Assembly (NCBI GenBank): GCA_000497125.2
Contig: CM035322.1
Location: forward strand, 1,248,001 to 1,312,000
Source of the DNA: Spironucleus salmonicida
Lineage: Eukaryota; Fornicata; Diplomonadida; Hexamitidae
DNA length: 64,000 nt
Direction of reading: 5' to 3'
The notes below the pieces were generated by a model. The model was not told the DNA's origin, made no database searches, and saw only the letters and a program-made list of their open reading frames with translations. A program made the translations under genes and the position numbers. This document shows, in pieces, positions 1 through 64,000 of the stretch (position 1 is the first letter of the stretch; every line of letters starts with the position of its first letter).

Positions 1-2
1 GC

Positions 3-686
3 GTGATTTTGTATGGCGCACCAGGAAACGGGAAGACTTTACTTGGAAAAGCTCTTGCAAACTAGGCTGAGTGCAACTTTATTTCTGTAAAAGGTCCAGA
101 ATTACTTAATTAGTATGTTGGTGAATCTGAAAGAGCTGTAAGATAGTTATTTGAAAAAGCAAGGTCAGCCCGACCTGTTATTGTTTTCTTAGATGAATGC
201 GAATGCCTATGTAGATAAAGAGGGTCTGGTTCAAATTCTGAAGTAACTGATCGTGTTGTAAATTAATTTTTAACAGAATTGGATGGTGTTTGTAGCGATC
301 GTGAAGGAGTATTTGTTGTAGCTGCTACGAATAGAGTAGATCTGCTAGATAGGGCTATTATGAGACCTGGGAGACTTGAGAAAGCCATCTATGTGCCGTT
401 ACCAAATTTGTCAGAGCGTGTCGATATATTGCGAAAGCTTATGGGTAAATGTAAAATTTGCAGTGATGTAAATAACGCTGTTTTGGAAAAAATATGTGAA
501 AACATGGAAGGGTTTTCTGGTGCAGATTTACAGGCAGTAGTAAGGGAGGGAGGGCTAAATTGTGTTAGTAGGAATGGTGTTGAGATAAATGCTGAAGATT
601 TTGTAATTGGATCCGGAAAAGTAAGAAGAAGCGTCTCAGATTAAGATTTACACTATTACAAATAATAAGAAAAGTAAATGCAGTGA
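3..686 (+). CDS. NVL/Rix7-like AAA ATPase, 5' end outside window
   Basis: This is the C-terminal ATPase module of a type II AAA protein, 227 codons in the window, ending at TGA 684-686. Walker A (GAPGNGKT) lies at nt 18-41, followed by [23 protein letters not shown]-type sequence. Walker B is VIVFLDECECL, with the hydrolytic Asp-Glu kept but Cys where most family members have Ala or Leu. The second half has AATNR (sensor 1), the arginine finger MRPGR and FSGADLQAVVRE. The [15 protein letters not shown] and FVVAATNR wording is closest to the second AAA domain of NVL/Rix7, which removes assembly factors from pre-60S ribosomes in the nucleolus; CDC48/p97 is the main alternative. Several TAA/TAG codons fall at conserved Gln positions (for example Q after ALAN and in VVNQFLTELDG), which helps fix the genetic code. 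The next gene starts 42 bp downstream on the same strand. Confidence 0.85.
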
Positions 687-728
687 GCTATTATATTATA
701 GATATGATATTTATTCCCTTTCACTAAA

Positions 729-2243
729 ATGTCCATAGACAAACAAGTTTATTAGGCACGTTTTGACAAGCCAGATCACGCATGTAAGTTATTTCCAACT
801 GATCCAACATCTAGAATTATTGCAGAGTAAACTCTTACTGCTATTCCAATGCTCCCATACGCAGAACTTTATGATCTTCATACTGACAAACCAGAAGTAG
901 TAAAATCATCTTTGTATAGAACTTTAAGCGCCCATTTATCTCCAAATTTAGAACTCCATCAAAATTAACTATTCCCAATTCATTAAATATTGCGCTAAAT
1001 AACTGGAAATGATCCGAGCTCACCAGGGTTTCTGGGAGCTATAGCGCGCTAGAAGCTACATTTTAAGTCATTTTTACCATGGTTTTATCCAGAATAGACT
1101 GGCCTAATCTACGACTACCTAAGATAAGTCTAGGAGCATCAGCGACTTCACCAGCTTATCCTTAATAATAATCTAATAAACGATCATTTCTACCACTTTT
1201 TGACTGTTTTAGAACTTGAAGAGTTAGCGTTACGTCTTCCAAATCAGTTAACGTTCCTTACGCTCTTAACTTACATTGAAAAGCTAAATTTCAGTGAATT
1301 TGACCTCGTAGCTAACTTTCCTACCTAAAATCAAGATCTTCTGGCTCATATTTAAGCCTTCTAATTGAATTCCCTCCCAACCAATAAATTAGCTCAACTT
1401 TCACTATATTTTCGAAACCTAGCAATCAATATCCTCCCGAATCACGACCTTTTAATTAACCATAACTTCATTTAAACCTTAAATTCTGTTTAAGCTATTT
1501 ATATTCACTTCGAGCATTTTGTCTCTTCGGAGCAATTTCATTCCTAATTTTCGCTGTTTTAGCAGCAGCTTTTACACTCGAAAAAATAATTTTTCTAACT
1601 TCTTTTGAAGCTTTTCTAGTTATCAAAATTCAAGTAATTTGAGCTCGAAATTTACACTCAAATTTTTGAAGACTCCTACTCGTTTGTAGATTAAAATTTT
1701 GATTCAGCAGCGTTCACTTTCTTCGTTTTTTGTTCAGCTAGATATGTATTTTTGCTTAATCAGAATAATAGAAAATTTTCTTTCGTGTATGACAAGATTT
1801 TAAAGCTTATTAATACTGACAGATAGATTCTGATCGATTTAGAAGCAAATACGAGCGAAATCGACTAAATTTATCGGAATTTGACGAGTTTTAATTAGCA
1901 AGAAATGATGATTTAAACATAGAAAAATCGTTCATAGAAATAATTTATTATGCTTATTAAATAATATTAAATGAAAGGTATAAACTTGATTGACTAAGAG
2001 TCTATAAATCAATTTGAGCAAATAGTTTTCAAATCTAGCGATTAGATTTAAATTGGTTATAGTGGGCTCTTAAGCAGGGTTTAGTAGAGAGTAGATTTGG
2101 ACCGTTTTTCGAACAATATTGATGTTTCAAATTTGAAAAAATTTTATTTCAATTGCAACAGAACTGAAGGCGAAGAATCTGGTAAAGCTGTTAGTATGTT
2201 TAACATGTTACAGGCAATGATTGGTACCAGTTGTTTAGAATGA
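729..2243 (+). CDS. hypothetical protein, 504 aa
   Basis: An open frame from ATG 729 to TGA 2241-2243, read with TAA/TAG as Gln. I do not recognise the family. The protein is rich in Leu, Phe, Asn and Gln and looks helical in its middle (for example LTVLELEELALRLPNQLTFL). There is no signal peptide or clear membrane segment. The C-terminal third is charged and Gln-rich. The start is the first ATG after the preceding TGA, and the frame then stays open for about 500 codons, far longer than chance in this base composition. It follows the AAA gene by 42 bp on the same strand, as is usual in compact diplomonad-type genomes; no functional link is implied. Confidence 0.65.
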
Positions 2244-2734
2244 TTGATTAACTATTAGTTCATGTATATATTTTCTGTTATGCTGGAATGAAAATTAGAT
2301 GCTATATTCAAGTGTTTTTATCTAACATGGAATGATTGATACCTAATGCATTCTATATTTGTAAGTAACTGTTTTTTTTCCTTGTTAGCCTAGAAATATC
2401 AAAATTGAAGACTACGATTATTTGAAATTTTGGAGAAAGAATACAGTATATGCATATTTAATATTCTTAAATTAAATTTTTTGACGTATATTATAATTTA
2501 ATTAAATATTTATTTTACTTGAATGGAATCAATAAGTTTATAAAAGAATATATAAAAACTGAATCTTACTAGCAAATTATATGATTATACAAATTTTTGT
2601 TTAAAATAATGGCATCCTCAAAATCTTAAGATAGAAATTCTTAATTTAGAAATATTATTAAAGTATAATTATATTATCTATACTTTTGTGTAATTCTTAA
2701 TTTTCTTTTTACAATTTTCTTTTATAGATTAATT
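2244..2734. other. intergenic gap, no gene seen
   Basis: About 490 bp of very AT-rich sequence between the hypothetical gene and the cystatin-like gene. I found no convincing ORF, RNA gene or repeat on either strand. Confidence 0.5.
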
Positions 2735-3040
2735 ATGAATACAATAACTACTTCAATTTAGATAATGTTCCTTCTTTTAGCTACTTAAGAATTCACAATA
2801 CCGGGGTCTTTTATTGAATTAAACATTGAGGAAAAACTACCAATATAAGTTTAAGACAAACTAGATGTTTTAATTAGTAAATATGATACATTTGATATTT
2901 TAGCTGTTCACGTTTCAGTGGTTCAAGGTCTATTGTACAAAATCGAAGCTGATATAGAAGGGGAAATAGGGCAAATATTAATGTGGCATAAACTGGATAA
3001 TAATGTTGAATATATCAGCACAAAATGGTTAAATGAGTGA
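2735..3040 (+). CDS. small cystatin-like protein with signal peptide
   Basis: A 101-residue frame from ATG 2735 to TGA 3038-3040. The first ~17 residues (MNTITTSIQIMFLLLATQ) look like a short signal peptide. The mature part contains VSVVQGLLYKIEADI, which resembles the QxVxG inhibitory loop and following beta-strand of cystatins, and the overall length (about 100 residues) is that of a single cystatin domain. Cystatins inhibit papain-type cysteine proteases by tight binding. The conserved early Gly of the family is not obvious beyond PGSF, so the call rests on loop, size and secretion signal. If right, it would be a secreted or vacuolar inhibitor of the organism's own cathepsins. Its 3' end is 9 bp from the convergent ankyrin gene. 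Confidence 0.5.
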
Positions 3041-3049
3041 CACAAGACT

Positions 3050-4378
3050 TCACATCAAATCCCATCCACAATGTCTATCTAATACTCTGCTTTTTACTAA
3101 TTCAAAATCTCCTCCCAAGCTCATTACATCACGCATTGTCGACATTATATTTCTACTAGCTGAAAGTTCGTACAAATCTCCTTTTAAATCACTATCTAGT
3201 GTTTAGAACCCATTTTTCATGAAATTTACCATATTCATGTTATTCTTAACCACGGCCCTTTATATTGCTGAATTTTCAGTCTGAATTTCATCTTGAAGAA
3301 TTTCAACTAGCTCTTCATTATTTAATTATACAGCAAACTTAAGAGCAGTATTTCCTTAATTATCAATTATTTTCATCTCAAATTATTTTAAAAACTTTAC
3401 AGACTCAATTTATGTTTTAATAACAGATTTAATAAGTGCTGAATGACCAAATTTGTCCTAAAACCTAGCTTCTTTTTCACAGAGAATAGGAAGTAATTCA
3501 AGTTTTCCTGTTTAAGCTGCAAACATTAAACTAGTCTAATTGTCAGAATCTTAAAGTGTTATTTCATGTAAGGCTAATTTTGAAACCGTTTCTACTTCTT
3601 ATTATGTAAATTTCTATTTTCTTGTTTATTTGCATAACGTCATGAGAGCAGTTTAATTAAATTTATTTCGTAATTTAGCATATTTCTAAAATAAAATCTC
3701 TGTGTTAAGAATATGACCATTTTAGTAGCATTCATCCAAAATTGAATGGTTTGGATTAAATTTTGTATAAGAATATGTTTATGCTATAATTTCTACATTA
3801 CTAGTTTAAATAGCATAAATAAATGGATGTTTTTAGTATTCATCTAATGTATCGCCTAATTATACTCCTAAAACATCAATAAAATCTACTTTTCTATCAA
3901 TAATAGCTTTAGTATATGCAGTTTAACCGTAGACATTAACGTATGTTTCTCTACTTCTACAAAACTAAATTAAAATTTTAGCTGCTTCTGGGGCATTACA
4001 GTCTAGTGCATAAAATATTGGAAGAACCTAATAAGATTGTATAGAATACTCGTAAGCTGCTAAGATATTGACTGCTTGATAATTTTTTAGCATAATTGCG
4101 TGGTATAATGCAGTTTCTGTTCTAATTGATTATACACCCGCTTCATATGGCAATAAAAATCTTACTATATGCAATTAATTATTTTATACTGCAACCTATA
4201 ATGCAGTTTACCCAACTTAGTTAAACTATCTGCTACAGTGTTGTGCTAGATTTTAAATAATATCTAAATGGCCAATTTGGGCTGCATCAAACCACTTTTT
4301 TACACGCGCATCTTTATTATTTGTAGAGAATGTAGAGGCTGTCATAGCATCAAAATCATCTAACTAAAGATCTTGCAT
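3050..4378 (-). CDS. ankyrin-repeat protein, 442 aa
   Basis: Read on the minus strand from ATG at 4378 to TGA at 3052-3050. The protein has many degenerate ankyrin repeats of about 33 residues. Recognisable pieces include WFDAAQIGHLDIIQNLAQH, QVGQTALQVAVQNNQLHIVRFLL, QTALMTLCK, QTSLMFAAQTGKLELLPILCE, FGHSALIKSVIK and QGNTALKFAVQLNNEELVEIL. No other domain is visible, so this is probably an all-ankyrin scaffold or binding protein; such proteins are abundant in diplomonads. The partner cannot be inferred. It lies between the convergent cystatin-like gene and the transporter gene, whose stop is 47 bp upstream of this start on the same strand. Confidence 0.85.
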
Positions 4379-4425
4379 TTTTAGGTACAAAGAGGAAGCT
4401 TATATATGATATATTATATAATCAT

Positions 4426-5703
4426 TCATTACAAACTAAGATAATAAGAAACACCAATTCCAATCCAGCCAGAAATCGAGCATCCAGATGAGAAAGTCGC
4501 AGTCATAATATTACTTATTTTATGTTTTTCTTTCACTTGAACAGCTAGATCTTGAGCTCTTATAAAAAGTAGTGGTAATGCTAAACCTCCACTGAATCCG
4601 AATAATATTACTAATGCAACCGAGATATAGTCATTATGAATTACAGGATACTAATTAATTCGAGGTAAATTAATCAAAAAGAATAATGGTATAAAAAGCA
4701 ACCTTACACAGACAAATATTATTATTTGAGTAAATTACAAAGCATTTTATACAATTCTAATTTTTGCGACTAATCTGCCAAAAAAATCAGAAAATAGAAA
4801 CCCTGACATGATAAATAAACTATACCATGGGTCTATCATTGGCTTTTATGCATTCATATTAGAAATGCAAGGAATTGCTGTAGTTATAGCTGGAAAAATT
4901 AAATAAGTAATGAACTGGTTACCAAACATGAAAATAGCCAATATTTTCGATCTAGAACTTAATTTTTATGGTATTTTCTCCACTGACGTCGCAGATGAAC
5001 TTAAAAAAGAGTCAATCATTCCACCATCATCATGTTCAACAAAACTTACAGTCCCACTTTATGACTATTCTAGTGTTTCAAGTTCATGACTATCGATTGT
5101 TTAGGTTGTGAAGGTATATTTTTTAATTAACTGTTAGAGTATAAAAAAGCTACAGCAAACATAAATTCCAGCAAATATGAAATAAACTAAGCTTTAAATG
5201 AAAAGCTACTCTTCATATGATTTATCACTTAATAGTGTACTAGTATAGGCAAAAATAATCTTAAGAATCTAAACAGTAACCTCTGATAATCCTGTTCCTA
5301 ACGATAGCGCCTAATTATATTTTTTGTCGACCCTACTAGCTACTGAACCAAATGCAGTAAATAAAAACCCTGCCGCAATTCCAAGCAAACAAATAGGTAT
5401 GAATGATAATATATACCGAGCCGTCCAATTAGTAATAAAAATAAAACTAGGCAGTATGACTATACTAAAAATATTTATCAATAATCCAAGTTTTATTAAA
5501 AATACAGGCGATTTTCTCTTTTAAATTGGATTTGCTAGAAATACGGCTATAGTTTCGAAAGTATTTAAAAGAGCAGCTGATATCGAGGTAAATACTATAT
5601 CATAGAAATAAGACCAATAATCATTTGATGCTAATACGGCAAAGAACGTTATATATGCTGTAAAACCAAGAGTTACGAAAAGTGTGTAATTCTTATCGCC
5701 CAT
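4426..5703 (-). CDS. equilibrative nucleoside transporter-like (SLC29) protein
   Basis: A 425-residue polytopic membrane protein (ATG at 5703, TGA at 4428-4426). There are roughly ten to eleven hydrophobic segments, split by a hydrophilic central loop (residues about 200-250) with acidic and Ser-rich sequence. This is the usual ENT layout of about six plus five helices. The C-terminal half has FLFSDFFGRLVAKI, similar to the ENT motif FNxxDxxGR, and GFSGGLALPLLF near the end, as in ENT helix 10. ENT proteins carry nucleosides or nucleobases down or with a proton gradient at the plasma membrane; purine salvage is essential in diplomonads. A generic MFS carrier is the alternative. The 5' 60 codons lack TAR; the rest has many. 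Confidence 0.7.
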
Positions 5704-5788
5704 TTCAAATGAGTATAATTATACTATATTATAAATAATATCTGAATTTATAATAAAAATATATAGTACATTATTACATATAATATAT

Positions 5789-8700
5789 TCAATCTGTAAT
5801 GCTAATATCGATATCTTTTAACATTTTAAGAATACTTTCGCGTGTCACATTAAGTCTTATACTAAGACTTTCCTACTCGCTACTATTAAGCTTTGTAAAT
5901 TTCTTAATTATATCTCCATCAACTGAATCAACACCATTTGTAATAAATAGATTTTAAGACAATTGTTCATACGCTTAAGAAATTTCATTTTACAAAAACT
6001 ATAAAAATAATCCGTTTTTAAGTACTATTACTATAATTCCCCCCGTATCAGTACCTAAAATAACTCTATCTTTAAATGATTTAATAGTAGATGCGTTTTG
6101 AGCCAACTACAATGTTGCAATTTATACCCCATCATTTGAAATATATTTTACAATATTGGTATGGTCTATTATAATACATCCATTATGGAATGGTGTAATT
6201 AATTTCAAATCAGAGTGGTTAATAAATTCCTAATATTCCAATAAATCTAAATTAGCAATCATTAACATTCCAGACTTAATAAAATAAATTCTATCAGATA
6301 TTATTATATTCTCAATTGTTGATTCTGTAAAAGATAGTTAAGCAGTTTTAGTAAAATATAGGGCTAAATTTGATGTACCAACTTTAACGGTTTCTTAATC
6401 AGCTGATGGTGTTGTAGATAAGGTATAACGAATAAGATCGGATCCAATAGCACAATATAAAAAATTTTAATATATACTAATTGATAAACAAGGAGTGTCG
6501 GAGTCGAATTTAAAAATTCCAACTTTTATAACTGTCTTGTTAGGCTGAATTACTGTAACATCAATTTATGGTTCATGCTTAGTTATTTACATTTATTAAT
6601 GCAAGAAATGTTAATGTATATCTAGCACAGAGTATCTAGCAAATAAGAAATAAGTAATTCCGCCAATATTAGCAAACTCCATATTAACACAAACCGATGA
6701 GTCTAAAATTAATTTATGTAGTTCATTTCTAGAGTTTTAATCAAAAATTCTTAGCTACATTTTACCTAAATACTATTCAGATAAAACTACAAGGCAATTA
6801 TGTTATTAATATCTTTTTATTTTTATTGTAGAACGCTTAATAAGTGACCTTTATGTTGCATATGAAGGATTTACATTAATTTTACATATGTTTAAGTAAT
6901 AATTATGATTACAATCATCATCATCTGAATACATAACTTAATAAACTGGTGTTTCTTTATTATTTATTAACATTTGATCTGTAATAATAACCACCATATA
7001 TTTTAAAAATAATTTTTAGCTTGTTTATCCTATCTATGGATAATTAATGATAGAATGCCTACTACTTAAAAAGCATTGGTCATCATTACAGTAAATACCA
7101 ACGTCATCTAAAATCTATTCAGGCAAAAAACAAATTTTTGGTATTATTGTTAACGGCTAAGTAAGTAATGGAACAAAATGTATATCATTATTCAATACAT
7201 CTATAAAATATAATGAAGATTCAGATTTCAAGAACAACTACTTTTCTTAGGTATAAATATAGCATTTAGAAGATCGCATTGAAATAGTTTCCATAGTTTC
7301 CATTTTAATGTTAAACTGATCTTATACGATTTCAATGTCAAATTTTATTACAAATTAGTTAGAAGAAAATAATAAGTAATGATGTTGCTATATTTACAAA
7401 TAACCTACGCTATCAAATTCTATATCAAATTTATAAATTTTTTAAAGATTAAGTATTTGACCAGTTTTAAGTAAAATTGCTAGCTAATTTCTCTCCAAAA
7501 ATGCGAAAACGTAATGATGTTATTAAAGTTAGATACTTTATATTGCTATAATGATAAAATCTAATTTGATTATCTATATTATTTAAAGCTTGTTAACCAC
7601 ATCAAATATTGAAATTTCATTTTTATTTATTAAATATATATCATTTTATACTTAAATTGCTTTTTAAGCTGTAATAAGATATGAGTTTTTATCAACAAAC
7701 AACTACTAAGTAGTTACTAAAACTATTTTATTAAATATAGAGCCTACAAATATTGATGGTTATTTAATAGCATAACTTAACTCATGAAATTCTGGAACCT
7801 TAAAAAGCTAGCATACATCATCAATTTATTTATGATATTAGTATAGAATATTGCCTGTCTTACTTTAAATGTTTATAAATATTTACTTATTATAAACAAA
7901 GGAGTGGATTGTATCTTTTTTGAACACTTCCTCTATTTTAAGTTAATTAAGGGATTTTAATGAGTATCCAAATCTAAGATTTATAATACTTCCATCTCTT
8001 CCATGTGAAGTGCAAAGAAACATTCTACCATCAGAACAAATGCAAAAATCTTATATAGCACCTAAAACTGTTTGAAATCTATCATTAAATCTTTAAAGAG
8101 TTGGAGATTTTGTGCCTAATAATTCTAATATACAAGTATCTATAGACTAACTCCCTAAATAAACTAAAACTCTATGTTACTTCTGGTTATACCACGGAAT
8201 CAGCGTTAATGATGTGGAAGTAGGAAGTCTGACTAGTCCATTTTGTATTACTGGCCATTCTAATGTTTAAGCTGTCAAAACAGGTTTTTCAAGATTAAAA
8301 TCAATGTCAATATGAACTAACGAACCGTCATCAAAAGTAGAAATAAAATAAAAATGTCTACCCTACTTTGGATAGCTTATTTGACGTAAAGTTAACGGAC
8401 GTGATAAAGCATTCAATGTTCTAAATTTTTAAGGTTATTTAGATAAATGGCCTATTAGTAATGCCTCAGATTATCTAATGTTATAATATACTATTATTCT
8501 ATCAAATGCTATTGTAATTATAGGAAATAAAATCCAATTTTAAGGTCTGACCTTTGAAAAAAAATCAATCTGGTTTATTGGTTTTGTCAATGAATAATCT
8601 GATAAATTCTAAACTGTAAAAGGCCCTTCATCAATATAAATTCCTTCGTTTATATAGTTTACTCCAGGTTCAAATTTATTTATAAGACTACATGGCAGGA

Positions 8701-9397
8701 TCTCATAAGTATAAAATCTATTATTATATTACTGGTGGATTAATAAAATAGGATTCATATAAAATCCATCTACTTATCTATCTAATGGTTCACTAAAACT
8801 GACTTACGTTATTAGTCCATTTGTCTGTTTCTTAAAGTTTCCAAAACCTAAATTTATGTTAATACTTCCTTTTGAGAATTCAAAACAAACAAAAAACAGT
8901 TAATTTTGAATATTATTACTTTCTTAAAGTGTGAAACAAACTAACTATACATTCTAGCTTATTTAACATTAATCGATATACGGAGATGCTTTTTTTTGAA
9001 ATGGAATTTAAACTCTTTTGTCTTAAGCAAGAATTACCATTAACTCAAAATTTTTAATTATTTAATAATTACAATTTTCTGAAGTACCTGTAAACTATAT
9101 TAAGAACAGTTCATAATACGATGTTATAATTAAAAGTAGGTCATTTTTTGAGTATGTATTACCCCCCTTTAACACTTAAATCTAGTCTATTGATTTGTTT
9201 AAGTATATTGTTTTGCTCAAAATGAGTTCATTGCCACCATCAAAATTATATATTTCAACCGACATTTACTTAGCAGATGCCAGTTAAGGCTTATCAAGAT
9301 TAGAGTCATCAAAAAAATATCCTATCTATGATTACATGATTGATCCGCCTTCTATTATTGTCTAAGCATATAGTTGTAATTTTTCACTTTCTGTCAT
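5789..9397 (-). CDS. SF3B3/DDB1/CPSF-A family protein
   Basis: A 1202-residue frame from ATG at 9397 to TGA at 5791-5789; both ends lie in the same reading frame. The sequence is almost all beta, as expected for a triple beta-propeller. The C-terminus is diagnostic: VDGDIIKKFTKLNSSEQ followed by TRESILKMLKDI matches the last helices of SF3B3/RSE1 (VIDGDLCEQF... and ...KKLEDI) better than those of DDB1. Length (SF3B3 about 1217, DDB1 about 1140) also favours SF3B3, a subunit of the U2 snRNP SF3b complex that holds the branch-site region. DDB1 (ubiquitin ligase adaptor) and CPSF160 (mRNA 3' processing) stay possible. If SF3B3, it shows that a spliceosome is kept although I see no convincing introns here. 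Very rich in TAR codons and Gln. Confidence 0.65.
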
Positions 9398-9492
9398 TAT
9401 TATAATATTAAATAATATATATAATATAACTAATATATATTTATATATTATTTATTATTATATATAAATTATTCTAATAAGAAAGTTTCCAG

Positions 9493-10146
9493 ATGTCCTT
9501 CAATTCTCGTGATATTTATAAAAAGACTTACTTTGGTACAAATTAACAATCGTAAAATAAGATCTTTAAGCAAGAACTTAGCTTGGATGCAATGATGTAA
9601 ATTTAAAATTAAGTTGATACTTCAAAGTTTGGAAATTAGAAACTTATTATAGCAGTTCTGAAACAAGAATAAGATGTAGAAAATAAAATGAAAAGAGGTC
9701 AATTTGTGTTGTAAAATTAGAATAAATCAGTGGCAATGTAGTCAAAAGCGATATTGTTGCAAGATCTTGGTGCAAAGAAAAGTGTTGATTAATTAAACAT
9801 GATTTAGGACAATATTTCATACCTTGAGAGCTCAGACAGTCATCTTGATTCGATTAACATACCACCAAAATTAGAAATTCAAATTAATACATTGAAAATT
9901 TTAGGAGGTAGTGTTAAAACGAGATAATCTGAGAAAACATTTATCTAAAAAATGGTCATATAAGAGGCAACATCCCCATCAACACGGATTTAATATAAAC
10001 CATTTGTTGCTACACATAAATAAACTAGGAATCAAACATATACATCAGCAAATAATAAAGTTCCATTAAAATTTTTAGAGGATAAACTTGATCCGACTAA
10101 AATTTCAAAAAGGGCTGTGTAACTTTATAAAGATATTTTCAAGTGA
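9493..10146 (+). CDS. hypothetical basic protein, 217 aa
   Basis: Open from ATG 9493 to TGA 10144-10146. The protein starts MSFNSRDIYKKTYFGTNQQ, is hydrophilic, rich in Lys, Gln, Ser and Asp, and has no membrane segment; it is probably partly disordered. No family recognised. It is divergent from the SF3B3-like gene (95 bp between the starts, a very AT-rich shared promoter region). Its last 42 bp overlap the 3' end of the convergent gene at 10105-10875. Confidence 0.6.
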
Positions 10147-10875
10147 TTTTAGTTATTATATATAATCATATGTATTTTTTAATTTTCTGTAATTTAATGG
10201 ATTTTGATTCTCATCCCTGGCTGAAACTAATTTAACTTAATGATCAGTAACTTTTAAAGAGAGGTTTTCCTTAACATGCTTTTATGAAATTTAACAATCT
10301 AGACTCACTATAGATAGCAATTCTTTATGCTCCATAATCTGTTGCAATTTTGTATCCACTATTTCTATACCAAACTTAAATAACATATGATCCTTTATAG
10401 TTTGCTTATATTCATAAAAAATATGATCTGTACCATATTTTCTATGCATCCTTTAAAAAACTAAAAGATAATAAAACAGTTCTTATGTAAGCTGTTTTGG
10501 ATAAGGATAACCAATCAGTTATGGTACTATTATAATATGAAATATATGTTGTTAATTAATCTTAAGAAACTGCTCTTATTCTAGCTTTAAAGTATCGTAA
10601 TTTGGATATTATTTAGTTTTTATAAATTGAATAAGGCTTAGGTGCATGGACTCCCGAATTAGATTATTAGTTTAAACTTATTTTATAATCATCTAGGCAT
10701 TAGACACAACCATACTAAATTTAATTATAACCTTAACGATAAACAACGGATATTATCGCTAATTATTAATAATTTTAGCTGAGTAAAAACCCTAGTCAAG
10801 TATCATATATAAATCAAGAGTATACTCATCCCCCTTAAAATAAAACTATAAATACAAGTCCTATTTAATAGTCAT
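10105..10875 (-). CDS. hypothetical protein, 256 aa
   Basis: Minus-strand frame from ATG at 10875 to TGA at 10107-10105. Family not recognised. The protein has an early beta-rich stretch (FYFKGDEYTLDLYMIL, LFIVKVIIKFSMVV) and then helices rich in Gln, Lys and Leu, without a signal peptide. The frame contains many TAA/TAG codons and no TGA over 256 codons. Its C-terminal 14 codons overlap the end of the plus-strand gene 9493-10146, a convergent 42-bp overlap. The next gene on the other side starts about 50 bp away in the divergent direction. Confidence 0.55.
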
Positions 10876-10928
10876 AATAAGATAACCAAAAAGTAAAACA
10901 CGTTCAAATTAATATTAGCAAGAGTTAA

Positions 10929-11189
10929 GTGAAAGACTTAATTTACGAGAAGAAGGAAACTGAACAATCTGATAGCATTGAAAGCATTGACGAACTAAGT
11001 ATTGTTGATTAGTTACATAAGGAGAATAGAGCTTTAAGAAAAGAAAACTCCAAATTAAAAAAAAGAATATACTAGTTGGAAAACGAATCAAAAAGGTAAG
11101 TAGATATATCAGAAATTGCAAATAAAGAACCAGAAATTCCTATTTGTTTGTCGAAATCTGGAATGAACAGTTCTAAGAAACTATAGTGA
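10929..11189 (+). CDS. coiled-coil ORF without an ATG start
   Basis: A frame ending at TGA 11187-11189 encodes about 86 residues with a clear coiled coil (LHKENRALRKENSKLKKRIY, then QLENES), resembling a leucine-zipper segment. No ATG precedes it in frame: the first in-frame candidate is GTG at 10929, and no ATG in any frame is found in the preceding 100 bp. It may use a non-ATG start, have an upstream exon joined by splicing, or be a broken gene. A GTAAGT string at about 11097 looks like a splice donor, but the frame stays open through it. It sits between the divergent gene 10105-10875 and the tRNA gene. Confidence 0.4.
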
Positions 11190-11249
11190 ATGAATATTTA
11201 AAAACAACCTAAGAATAATTAATTAAGGACTATTAAAATTATTTAAAAT

Positions 11250-11331
11250 CGTCACCTATGGGATTTGAACCCATGCGTACATAATACAATTGATTTCGAG
11301 TCAATCGCCTTAACCTCTCGGCCAAAGTGAC
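11250..11331 (-). tRNA. tRNA-Ser(CGA): tRNA-Ser (anticodon CGA)
   Basis: On the minus strand the 82-nt sequence folds as a type II tRNA. The acceptor GTCACTT pairs with AGGTGAC, the D arm is GGCCGAGAGGTTAAGGC, and the anticodon stem-loop TTGACTCGAAATCAA carries CGA. There is a variable arm and a T arm with GGTTCAAATCC. The discriminator is G, as expected for serine. It would read UCG codons. No CCA is encoded and no intron is present. Confidence 0.93.
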
Positions 11332-11612
11332 TGAGTAATATTCAATTTATATTATAAGATAGATATTATACCAAAATATATCCAACAGAAATAACGGTGG
11401 TACGAATATTTAATATTGTAATAAAACTAAAATATATACGTTATCCATATTTAATAAGTATTTATGCACTATTCTGTTAAAAGTTCGTACAACAATTGTA
11501 TATTATATAATAATGAAAAGTTTAATAAAAGTAGTATTACATAACCAAGTGAATATAATTTATTCACCTTAAGTAACTAAAAAGCATTAAAACTAAAGAT
11601 GACTGGAAACTT
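11332..11612. other. intergenic gap after the tRNA gene
   Basis: About 280 bp of AT-rich sequence between the tRNA gene and the stop of the large minus-strand gene. I see no gene here. Confidence 0.4.
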
Positions 11613-14600
11613 TCACTTGAACAGCACACTCTTACCAATTTATCCGTTTTCGTAAAATTTAATAGCAACTATGCCATCTCCCATTTCAATTCCCCACTAA
11701 AGCCCATCGATCTCCTTAAATTTCTTATTTTTGCCAAGACCTAGATACTATAAGTTGATAGTAACCTAGCCCATATCAACTACCTCAAAAACTGCACTTT
11801 TATGCAATATCTTATACGAACTCGACATCTAAACCAAAAAATTAACTTCTTCCTGAATTTTATCCTAAATCACACTGGGAAGTTTCTTTAATTATTTCAA
11901 TTACAATATCAAATGTGCCTACTTATATAATGAAACTGGTTATAATTCATCAATACCTCTATACAATATATCAATAATTTCCTATTCGCTGCACAACTTT
12001 TGCATCACAAACGCGATTTTTATTTAGTTTTAAATAGAAAATCCTACCAAGTCCTGCATAATCAGTCCCTAAAAGTCAATCTCTCGGTCCTCTTTATCTA
12101 AGAACATCACCTAAACAAGATCTTGAATTTGCGGTTAAAACCCACCAAATAGCACAACTCCACAGTCAAAATCATCATCAAAATACCTTTAGATTGCCGT
12201 TTTCATTGCATGTTTTTCCTGTCTCAAAATGTTGTATTTTGCGTCATCAAACAATTGAATTTTGTACAATTTGAAGAAATCGACAAAGAGCTGCGCGTTG
12301 TTTTAAATTGTTTCATTTGAATTGATATTATTGGAAACAATGAATGCTTCAAGCGCAGTTTCAGGCCGGAATTCGTAGCTTACAGCAAGAAAAGGACTGA
12401 AAAACTACAAAAAACTGAGCTAGTTTAAATTGGCTTAAAATAGCAATTCAGCATATTCGAAAAGTTGGTTTATCGGTTAAGATTGTGGAATTAGTTAAAA
12501 TATCGCTTGTGGGATGTATTTTTCACATAAATCTGGTTATAATGATAATATTAGTGGAAGGGAAAGTTGCGTAAGCGATATATCAGTTGTTAACTGAGGC
12601 TAATCCTATAAAATCTTAAAAATGAAGATCTAAGTTTAAACGGAGAGGTTTTAGTAGTTTTTCTTACCTTTGTAAAATTTGATTTCTGTAAGCTAGTTTT
12701 CCGGTGGCTGGTTTGGTTCTGTCTTTTGACTTTCATCGTCGTCATCGCTCCAACCTTCTACACTTTGTTGTTATTACTCTTCTTCGTCCGATTTCCATAC
12801 ACTATCCGCCTCACTGGAACTATCCCAACCTGAAGATTTTACTGATTTGGTTAAATATTCAGAATCTCCCTAAAACATTTCTAAATTGTCGTCTTGTTAT
12901 GTATCTTTTAAATTATACTAAATGACAAGTTTCACAATATCCAATAAATTAGATTACGATTCTTATATAGTTAATAAAGCTAAAACATCAATTTTTCGTC
13001 CTTGCTTCGATAGTTTTTCAATTTCAAGTGTTACCTGTATCTATGAGACTTCCCCATCACATATCAAATTTTCTGGATGAACTAACAAAATTTTAGAAAG
13101 TTTAATTACATCTTTACTATAAATTAACTACAGCGAATCAATAGCTGACTCAGACAAGGCAGAATTTTGAGAATGATACATAGTTGATTTTATGAATTCT
13201 GGACTTAAAAGAGAACCAAATTATGTAAGAACTATATCTGGATTATAATTTGAAGAAGATAAGTGATTCTAAAGCTCTGAAGCAGAAATTTAAGCTAGTA
13301 GAAAGTTCTGATAAAGTTCGTTCTCAATATAATTATTAGATGCATACATAATAAGATTTTATAATATAATTTCTTATTTTAATGTAATAACAGTAGAAAT
13401 TGGAATTTTTTCTAGAACGGATAAAATATACGCTAATTACAAGAAAATAAGTTACTTCTTTGTATTACAGAATTCACAGAGGAAATGGAATTATAGTTTA
13501 GATGGGATAAATATTTTAGGCTTATCTTCTTAATTAAATTAAAATTATAATTTAAAAGAACTTTCAATAATACTTTTAGATTGCGCAAGCGAAAACTTCG
13601 GTATATAAAACTCAAATTATTAATTAATTTCTGATGAAAATGAATCTAAAGATTATGATATATTAAAAATACTATTACAAAATTTATAGTTTTCTAGTAT
13701 CTACTAATTAGTTTAATATTTAATGAAATTATTAAAAAGTATATATAAATTGTCATTTGATATTATTTCATCATAAGAACAAAAAATAAACTAATTCTCG
13801 TTAACATGTATTTTATTTTAACTACAAAGAAATTTGTATAATTATATATCAGTTTTACAAATGGAAAGTGATATTTCAAGTTTAAGATGATTTTAAATTG
13901 GCAATTAATAAAGAATCTCTATTAAATGTTCTTTATTTTCTATAATATTATAAATATCTAATAAAACTGTTTCAAATGAAATATCATCATAATATAGTTC
14001 ATACAATGGAAGCTAATACTCCAAATATTATAAATAAAGTTATTCTCTTGTATATTTTTCCTAAACAATCAAAATCTAAAATAACTACTACTATGTAATA
14101 AATTTCAATAAGTTTAGTATATATTTACTTTCTTTTGGTAATATATTAACATCGTTAAAAATGATGCCGAAAAACGATGAAATAATATTAAATTCTTATT
14201 AAAAGAAATGTATGAAATCTAATTTTTATAATTTTATACTTAATTCTAACAAACTTTTAATATATATTTTTGGAAAATCTACTAATTAAACAACTATTTT
14301 AAATTATTTCAGTTAATTCTATTCGATTAAAGAAATTGCCAATTCATTTAATTTGTCCTTTGAATTAATAAGACTATACGAAAATGGTATTTTACTTTCA
14401 AGAAATATTTTATGAATTTATGTACCTTGTTATATATTATCTAGCAAATTATATAGTTCCATAGATTTAGCTGACCAGTGTAATGGTGCATTTTAATAAA
14501 TATAAAAACATATATCTTTATAATTATCAAGTGACTCGCTTTATTTGAGTATATGCAATAAAATTTCGTCTAAATATAAATCTTATTTATTATTACTTAA

Positions 14601-17549
14601 TATCTAGTCAATAAAAGGTTCCCAATTAACTTATTGTAAAATTGTAAGTATATAATTTTTAGATATTTTATCAACCTACAGGTATTCACATATCAATGGT
14701 ACTAATTACTCATTTAGTGGAATTAGTAAATAGTCATCAAATTTTATGAATTATTTTTACAAAATTAAATATCTCAAATACATAATAAATTGATCTACTT
14801 TATCATAATAATATTAATCTTTTGAGTGCTATATTTCTTCAAGCAATACTATAAGTGAATACTAATATGAAATTGAGGTTTTTTATAAACATTTAGGAGA
14901 TAGTAAAGATTCAATTAACAATAATAATATATCAATTATTGTTTTATCTTATGATTTCTCTTTTGGTAATTCGAAATTATATAATGCAACTAGTTGATTA
15001 AAATATTATTAAGTAAGATTTACTTTTTTAGTAAACACAAAATTTTCAAGACAACACCATGAATCATGTAAACTTTTCTATTATCCTAATAAATTATAAA
15101 TTTGAATAATCATATTAAGAGATAATTCATTGAACAAATTATTCTGCGTATACAACAACATAAAATAGTTAAGTTGTTATTAAAGAGAAGAAACTGCTAT
15201 TGCAAGAAAATTACCAGTACTACAATAAGAAGATACTTAAAAACCAAAGATTTCTGAATCTAATTGTACATTAGGATAAATAGCTGATTAACTAAATTAT
15301 GTAAGCAGCTACTATAAATTCAATATATTAAATTAATCATATTTTTAATAATATTATTAAAAAGTTAAAAACTATTATTCATTTGATACTATTTAATTAA
15401 CAAATTCTTCTAAAGAATATCTATTTTGTGACTTAAAAAATAATGATAATAACTAAATCTAAACTAAAAACTCATCTAAAATGAGTAGATATTATGTAAT
15501 CGTTTATTTAAACTAATTTTAGATTAAGAAATTTTCTTTCTCAATGCAATTAATAATCAACTAAATAATTTAAACAATTTATTAAGATTTTTAAATATAA
15601 ATATCAAAATTTCCTATTTATCTCAATCCTTAAAATATGACAATTACTCCATCAAAATAATTAGCTTATAGGATTAATAATATACCATTTTAATTTAAAA
15701 ATAATTCGCTTGATTGTTTAAAAACTTCTGAAACTAAAAAGCAAATCTCAGGACTTTACTAAATGACGGCATTTGGCTCAATTTCATTATAAATTATTTT
15801 CTCTACCTTAATGTATTTTTTTAACACTAAATCATTGAATTTTTATTTATATTTACTAAAATTCTATAATTCTAAACTAAATATAATCTCATTAATTGGC
15901 GATATTTAATCAATAGTAATAACTTTCATATTATCATCATATAAAAAACTTACTGTAATTTAATTTAAAAAGAATAAATAGTATTCTATTGATTCCCTTG
16001 TAAAGTTAGCACTAACATCATAAACTAAATAATATGAATATTATAGCTCAGGAAATATATAGCTACTCATTTAAAATGGATTATATTAAAAATCTTCGTC
16101 TTTATTCCTGGGCTAAATCTAAATCTTAGATTACACATAATTAGTCAAAATCTGTAAATCTAGTCTAAATATCTCTTCTTAGTTTTATTAAACAATAAAA
16201 ACATTTTTATCAATGAATAAATGAAGTGGTTCGTATTAAATAGATGAATCTTATAATAAACTATTAGAAAACGAGTTTAATAAGTCTTGCCGTTTATTTA
16301 ATAACTTTTTAGATGAGTAAAAAGAATAACTTAATTGTAAATCTAAACAAATTCTATTCTAATTTACTTACTCATTAAATTCATATGTTAATGATTTCTC
16401 ACTATTAACGTTAAAATATGGTATTACCAAATTTTAGCCTACTAAGTAAGTCTTATATAAGGTGTTAACTTTAAAATCTTATACTTTTAAAATCTAAGTA
16501 TCTCCAGATACTAAAAATTAATTATCTTTTTCATTAAACTAGTATAATTAACTACATTGTAAATTTAAAATAACTTATTTTTTAAATATGTTAGTAATTA
16601 ATTAGTATTTTTTATATAATATAGAACAGTTTAACTTGTTAATACTAGCTTATTATAATGTATAAGAATTTATATCGCTTTTCATTGTTTTAATATGAAT
16701 GCAGCAGTCATTTTAATATTCATAATTAAATTACTTAAGTTATTTACTACATTATAAAACAACAACTTCACAAAATTATAATGAAGGCCTAATCTCTATT
16801 ACCATATGCTAACAAATATTTTCTAACCAAAAACTTAAATAAGCAATAACTCTATAACCTTAACCAATGTTGCTTAACAACTAACTATCTTTTTATGTTA
16901 TATTAAAAAAATTAAAATTAAATAGATTTCCTTAATCAAAATTACATAAAAGTTATCTTCTTAGTTAAACACCAGTATTACTTTCGAATGTTTACCCTGG
17001 ATACCCTGATAATATATAGAGTACACCTGAAGAACTAGATGCTATACAACTAAAAAGAGAATTCTAGGTGGTGAAACAAATTGAATGCACTTTAGATTAT
17101 AAACCATTGAAAATTAATTTTGTTGGACAATATAAAAGAGGTTTGTCTTCTAAATAAATAGTTAGGAATGAATCAGATATCACAATAATATATCCATTTT
17201 ATTCAGCCATGCTAACTTCTCCTGAACCAACTGGTCCTATATAGTTAAACTTATGAAATAAATATTCGTTATAAACTTAATAATTATTATCCAATAATTG
17301 TAGATTCTACTTATTATTCTATTATAATTAACATGTTAGTAAATCAGATAACTATTTAGTTTATTGTTAATGATCTTAGAATATAAATTTTGTCTTACTA
17401 AAAATTGGAGTATTAAGCTGTTTAATATATATTCTATAAAGATCCTCTATTTAATCTTAATCCTAAATTATAGGTAAATTAAGGTTAGAATCAGTAATTT
17501 GATAAGCTAAATCAGATAGATAAGTTACCTACTAATTTGTAGTTATCAT
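11613..17549 (-). CDS. very large protein (1978 aa), possible N-terminal propeller and helical solenoid
   Basis: A single minus-strand frame runs from ATG at 17549 to TGA at 11615-11613 with no internal TGA. The N-terminal ~200 residues look like beta-propeller blades: GPVGSGEVSMAEQNGYIIVI, then HSICFTTQNSLFSCIASSSS and GVLYILSGYPG. After that the protein is a long Leu/Gln/Ile-rich helical solenoid. Around residues 1560-1680 there is an acidic, Ser-rich, Trp-containing linker (GWDSSSEAD, EGWSDDDDES), followed by another helical block ending in WGIEMGDGIVAIKFYENGQI. A propeller followed by a solenoid is the layout of nucleoporins, coatomer-like and tethering-complex subunits, but I cannot assign a family. 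A later in-frame ATG (16685) would remove the propeller-like part. It is divergent from the next large gene, with only 67 bp between the start codons. Confidence 0.65.
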
Positions 17550-17616
17550 TTTAATTTATTGATTATATTCTATTGTAGAATATAATAAATTATATATATA
17601 ATTTTATAAAATATAA

Positions 17617-20600
17617 ATGATAAATTCTGCGTTTAATGATATGAATATAGAATCATAAAATTCTGCAGTTGAATAAACAAAATCAGATGATTATACTATA
17701 AATTCATTGTTATTAAAGAGTTTGACATAATCATAAAAAGAAAAGCTTAAAATTTCGTAATATTTTATTAAAATTTACTAATAGATAAATAATATTGAAC
17801 TAATTAAATAAGTTACTATTTAAATATTAGGAAATATTGAACTCTTAGGATCATAACTCCCAAATGCTGTTTAAATAGTTAAATAATATTTCTAGATTAC
17901 ACCAAGCATTAGACCACAAATGATTGATATTTTATCATAAAAAATAGACAGTAAAGCCACAATGCTGGTTTTACATATTATTAAATAATTAGCTGCTATA
18001 TAAGGATCTAATACTACAAAGAGTATTATTTATAGTTAAAAAATAGATAAGATTAAAAATAATAATTCTGATATTTAATAATATGTAACTAAAAATTGGG
18101 ATATATTAAAAAATTTCTATATTAAAGAGTAGTAATTTCGTTTTAAAGAAAAAATACAATTTTCTCCAGATATTTAGCCAGAAATTATGAGCATTTCACT
18201 TAGTTAAGGACTACCTTAAATGATTGAAATATCAAATGAAATGAAATCTCAAGCATATAATATGGCTATTTAGCAATTAAATCCATTCCTAGACTACTAA
18301 TTCTAGTAATAAGAAGATAGTAACCCTAAGGATTCATTAAAAATTTTAATTAATACATCTATTTCTTTATTAGAGAAAGAAGTTAAACCTATCTATATTA
18401 ATTTTTTAAATATAGTTATACTATACTATAAATAAGAAATAACAGAAAATTAACTTAATCATATTGTACATTTTCTTCTATAGTAATATGATTAATCTAA
18501 TATTATTAAGTCACTGGTAGACTGCTTACTTGTCTAATTTTTCGATGACGTATTTTATAAATTAGTATAGAATAAATTATTTGAATAATATTTTATGCGA
18601 ATAATTTAAATTCTATTTGTTGTTTACTATTAATTTGATATTCAAATTTCTTAATAGTTTGCATCGAACTATAAAAAATTCATAAGACCGATAATTGATG
18701 ATTTAATGTATTTAAATGATAGACCATTTATGATATTTAATAAAATAATGTAAACGAGCTACTATTTTTGGGAAGAATTATGTTTACAAATTTTTTAACA
18801 AACAAATTCATATTAGAAATTTAAGTTTGAATCCAGTAATAACATCATCATTTCTGATTTTTTAAATTCTCTCGTGTCAACTGATAAGAAGGTAGTAATA
18901 TTAGAATAATAACATGATGCATTACACAATCAATCATATTTGTAGATACAAAATATTAATATTGTTAAAGAGTAGTATACAGTAATACTGTAGGCAATAT
19001 AGACATAGGAAAAAGCAGTTTAAAAACTTTTAGAAAATTAGCTTTATACTTCATAATTATAAATACTAGAGTTTATATTCTATGTTATCTAGATAAATTC
19101 TCCTTTAATTAACACTTTACTGAGTATCATTATGAATTCTTCAATTCTATGCAAAATGTATGATAATATTGTGTTATTCTAGGCTAAATAAAGAGATTAT
19201 AATTCTATTTAAAAAGTACTATAGTTTTATTTTTAAAACTAATCTAATAATATTGACTAAACTATCAATCTAAATAAGTATATAGAACTTATTGAGAGAT
19301 ATTATCTTTATGGTTGGCTTATGGAGATTGAATGCCTATTCCTGTGTAAAGATATAAATAAGGATATATAAATTCATCTAATTAATTCAATATTATCTTA
19401 TATTAGTTAATAATATGATCTTAATGTATTAGAAGTAGTATTTACAAATAAAATTTAATCTTGTCAAATTCCATATATTGCTATACTCGGCCTATACATT
19501 GTGCATTATTATATATATTAAAATAAGATTAATATCAAAGATATATAAATTTATGATGTGCAAACAAAGTATCAGACAAAGCCTATCGTTACTGATTAAT
19601 ATTTTAAAATAGTGTAAATTAAAAAATTATCAAATTTTGTTAAAATAACTGCAATACTTCTAAACTCATAAACATTTACACACTAACAAGCTGAATATTA
19701 TCAATTTATACCTTATATTTTAGCGTAGATTTCATAAATTGAAGTAGAAAACGGAAACTCATTTGAAGAGCCAAAATATATAAGATCTACATCAACATAA
19801 AAATCTAAATAATTCTCAATTTACAAGTCCAAACGACCTAACTAATCATTTGTCTCACATTTTGTATAAGAATACAATTAACTTCATGAACTTAAAGATA
19901 AATTAAACTTTTTAAAAACGCTTTTAAATGAAATTTCTTAATCCCCAGATATATTCAAAATTGACTCGGAATTTTGCTAATTTTCGTTAAGGCTACTTAA
20001 GATAGAGACAAATTCTACTATTATTGAAATGTTTTTATAAATTCTTAATTTCATATTTTAAGGAAATTATTCAAATAAATAGGTATTAATAAAATCGACA
20101 ATTGATGATACTATAATTTTACTTAATAGTAGAAAGAAAAATTTAATATTTTATGCAAACCAAGTTTGTAATTCAATTATATCCTAAGAAACATAATTAT
20201 TCTAGTAAGACTTTGTTATTAAAAATAATTATTTTGCATCAGCAATAATTGCAGCTATTAAAAATACTAATTTATAGAATATAATGTTTGGATACATTGG
20301 ATAGTATGTTATTCCAAATATTGAAAGCTAAGATGCGTTTTTTTATAATGAATTTATCAAAAAAATTTATAAATTTGCGAAAGATAGCGTAAACTATAGT
20401 TAAATTGTTAATGAAATTGAGCGAATTTTCCCTTAAAGTAAAATTACCAGCAGACCTGCAACTCCAATTAAGAAAATATTAAGATCATAAATTCCAGTAT
20501 AAGTAAAATCTAGACCAGTAACTCCAGTTAAGAAAGAATTAAGAGAAAGCCAACTATTGTAAAAAACTATTGATTCATCATAAATCTAACCTGAAACTTT

Positions 20601-22095
20601 ATCATGTTCCTAATTATTTAACTAAAGACAAACAAATAATGACATATACAGTAAAAAATAACCTTCGGAACTTTGGGAGGTTTTATTTTAAAATAATTTA
20701 GCAACATAATAGACGAACTAGGAATTAATAGCTATAACTAATTAAGCAACATAAAACTTTACTCAGTTTTAACACGTACTAGATATCATAATCTTACTTA
20801 TTTAAAATAATATTACCTCAATAATAATAAAACCATTTATATAACTCTGTAAATCTATTAAAATCTCTAACTTAAATTATTCTACTTATTTGTAGTAAAT
20901 TATTTTGTAGACTCTTTTAATGGTAAACGAAAGCGAAAATGAAAGCTTAGATGAATTTATACTAAGCTATTCGAATTTTGCTGACTTATAATTTCTCATT
21001 TTCTCATTTTCATATTTTCATGAACAAAAAACTATAGAAATTTTGTTTGATATCGGAGTAAAAATAATGAAAAATGATGTCTAAATAGCTTAAGTTTTAG
21101 CATTAACAATGTTAGAAAAATAGTGTAATAAAAAATTAACTAGAGAAAATATCATATAGTAATGCAAAATAGTTTTAAATTTAGATAGATAAGATTCTTA
21201 CGACAATATATTTATAGAAAAAAGCAAGGACATTTTTAAGTTATTCAATTATTAATCTAGCTCTGAAGTAGATATGTTTAAACTATTTCCTGTACTTAAT
21301 GAGATTGATTTGTCTGTTTCAACAATTTTCAAAGATTTGAATGATTAATTGAACTTAGAATTTAATAGTTCTTAAATATAGTGCACATAAAATATTAGTG
21401 AGAATATAGATTAAAATGTAGAATGTACATAAATCTAAGTATTATAATCACTTTGCTCAGATTTATTAATAGGAAATGAATTCATTGAAAGTATTTAATA
21501 GGTTAGCTAATAGTTGACACCAATTAAATAGAATTATGATATTATTAGTTAATTAGTTTTGAAAATTTTATTAAAAGTTGTGAAATACTATAATATTTTA
21601 GAAGAAAAATATATTATTTAAATTCTTAATAATGTTGATATATACGTAGATATTAGAGACGTATAAATGGCATTTGAAATCTTAAAATTCAGTCAAAACG
21701 ATTTCCCTATTATAAATCAAATTCTAACAAAATAAATATCTAATTTAGGTCTGACTCAGCTTATCCAACCTATTATTTAATTTTCTATTTCCATATATAG
21801 TTAAGATGAAATTCAGGATATTTAATACTTAAAATAACTACTATTACTTACAAGTATGCCACCTAGAATTTTAGCTATGAAAACTAATGATTATTCAGAA
21901 ATTAAATCAATATTCCACCTAATTATTGATCAAATACCATAACTTGAAGACATTGACTTTTAAGATAAATAATATAAAATTGCAATTCATCCTCTTTCCA
22001 TTTTAAAATTTATAGTTCAAGAGTTTAAGTTTGTGTATTATTCTAACGAAGACCAGTTTGAGGATTTCTCTGATATAACAATTTGGTTAAAATGA
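17617..22095 (+). CDS. very large hypothetical protein (1492 aa to first TGA)
   Basis: Open from ATG 17617 to TGA 22093-22095. The protein is mostly helical and rich in Leu, Ile, Asn and Gln, with no membrane anchor. Around residues 945-1000 lies a basic, Pro/Thr-rich linker with two near-repeats, SRPATPIKKILRS and SRPVTPVKKELRE, which look like S/TP phosphorylation or docking sites. Downstream of the linker the helical pattern resumes. Family not recognised; HEAT-like scaffold proteins have this look. The same frame continues after this TGA for another 305 codons with one more TGA inside (see 22096-23010), so this stop may not be the true end. It shares a 67-bp divergent promoter region with the large minus-strand gene. 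Confidence 0.6.
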
Positions 22096-23010
22096 TTTTA
22101 TCATAAGTTTTACATCAGTCTTAGCAATGTTATAATTTTCATACTAATATCAAACTCTAATTCTAAATTCTATACTATTTTTTTAATTTAAAAAATATGC
22201 TATTTCGTGAAGGTTAAACAAAATTCGAGTATATTACGATTATCTTAACTTAATCGTGGAAGTGGAAACTCCTTTGATATAGATTTATAAAGCAATCGTG
22301 TGAACGAAAAATGGCTCTCTAACTGTTTTGATTTTTAAAAAACTTCAAGTATTTCAGATTAACTAAGTTATCTAAACTCATCATAGTCAGCGGAAAATAT
22401 ATTCTAAAAGTTAAACTAATCCAATAACCTTATTAAGGTAGTTTTGGATATTTGAGATGAACAAGCTAAACAGTTATTAATTGCAACAGAATTTGTTTTC
22501 GCAAGTTGTAACTATATTATCTCGTCATAGGTTGTTTCAGTCTTTGTTTAATTTTTGCAGTTAATAAGTGAAATACTTTCTAAATCTTCAAATTATTTAA
22601 CTTTTTCTGATGCATATTTAGAAAATTATTTAGTATCTTATAATATACTTAAATTTTAATAGGAAAACTTTGTCTTTTATTGCAAATTGGTAGAAGATAA
22701 AGCTAATGGTGATACTGAATAATTAATATTTGGTTAGATCGGGGTATTATACAGATTATTAGGTTTATTTTATAATTACTATGGTTTAATAACGGTACTT
22801 GAAACTTTAGGCTTCATATGTATATCTTCATCTTTGATTTCATATTCATCAGATGAACTACATTATATTTACAGTTCCTTTAGTAATTTTTAAACTTCAA
22901 TTTCGTCTTACACATCCTAAAGTTTATCACTATATGCTACTGAAAATTATTTATTTTTAAAGCTCTACTTAATATTTACAGTATTTTATGAATGCTCAGC
23001 AGATGGTTGA
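22096..23010 (+). CDS. possible continuation of the preceding gene past two in-frame TGA codons
   Basis: The frame of the 17617 gene stays open from 22096 to TGA 23008-23010, broken only by TGA 22453-22455. The stretch reads like coding sequence of the same style (SQLSYLNSSQSAENIFQKL, LIFGQIGVLYRLLGLFYNYY, YCKLVEDKANGD). It has no in-frame ATG of its own near its start, so it is unlikely to be an independent gene. Both TGA codons sit where Trp would fit (TIWLK-TGA-FYHK and VVLDI-TGA-DEQAK). Possibilities are nonsense mutations in a decaying gene, read-through, Trp or Sec decoding, or base errors. The 155-bp gap to the next gene's stop suggests 23010 is the natural end. Confidence 0.4.
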
Positions 23011-23164
23011 ATCTCTAAACTCTGCATAATGTCATATATAACTCCATCCATTATATTATCTTTGTTATATTATATTAATATATAAATTCTACTACAATCA
23101 AATGTTCATTTAAAAACATACGATATAAAGAATTATTATGAGCCTAATCTACCAAATCCATCCC

Positions 23165-24040
23165 TCACTTCTTCTTCGTATTCTTAGTCTCAAGCTCCTG
23201 CAGTACCCTCGTTTTCACTTTATCCAGCTCATTTTGAGCTGCAATTTTGATCGCCTCAGCCATCTTGTCCACGTCAATCTCGCTCTCCTTGTCTGTATTT
23301 TAGGTCTCCTCCATCTTAACTTCTGTAATAATCTCCTTAATCTGCTCGTCAGCTTTCTCGTCTGCTGTTGGAGGTGCTGGTTTGAACCACTGTACTGCCT
23401 AGCTCAAAGGCTGCAAAGTTACGTTGTACTCATACTTCGCCTTCTCTAATTTAGTAGTTAAATCAGGCTTTTAAGCACCGCTTTTGCTTCCTGGCCGGCT
23501 GCCACCTTTCGTTGCTTTGGGTTCCTCAGCTCCGCCCAAAACGACGCCAAGTTGTCTTATGCTTTAAATAGAAACTATCTCGTTGATTTGTCTAGATTTT
23601 ATACTCAAAATCGGTTGTGGAGAGAATAAAAAACGCCAGAAAGAGCCGGTTTGGCAGTAGAATTCGTCCAAAAATTCAGCGCAAATCAGAGACTGAGAAT
23701 ACTCCAAAGGTGCAGTATAGAAGGTCGGAATTTCAAGTGAAAACTGTAGGAGACGGTTCCTGGCAGTAGCATACAGATCTGCCTGCGAGGACGAAATATT
23801 CTCGGAGTGTAGGTCAACCAGGGCAGTAAAAAGCGCACAGGATGCAAAATCTGATGAAAGGCGCGATGTGGCGAACACCAAAAAATTGTTTAGTAGTTCG
23901 CAAATTGCTTCGTGCTGAGGAGAAGGTTTTTATGCATTAAAAAAGAGTTTTGCAAACTAATCCGCGGTTTCTGGGTTATTAACTAGCTCTAGATATTCTT
24001 CTGGTTAGATATAAAGGTTTTAGGGGACTGAAGTATTCAT
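23165..24040 (-). CDS. hypothetical protein with basic, coiled C-terminus, 291 aa
   Basis: Minus-strand frame from ATG at 24040 to TGA at 23167-23165. The first ~155 residues look like a compact helical domain (YLELVNNPETADQFAKLFF, LLQFSLEIPTFYTAPLEYSQ). A Gly/Ser/Lys-rich linker follows (KATKGGSRPGSKSGAQ), then a charged helical tail predicted to coil (KMAEAIKIAAQNELDKVKTR) ending in Lys-rich TKNTKKK. It resembles flagellar or cytoskeletal adaptor proteins in general shape, but I cannot name a family. The GC content is clearly higher than in the flanking large genes and there are few TAR codons, with CAG or CAA used instead. Confidence 0.7.
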
Positions 24041-24201
24041 GCGGACGAAATTAGGAATGAATATATTATGTAAAAAAGTATATAATAATAGTATAATATA
24101 TTGAACTTGAACTTATTATTATATACAAATAAAAATATATCAGTTTATGGTGAAATTGTATATTTTATATCTTTGTTATATAATTAACAAATTGTTTGAA
24201 A

Positions 24202-27200
24202 ATGACCACTCGACCTGTATTAGCCATTGACATTGGCTATGTTAATCTAGTGTTAAGTTCGTTAAGCAAAGATAATAAATAAAAGATATGCGGTATTTAT
24301 GGTGATGAAAACTATAAATAACCAAATTTTGATTTTGATGAGGAAAATAAACCATTTATTTGTTAACGCAATAAAGGATATCCAATATTCTACAAATCAG
24401 AATTTTTTAATTCAGACGATATAAAATATCCAACTTTGCCAGAAATTTAGCTAGCTTACTTATCAATTCCTATATCATCAATCTTCTCATGTATTTTTAA
24501 ATAAGCTAAATCTCTATTTCCATATGCTAAGGATATTATTATTTTAGTACCAAATTCATGCAAACAATGGCATCAAGATTTTCTTAGTAAAATCATATAA
24601 TAAATTTTTTAGATTACTCCAATATTTAGTCCATCTTGTGTTTCTGGAGCCTTAAATTTTGTTAAGTAAGATTCAGAGATTGTTACAGAAAAGCTAAATG
24701 GTAAACAAACATTTAACGCATTGTATATAAATTTTGGAGCATATTATGGTGATTGCGTCGCATTTAGTGTAAATTAATAAAGAGAGGTTTAATTTCTCTA
24801 AACAAAATCATCCTATAATTATGTAATAGATAATATAGGATAACTTACATATGAAGATATTTTATTAAGATTTTAAAATAATAAAAAAACAGAAAAAATT
24901 AGGAAACAAATTTCAAAATTTAAAGGCCATATTATTGATAATATTAATACACCAAATATAGAGCAAATTGAACTTTTAGGATTGAATCAAGTTTTATCTG
25001 AAGATTTACTGATAACTAATTTTAATTCCGAGGATGATGAAAATTTAATGTATGATGATAACATTATTTATGTGGATGAAATTTATTTAAAATCAAGGTA
25101 AAAAATTATAGATTCTAAAGTTTAAGCACTTCTTAATTAAGTAATTAAATAATTTTTAGAAAATGATATTAGTTTTGATATTATTATAGGGTCGGGTGGA
25201 TATTTAGTTAACAACACCGGGGTTATAAATAAATTTGTTAACTTTGAGCTAGGGAAATCGCTAATATAAATGAAACCATTTATTTCATTTTGTGCAACTG
25301 GTGGATCTTTATTTAATCTGTTTACGCAAATAAAAATTCAAGAAAAAACTATTGATATTTACTACTGTGACATCTAATCTAACTCTATTGAACATTAAAA
25401 TATTATTCAAAGAGGATAAGAATTTTAATTTTAGTATAACGGTACTATTGTTATGGAAAGCTTAAACTAAGATATTAAAATAGCAGTAGTAGAATCTTTT
25501 AACAATAAATCTGAAATTTATTTTGTTTAAATTTAATATTGTCAACTAAATTCAAAAAGTTAATTTGATTTTAACTACTATATGTATACATATTCTCCAG
25601 ACATATATTTTACTTATTCTTAAGATAAATAATAACAAAAATATTGCAATATTATTAAATATAAGAAACATGAATTATAGTATGATTTTACCCCACAATA
25701 ATAGTAAATACTATAGACATTAAAATCAAAGGAAAAATATATTTGCTTTTTAATTTTCTCAATATAATAACTAGACAATATTTATGTATCTCATTAGTGT
25801 TTATAAATATAACAATCACCATAAAATATTTATCATGTTATGTTAGAATTATCATAATAATTATCATCATTTGATACTATCCATATGGTACTAAAATAAT
25901 TAGATTCTAACAAAATTGAATCAATTTTATAAAAATTTATCTAATACGATCTTTAATAATATGAAATTTCAGAGTAAATTATATAGAATTTTTTATCTAA
26001 ACATATTGATAAGCTTATAACCTAAACTAATGGGTTCTCTTTATGTATTAGTCCAACTATTCAAATAATTAATGAAAAATTAACTTTAATAAGTAATAAC
26101 AGTACTTACATACCTGTAAATATTAAGTATCCATATTAATTTAATGAAATTAATATTATTATGCAATCTTAAACTCAAATACTTGTTGCTTCTGACGAAT
26201 CTTCTCCATTCGTGTATGTGTTCTAGCTTTCTAGTAACTATAAGGCTCCACTTGCATCTATTTTAATAAAATAAGTTTTACTCGATGAAAATGTGCTGCC
26301 ATATTTAATTAATTAATAATTTCTTTTATATCATCTAAATGATTCTTCTCAATTAATATTAAATATGACTTAAACTATATCAAATTTTAATTAAATTTAG
26401 TAATATCTCAACAAAATAGCTATACTAATTCCATTTTTGGGAAATTCTTTAATATATTACCATGCAAAATAAAAATGTTATGCTGAAATTATATCAGATG
26501 GATGTAATAAGTACTCATTAGTCTCTTACTCAGTGATAAATCTTAAAAATTAATTTTCTGAAAACGATCCAGGAATTTCTTCTCGTAATCCAAACATATA
26601 TAATCTTTCTAGTAAACTACTTAACTTTTTAGCTTCAAATTCATTGATTTATTTACTAAATAAGGATATCAGACTTAGCGTCTCATTAGACCAGGAGTTA
26701 ATTAATTCGCATATTGTTCCAGATACAACTTCTGATTATATATTTAATGGATCCTCTAAAATATTTGTCATTACATAAATCATTCTTCCATTATAATTTG
26801 TGAAAATAAATTTCAATACATCACCAAAAGAAGGTATTAAAGTAAATTATGCATAGTTATTTAACTGTAATTTAAAACCTAGAATGTTGTGTTGTGAATG
26901 TGATAATGAACCTCATAATGGTGTTTTCATACCTACGATAATGCCATCTGGATAGATTGAGTTGTTTTCAATTGGTAGAGATTGCGCAATAAAAGATTTT
27001 TCTAATGAATATATAGCACGCCCGTTACTGTAATTATTTCCATAATACATGGAAGAAATTGATGATTAAATTGTATTTCCTATCATTTCTCTAGGTCAAG
27101 TGATGTTTGGTCTCCAGTTGCAGAATTGCAAAAAATGGATATAATAAGCTCTTAGTTATAACTTAGTAACTTCATAAACAACTCCATGTTGTCCAACACA

Positions 27201-27561
27201 TAAAGAGGCAGCGTAATAAATTCCTGGAGATGCTTTTTATTAAAAATGCCCTATATCGTCATGTCATCTACATTTTTGTGATTACTGCTTTAACTGGCAT
27301 GAGAGAATAAATCCATATGAACGAAAGTGTACTGCTGGTATGATATAGTGTCCAAATTGTAAGATAATAGGTGAAAGAGATGATAAATGTTTAGTAACAA
27401 CCTGTATTTGTTAGGTTCATTTTTGCACTTTTCCAGACTGTGGGAAATGGTATAAAAAGTATAAAGATTGTGAAAATCATGTTTTTACACATAAAAGAGG
27501 AATTGGAATCTATGAAAGAGGTAATTCATCTGATACTAAAATAAATGCTGCCCATCTCTGA
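24202..27561 (+). CDS. Hsp70/actin-fold ATPase domain fused to RBR-like zinc-finger tail
   Basis: A 1119-residue protein (ATG 24202, TGA 27559-27561). The N-terminal ~380 residues follow the Hsp70/actin nucleotide-binding fold: LAIDIGYVNLV (phosphate 1, residues ~7-17), LYINFGAYYGDCVAFSV (phosphate 2, ~174-190) and DIIIGSGGYLV (adenosine loop, ~327-337). A poorly conserved middle region follows. The last ~105 residues are Cys/His-rich: CCPTHKE at 996, CPISSCHLHFCDYCFNWHE, CPNC, then CLVTTCICQVHFCTFPDCGKW and CENHVFTH ending near 1097. This resembles the IBR plus RING2 part of RBR ubiquitin ligases; a complete RING1 is not obvious. It could act as a ubiquitin ligase whose Hsp70-like domain senses a client or nucleotide. 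Catalytic ability of either part is not established from sequence alone. Confidence 0.7.
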
Positions 27562-27604
27562 AATAATTTATATTCAATATAATATTTAAGAAATATAATT
27601 TAAA

Positions 27605-29794
27605 ATGGTAAACTACTAGTACGTCTTTAATGAAGCTAGTATGAATAATTATTATCCTTTAAATCAGTTGATTAACTATACTTTTACATTAGATGATTAT
27701 CACTAAGTTTATGAGTGTTTTAATAACTGTACATCTACAGATATAAAATTTATTATACTATCATTCCTTAATTCAAAGCTTGCTGGTAAAATAGCCTAAT
27801 AATTTGCCAAAACTATAACTAAGCTTAATATTAATTATGAGTTAAATGTACCACTCACTTAAGCATTAGGAAAGTTTATTTTTCGATCAAACTAACTTGG
27901 TGAGGTATAAATTGATATAGATAATTAAAATGTTATTTTAAGTGCATTATCATATAAATAAAATATAGATCTTTCCTTTTCTTCTCTCTGCTTCCCATTA
28001 GACAATATTTTTAAGGTGTAAGTTCTAAAAATAATTATCTCATAAGTTATGCTTACTCGAGAACAGCTTAACGAGTTAATTCCAGAAATTATAAATTTTT
28101 TACCTTAAACTAATTCTATTTTGGATGAAATTTTTCGAAAGAAAATGAATATTGTATTTTTAATGAAATTAGCACTAGCACTTCCAACTTATTAGCGTTT
28201 TAAGCAACTTTAGAATATGTTTGACTATTAATTTCTGATTTCTAAACCTGAAAAAGTTGCAAAATTATTTGAAGTGTTGAAAAATGATGTAATATGTTAA
28301 TTTACTTAGGATTTAGATACTGAAAATATTATAGATTTTTATCAATTTTTTGGGCAAATTTTCCATATTTTTAATCAAATTAAACTTACATGGTTTCAAT
28401 AAATTGCAGCATAATTTTTATTATAGACAGATTAGGTTCTATACCTCTCAGAACAGTCTTAATTCTTCTTTTAAGGTCTTTTTAAATATATACTAAATCA
28501 AGAAATTTTAGACTTAATGATATAACGTATTGATTAATATCCATTAGAAATTTAAATTTAAGTGTTTTGTAATTTATTCAGTTATGATCTTATTAACCAA
28601 AATGCATTAAATTGCTGTCTTCAAATTTTAACTGGAAACTTCCCGATCGAAACTACGAATTTCGCATGCTATTAACTTTGCTAAATGTCATAATCTAAAA
28701 ATCAAATCGATGCAAATATTATATTAAATGCATTTGTTATCTATCAAAGAATTCTAAGACAAAACTTTACTTAGATTTTTACTTTAAATGTATTTGAATA
28801 TTACGATTTTACGTAAACTACTATCTCAGGAGCTTTAAACTAACTATCAAAAGTCCTTTTAGGGTGCAAATAATGTGATTTTTAGCAAGCTATTTAAACT
28901 GAGATTTTATAAAATATATACTTTACGCCTCATGTAGCTCTGTTCAACTTCATTTCATTTTAGAGTAATATTCTAGATATTTTATCTCTTGATCTTCAAA
29001 ATCAATTACTAATTTATATTGTTTTGCTCACAATTTAAGCTCAGAATGACACAGAAAATTAATACTAAAAACCTGAAATATGTGATTTAGAAGAATACTA
29101 AATTGGATATATACTAAGTTTTCTGGCATCTTTTGAGTTCAACCCTGAGCTTCAAGAATTCGTTCTTTTTTTACTTAACAAATAAGTAAAAAATTAATTT
29201 ATAAGTGATTTATTAATCGAAAGTGTGTATGAGTTAATACCAAATCTAGTATACAACAAGAATGGGGATGTTTTAGTGCAAAATATCTGTATTTTAGTTG
29301 ATTTTTGTAAACGGTAGATAGTTTCTGACGATCTACTACGGGTGATAATGGAGTTGTATAATTTGAAAGATGACGAAATTAGTGTCCTTGAGTAAATTAA
29401 AATACTATTTAATAATGAGGTACTTTAGTATATGACAGAGATTCTTGGTAGCGAGGAGCCGGTGGTGCGGGTGTGCTTCAGCCTACTAGCAGGCTTCATG
29501 AATTTCGGGGTCGATGTTGCAGGGATTCTGAAGGGGTTGGTGTTAGGATTCTTGGAGAACAAGAACTAGGATAGCAGGCGGAACCAGTACGAAATTAGTT
29601 GCGTGCTGAGCTACCTAAAAAATGAGGATATCCTACTGGTTCTAGGCACAGCGCTGGAGGAGCACAAGGGCGCAATAGTAGGGTAGATAGCAGATATGCT
29701 TGAATGTATACTCACAATGACCTATGACAAGTTCGATCGGTAGACCGAGATTAAGCTGCTTCTTGAAAAAGTAAAGGGTATAGTATTATTATGA
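27605..29794 (+). CDS. helical-repeat hypothetical protein, 729 aa
   Basis: Open from ATG 27605 to TGA 29792-29794. The protein is an all-helical solenoid rich in Leu and Gln. Its C-terminus (EPVVRVCFSLLAGFMNFGVD, NEDILLVLGTALEEHKGAIV) has the look of HEAT repeats, as in importins, exportins or condensin-type proteins; I cannot assign it further. The DNA is very AT-rich up to about nt 29,430 and then turns GC-rich for the last ~118 codons. The change coincides with the left edge of the inverted repeat at 29,439. The C-terminal segment is duplicated in the right arm (35456-35811). The next gene's ATG lies 32 bp after the stop. Confidence 0.65.
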
Positions 29795-29826
29795 TATGAG
29801 TTATATTGTCCTTCTACTTCCTAGCA

Positions 29827-30957
29827 ATGATCAACCATCTACCAGTGGCCATTGCGTTATTCATTCTTTTGAACTATATCGATCAGGTACAGTCCCTATA
29901 ACTTGGCAAGGACTATAGGGTGTATCTTTTTATTTTCATATCCCACGTTCTGCTCTGCGTGTACTACTCCAATCAGTTTAAATTAGCCAGGTACCCGTTC
30001 ATTAAGAAGATCGAGCTTAAAGTACTGGTATCCAGCCTGTTATTGGATCCCCTTTGGCTAGCTGAAATATTTAAACCAAATTTGGAATACTAGTCTATTG
30101 GCGCATTTGGTTTGTTTCTAATTATCAATGGTATGTTGTCATCAGATAATGTGATGTTCAGTATCGGATGTATGATACTACCTTCAGCAAATCCCCTGAT
30201 ATCTGTATTCACTTTGCTCCTGTTTTGGAAGGAGCTAGTACGCGCCCAAAAGATTAAATTAATATTACTATCGGCAATCTCACTGATTATTCACATATTT
30301 TATTTGAAAGATTTTAACCTAAACTATCTTGTAACGACAAAGAGCCAAGAATTCTGGCTGTACTACAAACTGTCCAGTACCAGATTCTAACCATACTACA
30401 GTTTGATCAGTATAACGCTTATTGGGGCTGTCCTTCTCTTGCGTAATAGGCGTATTCCGTAGATGCACAACCTTATTTACAAGCTTACGTTAATCTCCAT
30501 CATTCTCAAATCGATGTCCGTCTATAAATTCGACGCTTGTTTCCTACAGATCATCTTTTATTCTCTCACTTTGATCAATAAAAACCTATTCTTCATTCCA
30601 ATCTACTCTAGCTTTGTGTTTCTGGTCGTCTACCCGAAGATATACAAAAGTTGGAAAATTGGTATTGTAATCGCTGCGTCGTACGTCCTTTTCGTTGGAG
30701 TGTTAACACTTTTGTCAAGTTTTTACAAAAATCACATCTTCCGGTAGCAACGCATCTTAATGTTCTTGTTTTCGTTCCTACCAATCACCATAGTGGTGTT
30801 CTCCTTCTTTGGAGGAAATATAGTTCTGCTGATCCTTCAGGAAAGCTTCGAACTCTTCTACTTATTATTGATTTTCATCACAATATTAGTTATATACCTG
30901 ATTACTAATGGTGAGCAGGAGGAGTCTTTTTGGTAGAGCTCAGTGAGTGATTAGTGA
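29827..30957 (+). CDS. polytopic membrane protein, left-arm copy, 376 aa
   Basis: Open from ATG 29827 to TGA 30955-30957. An in-frame TGA at 29797 precedes the ATG, which fixes the start. The protein is hydrophobic over nearly its whole length with about nine to ten membrane helices (for example LFIFISHVLLCVYY, LILLSAISLIIHIFYL, IGIVIAASYVLFVGVLTLLS, LLLIFITILVIYLI) and a short acidic C-tail (NGEQEESFWQSSVSDQ). It is similar in size and style to ER multi-pass enzymes or subunits of GPI-anchor or dolichol pathways, but no signature motif is clear and I leave it unnamed. It starts 32 bp after the upstream gene. GC content is raised and TAR codons are few. An identical inverted copy lies at 34293-35423. 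Confidence 0.7.
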
Positions 30958-31025
30958 TAGTTATATTTCGAATCTTGAAATTCCATGTATTATACCCTAA
31001 CTACTGTAAAACTTAACTTTCCAGA

Positions 31026-31922
31026 ATGGATAGCGAACATTTTGATCTGCTCCGCTAGCAACACGAAGCCCGCTAGCTTTAACTTATGGCTGATATCAAT
31101 TAATTAAAATCTGAACTCGCTCATGAACGATCAGTGTCGGCCTAACTGAATAATTCGCTGATGACGCAGACAAACGCGCATGCTAATGATACATCGCAGC
31201 TATAGGCTTCCTTGGCAGCAGCACAACTTAGAACAGAGCAGCTTACCCAAATTAATACTGATAATAAAGCGGAACTTTACGACCTGCGAAACGAGCGACG
31301 AAACTCGTAGATGTAGCTTGATGCAGCTAGACATGAATTTTTCTCATTATAGCGGCAAAATTAAACGCAGAAAGAAGAATTAATTCGGATGCAATCTCAG
31401 TTTATGGAGAGATAGGGCGCATACGAGTCGAAAATTGAAACCCTTAAGGCCGCAATTAATGGAGTATCTGGGTTGAATAATTTTAGAAATGGCGGTTTCT
31501 CTGCTGCTGTTTCTGCACTTGTTGAATCTGGAAATGACAAAGAATTGTTTCTTGCAAAAATTGCTATGCTTACTAATTAGAATGACGAATTGCTTACGCA
31601 AAATGTGAAAAATGAAACCTAGATTAAGTAACTCAAAGTTAAGATCAAATAATATCAGCATTCTTTTGAAGGTAATAATGTCCCATCGGTGAAAATACTC
31701 ATGGAACAAGTGGAGTAACTTAATGAGGAGAAAGAAGTATTAGAGGACGAAGTGGATACGAAAGCCAAGAGGATGGTTAAAATGAAACATGATATTTAAG
31801 AGCTTATAAGCGAAAATAAGAAATTACGAGCTACTACTGTAGAAATGAAATAAAACTTCCGCAACCTGCAGGATATCCGAGAACAGATTCGGGAAATGAT
31901 TGATGACGAAATGAACGAATGA
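31026..31922 (+). CDS. coiled-coil protein, left-arm copy, 298 aa
   Basis: Open from ATG 31026 to TGA 31920-31922. The protein is Gln/Glu/Lys-rich with long heptad stretches: residues 1-130 (RQQHEARQLQLMADINQLKS and onward) and 195-298 (EQVEQLNEEKEVLEDEVDTK, QDIREQIREMIDDEMNE). A short Gly/Phe-containing break lies near residue 140 (GVSGLNNFRNGGFS). No membrane segment. It is probably a structural or cytoskeletal coiled-coil protein; the family is not recognised. A second identical copy lies in the right arm (33328-34224, minus). Confidence 0.75.
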
Positions 31923-32071
31923 TTAACTAAGCATGTCTACTACTGAGTTTTTCTATACTAATGCTCATTTGATAGAAATGTTATGGAAATAGTCCTAATA
32001 TTTCGGCAACAGGCTAAGATGACAAACTCACTATTTGTTGCAGATACACGAATATCTGGGATTTTCGGGTG

Positions 32072-32674
32072 ATGTATGATTATAGAAGTGTTATTTATGT
32101 CTGTATACCAATTATTTTATAATTTTCACTAAGCTAAGTGAGCTAGCAGACTTAAATTAAAGAGTGTAACATCAATAAGATCGTAAAACATAAAATTTAT
32201 AGGCTTTAATGCACAATATATTATTTGAGTTTAAAATATTGCTATTATACAACTAGATTAGGAACTTTGAGATCGAAATTATTAGTTTGTTATATGAATA
32301 ATTAACCTTAAAGAATGATATTATACATCGATATATTGTATAGATTCACAAATTTTTATATTATTCATCTAATGTCTCTGTAATTATAACACTAATATAT
32401 TTTTAAATTATAATAGTCACTACCGAAAATATTGAGTAATATAGTACTATACACAATAAATATAAATAATAAGAAGATACTTATGGTATCAATTTTCTAC
32501 TATTCATTAAGAAAATACTATACTTTAAACATTATTACCATATTTATAGTCTATCTTAAATTTTACTATTTTAGTATAATAAATAACAATGCATATTTTC
32601 TATTTTTTAACTGTATATTGATTTGTATAATTTATTTACCGTTTATAATCCTTACAATCTATGGTAGCTAGTGA
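32072..32674 (+). CDS. doubtful 200-codon ORF crossing the arm/spacer edge
   Basis: With TGA as the only stop a frame is open from ATG 32072 to TGA 32672-32674. It begins in the last 13 bp of the left arm and continues through the AT-rich spacer. The translation is mostly Ile, Tyr, Leu and Asn, which is what random AT-rich DNA gives, although the last third is strongly hydrophobic. I regard it as more likely chance than gene. Confidence 0.15.
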
Positions 32675-33165
32675 TATAGTTTTATAAATCAATCATATGC
32701 TTTATAAAATCAATACCAAATTAATACTCTTATCTGTTGGATTTAAATTATTTGGGATATAACTTAGAATTTGGTAAATACATATTAGTAAAAACTTATA
32801 TTAACCACAGTGCACAAATTTCTGATAATCGTTCAAAAAAATAGAATTATTTTTATTTAATTAAGTGTCAGCGTTAACATTTTGATAAAGTATAATATAG
32901 ATTTGATAAATTTTTATATTTTATACTTATGATAGATAACTATTCATATAAATATTATTAATATATTGAATTCGGATACAAAATTAGACACTAATATCTA
33001 ATTATGCCTTAGATATGTAGTGTATTTCATTATCATCATCATAAAGTTGAGGCATATTATAATATGGTTTGAAACTAGTTTTCACAATGTATATCATATA
33101 AACCTATTAAAAAGATATAGTCTTTTATTATATGAAAAGTAATCAGTTTAAAAGGGTATATTACA
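32085..33165. other. AT-rich spacer of the inverted repeat
   Basis: A 1,081-bp single-copy segment between the two arms. It is far more AT-rich than the arms, contains runs such as TATTATTAATATAT, and apart from the doubtful ORF 32072-32674 has no recognisable gene, tRNA or repeat. Confidence 0.7.
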
Positions 33166-33327
33166 TATAATCATACATCACCCGAAAATCCCAGATATTC
33201 GTGTATCTGCAACAAATAGTGAGTTTGTCATCTTAGCCTGTTGCCGAAATATTAGGACTATTTCCATAACATTTCTATCAAATGAGCATTAGTATAGAAA
33301 AACTCAGTAGTAGACATGCTTAGTTAA

Positions 33328-34224
33328 TCATTCGTTCATTTCGTCATCAATCATTTCCCGAATCTGTTCTCGGATATCCTGCAGGTTGCGGAAGTTTTAT
33401 TTCATTTCTACAGTAGTAGCTCGTAATTTCTTATTTTCGCTTATAAGCTCTTAAATATCATGTTTCATTTTAACCATCCTCTTGGCTTTCGTATCCACTT
33501 CGTCCTCTAATACTTCTTTCTCCTCATTAAGTTACTCCACTTGTTCCATGAGTATTTTCACCGATGGGACATTATTACCTTCAAAAGAATGCTGATATTA
33601 TTTGATCTTAACTTTGAGTTACTTAATCTAGGTTTCATTTTTCACATTTTGCGTAAGCAATTCGTCATTCTAATTAGTAAGCATAGCAATTTTTGCAAGA
33701 AACAATTCTTTGTCATTTCCAGATTCAACAAGTGCAGAAACAGCAGCAGAGAAACCGCCATTTCTAAAATTATTCAACCCAGATACTCCATTAATTGCGG
33801 CCTTAAGGGTTTCAATTTTCGACTCGTATGCGCCCTATCTCTCCATAAACTGAGATTGCATCCGAATTAATTCTTCTTTCTGCGTTTAATTTTGCCGCTA
33901 TAATGAGAAAAATTCATGTCTAGCTGCATCAAGCTACATCTACGAGTTTCGTCGCTCGTTTCGCAGGTCGTAAAGTTCCGCTTTATTATCAGTATTAATT
34001 TGGGTAAGCTGCTCTGTTCTAAGTTGTGCTGCTGCCAAGGAAGCCTATAGCTGCGATGTATCATTAGCATGCGCGTTTGTCTGCGTCATCAGCGAATTAT
34101 TCAGTTAGGCCGACACTGATCGTTCATGAGCGAGTTCAGATTTTAATTAATTGATATCAGCCATAAGTTAAAGCTAGCGGGCTTCGTGTTGCTAGCGGAG
34201 CAGATCAAAATGTTCGCTATCCAT
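33328..34224 (-). CDS. coiled-coil protein, right-arm copy, 298 aa
   Basis: Mirror image of 31026-31922, with the same translation as far as I compared. The start, stop and local flanks lie inside the arm, so both copies have the same immediate upstream sequence and could both be expressed. Confidence 0.75.
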
Positions 34225-34292
34225 TCTGGAAAGTTAAGTTTTACAGTAGTTAGGGTATAATACATGGAATTTCAAGATTCGAAATATAACTA

Positions 34293-35423
34293 TCACTAAT
34301 CACTCACTGAGCTCTACCAAAAAGACTCCTCCTGCTCACCATTAGTAATCAGGTATATAACTAATATTGTGATGAAAATCAATAATAAGTAGAAGAGTTC
34401 GAAGCTTTCCTGAAGGATCAGCAGAACTATATTTCCTCCAAAGAAGGAGAACACCACTATGGTGATTGGTAGGAACGAAAACAAGAACATTAAGATGCGT
34501 TGCTACCGGAAGATGTGATTTTTGTAAAAACTTGACAAAAGTGTTAACACTCCAACGAAAAGGACGTACGACGCAGCGATTACAATACCAATTTTCCAAC
34601 TTTTGTATATCTTCGGGTAGACGACCAGAAACACAAAGCTAGAGTAGATTGGAATGAAGAATAGGTTTTTATTGATCAAAGTGAGAGAATAAAAGATGAT
34701 CTGTAGGAAACAAGCGTCGAATTTATAGACGGACATCGATTTGAGAATGATGGAGATTAACGTAAGCTTGTAAATAAGGTTGTGCATCTACGGAATACGC
34801 CTATTACGCAAGAGAAGGACAGCCCCAATAAGCGTTATACTGATCAAACTGTAGTATGGTTAGAATCTGGTACTGGACAGTTTGTAGTACAGCCAGAATT
34901 CTTGGCTCTTTGTCGTTACAAGATAGTTTAGGTTAAAATCTTTCAAATAAAATATGTGAATAATCAGTGAGATTGCCGATAGTAATATTAATTTAATCTT
35001 TTGGGCGCGTACTAGCTCCTTCCAAAACAGGAGCAAAGTGAATACAGATATCAGGGGATTTGCTGAAGGTAGTATCATACATCCGATACTGAACATCACA
35101 TTATCTGATGACAACATACCATTGATAATTAGAAACAAACCAAATGCGCCAATAGACTAGTATTCCAAATTTGGTTTAAATATTTCAGCTAGCCAAAGGG
35201 GATCCAATAACAGGCTGGATACCAGTACTTTAAGCTCGATCTTCTTAATGAACGGGTACCTGGCTAATTTAAACTGATTGGAGTAGTACACGCAGAGCAG
35301 AACGTGGGATATGAAAATAAAAAGATACACCCTATAGTCCTTGCCAAGTTATAGGGACTGTACCTGATCGATATAGTTCAAAAGAATGAATAACGCAATG
35401 GCCACTGGTAGATGGTTGATCAT
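34293..35423 (-). CDS. polytopic membrane protein, right-arm copy, 376 aa
   Basis: Mirror image of 29827-30957, complete in the right arm. Here the upstream neighbour is only the truncated end of the helical-repeat gene, so distant upstream control may differ from the left copy. Confidence 0.7.
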
Positions 35424-35455
35424 TGCTAGGAAGTAGAAGGACAATATAACTCATA

Positions 35456-35821
35456 TCATAATAATACTATACCCTTTACTTTTTCAAGAAGCAGCTTAAT
35501 CTCGGTCTACCGATCGAACTTGTCATAGGTCATTGTGAGTATACATTCAAGCATATCTGCTATCTACCCTACTATTGCGCCCTTGTGCTCCTCCAGCGCT
35601 GTGCCTAGAACCAGTAGGATATCCTCATTTTTTAGGTAGCTCAGCACGCAACTAATTTCGTACTGGTTCCGCCTGCTATCCTAGTTCTTGTTCTCCAAGA
35701 ATCCTAACACCAACCCCTTCAGAATCCCTGCAACATCGACCCCGAAATTCATGAAGCCTGCTAGTAGGCTGAAGCACACCCGCACCACCGGCTCCTCGCT
35801 ACCAAGAATCTGCTGCCTCAT
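35456..35821 (-). pseudogene. truncated 3' end of helical-repeat gene with new ATG
   Basis: The right arm carries only the last ~118 codons of the gene at 27605-29794. Just outside the arm edge the flank supplies an in-frame ATG at 35821, giving a 121-codon frame starting MRQQILGSEEPVVRV (the left gene has YMTEILGSEEP at this point). Further upstream in frame is a TGA, so the missing 600 residues are not present. Most likely a gene fragment left by the duplication. It could be translated as a short HEAT-like peptide, but there is no sign that it is used. Confidence 0.7.
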
Positions 35822-36229
35822 ATAAAACTTTTAGAATCACTTCTTATTATCAGCGGTGAACTAATTCTACCTAGTTTTTATAGTAATCATTCGTTTCTCT
35901 TAGGATTATACAATGTAGACTTACCATATCCTATTTTACACAAAAATCATTCTTTCTAATATTTTTAGTTCTAAGCAAAACCAAATAACCTATTGAACCT
36001 AGCCAAATAAATGGCTTTAGCTAATTTTTTTCCTTCACTTAACACATTAAATTGAATCTTCTTATTACATTACATCAAGCTAATTAAGGCATTTATGGTT
36101 AAAATATTCTCAGTAATAACACTTTTGCATAGTTTTCACACCTATAACAATATAGCTTCTACTGCTTACTTTTCAAATTTTCCATATTATCGCAACTTCT
36201 TACTATATGATCAATGCTTTAGTTATCCA
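35822..36229. other. gap beside the right arm, no convincing gene
   Basis: About 400 bp with only two short TGA-bounded minus-strand frames (roughly 50 and 65 codons) that look like chance. No similarity to the sequence left of the left arm was seen. Confidence 0.45.
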
Positions 36230-36811
36230 TCACCCCTCTCCACTCCCGCCCACACAATCTAGTTTCCTGCCAACTTCCTTTCCGCTTAGGAAGCTCATGA
36301 AGCTCAGCTTTTCAAGTTCGTCAATGCTCATTTTCGCAAGGTCGCTCAGGCTTTTACCGGCAAAGTTGCGCGCTTGGCGCTCATTCAGGAGCGTCTTAGC
36401 GCAGTTACCAGCGGAAACGGAAAGGCCTTTCGCGCTGTTGAGTGAAAAAATGGCGTCAGTATTTGCGAAGTAGCGTGCGAAGGAAAGCAGGATTTGAGCT
36501 GTGTTCTGAGGTGAGAACGAAGGGATTTGTGATGAAAAATTTGAGTAAAGGAGCGTGATTTCGTCAATAAAAACTGCAGTTTAAGGCGTGTAGGTGGCAA
36601 TCAACAGTGTATTCTCCTACTTCAATAGTGGAAGGATCTCATGCTGATTTTGCATGATTTACTGGGCAGTCCGTAACATAATATTCAGTGTAGTAGCTAC
36701 AACTTTGGAAGATAGTTAGATATCAAAGGGTTGGTCGTGGAATGTGTATGGGAGAGTAAGGTATTATAAAAGCGGGTTAAATCTAAGTTTTGATGATAGT
36801 TGTATCTCCAT
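36230..36811 (-). CDS. hypothetical protein, 193 aa
   Basis: Minus-strand frame from ATG at 36811 to TGA at 36232-36230. The translation is coding-like and moderately GC-rich: TAVFIDEITLLYSNFSSQ, AQILLSFARYFANTDAIFSL, then SLSDLAKMSIDELEKLSFMS and a Gly-rich end (DCVGGSGEG). The N-terminal part contains a near-repeat QLSSK at residues 4-8 and again about 30 residues later. Family not recognised. A second coding-like frame begins just upstream (36861-37142), and the two may be parts of one gene broken by a frameshift or a missed intron. Confidence 0.5.
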
Positions 36812-36860
36812 TTAAAGAAAGGATAAATACTGGATAATATATCATAATATAGGCAAATAC

Positions 36861-37142
36861 TCATTTTAGTGTTATTTATTCTAGAGATTTCCATATCTGG
36901 GCTAAACAGGCTTCTTGCGATGATGAGTTATAGATAATGTCTGCTATTGATATTTCTTTAGTGAAATCTGGGTTAAATATTTGCTTTTGCTGCTCGGTTA
37001 ACTCGTGTATTATCTCATTTTAACTTTAGTGAATAAGATTAGATTTTTAGCAAATAGTTACATATTTTGATAAAATCTATCTCTCACGGCTAGGGAAATT
37101 GTTAATTAGGCGTTTTGGGTTCGGTAAAATCCTGTTTTACAT
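36861..37142 (-). CDS. short ORF, possible 5' part of the 36230 gene
   Basis: A 93-codon frame from ATG at 37142 to TGA at 36863-36861, in a different phase from the following ORF. It reads NRILPNPKRLINNFPSRER and later IADIIYNSSSQEACLAQIWK. The two ORFs are 49 bp apart on the same strand. I looked for a GT...AG intron that would join them: GTATTTG...TCCAG (31 nt) is present but leaves the TGA in frame, so it does not solve the join. Confidence 0.4.
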
Positions 37143-37242
37143 TTTACTATAAGGTTTATTATATGTTTATATTATTATTCAAACTATATGAAAATATTAT
37201 TATATAAATTTATACACTGTTTATTTTCCCTTTCCACAAAGC

Positions 37243-38175
37243 ATGTCTGATTGGTAGCAAATTCTTGAACAATGTTTCGATCGTTAAATATTACCAGAAG
37301 ATGTGTTAAGAAAGTTGATCTTCGAAGCTATGACAATAATTACCGAAGAACCTACAGTGTTATAAGTTAATTCTATCCCTTTTTTGAATATTATAGGAGA
37401 TATACACGGTTAATTTTATGATTGTCGTTATATGCTAGATGTTGGTGGTAAACCTCCTGATTCACAATATTTATTTTTAGGTGATTATGTTGATCGTGGT
37501 TATTTTTCTTTAGAGACAGTCTAACTGTTAATTTGCTTAAAAGTTAATTATCCAAGTAAAATATTTTTACTTAGAGGTAATCACGAATGTAGGGCAGTTA
37601 CATAATCTTATGGTTTCTTTGATGAATGCATGCGTAAATTTTCTCATGCTGGTATTTGGCGTAACATAATGGAACTTTTTGATCATTTACCTTTAGCTGC
37701 TATTGTTGATGATAGAATTTATTGTGTGCATGGTGGAATATCTCCATCTTTACCTACAATTGATGATGTCCGAATTTTATAAAGAGTATCAGAAATTCCA
37801 TCTGATGGATCTTTTGCGGATCTTATGTGGTCAGACCCTTCAACCACCATTGAGTAATGGGAGCATTCATATCGTGGTGCAGGTTATTTATTTGGTGCAC
37901 GTGCTGTTGAACAATTCTTAAGAATTAATGATCTGGTTTAAATAGCCAGAGCCCATTAATTGGCTATTTAAGGATATTAGAAATATTTCAATGATACAGT
38001 GGTCACTGTTTGGTCTGCTCCTAACTATGCATATAGAACTAAAAATAGCGCTAGCATTATGAAGGTAACAGGTGAATAATAGGACTTTATTATATTTGAA
38101 GCCGTTCCGGCAGATTAAAGGGAGTTACCTCCTGACAGCTATATGAATGGGTAAACTGCAGGATGGGACTAGTGA
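37243..38175 (+). CDS. PPP-family Ser/Thr phosphatase, PP2A/PP4/PP6-like
   Basis: A 310-residue catalytic subunit (ATG 37243, TGA 38173-38175). All metal-binding signatures are present: GDIHGQ at 52-57, GDYVDRG at 80-86, RGNHE at 111-115, then [24 protein letters not shown] and the RAHQ and WSAPNY motifs near the C-terminus. The length and ETVQLLICLK spacing fit the PP2A/PP4/PP6 group. The C-terminus, [19 protein letters not shown], resembles the PP6 VPDSER region but lacks the YFL tail that PP2A-like enzymes methylate. It removes phosphate from Ser/Thr in nucleus and cytosol, with specificity set by regulatory subunits not seen here. It lies just before a WNK kinase on the same strand; no functional link is implied. 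Confidence 0.93.
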
Positions 38176-38368
38176 AAAATATGGATTATTTACGGCTTAT
38201 TATTTGTAGATCAACATTTTTGTTGTAATTTAAAAATATTCAATTTTTACTAAGTATTATACATAGATCGATAATTATATAATAATTAGTGTATTAGTAT
38301 AATAAATTTTAAAAATCACCATCTAATTATATTACATCTATGATTATTTCGTCCCACTCCAATCGAAT

Positions 38369-39730
38369 ATGCCCCCACAATAATTTTTTTAATAGTAACA
38401 TGATTTAAAGAACCCCGCAGTTTCCTATATAAAATATGAAGATTGTATCGGAGTAGGTTCTTTTAAGCGGGTTTTTAGATGCATTAATATATTTGATGGT
38501 AAAGAATACGCGTGGAATGAAGTTAGTTTAGAAAAATTAGATCCAATCTCCTCGTCTAAAATATTTTAAGAGATAAAGTTTTATTAGATACTATCTCATC
38601 CTAATATAATTAAAATTTACCATTAATGGTTCAACGAATAAAATACGTTAATTTTTATTACTGAATTAATATCAGGGGGTTCATTACGAGATTTCATAAA
38701 GAAAATTCATGCCCCATTTAAATTAAAAGTCATTTAAGACTGGTCTCGACAAATTTTATCAGCCTTATAATATTTACATTCTATGAATATTCTACATAGA
38801 GATCTAAAGGCTTAAAATATATATTATGATTATACTACAAATATAGTGAAAATTGGTGATTTGGGTCTTTCAACAACTAGAGAATTTTAAGATATAGAAA
38901 TTGTTTATAATAAATAAATGTCAATGGTAGGCACCAGTGAATTTATGGCTCCTGAAATTTATTTCTAGTAGTATACTGAAAAGGTAGATATCTATGCTTT
39001 TGGAATGTGTATGTGTGAATTCTTCACCAAAGAATTTCCATATTAAGAGTGCAAGCATACTATGGAAATATACAATAAAGTTATGGCTGGTGTTCTTCCA
39101 GAGTGTGTTAAAAAGATTACTAATACTTATGCATCTGACTTAATCAGTCTTTGCTTATAAAATAAACCCGAAAAGCGACCATCAATTGCATAAATATTAT
39201 AAACTGCTTTCATGAAAACAATTTTCAATAATGAAATAGGTTCATCTTCAACACCTTAGATCGGAGCTTTGCGATTTTCTAATCGAAATAGTAATCTACG
39301 GTTAAATATCCCAGCATCACCATCATCTGTTGAAAAGGTACCCCCATAAATATAACTGAAAGTTTAGAATTATCCACCAATTACATAAGTATCAAGCACT
39401 TCAACAATCTTAAGAAACGCTCCTCAAGAGAATGAGCTGGCTTAAGATTTTTCTAAATCTCTAGGATGTTTCGAAACAGCAGATAAAATCCCATTTGTGA
39501 AATTAATTAAGTTGCATGTGAAAAATGGTATCAAAATAATAGAACTTTAGATTACAGTAGGCGAACATAAATATAAATGGCCTGTTAGTGAAGAAGATGT
39601 GGTCTAAAATAGTGTAGAAGAACTTATGGAAGTATGGAAAATTGATAGCCAATATCAATCATTAATAACTGATTAATTCAACTCGATTTGGCGAGATATA
39701 CGATTAGGTATATTAGAAAGCGAAAAGTGA
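38369..39730 (+). CDS. WNK: WNK (with-no-lysine) protein kinase
   Basis: A 453-residue kinase (ATG 38369, TGA 39728-39730). The start gives MPPQQFFQQQHDL before the kinase domain. The Gly loop is GVGSFKRVFR (28-37), with Lys33 inside it. The usual VAIK lysine is replaced: YAWNEV, with Asn at position 50. This pair of changes is the hallmark of WNK kinases, where the loop lysine takes over. HRDLKAQN starts at 143, DLG (not DFG, also WNK-like) at 164-166, and MVGTSEFMAPEI follows. The last ~90 residues (FVKLIKLHVKNG, YKWPVSEEDVVQNSVEELME) resemble the PF2/CCT-like domain of WNK and OSR1. In other eukaryotes WNKs sense chloride or crowding and control ion transport and cell volume. An S/P-rich linker (residues ~290-350) joins the two parts. 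Confidence 0.92.
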
Positions 39731-39760
39731 ATTTGTAAACGTTCATATTTTTAATTATAA

Positions 39761-40009
39761 ATGACCTAAGCACAAGAAAAGATATGCTTTGAAGTACTGG
39801 AAATGATATTTGGTAAACTTCCAGAGTATAAGACCTGCGAGGAGTTATTATTTTGCTTAACAGGCGATATGAAAAGTTATGACTTTTTCATGAATCCTTC
39901 ATAAAACAGATTTTTAAAGGAGAGAATCTTAGTATCATTACAGTTGAAAATAAGGGAAAGGCTATCAAATCAAAACATTGCTAGCCTGCACAGTATCCTA
40001 TGGGCGTGA
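39761..40009 (+). CDS. small hypothetical protein, 82 aa
   Basis: ATG at 39761, 30 bp after the WNK stop, open to TGA 40007-40009. It encodes a small helical protein with three Cys (EKICFEVLEMIFGKLPEYKT, CEELLFCLTGDMKSYDFFMN). No family recognised. The codon pattern (two TAA as Gln, otherwise ordinary) and close spacing favour a real gene. Confidence 0.5.
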
Positions 40010-40082
40010 CTCGTTTTAATTTTTACTCTAACACGATATATCTATATAGTTTTGAATAAACTCTTCAAAATTCACTCTATTA

Positions 40083-40829
40083 ATGGATTAAATACAAATG
40101 AAACTGGACTAAGTCCTTTAAATAGATAATATTAAGTCTTCTATCGATGAGTCTACGCTAAATACAGTGTAAATGGTCTAAAATATGATAAAAGACCCCA
40201 AGAAACATGATATTTTACTCTAGCAAAAAAACTCTATCACCGAGTTCCTGGACAATTTCCTCGCTGTTCAGACCTAGAAATTCTAAAATTTTATCCCCTA
40301 GCCAACGGCTATTTCCCCAACTAAAAACCCGTCAGATTCTCAGCATCTCGTATCTTCAAACCCGCTCAGTCGCGACATTTTCATCCCCAATACAAACGAC
40401 CCAAACGAGCTCAGAGAAGCACTCAGCAACGCGTACAACGCATCCCTAGAACTTTAGAAGCTGGCAGAGTACCGGGCAAGCCTGAACCGCCAGGCGCGAC
40501 AAATTCTCGAGAAGTCAGAATTGGAAGGGGCAGCGCTGCGCGAAGTCATCCGCTTCCTGCTGGGTGGTAAGGCCGCGACGGTACTGGAGGCGTGCGCAGG
40601 CGGTAGGAGCGGGGTCGAGGTCTTGGAGCGATTTTTCGACGCCCAGAACGTCGACCGATTGAGCATCAACGAGCTCGCGGAAGCCCCCCTGGTGGACAGC
40701 ACCACCTTCATCTCGTGTCAAAAGGGATCGAAGCTGAGGGCGAACTCGAGTAGCCTGCGCCGAAAAGCGCTCAGCGCGTCCCGCGAGAGCGAGTACCAGA
40801 AGCTGCTCAAAAGGGTCAATCTGAAGTGA
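40083..40829 (+). CDS. hypothetical coiled-coil protein, 248 aa
   Basis: ATG 40083 to TGA 40827-40829. The N-terminal ~70 residues are Gln-rich and coiled-coil-like (MKLDQVLQIDNIKSSIDEST). A Ser/Pro-rich linker follows, then a helical C-terminal domain (LREALSNAYNASLELQKLAE, GGRSGVEVLERFFDAQNVDR). The last 50 residues are basic. No family assigned. Base composition rises steeply along the gene: the 5' third is AT-rich with many TAA/TAG, the 3' half is GC-rich and uses CAG. The 3' end is 13 bp from the convergent gene. Confidence 0.65.
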
Positions 40830-40842
40830 GGGTTTTGCGTCT

Positions 40843-41787
40843 TCAAGCGAACTGGATCTTCAAAATTCGAGCCAGCGACACTTTATAAATCTTGCTCGAA
40901 ATCGTCTCCAGAACGAGGAAAAAATTATGCTTCTGGTGGGGTTGCAGGGTGTTCAGTAGCGCTGTTAGCGGGGCGGCAGTGAGCGTTTTCCCCCTTTTTG
41001 GTGTTATAAAATAGCCGTTGGGTGCGGCGCGCGCATGCGGTTAAAAAGACGCCTCGATGCGGGGGACCTGAAATACAGTCTTTTGAACTTTTCCCATTTG
41101 GGGCAGTGCGCGTAATTCGTCAATGTCTCCGTCGTGTAAGTAAAATATGACAATTGCAATCAGATATAGCGCTATAGCGCAGGCGAATAAATCTTCACCA
41201 TAAATTGTTTACTGAAGGCTATACACGTAAATATCGTTCTCGGTTAAGTGGTAATTTCTGTGAATTTCGTGTATTTCGTGTTAAAAGGCGACTAAATTAT
41301 TATGTAAAATGTAATTTTAGAGAATAAAAGAAATTTCAAGATAATGCGGTTTTAACGTTGTTGGGTTGAAATTTGATAGGGGGATTATGTGCATCAGTGA
41401 TATTATAGAACTATTTATATATGGCTCTGTATTTAAAATATGAGCTATAAATGATGGCAGTAATTAAAAGTGATATGAGATAACTAGTTCAGGTGGAATT
41501 TAGTACATATTCTAAATTGATTTCGGAAATTTTAACATTTTACTTAGTACCGCAGCCTATGACTCTATAGTTTAGGAATTTAGATCAGTTGAAATCTCAT
41601 TAAATGCAGAACTAAGCATTGATTCAGTTAATCTTTTTGTAAAAAAAATATAAAGTATCTCTGAATGACTATACGTGGATAACACGATTCTTTAGATATT
41701 TTGTAAGCTTTATAGAGTTTAATGAATTTAATGTAATAATTCTTGCAAAGTTCTCTAGGTAGAATATTAATTCTTTTACTTTCGCAT
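40843..41787 (-). CDS. hypothetical protein, 314 aa
   Basis: Minus-strand frame from ATG at 41787 (preceded in frame by a TGA) to TGA at 40845-40843. The N-terminal two thirds are AT-rich and helical (ELLHQIHQTLQSLQNIQ, YQIPPELVISYHFQLLPSFI). The GC-rich C-terminal third is mixed (DGDIDELRALPQMGKVQKTV, VSLARILKIQFA). A hydrophobic stretch, FACAIALYLIAIVIFYL, at about residue 180 could be one membrane segment or a buried helix. I do not recognise the family. Like its convergent neighbour it is GC-rich at its 3' end, so the GC peak at 40.4-41.1 kb spans the ends of both genes. Confidence 0.55.
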
Positions 41788-41817
41788 GCTATTACATAAA
41801 CTATATAAATTATATAC

Positions 41818-43026
41818 TCACTTTAATAGTATCTAAATATTTTTAATGAAATATTCAAAATGGAACTTGTTATTAACATGCTTATTCAAAATTTAGATAA
41901 TTAGAAAAAGGTTATTTCGATCTTGCGAGTCCAGCTAATTTATTATCTATACAATACTTCCAATGGTGAATGTACTTTTAATATTTGTAACATTTATTTA
42001 CTAAAACAAATCACCAGACTATGTTATTTACTATTATTTTAATTAGATTATTGATTAAATATTCTAGTTTTGCTCTTAAAATACTTTAAAATATAATTGC
42101 TAATCATTTTTATTTGTTATTTCTTTAACTTATGATAGTTTCCCTCCAAGTAAATAAAAAATAACGATAGAAAAAATGAAGTATGCGCAACAACTCCTTT
42201 AAATAGAGATATCTCTTAATGATAGTGCTAATTCATAAATACAATAATTTTTTTTAGATAATTATAATGTTTCATAAATTTAATTTATTTATTATAAAAA
42301 TTAAATAATAAATGTATGTCTCAGCGTTTTTGACAAAATGTAACTTATTTCTAAATAATGTTTTCTTTAGTAGCATACAGATAACTATAAGGGTCGTAAT
42401 AATGTGATTAGAAATGATGTTTCATATTTTACCCGACTTTATTTTTATTATAAGAAATATAATGTCTATGGGAAAATTTATAACTGAAATGATAGTAATA
42501 ACTCTGGTGTAATCTATAGTTGTAAATTTTCTTTTATAGTATATTATGGAATTGTGATATACGATGGAAGATAAGTTAAAAGATTTGTTATTATTTTAGG
42601 ACCACCTTGCATAATTTTGAATCTAAGTTCTGAAATTGCAATTCTAAGACTATCCTCTGGAATTAACTCTTATAAAATAGATTCTAGAAATATATTTCCT
42701 TAAATTTAGTGCTTTAATAATTATATTTTTTCTATAATTTATTCTACTTATGGTAACATATTGAGTGCATATTTTATAAGTACTGTCGGTTTCAATTATT
42801 TTGATGCGGTCTTTTTGGTTCTGATTTTTCGGACAGATTCTGTCTATATTTAATTCATCATTTTCAACTATATGTTTTATAAAGTTGTTAAAATTGTTAC
42901 TTATTCTTAAGAAACAACATGTTCTTAAGATTCAAATGCCTAATTACAATTAAGACAAATAATGCTAGTCATATCATCTGATATTTTCGTATTATTTGAA
43001 CCACAATTACTGCATGTTGAATTCAT
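41818..43026 (-). CDS. TFIIB-like zinc-ribbon protein
   Basis: A 402-residue protein (ATG at 43026, TGA at 41820-41818). The N-terminus carries a zinc ribbon, CSNCGSNNTKISDDM then IICLNCNQAFE (Cys at 5, 8, 26 and 29), with the spacing of TFIIB, Brf1 and Rrn7/TAF1B proteins. The remainder is helical and Gln/Leu-rich, compatible with divergent cyclin folds, but no repeat is clear at sequence level. TFIIB relatives recruit RNA polymerases to promoters; which polymerase cannot be told. It is divergent from the V-ATPase gene with 77 bp between starts. A short plus-strand ORF at 41860-42054 lies entirely inside it and is a shadow. Confidence 0.65.
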
Positions 43027-43103
43027 TCTTTTCTGCTGAAATTATATATAATATTATATAAATCTAATTACATTCGACTCTCCGTTTTAATCAAATCCAC
43101 TAA

Positions 43104-44771
43104 ATGTTAATTCCATCTACTACCTATGCCACTATTTCTAAGATTAATGGACCTCTTGTTACTATCACAGGAGTTAAAAACCCAACATATGGAGAAATAG
43201 TGAACGTTTTATTACCTGATGGTACCAAACGTACTGGTAAAGTGCTTGAAACTTTAGAAGATAAGGCTGTAGTCTAAATTTTTGAAGGTACTGAAAAGTT
43301 AGATATACTAAACTCTAAAGTTGAACTTACTGGTGAACTTATGTAGATTGGTGTTTCTAAACATATGTTAGGTAGAGTATTTGATGGTTAGGGTCGTCCA
43401 ATTGATAATGGTCCTGAAATTATTCCTGAAATGTATTTAGATGTTGAAGGTGCTTCAATCAATCCTTGTAAACGTGTTTATCCCAAATAAATGATTTAAA
43501 CTGGTATATCTTGTATTGATGTCATGACATCTATTGCCCGTGGCCAGAAGATTCCTTTATTCTCTGGCTCTGGTTTGCCTCATAACGAAGTAGCAGCTTA
43601 AATTTGTCGTTAAGCTAAGCTTGTTGATGTTGATGGCCGCAAAGCTGGTTCTGGTGATGATAATTTTGCTATCGTATTTGCTGGTATGGGTTTAACACAT
43701 GAAGCTGCTCGCTTTTTCTAGGAGAATTTCACATAATCTGGTGCTATTTAGCGTACTATTTTATTTTTAAATACTTCTAATTCTCCTACAATTGAACGTA
43801 TCATGACGCCTCGTTTAGCTTTAACTACTGCTGAATTTTTAGCATTTACACATAATTATCATATATTAGTTATTCTTACTGATATGACCTAATACGCTGA
43901 TGCAGTTCGTTAAATTTCAATCTAAAAATAAGAGTTACCTGGTCGTAAATCTTATCCTGGTTATTTATATACTGATTTAGCTTCTATTTATGAGCGTGCT
44001 GGTAGAATTGATCAGAATAACTGGTTTTTAGGTATCAGAAACGGGAACGATGTTTAGTAAATTGGTATGATTAATACTAATTCATTTAAAGTAGAAAATA
44101 TTAAGGTTAACATGCATCATATCTATTAATTATAAAAGGATGGTAAAATTGAACTCAAAGATACTGCTACTGATGAAGATGTTAAAGTCGAAAAGATAAC
44201 TGAATTTACAGATTTCGAAGCTTTCAACAAAGATCCTACTTAATATAAGAATTTAATTATTTATTCTAGAAAGAATGAAAATTCTGGCTCAATCACCTAG
44301 ATCCCTATTTTAACACTGCCAAACGATGATATTTCACACACTATTCCCGATTTAACTGGTTATATTACTGAAGGTTAAGTTTTTGTTTCTCGTAAACTAT
44401 CAAATATGGGGTTGTATCCTTGTTTAGATCCCCTACCTTCTCTCTCACGTTTAATGAAGTCAGCTATCGGTGAAGGTATGTCTAGAAAAGACCATCAAGA
44501 TGTTTCTAACTAGTTATATTATTGTTATGCTTTAGCCTAGGAAGTATAAAACATCAAATAAATTGTTGGTGAGGACGCTCTTAGCGCTGATGATAAAATC
44601 TATCTTGCATTCTTAAATGAGTTTGAGACTAAATTCCTCAAACAAGGTTAGTTCGAAGATAGATCTATTTAAGAATCTCTTGACATTGCATGGGGAATCC
44701 TTAGAATGTTCCCTGAAAGACTTTTGTAACGTATTCCAAATGACATTATCGAATAATTTTACAGAAAGTGA
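43104..44771 (+). CDS. VMA2: V-type ATPase subunit B with large insertion
   Basis: A 555-residue subunit B (ATG 43104, TGA 44769-44771); the usual length is near 490-510. Family motifs run in order: [16 protein letters not shown] at the N-terminus, [17 protein letters not shown], the non-catalytic P-loop relic [16 protein letters not shown] (from residue 151), [36 protein letters not shown] and [20 protein letters not shown]. After GR at 300-301 comes an extra block of nearly 90 residues, and the family sequence resumes at [18 protein letters not shown] (from 395). V-ATPase pumps protons into vacuoles and endosomes; subunit B alternates with catalytic A in the V1 head. Many conserved Gln are encoded by TAA/TAG, so this is one of the best proofs of the code. 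Confidence 0.96.
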
Positions 44772-44996
44772 TGTTTTATTTTGCTATTTCGTATTTTCGT
44801 TACATAGAATTATAATTTTGTATATATATTTACTCTAGTTCAAATACTATCTTTTTTCACTTCCTCATAAATGAAAATTAAACCATAAAAACGCTTATTA
44901 ATTCATATTTAGAATTAGTTTTACCAATATTTTTCAAATCAACAGATTCAGAATCTGTATTTTATCATTAATGGCGAACATACAAACTCGGCCTTA

Positions 44997-46100
44997 ATGA
45001 TTTTTCTTCTCCAAAATTTCAATGCTAAACAGCAAAAGCAGTTCACTCTAACAGTTTCCGGAGACCAAATCACCCAAGAAGCCTCACTGATAGTTGAAAA
45101 TTATCACCTGGCACTTACACCTAATATACCTCCTGAAAACGCACTGTACGTCTCCCTGCTCAGCAAAAATGCCTTAATTACTAGTTTTTTGGATCAAATT
45201 TTTGAAAAATCTCACTTTTACCTCTTTTCATAGATTTCCGACATAGAGCTCTAGGAGCAGGCCGAACAGGCCGATTTCAGTTTCACGGCGATGCCCTTCA
45301 CGCCGTTTATGGAGAAGTCCGTCCATGTCAACTATTCGGTGATCTCTAATCTACAGAAGTCACTGATAGCATTCTAGCTGTCCAAACCGGTCAAAATTGA
45401 GCCATTTTACCGCTTCCCAGAGCCGCTGGGAGGTGTCCCTCCCGCACTGCTGAACTCAGCCTGCCGCATTTTATCAACCGCGCAACCTCAAAAAAAGACG
45501 ATTCTGGTCGCTTTTTCTGGTGGAAAAGACTCCGCGGCGACGTATCTAACGTTACAGGCATTGCAGCCCCGCTTCGATTTTGCTCTCAAGGCACAGCTTT
45601 TCGACCCGCAGCTGCCGGGATTTTCGACGGAAAGGGTGCAGAAAGTGGCTGATTATTTCGGAATTCCACTCGAAATCGTGACTAAAAAGGTTGTCCCGCA
45701 GGACTTCTCGTTATGCGCCTCATGTGCTCGCGCGCGGCGAATTGCGCTCCTGGAGTCCAGACCAGCGTTTCTAGCGCTTGGTCACCATCTAAAGGACTCG
45801 GTAGAGACCATTTTGATGACCGGAATGCACAATGGCGCTTTTTTTCCGCTCCGGGGACTATACACCCCGGAGATCGACGGGGTGGACGGGGAGACGCGAG
45901 TGATCCGGCCGCTGCTGGACTGCACGCAGGGGGACGTGCTGGCATTCACCGGTGCGTTCGCGGTGGAATTCGTGAGCTCCGACGCAGCCGAGTGCGACTT
46001 CGCTGCACGGGGAGGTGGAAAGGAGAGCGAAAGGGGGAGAATCCGGCGGTTCCTAGACGGGCGCGACTACGGCTGGTTCGCGGAAATGGGCTATGAATGA
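44997..46100 (+). CDS. TtcA-like PP-loop ATPase (tRNA thiolation type)
   Basis: A 367-residue protein (ATG 44997, TGA 46098-46100). The PP-loop SGGKDS sits at 174-179, a CxxC pair (C240, C243 in LCASCARARR) follows, then LGHHLKDSVETILMTGMHNG and VIRPLLDC. This order is that of bacterial TtcA, which thiolates C32 of tRNAs with an iron-sulfur cluster; TilS and the Ctu1/TtuA group are relatives. A ~170-residue N-terminal region precedes the PP-loop, much longer than in TtcA, and is not recognised. The first third of the gene is AT-rich, while the PP-loop part is GC-rich with almost no TAR codons. Its last 67 codons form the start of the tandem repeat and recur seven times downstream. Its stop is 13 bp from the convergent H2B stop. 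Confidence 0.75.
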
Positions 46101-46113
46101 GAAACGGGTACAA

Positions 46114-46464
46114 TCACTTGTTGGAGGAATACTTGGAGATGGCAGACTCGGCGTGAGACTGGGCGGCCTTGTAGAGCTCACCACCGTTAAGCACGAGTTT
46201 GGCGGCAGCGGTGATCTGGGACTTACCAATGGTGTTACGGTGGTGCTGTCTGGCGATCTGGGAGGCTTCGGAGGCGATTCTCTCGAAGAGATCGTTGACC
46301 ATGGAGTTCATGGCGGCCATGCACTGCTTGGAGACACCACAGTCAGCGTCCTTGCCCTGGAAGGCATCAGAGGCCTTGAGAACCTTGAGGATGTAGGTAC
46401 CATAGGTCTCTACTCTCTTCATCTTACGGGTAGCTTTGGCTTCAGGGGCGGATCCAAGGGACAT
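46114..46464 (-). CDS. H2B: histone H2B, array copy 1
   Basis: A 116-residue H2B (ATG at 46464, TGA at 46116-46114). The histone fold is clear: VETYGTYILKVLK (alpha 1), GVSKQCMAAMNSMVNDLFERIASEA (alpha 2), then NTIGKSQITAAAKLVLNGGE and the C-terminal helix with ESAISKYSSNK. The N-terminal tail is very short (about 18 residues, SLGSAPEAKATRKMKR) compared with animal or plant H2B, and an extra stretch, KASDAFQGKDADC, sits between alpha 1 and alpha 2. H2B pairs with H2A to wrap nucleosomal DNA. The gene uses no TAR codons and is GC-rich, as expected for a highly expressed gene. No H2A, H3 or H4 lies nearby. Confidence 0.97.
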   Translation of the reverse strand: MSLGSAPEAKATRKMKRVETYGTYILKVLKASDAFQGKDADCGVSKQCMAAMNSMVNDLFERIASEASQIARQHHRNTIGKSQITAAAKLVLNGGELYKAAQSHAESAISKYSSNK

Positions 46465-46691
46465 TTTAAATAGTGGAGTGGAAATGCCAATCTAGGCACC
46501 TGGGCCTAGTCACTTGCGCAGGCTCACTTTTGCGAAATCACTATACTCCACATTATTATATTGCATATACCTCGTATACTCGGGAGAAAGCGAAATAGCC
46601 CAAAGATGGCTGAGTCTACTTTTGTGTACACTTCATCCTACAACGGCGACTTAATGACTTCGCACCTAGGCAGGCAGCCTCCAGTGGTCAG

Positions 46692-47531
46692 TCAGATAGC
46701 ACGATCTCTGATGCTCTACCACGCCATTAACTCACAAATCACGCTGCCGGCGACACACCTGGCGCGCGTGCTCAAGGTGTACACGAACGCAGCATCGCAT
46801 AGCGGGTCGATTTCACACAGCAGCTGGTTCTTTAAGACTACAGCCCCTGTCTCAAGTAGACCTAACAGCAGTCCAGATACAGGCGCACATACGCTGAGCT
46901 GGCCTCGGCGATGGGTCACAGCATCCATTTTTCGGTTGAGGCACTCGCCGGACTCTGTCTACAGGCCCCCCTCATCAGACTCAATGACTCCTATCGGGTC
47001 TCCTATTTTTACAAACTCTCCAATCCCTCGTTTTGCTGTCCACCTCCCGCCGATCTCAGCGCGGGCCTCGCGTTCGAATGAATATCCACCGATTAGCTCT
47101 GGCTCCGACATTTTCTACTGTTTCTAGCGTGTTCCCGCATAGCGCCCCGACTTTTAGATTACAATACTGGCCGTTAGACCCTCTATTCCCCAATTGGTTG
47201 AAATTGTCACCCCTTGGAATTTGAATTGGGTGGGTGCGGTGTTAACAACAATATCATATTAGATATCGGATAGAAACTTAGACGAACTCGTCAAAACCGG
47301 TATAATATTGTCCACTAGGGCCTTGTTAAGCTGTTCTAGCGTCGTTACCCGACGTGCAGTTACCCCCTCTACCTCGAATCCTCCTACAAAAACCGCTTAG
47401 CAAAAGCTTTTCATTCGCTTTAGCGAAGTGGGATGATCTAGTTCTAGGCAGAATGCTGTGATTTATAACCGGGACAGGTAGATGGTCACGGCAGTGCCAA
47501 CCTCTCCCGCACCGATTACAAGGACTCTCAT
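46692..47531 (-). CDS. EF2563/YqeB-family protein (Se-dependent molybdenum hydroxylase system), array copy 1
   Basis: A 279-residue protein (chosen ATG at 47531, TGA at 46694-46692). It starts MRVLVIGAGEVGTAVTIYLS, a Rossmann-type nucleotide loop. Then comes HPTSLKRMKSFCQAVFVGGF and EVEGVTARRV, the family signature (bacterial members have xPxAIRRTVxFxEAVxxGxxxVEGVTA). The C-terminal half has LIGGYSFEREARAEI, GEFVKIGDPIGVIES, CAPVSGLLLGLLETG and CEIDP, matching the barrel-like second half of EF2563/YqeB proteins. In bacteria these genes accompany XdhC-type factors and selenium-dependent molybdenum hydroxylases such as purine hydroxylases; the exact chemistry is unknown. Three TAA/TAG codons precede KMSEPE and others occur, so the gene is adapted to the TAR=Gln code. 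An in-frame ATG at 47648 would add 39 residues but destroys the family-like N-terminus. Confidence 0.8.
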
Positions 47532-48149
47532 TCGAAATAATATATGAATCAATATATAATAACGGCTTCCACTTACATCTGAAATTAAACATAGAATGCC
47601 TGCACATTCACTGCAATGATTTCCACCATTATTGACTCCTATGTACAATTCAACGATGCAAAATTCTATCCCACAAATTGATTTTATTATCCGTTGATTG
47701 TGTTAGCTCAACTTTGTTACTGCATTTAAGTCTTATAGGCAACATTGTTGAAGCCCTTAATATTTGTGAAGATTTGAAGCCATGATCGTAATTTCACATT
47801 AGTAACTAACGCAATAGTGTCCTTTTAGGCTTATAGAAATATATGATATATAGAAAACAAATGACAGGTGGTTCCAGTTAAAATAATGGCCTTAATTTAT
47901 ATTTAAGCTTCATACTGGAGAAAAGTTAGAGTTTTTCATTTTATTTATTTATACTAGCCGTTTATGAAATTTATATCGTACTCCTGACTGGCACTCGTAA
48001 TTTTCGATATTTAATCATCATTTTATCTGTGCCTCCAATGATAGAGCTTAAACACTACTGTTACATTTTTTGTTCTTTGGCAATTTTCTCAAACCGATGA
48101 ATTTATCCTGCTACACACCTTCACACCCTCAGCATCAGTTGAGGAGCGC
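47532..48149. other. non-coding end segment of the repeat unit
   Basis: About 618 AT-rich bases between the YqeB-family start and the next TtcA fragment, present in units 1-7. It should hold the promoter of the YqeB-family gene. A 75-codon minus-strand frame at its centre (starting MMIKYRKLRVPVRS) is weak and probably chance. No tRNA or known element seen. Confidence 0.6.
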
Positions 48150-48350
48150 GTGATCCGGCCGCTGCTGGACTGCACGCAGGGGGACGTGCTGGCATTCACC
48201 GGTGCGTTCGCGGTGGAATTCGTGAGCTCCGACGCAGCCGAGTGCGACTTCGCTGCACGGGGAGGTGGAAAGGAGAGCGAAAGGGGGAGAATCCGGCGGT
48301 TCCTAGACGGGCGCGACTACGGCTGGTTCGCGGAAATGGGCTATGAATGA
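48150..48350 (+). pseudogene. TtcA-like 3' fragment, unit 2
   Basis: The last 67 codons (VIRPLLDC to the stop) of the gene at 44997-46100, without PP-loop or CxxC. The frame continues upstream into the spacer for a short way but has no in-frame ATG before a TGA. It is a by-product of where the repeat was cut. Confidence 0.85.
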
Positions 48351-48363
48351 GAAACGGGTACAA

Positions 48364-48714
48364 TCACTTGTTGGAGGAATACTTGGAGATGGCAGACTCG
48401 GCGTGAGACTGGGCGGCCTTGTAGAGCTCACCACCGTTAAGCACGAGTTTGGCGGCAGCGGTGATCTGGGACTTACCAATGGTGTTACGGTGGTGCTGTC
48501 TGGCGATCTGGGAGGCTTCGGAGGCGATTCTCTCGAAGAGATCGTTGACCATGGAGTTCATGGCGGCCATGCACTGCTTGGAGACACCACAGTCAGCGTC
48601 CTTGCCCTGGAAGGCATCAGAGGCCTTGAGAACCTTGAGGATGTAGGTACCATAGGTCTCTACTCTCTTCATCTTACGGGTAGCTTTGGCTTCAGGGGCG
48701 GATCCAAGGGACAT
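48364..48714 (-). CDS. H2B: histone H2B, array copy 2
   Basis: Translation identical to copy 1. Confidence 0.97.
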   Translation of the reverse strand: MSLGSAPEAKATRKMKRVETYGTYILKVLKASDAFQGKDADCGVSKQCMAAMNSMVNDLFERIASEASQIARQHHRNTIGKSQITAAAKLVLNGGELYKAAQSHAESAISKYSSNK

Positions 48715-48941
48715 TTTAAATAGTGGAGTGGAAATGCCAATCTAGGCACCTGGGCCTAGTCACTTGCGCAGGCTCACTTTTGCGAAATCACTATACTCCA
48801 CATTATTATATTGCATATACCTCGTATACTCGGGAGAAAGCGAAATAGCCCAAAGATGGCTGAGTCTACTTTTGTGTACACTTCATCCTACAACGGCGAC
48901 TTAATGACTTCGCACCTAGGCAGGCAGCCTCCAGTGGTCAG

Positions 48942-49781
48942 TCAGATAGCACGATCTCTGATGCTCTACCACGCCATTAACTCACAAATCACGCTGCCGG
49001 CGACACACCTGGCGCGCGTGCTCAAGGTGTACACGAACGCAGCATCGCATAGCGGGTCGATTTCACACAGCAGCTGGTTCTTTAAGACTACAGCCCCTGT
49101 CTCAAGTAGACCTAACAGCAGTCCAGATACAGGCGCACATACGCTGAGCTGGCCTCGGCGATGGGTCACAGCATCCATTTTTCGGTTGAGGCACTCGCCG
49201 GACTCTGTCTACAGGCCCCCCTCATCAGACTCAATGACTCCTATCGGGTCTCCTATTTTTACAAACTCTCCAATCCCTCGTTTTGCTGTCCACCTCCCGC
49301 CGATCTCAGCGCGGGCCTCGCGTTCGAATGAATATCCACCGATTAGCTCTGGCTCCGACATTTTCTACTGTTTCTAGCGTGTTCCCGCATAGCGCCCCGA
49401 CTTTTAGATTACAATACTGGCCGTTAGACCCTCTATTCCCCAATTGGTTGAAATTGTCACCCCTTGGAATTTGAATTGGGTGGGTGCGGTGTTAACAACA
49501 ATATCATATTAGATATCGGATAGAAACTTAGACGAACTCGTCAAAACCGGTATAATATTGTCCACTAGGGCCTTGTTAAGCTGTTCTAGCGTCGTTACCC
49601 GACGTGCAGTTACCCCCTCTACCTCGAATCCTCCTACAAAAACCGCTTAGCAAAAGCTTTTCATTCGCTTTAGCGAAGTGGGATGATCTAGTTCTAGGCA
49701 GAATGCTGTGATTTATAACCGGGACAGGTAGATGGTCACGGCAGTGCCAACCTCTCCCGCACCGATTACAAGGACTCTCAT
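48942..49781 (-). CDS. EF2563/YqeB-family protein, array copy 2
   Basis: Same sequence as copy 1 as far as compared. Confidence 0.8.
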
Positions 49782-50399
49782 TCGAAATAATATATGAATC
49801 AATATATAATAACGGCTTCCACTTACATCTGAAATTAAACATAGAATGCCTGCACATTCACTGCAATGATTTCCACCATTATTGACTCCTATGTACAATT
49901 CAACGATGCAAAATTCTATCCCACAAATTGATTTTATTATCCGTTGATTGTGTTAGCTCAACTTTGTTACTGCATTTAAGTCTTATAGGCAACATTGTTG
50001 AAGCCCTTAATATTTGTGAAGATTTGAAGCCATGATCGTAATTTCACATTAGTAACTAACGCAATAGTGTCCTTTTAGGCTTATAGAAATATATGATATA
50101 TAGAAAACAAATGACAGGTGGTTCCAGTTAAAATAATGGCCTTAATTTATATTTAAGCTTCATACTGGAGAAAAGTTAGAGTTTTTCATTTTATTTATTT
50201 ATACTAGCCGTTTATGAAATTTATATCGTACTCCTGACTGGCACTCGTAATTTTCGATATTTAATCATCATTTTATCTGTGCCTCCAATGATAGAGCTTA
50301 AACACTACTGTTACATTTTTTGTTCTTTGGCAATTTTCTCAAACCGATGAATTTATCCTGCTACACACCTTCACACCCTCAGCATCAGTTGAGGAGCGC

Positions 50400-50600
50400 G
50401 TGATCCGGCCGCTGCTGGACTGCACGCAGGGGGACGTGCTGGCATTCACCGGTGCGTTCGCGGTGGAATTCGTGAGCTCCGACGCAGCCGAGTGCGACTT
50501 CGCTGCACGGGGAGGTGGAAAGGAGAGCGAAAGGGGGAGAATCCGGCGGTTCCTAGACGGGCGCGACTACGGCTGGTTCGCGGAAATGGGCTATGAATGA
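50400..50600 (+). pseudogene. TtcA-like 3' fragment, unit 3
   Basis: Same 67-codon fragment as in unit 2. Confidence 0.85.
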
Positions 50601-50613
50601 GAAACGGGTACAA

Positions 50614-50964
50614 TCACTTGTTGGAGGAATACTTGGAGATGGCAGACTCGGCGTGAGACTGGGCGGCCTTGTAGAGCTCACCACCGTTAAGCACGAGTTT
50701 GGCGGCAGCGGTGATCTGGGACTTACCAATGGTGTTACGGTGGTGCTGTCTGGCGATCTGGGAGGCTTCGGAGGCGATTCTCTCGAAGAGATCGTTGACC
50801 ATGGAGTTCATGGCGGCCATGCACTGCTTGGAGACACCACAGTCAGCGTCCTTGCCCTGGAAGGCATCAGAGGCCTTGAGAACCTTGAGGATGTAGGTAC
50901 CATAGGTCTCTACTCTCTTCATCTTACGGGTAGCTTTGGCTTCAGGGGCGGATCCAAGGGACAT
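50614..50964 (-). CDS. H2B: histone H2B, array copy 3
   Basis: Translation identical to copy 1. Confidence 0.97.
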   Translation of the reverse strand: MSLGSAPEAKATRKMKRVETYGTYILKVLKASDAFQGKDADCGVSKQCMAAMNSMVNDLFERIASEASQIARQHHRNTIGKSQITAAAKLVLNGGELYKAAQSHAESAISKYSSNK

Positions 50965-51191
50965 TTTAAATAGTGGAGTGGAAATGCCAATCTAGGCACC
51001 TGGGCCTAGTCACTTGCGCAGGCTCACTTTTGCGAAATCACTATACTCCACATTATTATATTGCATATACCTCGTATACTCGGGAGAAAGCGAAATAGCC
51101 CAAAGATGGCTGAGTCTACTTTTGTGTACACTTCATCCTACAACGGCGACTTAATGACTTCGCACCTAGGCAGGCAGCCTCCAGTGGTCAG

Positions 51192-52031
51192 TCAGATAGC
51201 ACGATCTCTGATGCTCTACCACGCCATTAACTCACAAATCACGCTGCCGGCGACACACCTGGCGCGCGTGCTCAAGGTGTACACGAACGCAGCATCGCAT
51301 AGCGGGTCGATTTCACACAGCAGCTGGTTCTTTAAGACTACAGCCCCTGTCTCAAGTAGACCTAACAGCAGTCCAGATACAGGCGCACATACGCTGAGCT
51401 GGCCTCGGCGATGGGTCACAGCATCCATTTTTCGGTTGAGGCACTCGCCGGACTCTGTCTACAGGCCCCCCTCATCAGACTCAATGACTCCTATCGGGTC
51501 TCCTATTTTTACAAACTCTCCAATCCCTCGTTTTGCTGTCCACCTCCCGCCGATCTCAGCGCGGGCCTCGCGTTCGAATGAATATCCACCGATTAGCTCT
51601 GGCTCCGACATTTTCTACTGTTTCTAGCGTGTTCCCGCATAGCACCCCGACTTTTAGATTACAATACTGGCCGTTAGACCCTCTATTCCCCAATTGGTTG
51701 AAATTGTCACCCCTTGGAATTTGAATTGGGTGGGTGCGGTGTTAACAACAATATCATATTAGATATCGGATAGAAACTTAGACGAACTCGTCAAAACCGG
51801 TATAATATTGTCCACTAGGGCCTTGTTAAGCTGTTCTAGCGTCGTTACCCGACGTGCAGTTACCCCCTCTACCTCGAATCCTCCTACAAAAACCGCTTAG
51901 CAAAAGCTTTTCATTCGCTTTAGCGAAGTGGGATGATCTAGTTCTAGGCAGAATGCTGTGATTTATAACCGGGACAGGTAGATGGTCACGGCAGTGCCAA
52001 CCTCTCCCGCACCGATTACAAGGACTCTCAT
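51192..52031 (-). CDS. EF2563/YqeB-family protein, array copy 3 (Arg to Cys variant)
   Basis: Differs from the other copies at nt 51644 (A for G on the plus strand). This turns the Arg in KSGRYAGT into Cys at about residue 130. Otherwise the same as copy 1. Confidence 0.8.
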
Positions 52032-52649
52032 TCGAAATAATATATGAATCAATATATAATAACGGCTTCCACTTACATCTGAAATTAAACATAGAATGCC
52101 TGCACATTCACTGCAATGATTTCCACCATTATTGACTCCTATGTACAATTCAACGATGCAAAATTCTATCCCACAAATTGATTTTATTATCCGTTGATTG
52201 TGTTAGCTCAACTTTGTTACTGCATTTAAGTCTTATAGGCAACATTGTTGAAGCCCTTAATATTTGTGAAGATTTGAAGCCATGATCGTAATTTCACATT
52301 AGTAACTAACGCAATAGTGTCCTTTTAGGCTTATAGAAATATATGATATATAGAAAACAAATGACAGGTGGTTCCAGTTAAAATAATGGCCTTAATTTAT
52401 ATTTAAGCTTCATACTGGAGAAAAGTTAGAGTTTTTCATTTTATTTATTTATACTAGCCGTTTATGAAATTTATATCGTACTCCTGACTGGCACTCGTAA
52501 TTTTCGATATTTAATCATCATTTTATCTGTGCCTCCAATGATAGAGCTTAAACACTACTGTTACATTTTTTGTTCTTTGGCAATTTTCTCAAACCGATGA
52601 ATTTATCCTGCTACACACCTTCACACCCTCAGCATCAGTTGAGGAGCGC

Positions 52650-52850
52650 GTGATCCGGCCGCTGCTGGACTGCACGCAGGGGGACGTGCTGGCATTCACC
52701 GGTGCGTTCGCGGTGGAATTCGTGAGCTCCGACGCAGCCGAGTGCGACTTCGCTGCACGGGGAGGTGGAAAGGAGAGCGAAAGGGGGAGAATCCGGCGGT
52801 TCCTAGACGGGCGCGACTACGGCTGGTTCGCGGAAATGGGCTATGAATGA
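52650..52850 (+). pseudogene. TtcA-like 3' fragment, unit 4
   Basis: Same 67-codon fragment as in unit 2. Confidence 0.85.
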
Positions 52851-52863
52851 GAAACGGGTACAA

Positions 52864-53214
52864 TCACTTGTTGGAGGAATACTTGGAGATGGCAGACTCG
52901 GCGTGAGACTGGGCGGCCTTGTAGAGCTCACCACCGTTAAGCACGAGTTTGGCGGCAGCGGTGATCTGGGACTTACCAATGGTGTTACGGTGGTGCTGTC
53001 TGGCGATCTGGGAGGCTTCGGAGGCGATTCTCTCGAAGAGATCGTTGACCATGGAGTTCATGGCGGCCATGCACTGCTTGGAGACACCACAGTCAGCGTC
53101 CTTGCCCTGGAAGGCATCAGAGGCCTTGAGAACCTTGAGGATGTAGGTACCATAGGTCTCTACTCTCTTCATCTTACGGGTAGCTTTGGCTTCAGGGGCG
53201 GATCCAAGGGACAT
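52864..53214 (-). CDS. H2B: histone H2B, array copy 4
   Basis: Translation identical to copy 1. Confidence 0.97.
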   Translation of the reverse strand: MSLGSAPEAKATRKMKRVETYGTYILKVLKASDAFQGKDADCGVSKQCMAAMNSMVNDLFERIASEASQIARQHHRNTIGKSQITAAAKLVLNGGELYKAAQSHAESAISKYSSNK

Positions 53215-53441
53215 TTTAAATAGTGGAGTGGAAATGCCAATCTAGGCACCTGGGCCTAGTCACTTGCGCAGGCTCACTTTTGCGAAATCACTATACTCCA
53301 CATTATTATATTGCATATACCTCGTATACTCGGGAGAAAGCGAAATAGCCCAAAGATGGCTGAGTCTACTTTTGTGTACACTTCATCCTACAACGGCGAC
53401 TTAATGACTTCGCACCTAGGCAGGCAGCCTCCAGTGGTCAG

Positions 53442-54281
53442 TCAGATAGCACGATCTCTGATGCTCTACCACGCCATTAACTCACAAATCACGCTGCCGG
53501 CGACACACCTGGCGCGCGTGCTCAAGGTGTACACGAACGCAGCATCGCATAGCGGGTCGATTTCACACAGCAGCTGGTTCTTTAAGACTACAGCCCCTGT
53601 CTCAAGTAGACCTAACAGCAGTCCAGATACAGGCGCACATACGCTGAGCTGGCCTCGGCGATGGGTCACAGCATCCATTTTTCGGTTGAGGCACTCGCCG
53701 GACTCTGTCTACAGGCCCCCCTCATCAGACTCAATGACTCCTATCGGGTCTCCTATTTTTACAAACTCTCCAATCCCTCGTTTTGCTGTCCACCTCCCGC
53801 CGATCTCAGCGCGGGCCTCGCGTTCGAATGAATATCCACCGATTAGCTCTGGCTCCGACATTTTCTACTGTTTCTAGCGTGTTCCCGCATAGCGCCCCGA
53901 CTTTTAGATTACAATACTGGCCGTTAGACCCTCTATTCCCCAATTGGTTGAAATTGTCACCCCTTGGAATTTGAATTGGGTGGGTGCGGTGTTAACAACA
54001 ATATCATATTAGATATCGGATAGAAACTTAGACGAACTCGTCAAAACCGGTATAATATTGTCCACTAGGGCCTTGTTAAGCTGTTCTAGCGTCGTTACCC
54101 GACGTGCAGTTACCCCCTCTACCTCGAATCCTCCTACAAAAACCGCTTAGCAAAAGCTTTTCATTCGCTTTAGCGAAGTGGGATGATCTAGTTCTAGGCA
54201 GAATGCTGTGATTTATAACCGGGACAGGTAGATGGTCACGGCAGTGCCAACCTCTCCCGCACCGATTACAAGGACTCTCAT
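53442..54281 (-). CDS. EF2563/YqeB-family protein, array copy 4
   Basis: Same sequence as copy 1 as far as compared. Confidence 0.8.
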
Positions 54282-54899
54282 TCGAAATAATATATGAATC
54301 AATATATAATAACGGCTTCCACTTACATCTGAAATTAAACATAGAATGCCTGCACATTCACTGCAATGATTTCCACCATTATTGACTCCTATGTACAATT
54401 CAACGATGCAAAATTCTATCCCACAAATTGATTTTATTATCCGTTGATTGTGTTAGCTCAACTTTGTTACTGCATTTAAGTCTTATAGGCAACATTGTTG
54501 AAGCCCTTAATATTTGTGAAGATTTGAAGCCATGATCGTAATTTCACATTAGTAACTAACGCAATAGTGTCCTTTTAGGCTTATAGAAATATATGATATA
54601 TAGAAAACAAATGACAGGTGGTTCCAGTTAAAATAATGGCCTTAATTTATATTTAAGCTTCATACTGGAGAAAAGTTAGAGTTTTTCATTTTATTTATTT
54701 ATACTAGCCGTTTATGAAATTTATATCGTACTCCTGACTGGCACTCGTAATTTTCGATATTTAATCATCATTTTATCTGTGCCTCCAATGATAGAGCTTA
54801 AACACTACTGTTACATTTTTTGTTCTTTGGCAATTTTCTCAAACCGATGAATTTATCCTGCTACACACCTTCACACCCTCAGCATCAGTTGAGGAGCGC

Positions 54900-55100
54900 G
54901 TGATCCGGCCGCTGCTGGACTGCACGCAGGGGGACGTGCTGGCATTCACCGGTGCGTTCGCGGTGGAATTCGTGAGCTCCGACGCAGCCGAGTGCGACTT
55001 CGCTGCACGGGGAGGTGGAAAGGAGAGCGAAAGGGGGAGAATCCGGCGGTTCCTAGACGGGCGCGACTACGGCTGGTTCGCGGAAATGGGCTATGAATGA
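54900..55100 (+). pseudogene. TtcA-like 3' fragment, unit 5
   Basis: Same 67-codon fragment as in unit 2. Confidence 0.85.
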
Positions 55101-55113
55101 GAAACGGGTACAA

Positions 55114-55464
55114 TCACTTGTTGGAGGAATACTTGGAGATGGCAGACTCGGCGTGAGACTGGGCGGCCTTGTAGAGCTCACCACCGTTAAGCACGAGTTT
55201 GGCGGCAGCGGTGATCTGGGACTTACCAATGGTGTTACGGTGGTGCTGTCTGGCGATCTGGGAGGCTTCGGAGGCGATTCTCTCGAAGAGATCGTTGACC
55301 ATGGAGTTCATGGCGGCCATGCACTGCTTGGAGACACCACAGTCAGCGTCCTTGCCCTGGAAGGCATCAGAGGCCTTGAGAACCTTGAGGATGTAGGTAC
55401 CATAGGTCTCTACTCTCTTCATCTTACGGGTAGCTTTGGCTTCAGGGGCGGATCCAAGGGACAT
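55114..55464 (-). CDS. H2B: histone H2B, array copy 5
   Basis: Translation identical to copy 1. Confidence 0.97.
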   Translation of the reverse strand: MSLGSAPEAKATRKMKRVETYGTYILKVLKASDAFQGKDADCGVSKQCMAAMNSMVNDLFERIASEASQIARQHHRNTIGKSQITAAAKLVLNGGELYKAAQSHAESAISKYSSNK

Positions 55465-55691
55465 TTTAAATAGTGGAGTGGAAATGCCAATCTAGGCACC
55501 TGGGCCTAGTCACTTGCGCAGGCTCACTTTTGCGAAATCACTATACTCCACATTATTATATTGCATATACCTCGTATACTCGGGAGAAAGCGAAATAGCC
55601 CAAAGATGGCTGAGTCTACTTTTGTGTACACTTCATCCTACAACGGCGACTTAATGACTTCGCACCTAGGCAGGCAGCCTCCAGTGGTCAG

Positions 55692-56531
55692 TCAGATAGC
55701 ACGATCTCTGATGCTCTACCACGCCATTAACTCACAAATCACGCTGCCGGCGACACACCTGGCGCGCGTGCTCAAGGTGTACACGAACGCAGCATCGCAT
55801 AGCGGGTCGATTTCACACAGCAGCTGGTTCTTTAAGACTACAGCCCCTGTCTCAAGTAGACCTAACAGCAGTCCAGATACAGGCGCACATACGCTGAGCT
55901 GGCCTCGGCGATGGGTCACAGCATCCATTTTTCGGTTGAGGCACTCGCCGGACTCTGTCTACAGGCCCCCCTCATCAGACTCAATGACTCCTATCGGGTC
56001 TCCTATTTTTACAAACTCTCCAATCCCTCGTTTTGCTGTCCACCTCCCGCCGATCTCAGCGCGGGCCTCGCGTTCGAATGAATATCCACCGATTAGCTCT
56101 GGCTCCGACATTTTCTACTGTTTCTAGCGTGTTCCCGCATAGCGCCCCGACTTTTAGATTACAATACTGGCCGTTAGACCCTCTATTCCCCAATTGGTTG
56201 AAATTGTCACCCCTTGGAATTTGAATTGGGTGGGTGCGGTGTTAACAACAATATCATATTAGATATCGGATAGAAACTTAGACGAACTCGTCAAAACCGG
56301 TATAATATTGTCCACTAGGGCCTTGTTAAGCTGTTCTAGCGTCGTTACCCGACGTGCAGTTACCCCCTCTACCTCGAATCCTCCTACAAAAACCGCTTAG
56401 CAAAAGCTTTTCATTCGCTTTAGCGAAGTGGGATGATCTAGTTCTAGGCAGAATGCTGTGATTTATAACCGGGACAGGTAGATGGTCACGGCAGTGCCAA
56501 CCTCTCCCGCACCGATTACAAGGACTCTCAT
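55692..56531 (-). CDS. EF2563/YqeB-family protein, array copy 5
   Basis: Same sequence as copy 1 as far as compared. Confidence 0.8.
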
Positions 56532-57149
56532 TCGAAATAATATATGAATCAATATATAATAACGGCTTCCACTTACATCTGAAATTAAACATAGAATGCC
56601 TGCACATTCACTGCAATGATTTCCACCATTATTGACTCCTATGTACAATTCAACGATGCAAAATTCTATCCCACAAATTGATTTTATTATCCGTTGATTG
56701 TGTTAGCTCAACTTTGTTACTGCATTTAAGTCTTATAGGCAACATTGTTGAAGCCCTTAATATTTGTGAAGATTTGAAGCCATGATCGTAATTTCACATT
56801 AGTAACTAACGCAATAGTGTCCTTTTAGGCTTATAGAAATATATGATATATAGAAAACAAATGACAGGTGGTTCCAGTTAAAATAATGGCCTTAATTTAT
56901 ATTTAAGCTTCATACTGGAGAAAAGTTAGAGTTTTTCATTTTATTTATTTATACTAGCCGTTTATGAAATTTATATCGTACTCCTGACTGGCACTCGTAA
57001 TTTTCGATATTTAATCATCATTTTATCTGTGCCTCCAATGATAGAGCTTAAACACTACTGTTACATTTTTTGTTCTTTGGCAATTTTCTCAAACCGATGA
57101 ATTTATCCTGCTACACACCTTCACACCCTCAGCATCAGTTGAGGAGCGC

Positions 57150-57350
57150 GTGATCCGGCCGCTGCTGGACTGCACGCAGGGGGACGTGCTGGCATTCACC
57201 GGTGCGTTCGCGGTGGAATTCGTGAGCTCCGACGCAGCCGAGTGCGACTTCGCTGCACGGGGAGGTGGAAAGGAGAGCGAAAGGGGGAGAATCCGGCGGT
57301 TCCTAGACGGGCGCGACTACGGCTGGTTCGCGGAAATGGGCTATGAATGA
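57150..57350 (+). pseudogene. TtcA-like 3' fragment, unit 6
   Basis: Same 67-codon fragment as in unit 2. Confidence 0.85.
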
Positions 57351-57363
57351 GAAACGGGTACAA

Positions 57364-57714
57364 TCACTTGTTGGAGGAATACTTGGAGATGGCAGACTCG
57401 GCGTGAGACTGGGCGGCCTTGTAGAGCTCACCACCGTTAAGCACGAGTTTGGCGGCAGCGGTGATCTGGGACTTACCAATGGTGTTACGGTGGTGCTGTC
57501 TGGCGATCTGGGAGGCTTCGGAGGCGATTCTCTCGAAGAGATCGTTGACCATGGAGTTCATGGCGGCCATGCACTGCTTGGAGACACCACAGTCAGCGTC
57601 CTTGCCCTGGAAGGCATCAGAGGCCTTGAGAACCTTGAGGATGTAGGTACCATAGGTCTCTACTCTCTTCATCTTACGGGTAGCTTTGGCTTCAGGGGCG
57701 GATCCAAGGGACAT
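57364..57714 (-). CDS. H2B: histone H2B, array copy 6
   Basis: Translation identical to copy 1. Confidence 0.97.
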   Translation of the reverse strand: MSLGSAPEAKATRKMKRVETYGTYILKVLKASDAFQGKDADCGVSKQCMAAMNSMVNDLFERIASEASQIARQHHRNTIGKSQITAAAKLVLNGGELYKAAQSHAESAISKYSSNK

Positions 57715-57941
57715 TTTAAATAGTGGAGTGGAAATGCCAATCTAGGCACCTGGGCCTAGTCACTTGCGCAGGCTCACTTTTGCGAAATCACTATACTCCA
57801 CATTATTATATTGCATATACCTCGTATACTCGGGAGAAAGCGAAATAGCCCAAAGATGGCTGAGTCTACTTTTGTGTACACTTCATCCTACAACGGCGAC
57901 TTAATGACTTCGCACCTAGGCAGGCAGCCTCCAGTGGTCAG

Positions 57942-58781
57942 TCAGATAGCACGATCTCTGATGCTCTACCACGCCATTAACTCACAAATCACGCTGCCGG
58001 CGACACACCTGGCGCGCGTGCTCAAGGTGTACACGAACGCAGCATCGCATAGCGGGTCGATTTCACACAGCAGCTGGTTCTTTAAGACTACAGCCCCTGT
58101 CTCAAGTAGACCTAACAGCAGTCCAGATACAGGCGCACATACGCTGAGCTGGCCTCGGCGATGGGTCACAGCATCCATTTTTCGGTTGAGGCACTCGCCG
58201 GACTCTGTCTACAGGCCCCCCTCATCAGACTCAATGACTCCTATCGGGTCTCCTATTTTTACAAACTCTCCAATCCCTCGTTTTGCTGTCCACCTCCCGC
58301 CGATCTCAGCGCGGGCCTCGCGTTCGAATGAATATCCACCGATTAGCTCTGGCTCCGACATTTTCTACTGTTTCTAGCGTGTTCCCGCATAGCGCCCCGA
58401 CTTTTAGATTACAATACTGGCCGTTAGACCCTCTATTCCCCAATTGGTTGAAATTGTCACCCCTTGGAATTTGAATTGGGTGGGTGCGGTGTTAACAACA
58501 ATATCATATTAGATATCGGATAGAAACTTAGACGAACTCGTCAAAACCGGTATAATATTGTCCACTAGGGCCTTGTTAAGCTGTTCTAGCGTCGTTACCC
58601 GACGTGCAGTTACCCCCTCTACCTCGAATCCTCCTACAAAAACCGCTTAGCAAAAGCTTTTCATTCGCTTTAGCGAAGTGGGATGATCTAGTTCTAGGCA
58701 GAATGCTGTGATTTATAACCGGGACAGGTAGATGGTCACGGCAGTGCCAACCTCTCCCGCACCGATTACAAGGACTCTCAT
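57942..58781 (-). CDS. EF2563/YqeB-family protein, array copy 6
   Basis: Same sequence as copy 1 as far as compared. Confidence 0.8.
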
Positions 58782-59399
58782 TCGAAATAATATATGAATC
58801 AATATATAATAACGGCTTCCACTTACATCTGAAATTAAACATAGAATGCCTGCACATTCACTGCAATGATTTCCACCATTATTGACTCCTATGTACAATT
58901 CAACGATGCAAAATTCTATCCCACAAATTGATTTTATTATCCGTTGATTGTGTTAGCTCAACTTTGTTACTGCATTTAAGTCTTATAGGCAACATTGTTG
59001 AAGCCCTTAATATTTGTGAAGATTTGAAGCCATGATCGTAATTTCACATTAGTAACTAACGCAATAGTGTCCTTTTAGGCTTATAGAAATATATGATATA
59101 TAGAAAACAAATGACAGGTGGTTCCAGTTAAAATAATGGCCTTAATTTATATTTAAGCTTCATACTGGAGAAAAGTTAGAGTTTTTCATTTTATTTATTT
59201 ATACTAGCCGTTTATGAAATTTATATCGTACTCCTGACTGGCACTCGTAATTTTCGATATTTAATCATCATTTTATCTGTGCCTCCAATGATAGAGCTTA
59301 AACACTACTGTTACATTTTTTGTTCTTTGGCAATTTTCTCAAACCGATGAATTTATCCTGCTACACACCTTCACACCCTCAGCATCAGTTGAGGAGCGC

Positions 59400-59600
59400 G
59401 TGATCCGGCCGCTGCTGGACTGCACGCAGGGGGACGTGCTGGCATTCACCGGTGCGTTCGCGGTGGAATTCGTGAGCTCCGACGCAGCCGAGTGCGACTT
59501 CGCTGCACGGGGAGGTGGAAAGGAGAGCGAAAGGGGGAGAATCCGGCGGTTCCTAGACGGGCGCGACTACGGCTGGTTCGCGGAAATGGGCTATGAATGA
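59400..59600 (+). pseudogene. TtcA-like 3' fragment, unit 7
   Basis: Same 67-codon fragment as in unit 2. Confidence 0.85.
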
Positions 59601-59613
59601 GAAACGGGTACAA

Positions 59614-59964
59614 TCACTTGTTGGAGGAATACTTGGAGATGGCAGACTCGGCGTGAGACTGGGCGGCCTTGTAGAGCTCACCACCGTTAAGCACGAGTTT
59701 GGCGGCAGCGGTGATCTGGGACTTACCAATGGTGTTACGGTGGTGCTGTCTGGCGATCTGGGAGGCTTCGGAGGCGATTCTCTCGAAGAGATCGTTGACC
59801 ATGGAGTTCATGGCGGCCATGCACTGCTTGGAGACACCACAGTCAGCGTCCTTGCCCTGGAAGGCATCAGAGGCCTTGAGAACCTTGAGGATGTAGGTAC
59901 CATAGGTCTCTACTCTCTTCATCTTACGGGTAGCTTTGGCTTCAGGGGCGGATCCAAGGGACAT
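59614..59964 (-). CDS. H2B: histone H2B, array copy 7
   Basis: Translation identical to copy 1. Confidence 0.97.
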   Translation of the reverse strand: MSLGSAPEAKATRKMKRVETYGTYILKVLKASDAFQGKDADCGVSKQCMAAMNSMVNDLFERIASEASQIARQHHRNTIGKSQITAAAKLVLNGGELYKAAQSHAESAISKYSSNK

Positions 59965-60191
59965 TTTAAATAGTGGAGTGGAAATGCCAATCTAGGCACC
60001 TGGGCCTAGTCACTTGCGCAGGCTCACTTTTGCGAAATCACTATACTCCACATTATTATATTGCATATACCTCGTATACTCGGGAGAAAGCGAAATAGCC
60101 CAAAGATGGCTGAGTCTACTTTTGTGTACACTTCATCCTACAACGGCGACTTAATGACTTCGCACCTAGGCAGGCAGCCTCCAGTGGTCAG

Positions 60192-61031
60192 TCAGATAGC
60201 ACGATCTCTGATGCTCTACCACGCCATTAACTCACAAATCACGCTGCCGGCGACACACCTGGCGCGCGTGCTCAAGGTGTACACGAACGCAGCATCGCAT
60301 AGCGGGTCGATTTCACACAGCAGCTGGTTCTTTAAGACTACAGCCCCTGTCTCAAGTAGACCTAACAGCAGTCCAGATACAGGCGCACATACGCTGAGCT
60401 GGCCTCGGCGATGGGTCACAGCATCCATTTTTCGGTTGAGGCACTCGCCGGACTCTGTCTACAGGCCCCCCTCATCAGACTCAATGACTCCTATCGGGTC
60501 TCCTATTTTTACAAACTCTCCAATCCCTCGTTTTGCTGTCCACCTCCCGCCGATCTCAGCGCGGGCCTCGCGTTCGAATGAATATCCACCGATTAGCTCT
60601 GGCTCCGACATTTTCTACTGTTTCTAGCGTGTTCCCGCATAGCGCCCCGACTTTTAGATTACAATACTGGCCGTTAGACCCTCTATTCCCCAATTGGTTG
60701 AAATTGTCACCCCTTGGAATTTGAATTGGGTGGGTGCGGTGTTAACAACAATATCATATTAGATATCGGATAGAAACTTAGACGAACTCGTCAAAACCGG
60801 TATAATATTGTCCACTAGGGCCTTGTTAAGCTGTTCTAGCGTCGTTACCCGACGTGCAGTTACCCCCTCTACCTCGAATCCTCCTACAAAAACCGCTTAG
60901 CAAAAGCTTTTCATTCGCTTTAGCGAAGTGGGATGATCTAGTTCTAGGCAGAATGCTGTGATTTATAACCGGGACAGGTAGATGGTCACGGCAGTGCCAA
61001 CCTCTCCCGCACCGATTACAAGGACTCTCAT
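60192..61031 (-). CDS. EF2563/YqeB-family protein, array copy 7
   Basis: Same sequence as copy 1 as far as compared. Confidence 0.8.
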
Positions 61032-61649
61032 TCGAAATAATATATGAATCAATATATAATAACGGCTTCCACTTACATCTGAAATTAAACATAGAATGCC
61101 TGCACATTCACTGCAATGATTTCCACCATTATTGACTCCTATGTACAATTCAACGATGCAAAATTCTATCCCACAAATTGATTTTATTATCCGTTGATTG
61201 TGTTAGCTCAACTTTGTTACTGCATTTAAGTCTTATAGGCAACATTGTTGAAGCCCTTAATATTTGTGAAGATTTGAAGCCATGATCGTAATTTCACATT
61301 AGTAACTAACGCAATAGTGTCCTTTTAGGCTTATAGAAATATATGATATATAGAAAACAAATGACAGGTGGTTCCAGTTAAAATAATGGCCTTAATTTAT
61401 ATTTAAGCTTCATACTGGAGAAAAGTTAGAGTTTTTCATTTTATTTATTTATACTAGCCGTTTATGAAATTTATATCGTACTCCTGACTGGCACTCGTAA
61501 TTTTCGATATTTAATCATCATTTTATCTGTGCCTCCAATGATAGAGCTTAAACACTACTGTTACATTTTTTGTTCTTTGGCAATTTTCTCAAACCGATGA
61601 ATTTATCCTGCTACACACCTTCACACCCTCAGCATCAGTTGAGGAGCGC

Positions 61650-61850
61650 GTGATCCGGCCGCTGCTGGACTGCACGCAGGGGGACGTGCTGGCATTCACC
61701 GGTGCGTTCGCGGTGGAATTCGTGAGCTCCGACGCAGCCGAGTGCGACTTCGCTGCACGGGGAGGTGGAAAGGAGAGCGAAAGGGGGAGAATCCGGCGGT
61801 TCCTAGACGGGCGCGACTACGGCTGGTTCGCGGAAATGGGCTATGAATGA
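61650..61850 (+). pseudogene. TtcA-like 3' fragment, unit 8
   Basis: Same 67-codon fragment as in unit 2. Confidence 0.85.
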
Positions 61851-61863
61851 GAAACGGGTACAA

Positions 61864-62214
61864 TCACTTGTTGGAGGAATACTTGGAGATGGCAGACTCG
61901 GCGTGAGACTGGGCGGCCTTGTAGAGCTCACCACCGTTAAGCACGAGTTTGGCGGCAGCGGTGATCTGGGACTTACCAATGGTGTTACGGTGGTGCTGTC
62001 TGGCGATCTGGGAGGCTTCGGAGGCGATTCTCTCGAAGAGATCGTTGACCATGGAGTTCATGGCGGCCATGCACTGCTTGGAGACACCACAGTCAGCGTC
62101 CTTGCCCTGGAAGGCATCAGAGGCCTTGAGAACCTTGAGGATGTAGGTACCATAGGTCTCTACTCTCTTCATCTTACGGGTAGCTTTGGCTTCAGGGGCG
62201 GATCCAAGGGACAT
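61864..62214 (-). CDS. H2B: histone H2B, array copy 8
   Basis: Translation identical to copy 1. Confidence 0.97.
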   Translation of the reverse strand: MSLGSAPEAKATRKMKRVETYGTYILKVLKASDAFQGKDADCGVSKQCMAAMNSMVNDLFERIASEASQIARQHHRNTIGKSQITAAAKLVLNGGELYKAAQSHAESAISKYSSNK

Positions 62215-62441
62215 TTTAAATAGTGGAGTGGAAATGCCAATCTAGGCACCTGGGCCTAGTCACTTGCGCAGGCTCACTTTTGCGAAATCACTATACTCCA
62301 CATTATTATATTGCATATACCTCGTATACTCGGGAGAAAGCGAAATAGCCCAAAGATGGCTGAGTCTACTTTTGTGTACACTTCATCCTACAACGGCGAC
62401 TTAATGACTTCGCACCTAGGCAGGCAGCCTCCAGTGGTCAG

Positions 62442-63281
62442 TCAGATAGCACGATCTCTGATGCTCTACCACGCCATTAACTCACAAATCACGCTGCCGG
62501 CGACACACCTGGCGCGCGTGCTCAAGGTGTACACGAACGCAGCATCGCATAGCGGGTCGATTTCACACAGCAGCTGGTTCTTTAAGACTACAGCCCCTGT
62601 CTCAAGTAGACCTAACAGCAGTCCAGATACAGGCGCACATACGCTGAGCTGGCCTCGGCGATGGGTCACAGCATCCATTTTTCGGTTGAGGCACTCGCCG
62701 GACTCTGTCTACAGGCCCCCCTCATCAGACTCAATGACTCCTATCGGGTCTCCTATTTTTACAAACTCTCCAATCCCTCGTTTTGCTGTCCACCTCCCGC
62801 CGATCTCAGCGCGGGCCTCGCGTTCGAATGAATATCCACCGATTAGCTCTGGCTCCGACATTTTCTACTGTTTCTAGCGTGTTCCCGCATAGCGCCCCGA
62901 CTTTTAGATTACAATACTGGCCGTTAGACCCTCTATTCCCCAATTGGTTGAAATTGTCACCCCTTGGAATTTGAATTGGGTGGGTGCGGTGTTAACAACA
63001 ATATCATATTAGATATCGGATAGAAACTTAGACGAACTCGTCAAAACCGGTATAATATTGTCCACTAGGGCCTTGTTAAGCTGTTCTAGCGTCGTTACCC
63101 GACGTGCAGTTACCCCCTCTACCTCGAATCCTCCTACAAAAACCGCTTAGCAAAAGCTTTTCATTCGCTTTAGCGAAGTGGGATGATCTAGTTCTAGGCA
63201 GAATGCTGTGATTTATAACCGGGACAGGTAGATGGTCACGGCAGTGCCAACCTCTCCCGCACCGATTACAAGGACTCTCAT
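62442..63281 (-). CDS. EF2563/YqeB-family protein, array copy 8
   Basis: Complete coding region. Only about 40-50 bp of the usual upstream spacer remains before unit similarity ends at 63321-63330, so its promoter region differs from that of copies 1-7 and is shared with the divergent gene at 63348. Confidence 0.8.
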
Positions 63282-63347
63282 TCGAAATAATATATGAATC
63301 AATATATAATAACGGCTTCCAGTTACATCTCGTAATTTTTTTAGAAA

Positions 63348-63839
63348 ATGATAAGCTCAAATGATTTATACTTGTCTCATCCAAATATATTTAGAAAAGG
63401 AAAAATCTATACTCATATGTTAAAGTAATATAGATCTTACTATGAATAGTTTGTTTTACCAGATTGTTGGGTATCTATTTTTGATAAAAACTGTTTTTAT
63501 TAAGATCCTTAAAATATACGATTTTTATTAAAGTAACATTCTTTATAGTATAGAAAAGGTTAAGTAACTTCACATATGTTGTATCATTAAACAATAGCTA
63601 TGGATAATTTTACGATTCCAGAATTATTCAACCAATATCTTCAAAATGATACAACAGCAAAAATACATAAATCGATAAAACAAACTGTATAACAATTTAC
63701 AAAATTTGAATCAAAAAGTAAAAATATTAAAAAACATGATGAAAACTTGACTCCAAAATCGGAACATTTAGATACTTAAGAAAAAAATCATAAAAAGCAT
63801 ATGATTAAAGATTTTTATTAAACTCATATTAAATCATGA
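63348..63839 (+). CDS. hypothetical protein, 163 aa
   Basis: ATG 63348 to TGA 63837-63839, just outside the array. The translation is hydrophilic and basic: MISSNDLYLSHPNIFRKGKI, then FVLPDCWVSIFDKNCFYQDP and a Lys/His-rich tail (KKHDENLTPKSEHLDT, HKKHMIKDFYQTHIKS). No family recognised. The first 17 codons are close to the array edge, and the ATG lies about 20 bp beyond the last repeat base, so its promoter must include repeat-derived sequence. No gene is seen from 63840 to the window end. Confidence 0.55.
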
Positions 63840-64000
63840 CGTGAATGCAATTATTTAATATTAATATCAAATAACAGTATGTTATTTTTTTATTTTATCC
63901 TTTGAATTCATGGTGAATTTATTATATGAGTTGTAATAAAGACGCAACAAATTCATATGCATAAAAATAATGCTAATAATAAATAATTTGGGCATTTACT

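Follow-up and report, generated by a model that had tools for sequence, protein, structure and literature searches.

A tandem array pairing histone H2B with a bacterial-type YqeB-like gene in Spironucleus salmonicida: a probable H2B dosage array with a hitchhiking partner

Why should a core histone gene and a bacterial-type gene be amplified together in a diplomonad, and which of the two, if either, is the array for? We addressed this question in a window of 64,000 nucleotides from the Spironucleus salmonicida genome. An initial annotation had described eight H2B genes alternating with eight EF2563/YqeB-family genes in nearly identical head-to-tail units, and had allowed that either gene might be the one selected and the other its passenger.

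The repeat unit was exactly 2,250 bp, and the array comprised 7.74 units, a count that, like the identity between units, is that of the assembly (Table 1). Binned at 250 bp from 46,001 to 61,000, self-identity at a lag of 2,250 was 1.0 throughout except for two bins at 0.996, whereas the other tested lags between 2,230 and 2,270 gave 0.247-0.290 over 46,000-61,000. The described arrangement was thus borne out: eight H2B and eight YqeB-like genes alternate head to tail, the H2B copies are identical, and H2B is the sole core histone type in the eight units. A single base differs among units, changing YqeB codon 130 from Arg (CGC, seven of eight units) to Cys (TGC, unit 3). The array was absent from the list of Tandem Repeats Finder, in which the longest period was 500. 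No RNA gene was found in the array when the whole window was scanned at the Rfam gathering threshold and with ARAGORN; the window's single match was a tRNA-Ser at 11,250-11,331.

The unit starts with the last 201 bp of a PP-loop gene, which is cut in seven of the eight units, while H2B and its upstream region stay whole. Both flanks of the array are unique, and both are joined to it. The 578-bp spacer is present in seven copies within the array; that it was copied from elsewhere was rejected, as a genome search found no second place. A GC-rich tract limited to the array was likewise unsupported, since the rise in GC content sets in within the PP-loop gene, ahead of the array edge; the spacer remains at 33% GC inside the array.

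Table 1. Features of the array and its left edge, in window coordinates.
Feature	Position	Strand	Details
Tandem array	45900..63321		7 full 2,250-bp units + 1,672 bp = 17,422 bp
PP-loop (TtcA/TilS-like) ATPase gene	44871..46100	+	409 aa, table 6; one full copy found
Histone H2B, unit 1	46114..46464	-	116 aa; identical copies at +2250n, n=1-7; last 61864-62214
H2B upstream region	46465..46691	-	227 bp, YqeB stop to H2B start
H2A/H2B upstream motif CTGCGCNAGTNNCTAGGCC	46503..46521	-	begins 57 bp ahead of H2B ATG; 8/8 units; last 62253-62271
EF2563/YqeB-like gene, unit 1	46692..47531	-	279 aa, table 6; copies at +2250n, n=1-7; last 62442-63281
YqeB upstream stretch	47532..47571		40 bp, retained in all 8 units
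Spacer	47572..48149		578 bp, about 33% GC; joins YqeB upstream stretch to cut PP-loop gene
PP-loop gene 3' end, truncated, unit 2	48150..48350	+	likewise in units 3-8; 7 fragments
Sole inter-unit difference	51644..51644		unit 3; YqeB codon 130

The H2B protein matched the Pfam histone profile PF00125 at 50.7 bits (cut-off, 26.4). A relative search gave 33 hits, mostly unnamed and including one weak match named H4; those named H2B were proteins of Giardia muris (51% over 90% of the query) and Hexamita inflata (65% over 61%). Searching the genome with H2B yielded nine places, namely the eight array copies and one divergent variant (37% identity), so that all canonical H2B copies found lie inside the array. 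Because the genome searches score best candidates only, this and the other gene counts given here are lower bounds.

In the genetic code of this genome, TAA and TAG encode Gln (table 6), and the YqeB reading frame is open in all eight units. Its best family match was TIGR03309 (E 8.1e-31), which spanned most of the profile and scored 107.4 bits with one protein version and 107.2 with the other, below the curated equivalog cut-off of 220. This agrees with a prokaryotic-type EF2563/YqeB-related partner, as initially annotated, though a divergent relative of the family. The core GPGFTAG-x-DCHAVVETMRGH, which is taken from alignment A1 and is not a family definition, was not conserved, being gapped in MAFFT and mostly mismatched in the profile alignment, and most of the family motif DCHAVVETMRGHYLGR was likewise unconserved. 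A frameshift was rejected as the cause: the other two frames gave no significant profile match, and the core motif was absent there too. MAFFT placed Cys130 of unit 3 at an invariant Cys of the family; the profile alignment disagreed and unit 3 scored no better than unit 1, and we do not claim it as a retained family residue.

Leaving aside the window's own protein, the first search for YqeB relatives gave 64 proteins (65 in total); two of these bear a source's name, one of which is taxonomic (Oscillospiraceae). In a profile search with 7,999 candidates scored, the few organism-named matches among the best 120 were bacterial. Standard-code protein predictions would hide relatives with TAA/TAG codons, including those in other diplomonads. 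We infer a lateral origin of the gene. The genome search found no YqeB copy outside the array, including at the other histone loci. A 2014 paper, based on an earlier assembly, reported three copies, identical to one another, of a gene that appears to be this one, and suggested selenium use.

A role in molybdoenzyme maturation, as in the initial annotation, was not supported in this genome. The assembly gave no hits for the Mo-hydroxylase domain (PF02738) or YqeC (TIGR03172), the two components searched for as marks of a selenium-dependent Mo hydroxylase system. On the other hand, selD is present (TIGR00476, 281.7 bits, C1:1536303), and a SelD-NifS fusion has been reported for this genome. In the available portions of two reports, TIGR03309 is tied to selD in prokaryotes (PMC2276186, PMC2432076). 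Compared with this selenium-linked accessory family as described there, the gene studied here shares the best family match and a genome with selD, but it scores below the cut-off, lacks conserved core motifs, is accompanied by neither YqeC nor PF02738 in our search, and resides in a eukaryote.

Is H2B the only amplified histone? It is not: the genome search for the other core histones found six H2A genes on contig C2, five canonical H3 genes (four on C1 and one on C6), and H4 on C3, where two genes were read and where the available part of the genome publication describes an array of 10 genes plus 5 pseudogenes that contains reverse transcriptases (PMC9509377). All these loci are on contigs other than that of the H2B array. 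Since H2A, H3, and H4 are also multicopy elsewhere, the H2B array belongs to a genome-wide pattern and is no singular partnership of H2B with a molybdoenzyme gene. In the coding region, the four C1 copies of H3 share 99.3-99.8% identity, and their flanks are unrelated or patchwork; the window itself holds a perfect 2,646-bp inverted repeat. Both observations suggest that duplicated sequences in this genome either arose recently or are being homogenised.

The element CTGCGCNAGTNNCTAGGCC, a 19-bp motif with 16 fixed bases, had 14 exact matches genome-wide, all upstream of the six H2A genes (at -54 in each) and the eight H2B genes (at -57); the backwards-pattern control gave none. A 13-bp motif, searched for as exact matches only, lies upstream of all five canonical H3 genes, with 16 more sites in H4-bearing regions (two of the 16 were read); the sites on C3 are 1,585 bp (eight intervals) or about 5.2 kb (four intervals) apart. 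We also compared the best 19-base match within 100 bp upstream with 60 shuffles made by simple block exchange. The H2A-H2B match of 16 was reached by none of the shuffles for H2A at C2:720 kb and by one for H2A at C2:94 kb, and the H3-H4 matches of 17 (C6 H3) and 15 (C1 H3) by none, whereas H2B-H3 and H2B-H4 matches were no better than shuffles (54/60 and 47/60). It should be mentioned that AT-rich upstream pairs without a shared motif still score 13-16 of 19, and that H2A and C1 H3 are alike at 15 of 19 bases at -20, adjoining the start codon. For this reason the genome-wide counts are the stronger evidence, and the shared start-codon stretch means that the two classes are not fully separate. 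Copies of the same type share their motif by descent, so that only a few coincidences are independent: H2A with H2B, H3 with H4, and the diverged C6 H3 with C1 H3.

The Giardia him motif had no match in the window with up to 3 mismatches allowed, and within the 150 bp that precede 13 canonical histone genes (six H2A, five H3, one H2B unit, and one H4) the best matches carried 5-7 mismatches. The putative histone-type switch sequences may be new. A tentative extension, which we rate at slightly under even odds, is that canonical histones are wired by nucleosome sub-complex, with one upstream element for H2A/H2B and another for H3/H4, each beginning 53-57 bp ahead of the start codon; neither was found at variant histones. 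Dimer and tetramer supply would then be matched by a pair of factors, or by one factor acting in two modes, and each histone type could change in copy number independently at its own locus.

Our preferred reading, at a probability of roughly 0.6, is an H2B dosage array in which YqeB hitchhikes and unequal exchange or gene conversion maintains the similarity of the units. A segment that begins inside the PP-loop 3' end, includes H2B, and extends to just upstream of the YqeB-like gene would have been duplicated in tandem, with the 578-bp spacer at the joint; unequal exchange or conversion would later have brought the number of copies to about eight and homogenised them since. Each unit would act as a self-sufficient H2B gene, with its coding region, its 3' end toward the PP-loop tail, and the upstream element shared with H2A, and YqeB, a bacterial-type selenium-linked gene, would have come along through its position between H2B and the right breakpoint. 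The initial choice between the two genes as passenger can be narrowed towards YqeB, because every unit has a complete H2B with CTGCGCNAGTNNCTAGGCC and the search of the other histone loci yielded no copy of YqeB.

That YqeB was selected instead, or together with H2B, so that the array boosts the dose of a selenium-handling protein, is unlikely. It would suit the eight open frames, the absence of copies found elsewhere, the selD gene and the reported SelD-NifS fusion, the prokaryotic tie of the family to selD, and the three identical homologs of 2014, but the other multicopy histone loci do without YqeB, GPGFTAG and most of DCHAVVETMRGHYLGR are unconserved, and neither PF02738 nor YqeC was found. 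An open frame in all eight copies is not required of a pure passenger; conversion or recency could explain it. Less probable still is that the array is real while its copy number or uniformity is an assembly product, the 17-kb repeat having been collapsed, expanded, or over-polished at a read N50 of 14.6 kb. The available part of the genome publication describes a 10-kb PacBio library with Illumina polishing (PMC9509377), the earlier assembly had three identical copies apparently of this YqeB gene, and with one differing base among units, inter-unit identity may come partly from polishing with multi-mapping reads. Against this, the array is joined to unique flanks on both sides and unit 3 kept its private base. 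In addition, no NheI site occurs from 39,980 to 68,207, so that the published NheI optical map, said there to align well, should reveal a large length error; the coverage check in that part concerns the two largest duplications and does not mention this locus (PMC9509377). Neutral or recent chance amplification with neither gene selected is very improbable: 19.2% of the assembly is given as duplicated in the same portion (PMC9509377) and near-identical units are expected if recent, but H2A, H2B, H3, and H4 are each multicopy, which is hard to obtain by chance.

If H2B dosage is indeed what is selected, the locus offers a natural example of a gene of bacterial type seemingly amplified only through its location. 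The two motifs, with 35 exact sites, form a small testable set for the balance of H2A/H2B with H3/H4 without clustered histone genes.

Single-histone arrays are known elsewhere, so this one is uncommon but not unprecedented. The H4 array on chromosome 3 of S. salmonicida, as far as its published description was available (PMC9509377), is likewise a tandem array of one histone type with an extra gene, a reverse transcriptase; it differs in carrying H4 instead of H2B, and here YqeB is open in every unit. Its truncated H4 copies end in a poly(A) joint. Core histones of trypanosomes also form tandem arrays, with the canonical types on different chromosomes in T. cruzi (PMC13052989), as with the separate loci here, and with polycistronic transcription in T. 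brucei (PMC12227686), unlike here; the available portions of these reports mention no partner gene in the unit. In the fellow diplomonad Giardia intestinalis, the accessible text (PMC1872034) describes one motif, him, in every histone gene, which we did not find here. As in S. salmonicida, the Giardia histone types lie at separate locations, with copies that resemble each other in both coding and upstream sequence and a conserved motif in a short promoter. Giardia reportedly has two copies each of H2A, H2B, and H3 and three of H4; in contrast, S. salmonicida presents a diplomonad supplied with histones from separate amplified loci, one type each.

The tandem arrangement of H2B with a YqeB-like gene proposed in the initial annotation was borne out: seven full units of exactly 2,250 bp and a shorter eighth lie in the window, C7:1,248,001-1,312,000 of the 14.47-Mb assembly (37 contigs). 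A chromosome-scale assembly of nine chromosomes and 14.7 Mb, of which 284 kb are gaps, is described for Spironucleus salmonicida in PMC9509377. Genes were read through both TAA and TAG, which encode Gln (table 6). Across the entire array a single base differs, so that codon 130 of YqeB, Arg elsewhere, is Cys in unit 3. The left edge is located within the PP-loop ATPase gene, whose tail is found as a fragment in units 2-8, and a genome search with the PP-loop protein found it complete once and as a fragment seven times, together with a distant relative on C5. A gap of 13 bp separates the end of the H2B gene from the PP-loop stop codon; the YqeB-like gene, in the same orientation as H2B, is 227 bp upstream of it, and at its right end the array reaches 40 bp upstream of the last YqeB. 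Genome searches found no place beyond the array for the spacer and no further copy of YqeB. The GC content of the PP-loop gene (44871-45899) rises from 25% to about 59% as the array is approached, mostly in sequence that is not part of the repeat.

Coordinates of the array and its component genes (window positions)
Feature	Position	Strand	Remark
Tandem array	45,900-63,321		units exactly 2,250 bp
PP-loop ATPase gene, TtcA/TilS-like	44,871-46,100		final 201 bp fall within repeat unit
Histone H2B gene, unit 1	46,114-46,464	minus	
YqeB-like gene, unit 1	46,692-47,531	minus	
Spacer separating units			578 bp; 7 copies

The most plausible view of the array is that it is one among several amplifications of a single histone type. 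A search of the genome with Pfam histone profiles gave 31 places, 30 of which were read; the other, C30:7,993, looks like a sixth truncated H4. The read places comprised canonical H3 (five genes, four on C1 and one on C6), canonical H2A (six, all on C2), H2B (eight, all in the array), five truncated H4 copies, and divergent sequences that we call variants (four of H3, one of H2A, one of H2B). Because intact H4 genes are absent from these matches, the census falls short of the full set; on C3 two such genes were read directly, and PMC9509377 gives ten genes plus five pseudo copies. All four core histones are thus multicopy, including H2A, H3, and H4, whose copy number elsewhere the initial annotation had proposed to check, and the canonical types occupy separate contigs. 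In the five truncated H4 copies (L047-L051; C3:1472933-1496465 and C30:2170-3630), the same H4 codon abuts a poly(A) run, whose length varies; such joints look like the product of a putative non-LTR element that inserts at a single fixed site in H4.

Of these results, we would pursue the upstream elements. Genome-wide, the 19-bp motif CTGCGCNAGTNNCTAGGCC is matched exactly at 14 sites, six before H2A genes and eight before H2B genes, starting at -54 (6/6) and -57 from the ATG, respectively. Allowing up to two mismatches added 10 places, all with two mismatches and none at the 31 Pfam places. The 13-bp motif GATAGCTGGTTTC has 21 exact matches: five before canonical H3 genes (at -53, 5/5), 13 in the C3 H4 region, and three on C30. 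Two of the 16 sites in H4 regions were read, both 5' of an H4 start (at -54 in one gene). Neither pattern, when reversed, matched the genome. The six variant genes were not among the matches to CTGCGCNAGTNNCTAGGCC (two mismatches or fewer) or GATAGCTGGTTTC (exact). At the DNA level the C6 H3 gene shares just 81-82% identity with the C1 copies, yet it keeps the 13 bases of GATAGCTGGTTTC. On the other hand, H2A and C1 H3 have 15 of 19 bases in common beside the start codon, which counts against a strict two-class split. No match to the Giardia him motif, with up to 3 mismatches allowed, was found in the window, and the best matches in the 150 bp upstream of 13 canonical histone genes had 5-7 mismatches. 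The H4 region has four longer intervals between GATAGCTGGTTTC sites; PMC9509377 reports a tandem array of H4 on chromosome 3 that holds four reverse transcriptases.

Coding regions of the four C1 H3 genes are 99.3-99.8% identical, and their match upstream and downstream ends at different points in each pair, as a patchwork. Among the six H2A genes, a comparison of three showed coding regions that are 100% identical and, in some pairs, long stretches of matching flank. The window also holds an inverted repeat whose 2,646-bp arms match perfectly (29,439-32,084 and 33,166-35,811; spacer 1,081 bp), each arm with two ORFs that had no Pfam match at 0.001. Thus, duplicated sequences in this genome are either recent or held to a common sequence; we favour conversion or unequal exchange as the cause of their similarity. 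The H3 proteins of L001-L005 (C1 and C6) are identical, all 79-81 base differences between the C6 gene and the C1 copies being silent, and the C6 gene starts about 0.9 kb ahead of an H3 variant match.

YqeB is likely a hitchhiker in the H2B array. Its protein scored 107.4 bits against TIGR03309 (cut-off 220), is 26-30% identical, across 60-100% of its own length, to 64 listed relatives, and lacks the glycine-rich core of the family and the segment following it; it is a divergent TIGR03309 relative. The molybdoenzyme-maturation role initially assigned was not supported, because genome profile searches found neither a MoCoBD_1 domain nor YqeC; selD was found (L043, C1:1536303-1537235, with 12 in-frame TAA/TAG codons). 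The gene may instead serve selenium use of another kind. The 2014 genome paper (PMC3916229) describes a SelD-NifS fusion and, citing two 2008 EF2563 papers, three identical homologs of a SelD-tied gene, with no earlier detection in any eukaryotic genome. We take that gene, for which the passage gives no accession, to be the YqeB-like gene of the array.

The word histone is absent from PMC3916229, and the portions covered of four open-licence papers (PMC9509377, PMC2386477, PMC2939574, PMC1872034) yielded no description of the H2B array or the upstream motifs, H2B being unmentioned in that of PMC2386477. Giardia, like S. salmonicida, has each histone type at a location of its own, with two copies each of H2A, H2B and H3 and three of H4 (PMC1872034), and trypanosome histones form tandem arrays, which in T. 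cruzi are on different chromosomes (PMC13052989, PMC12227686). The H2B-only array is therefore of an already known type of arrangement.
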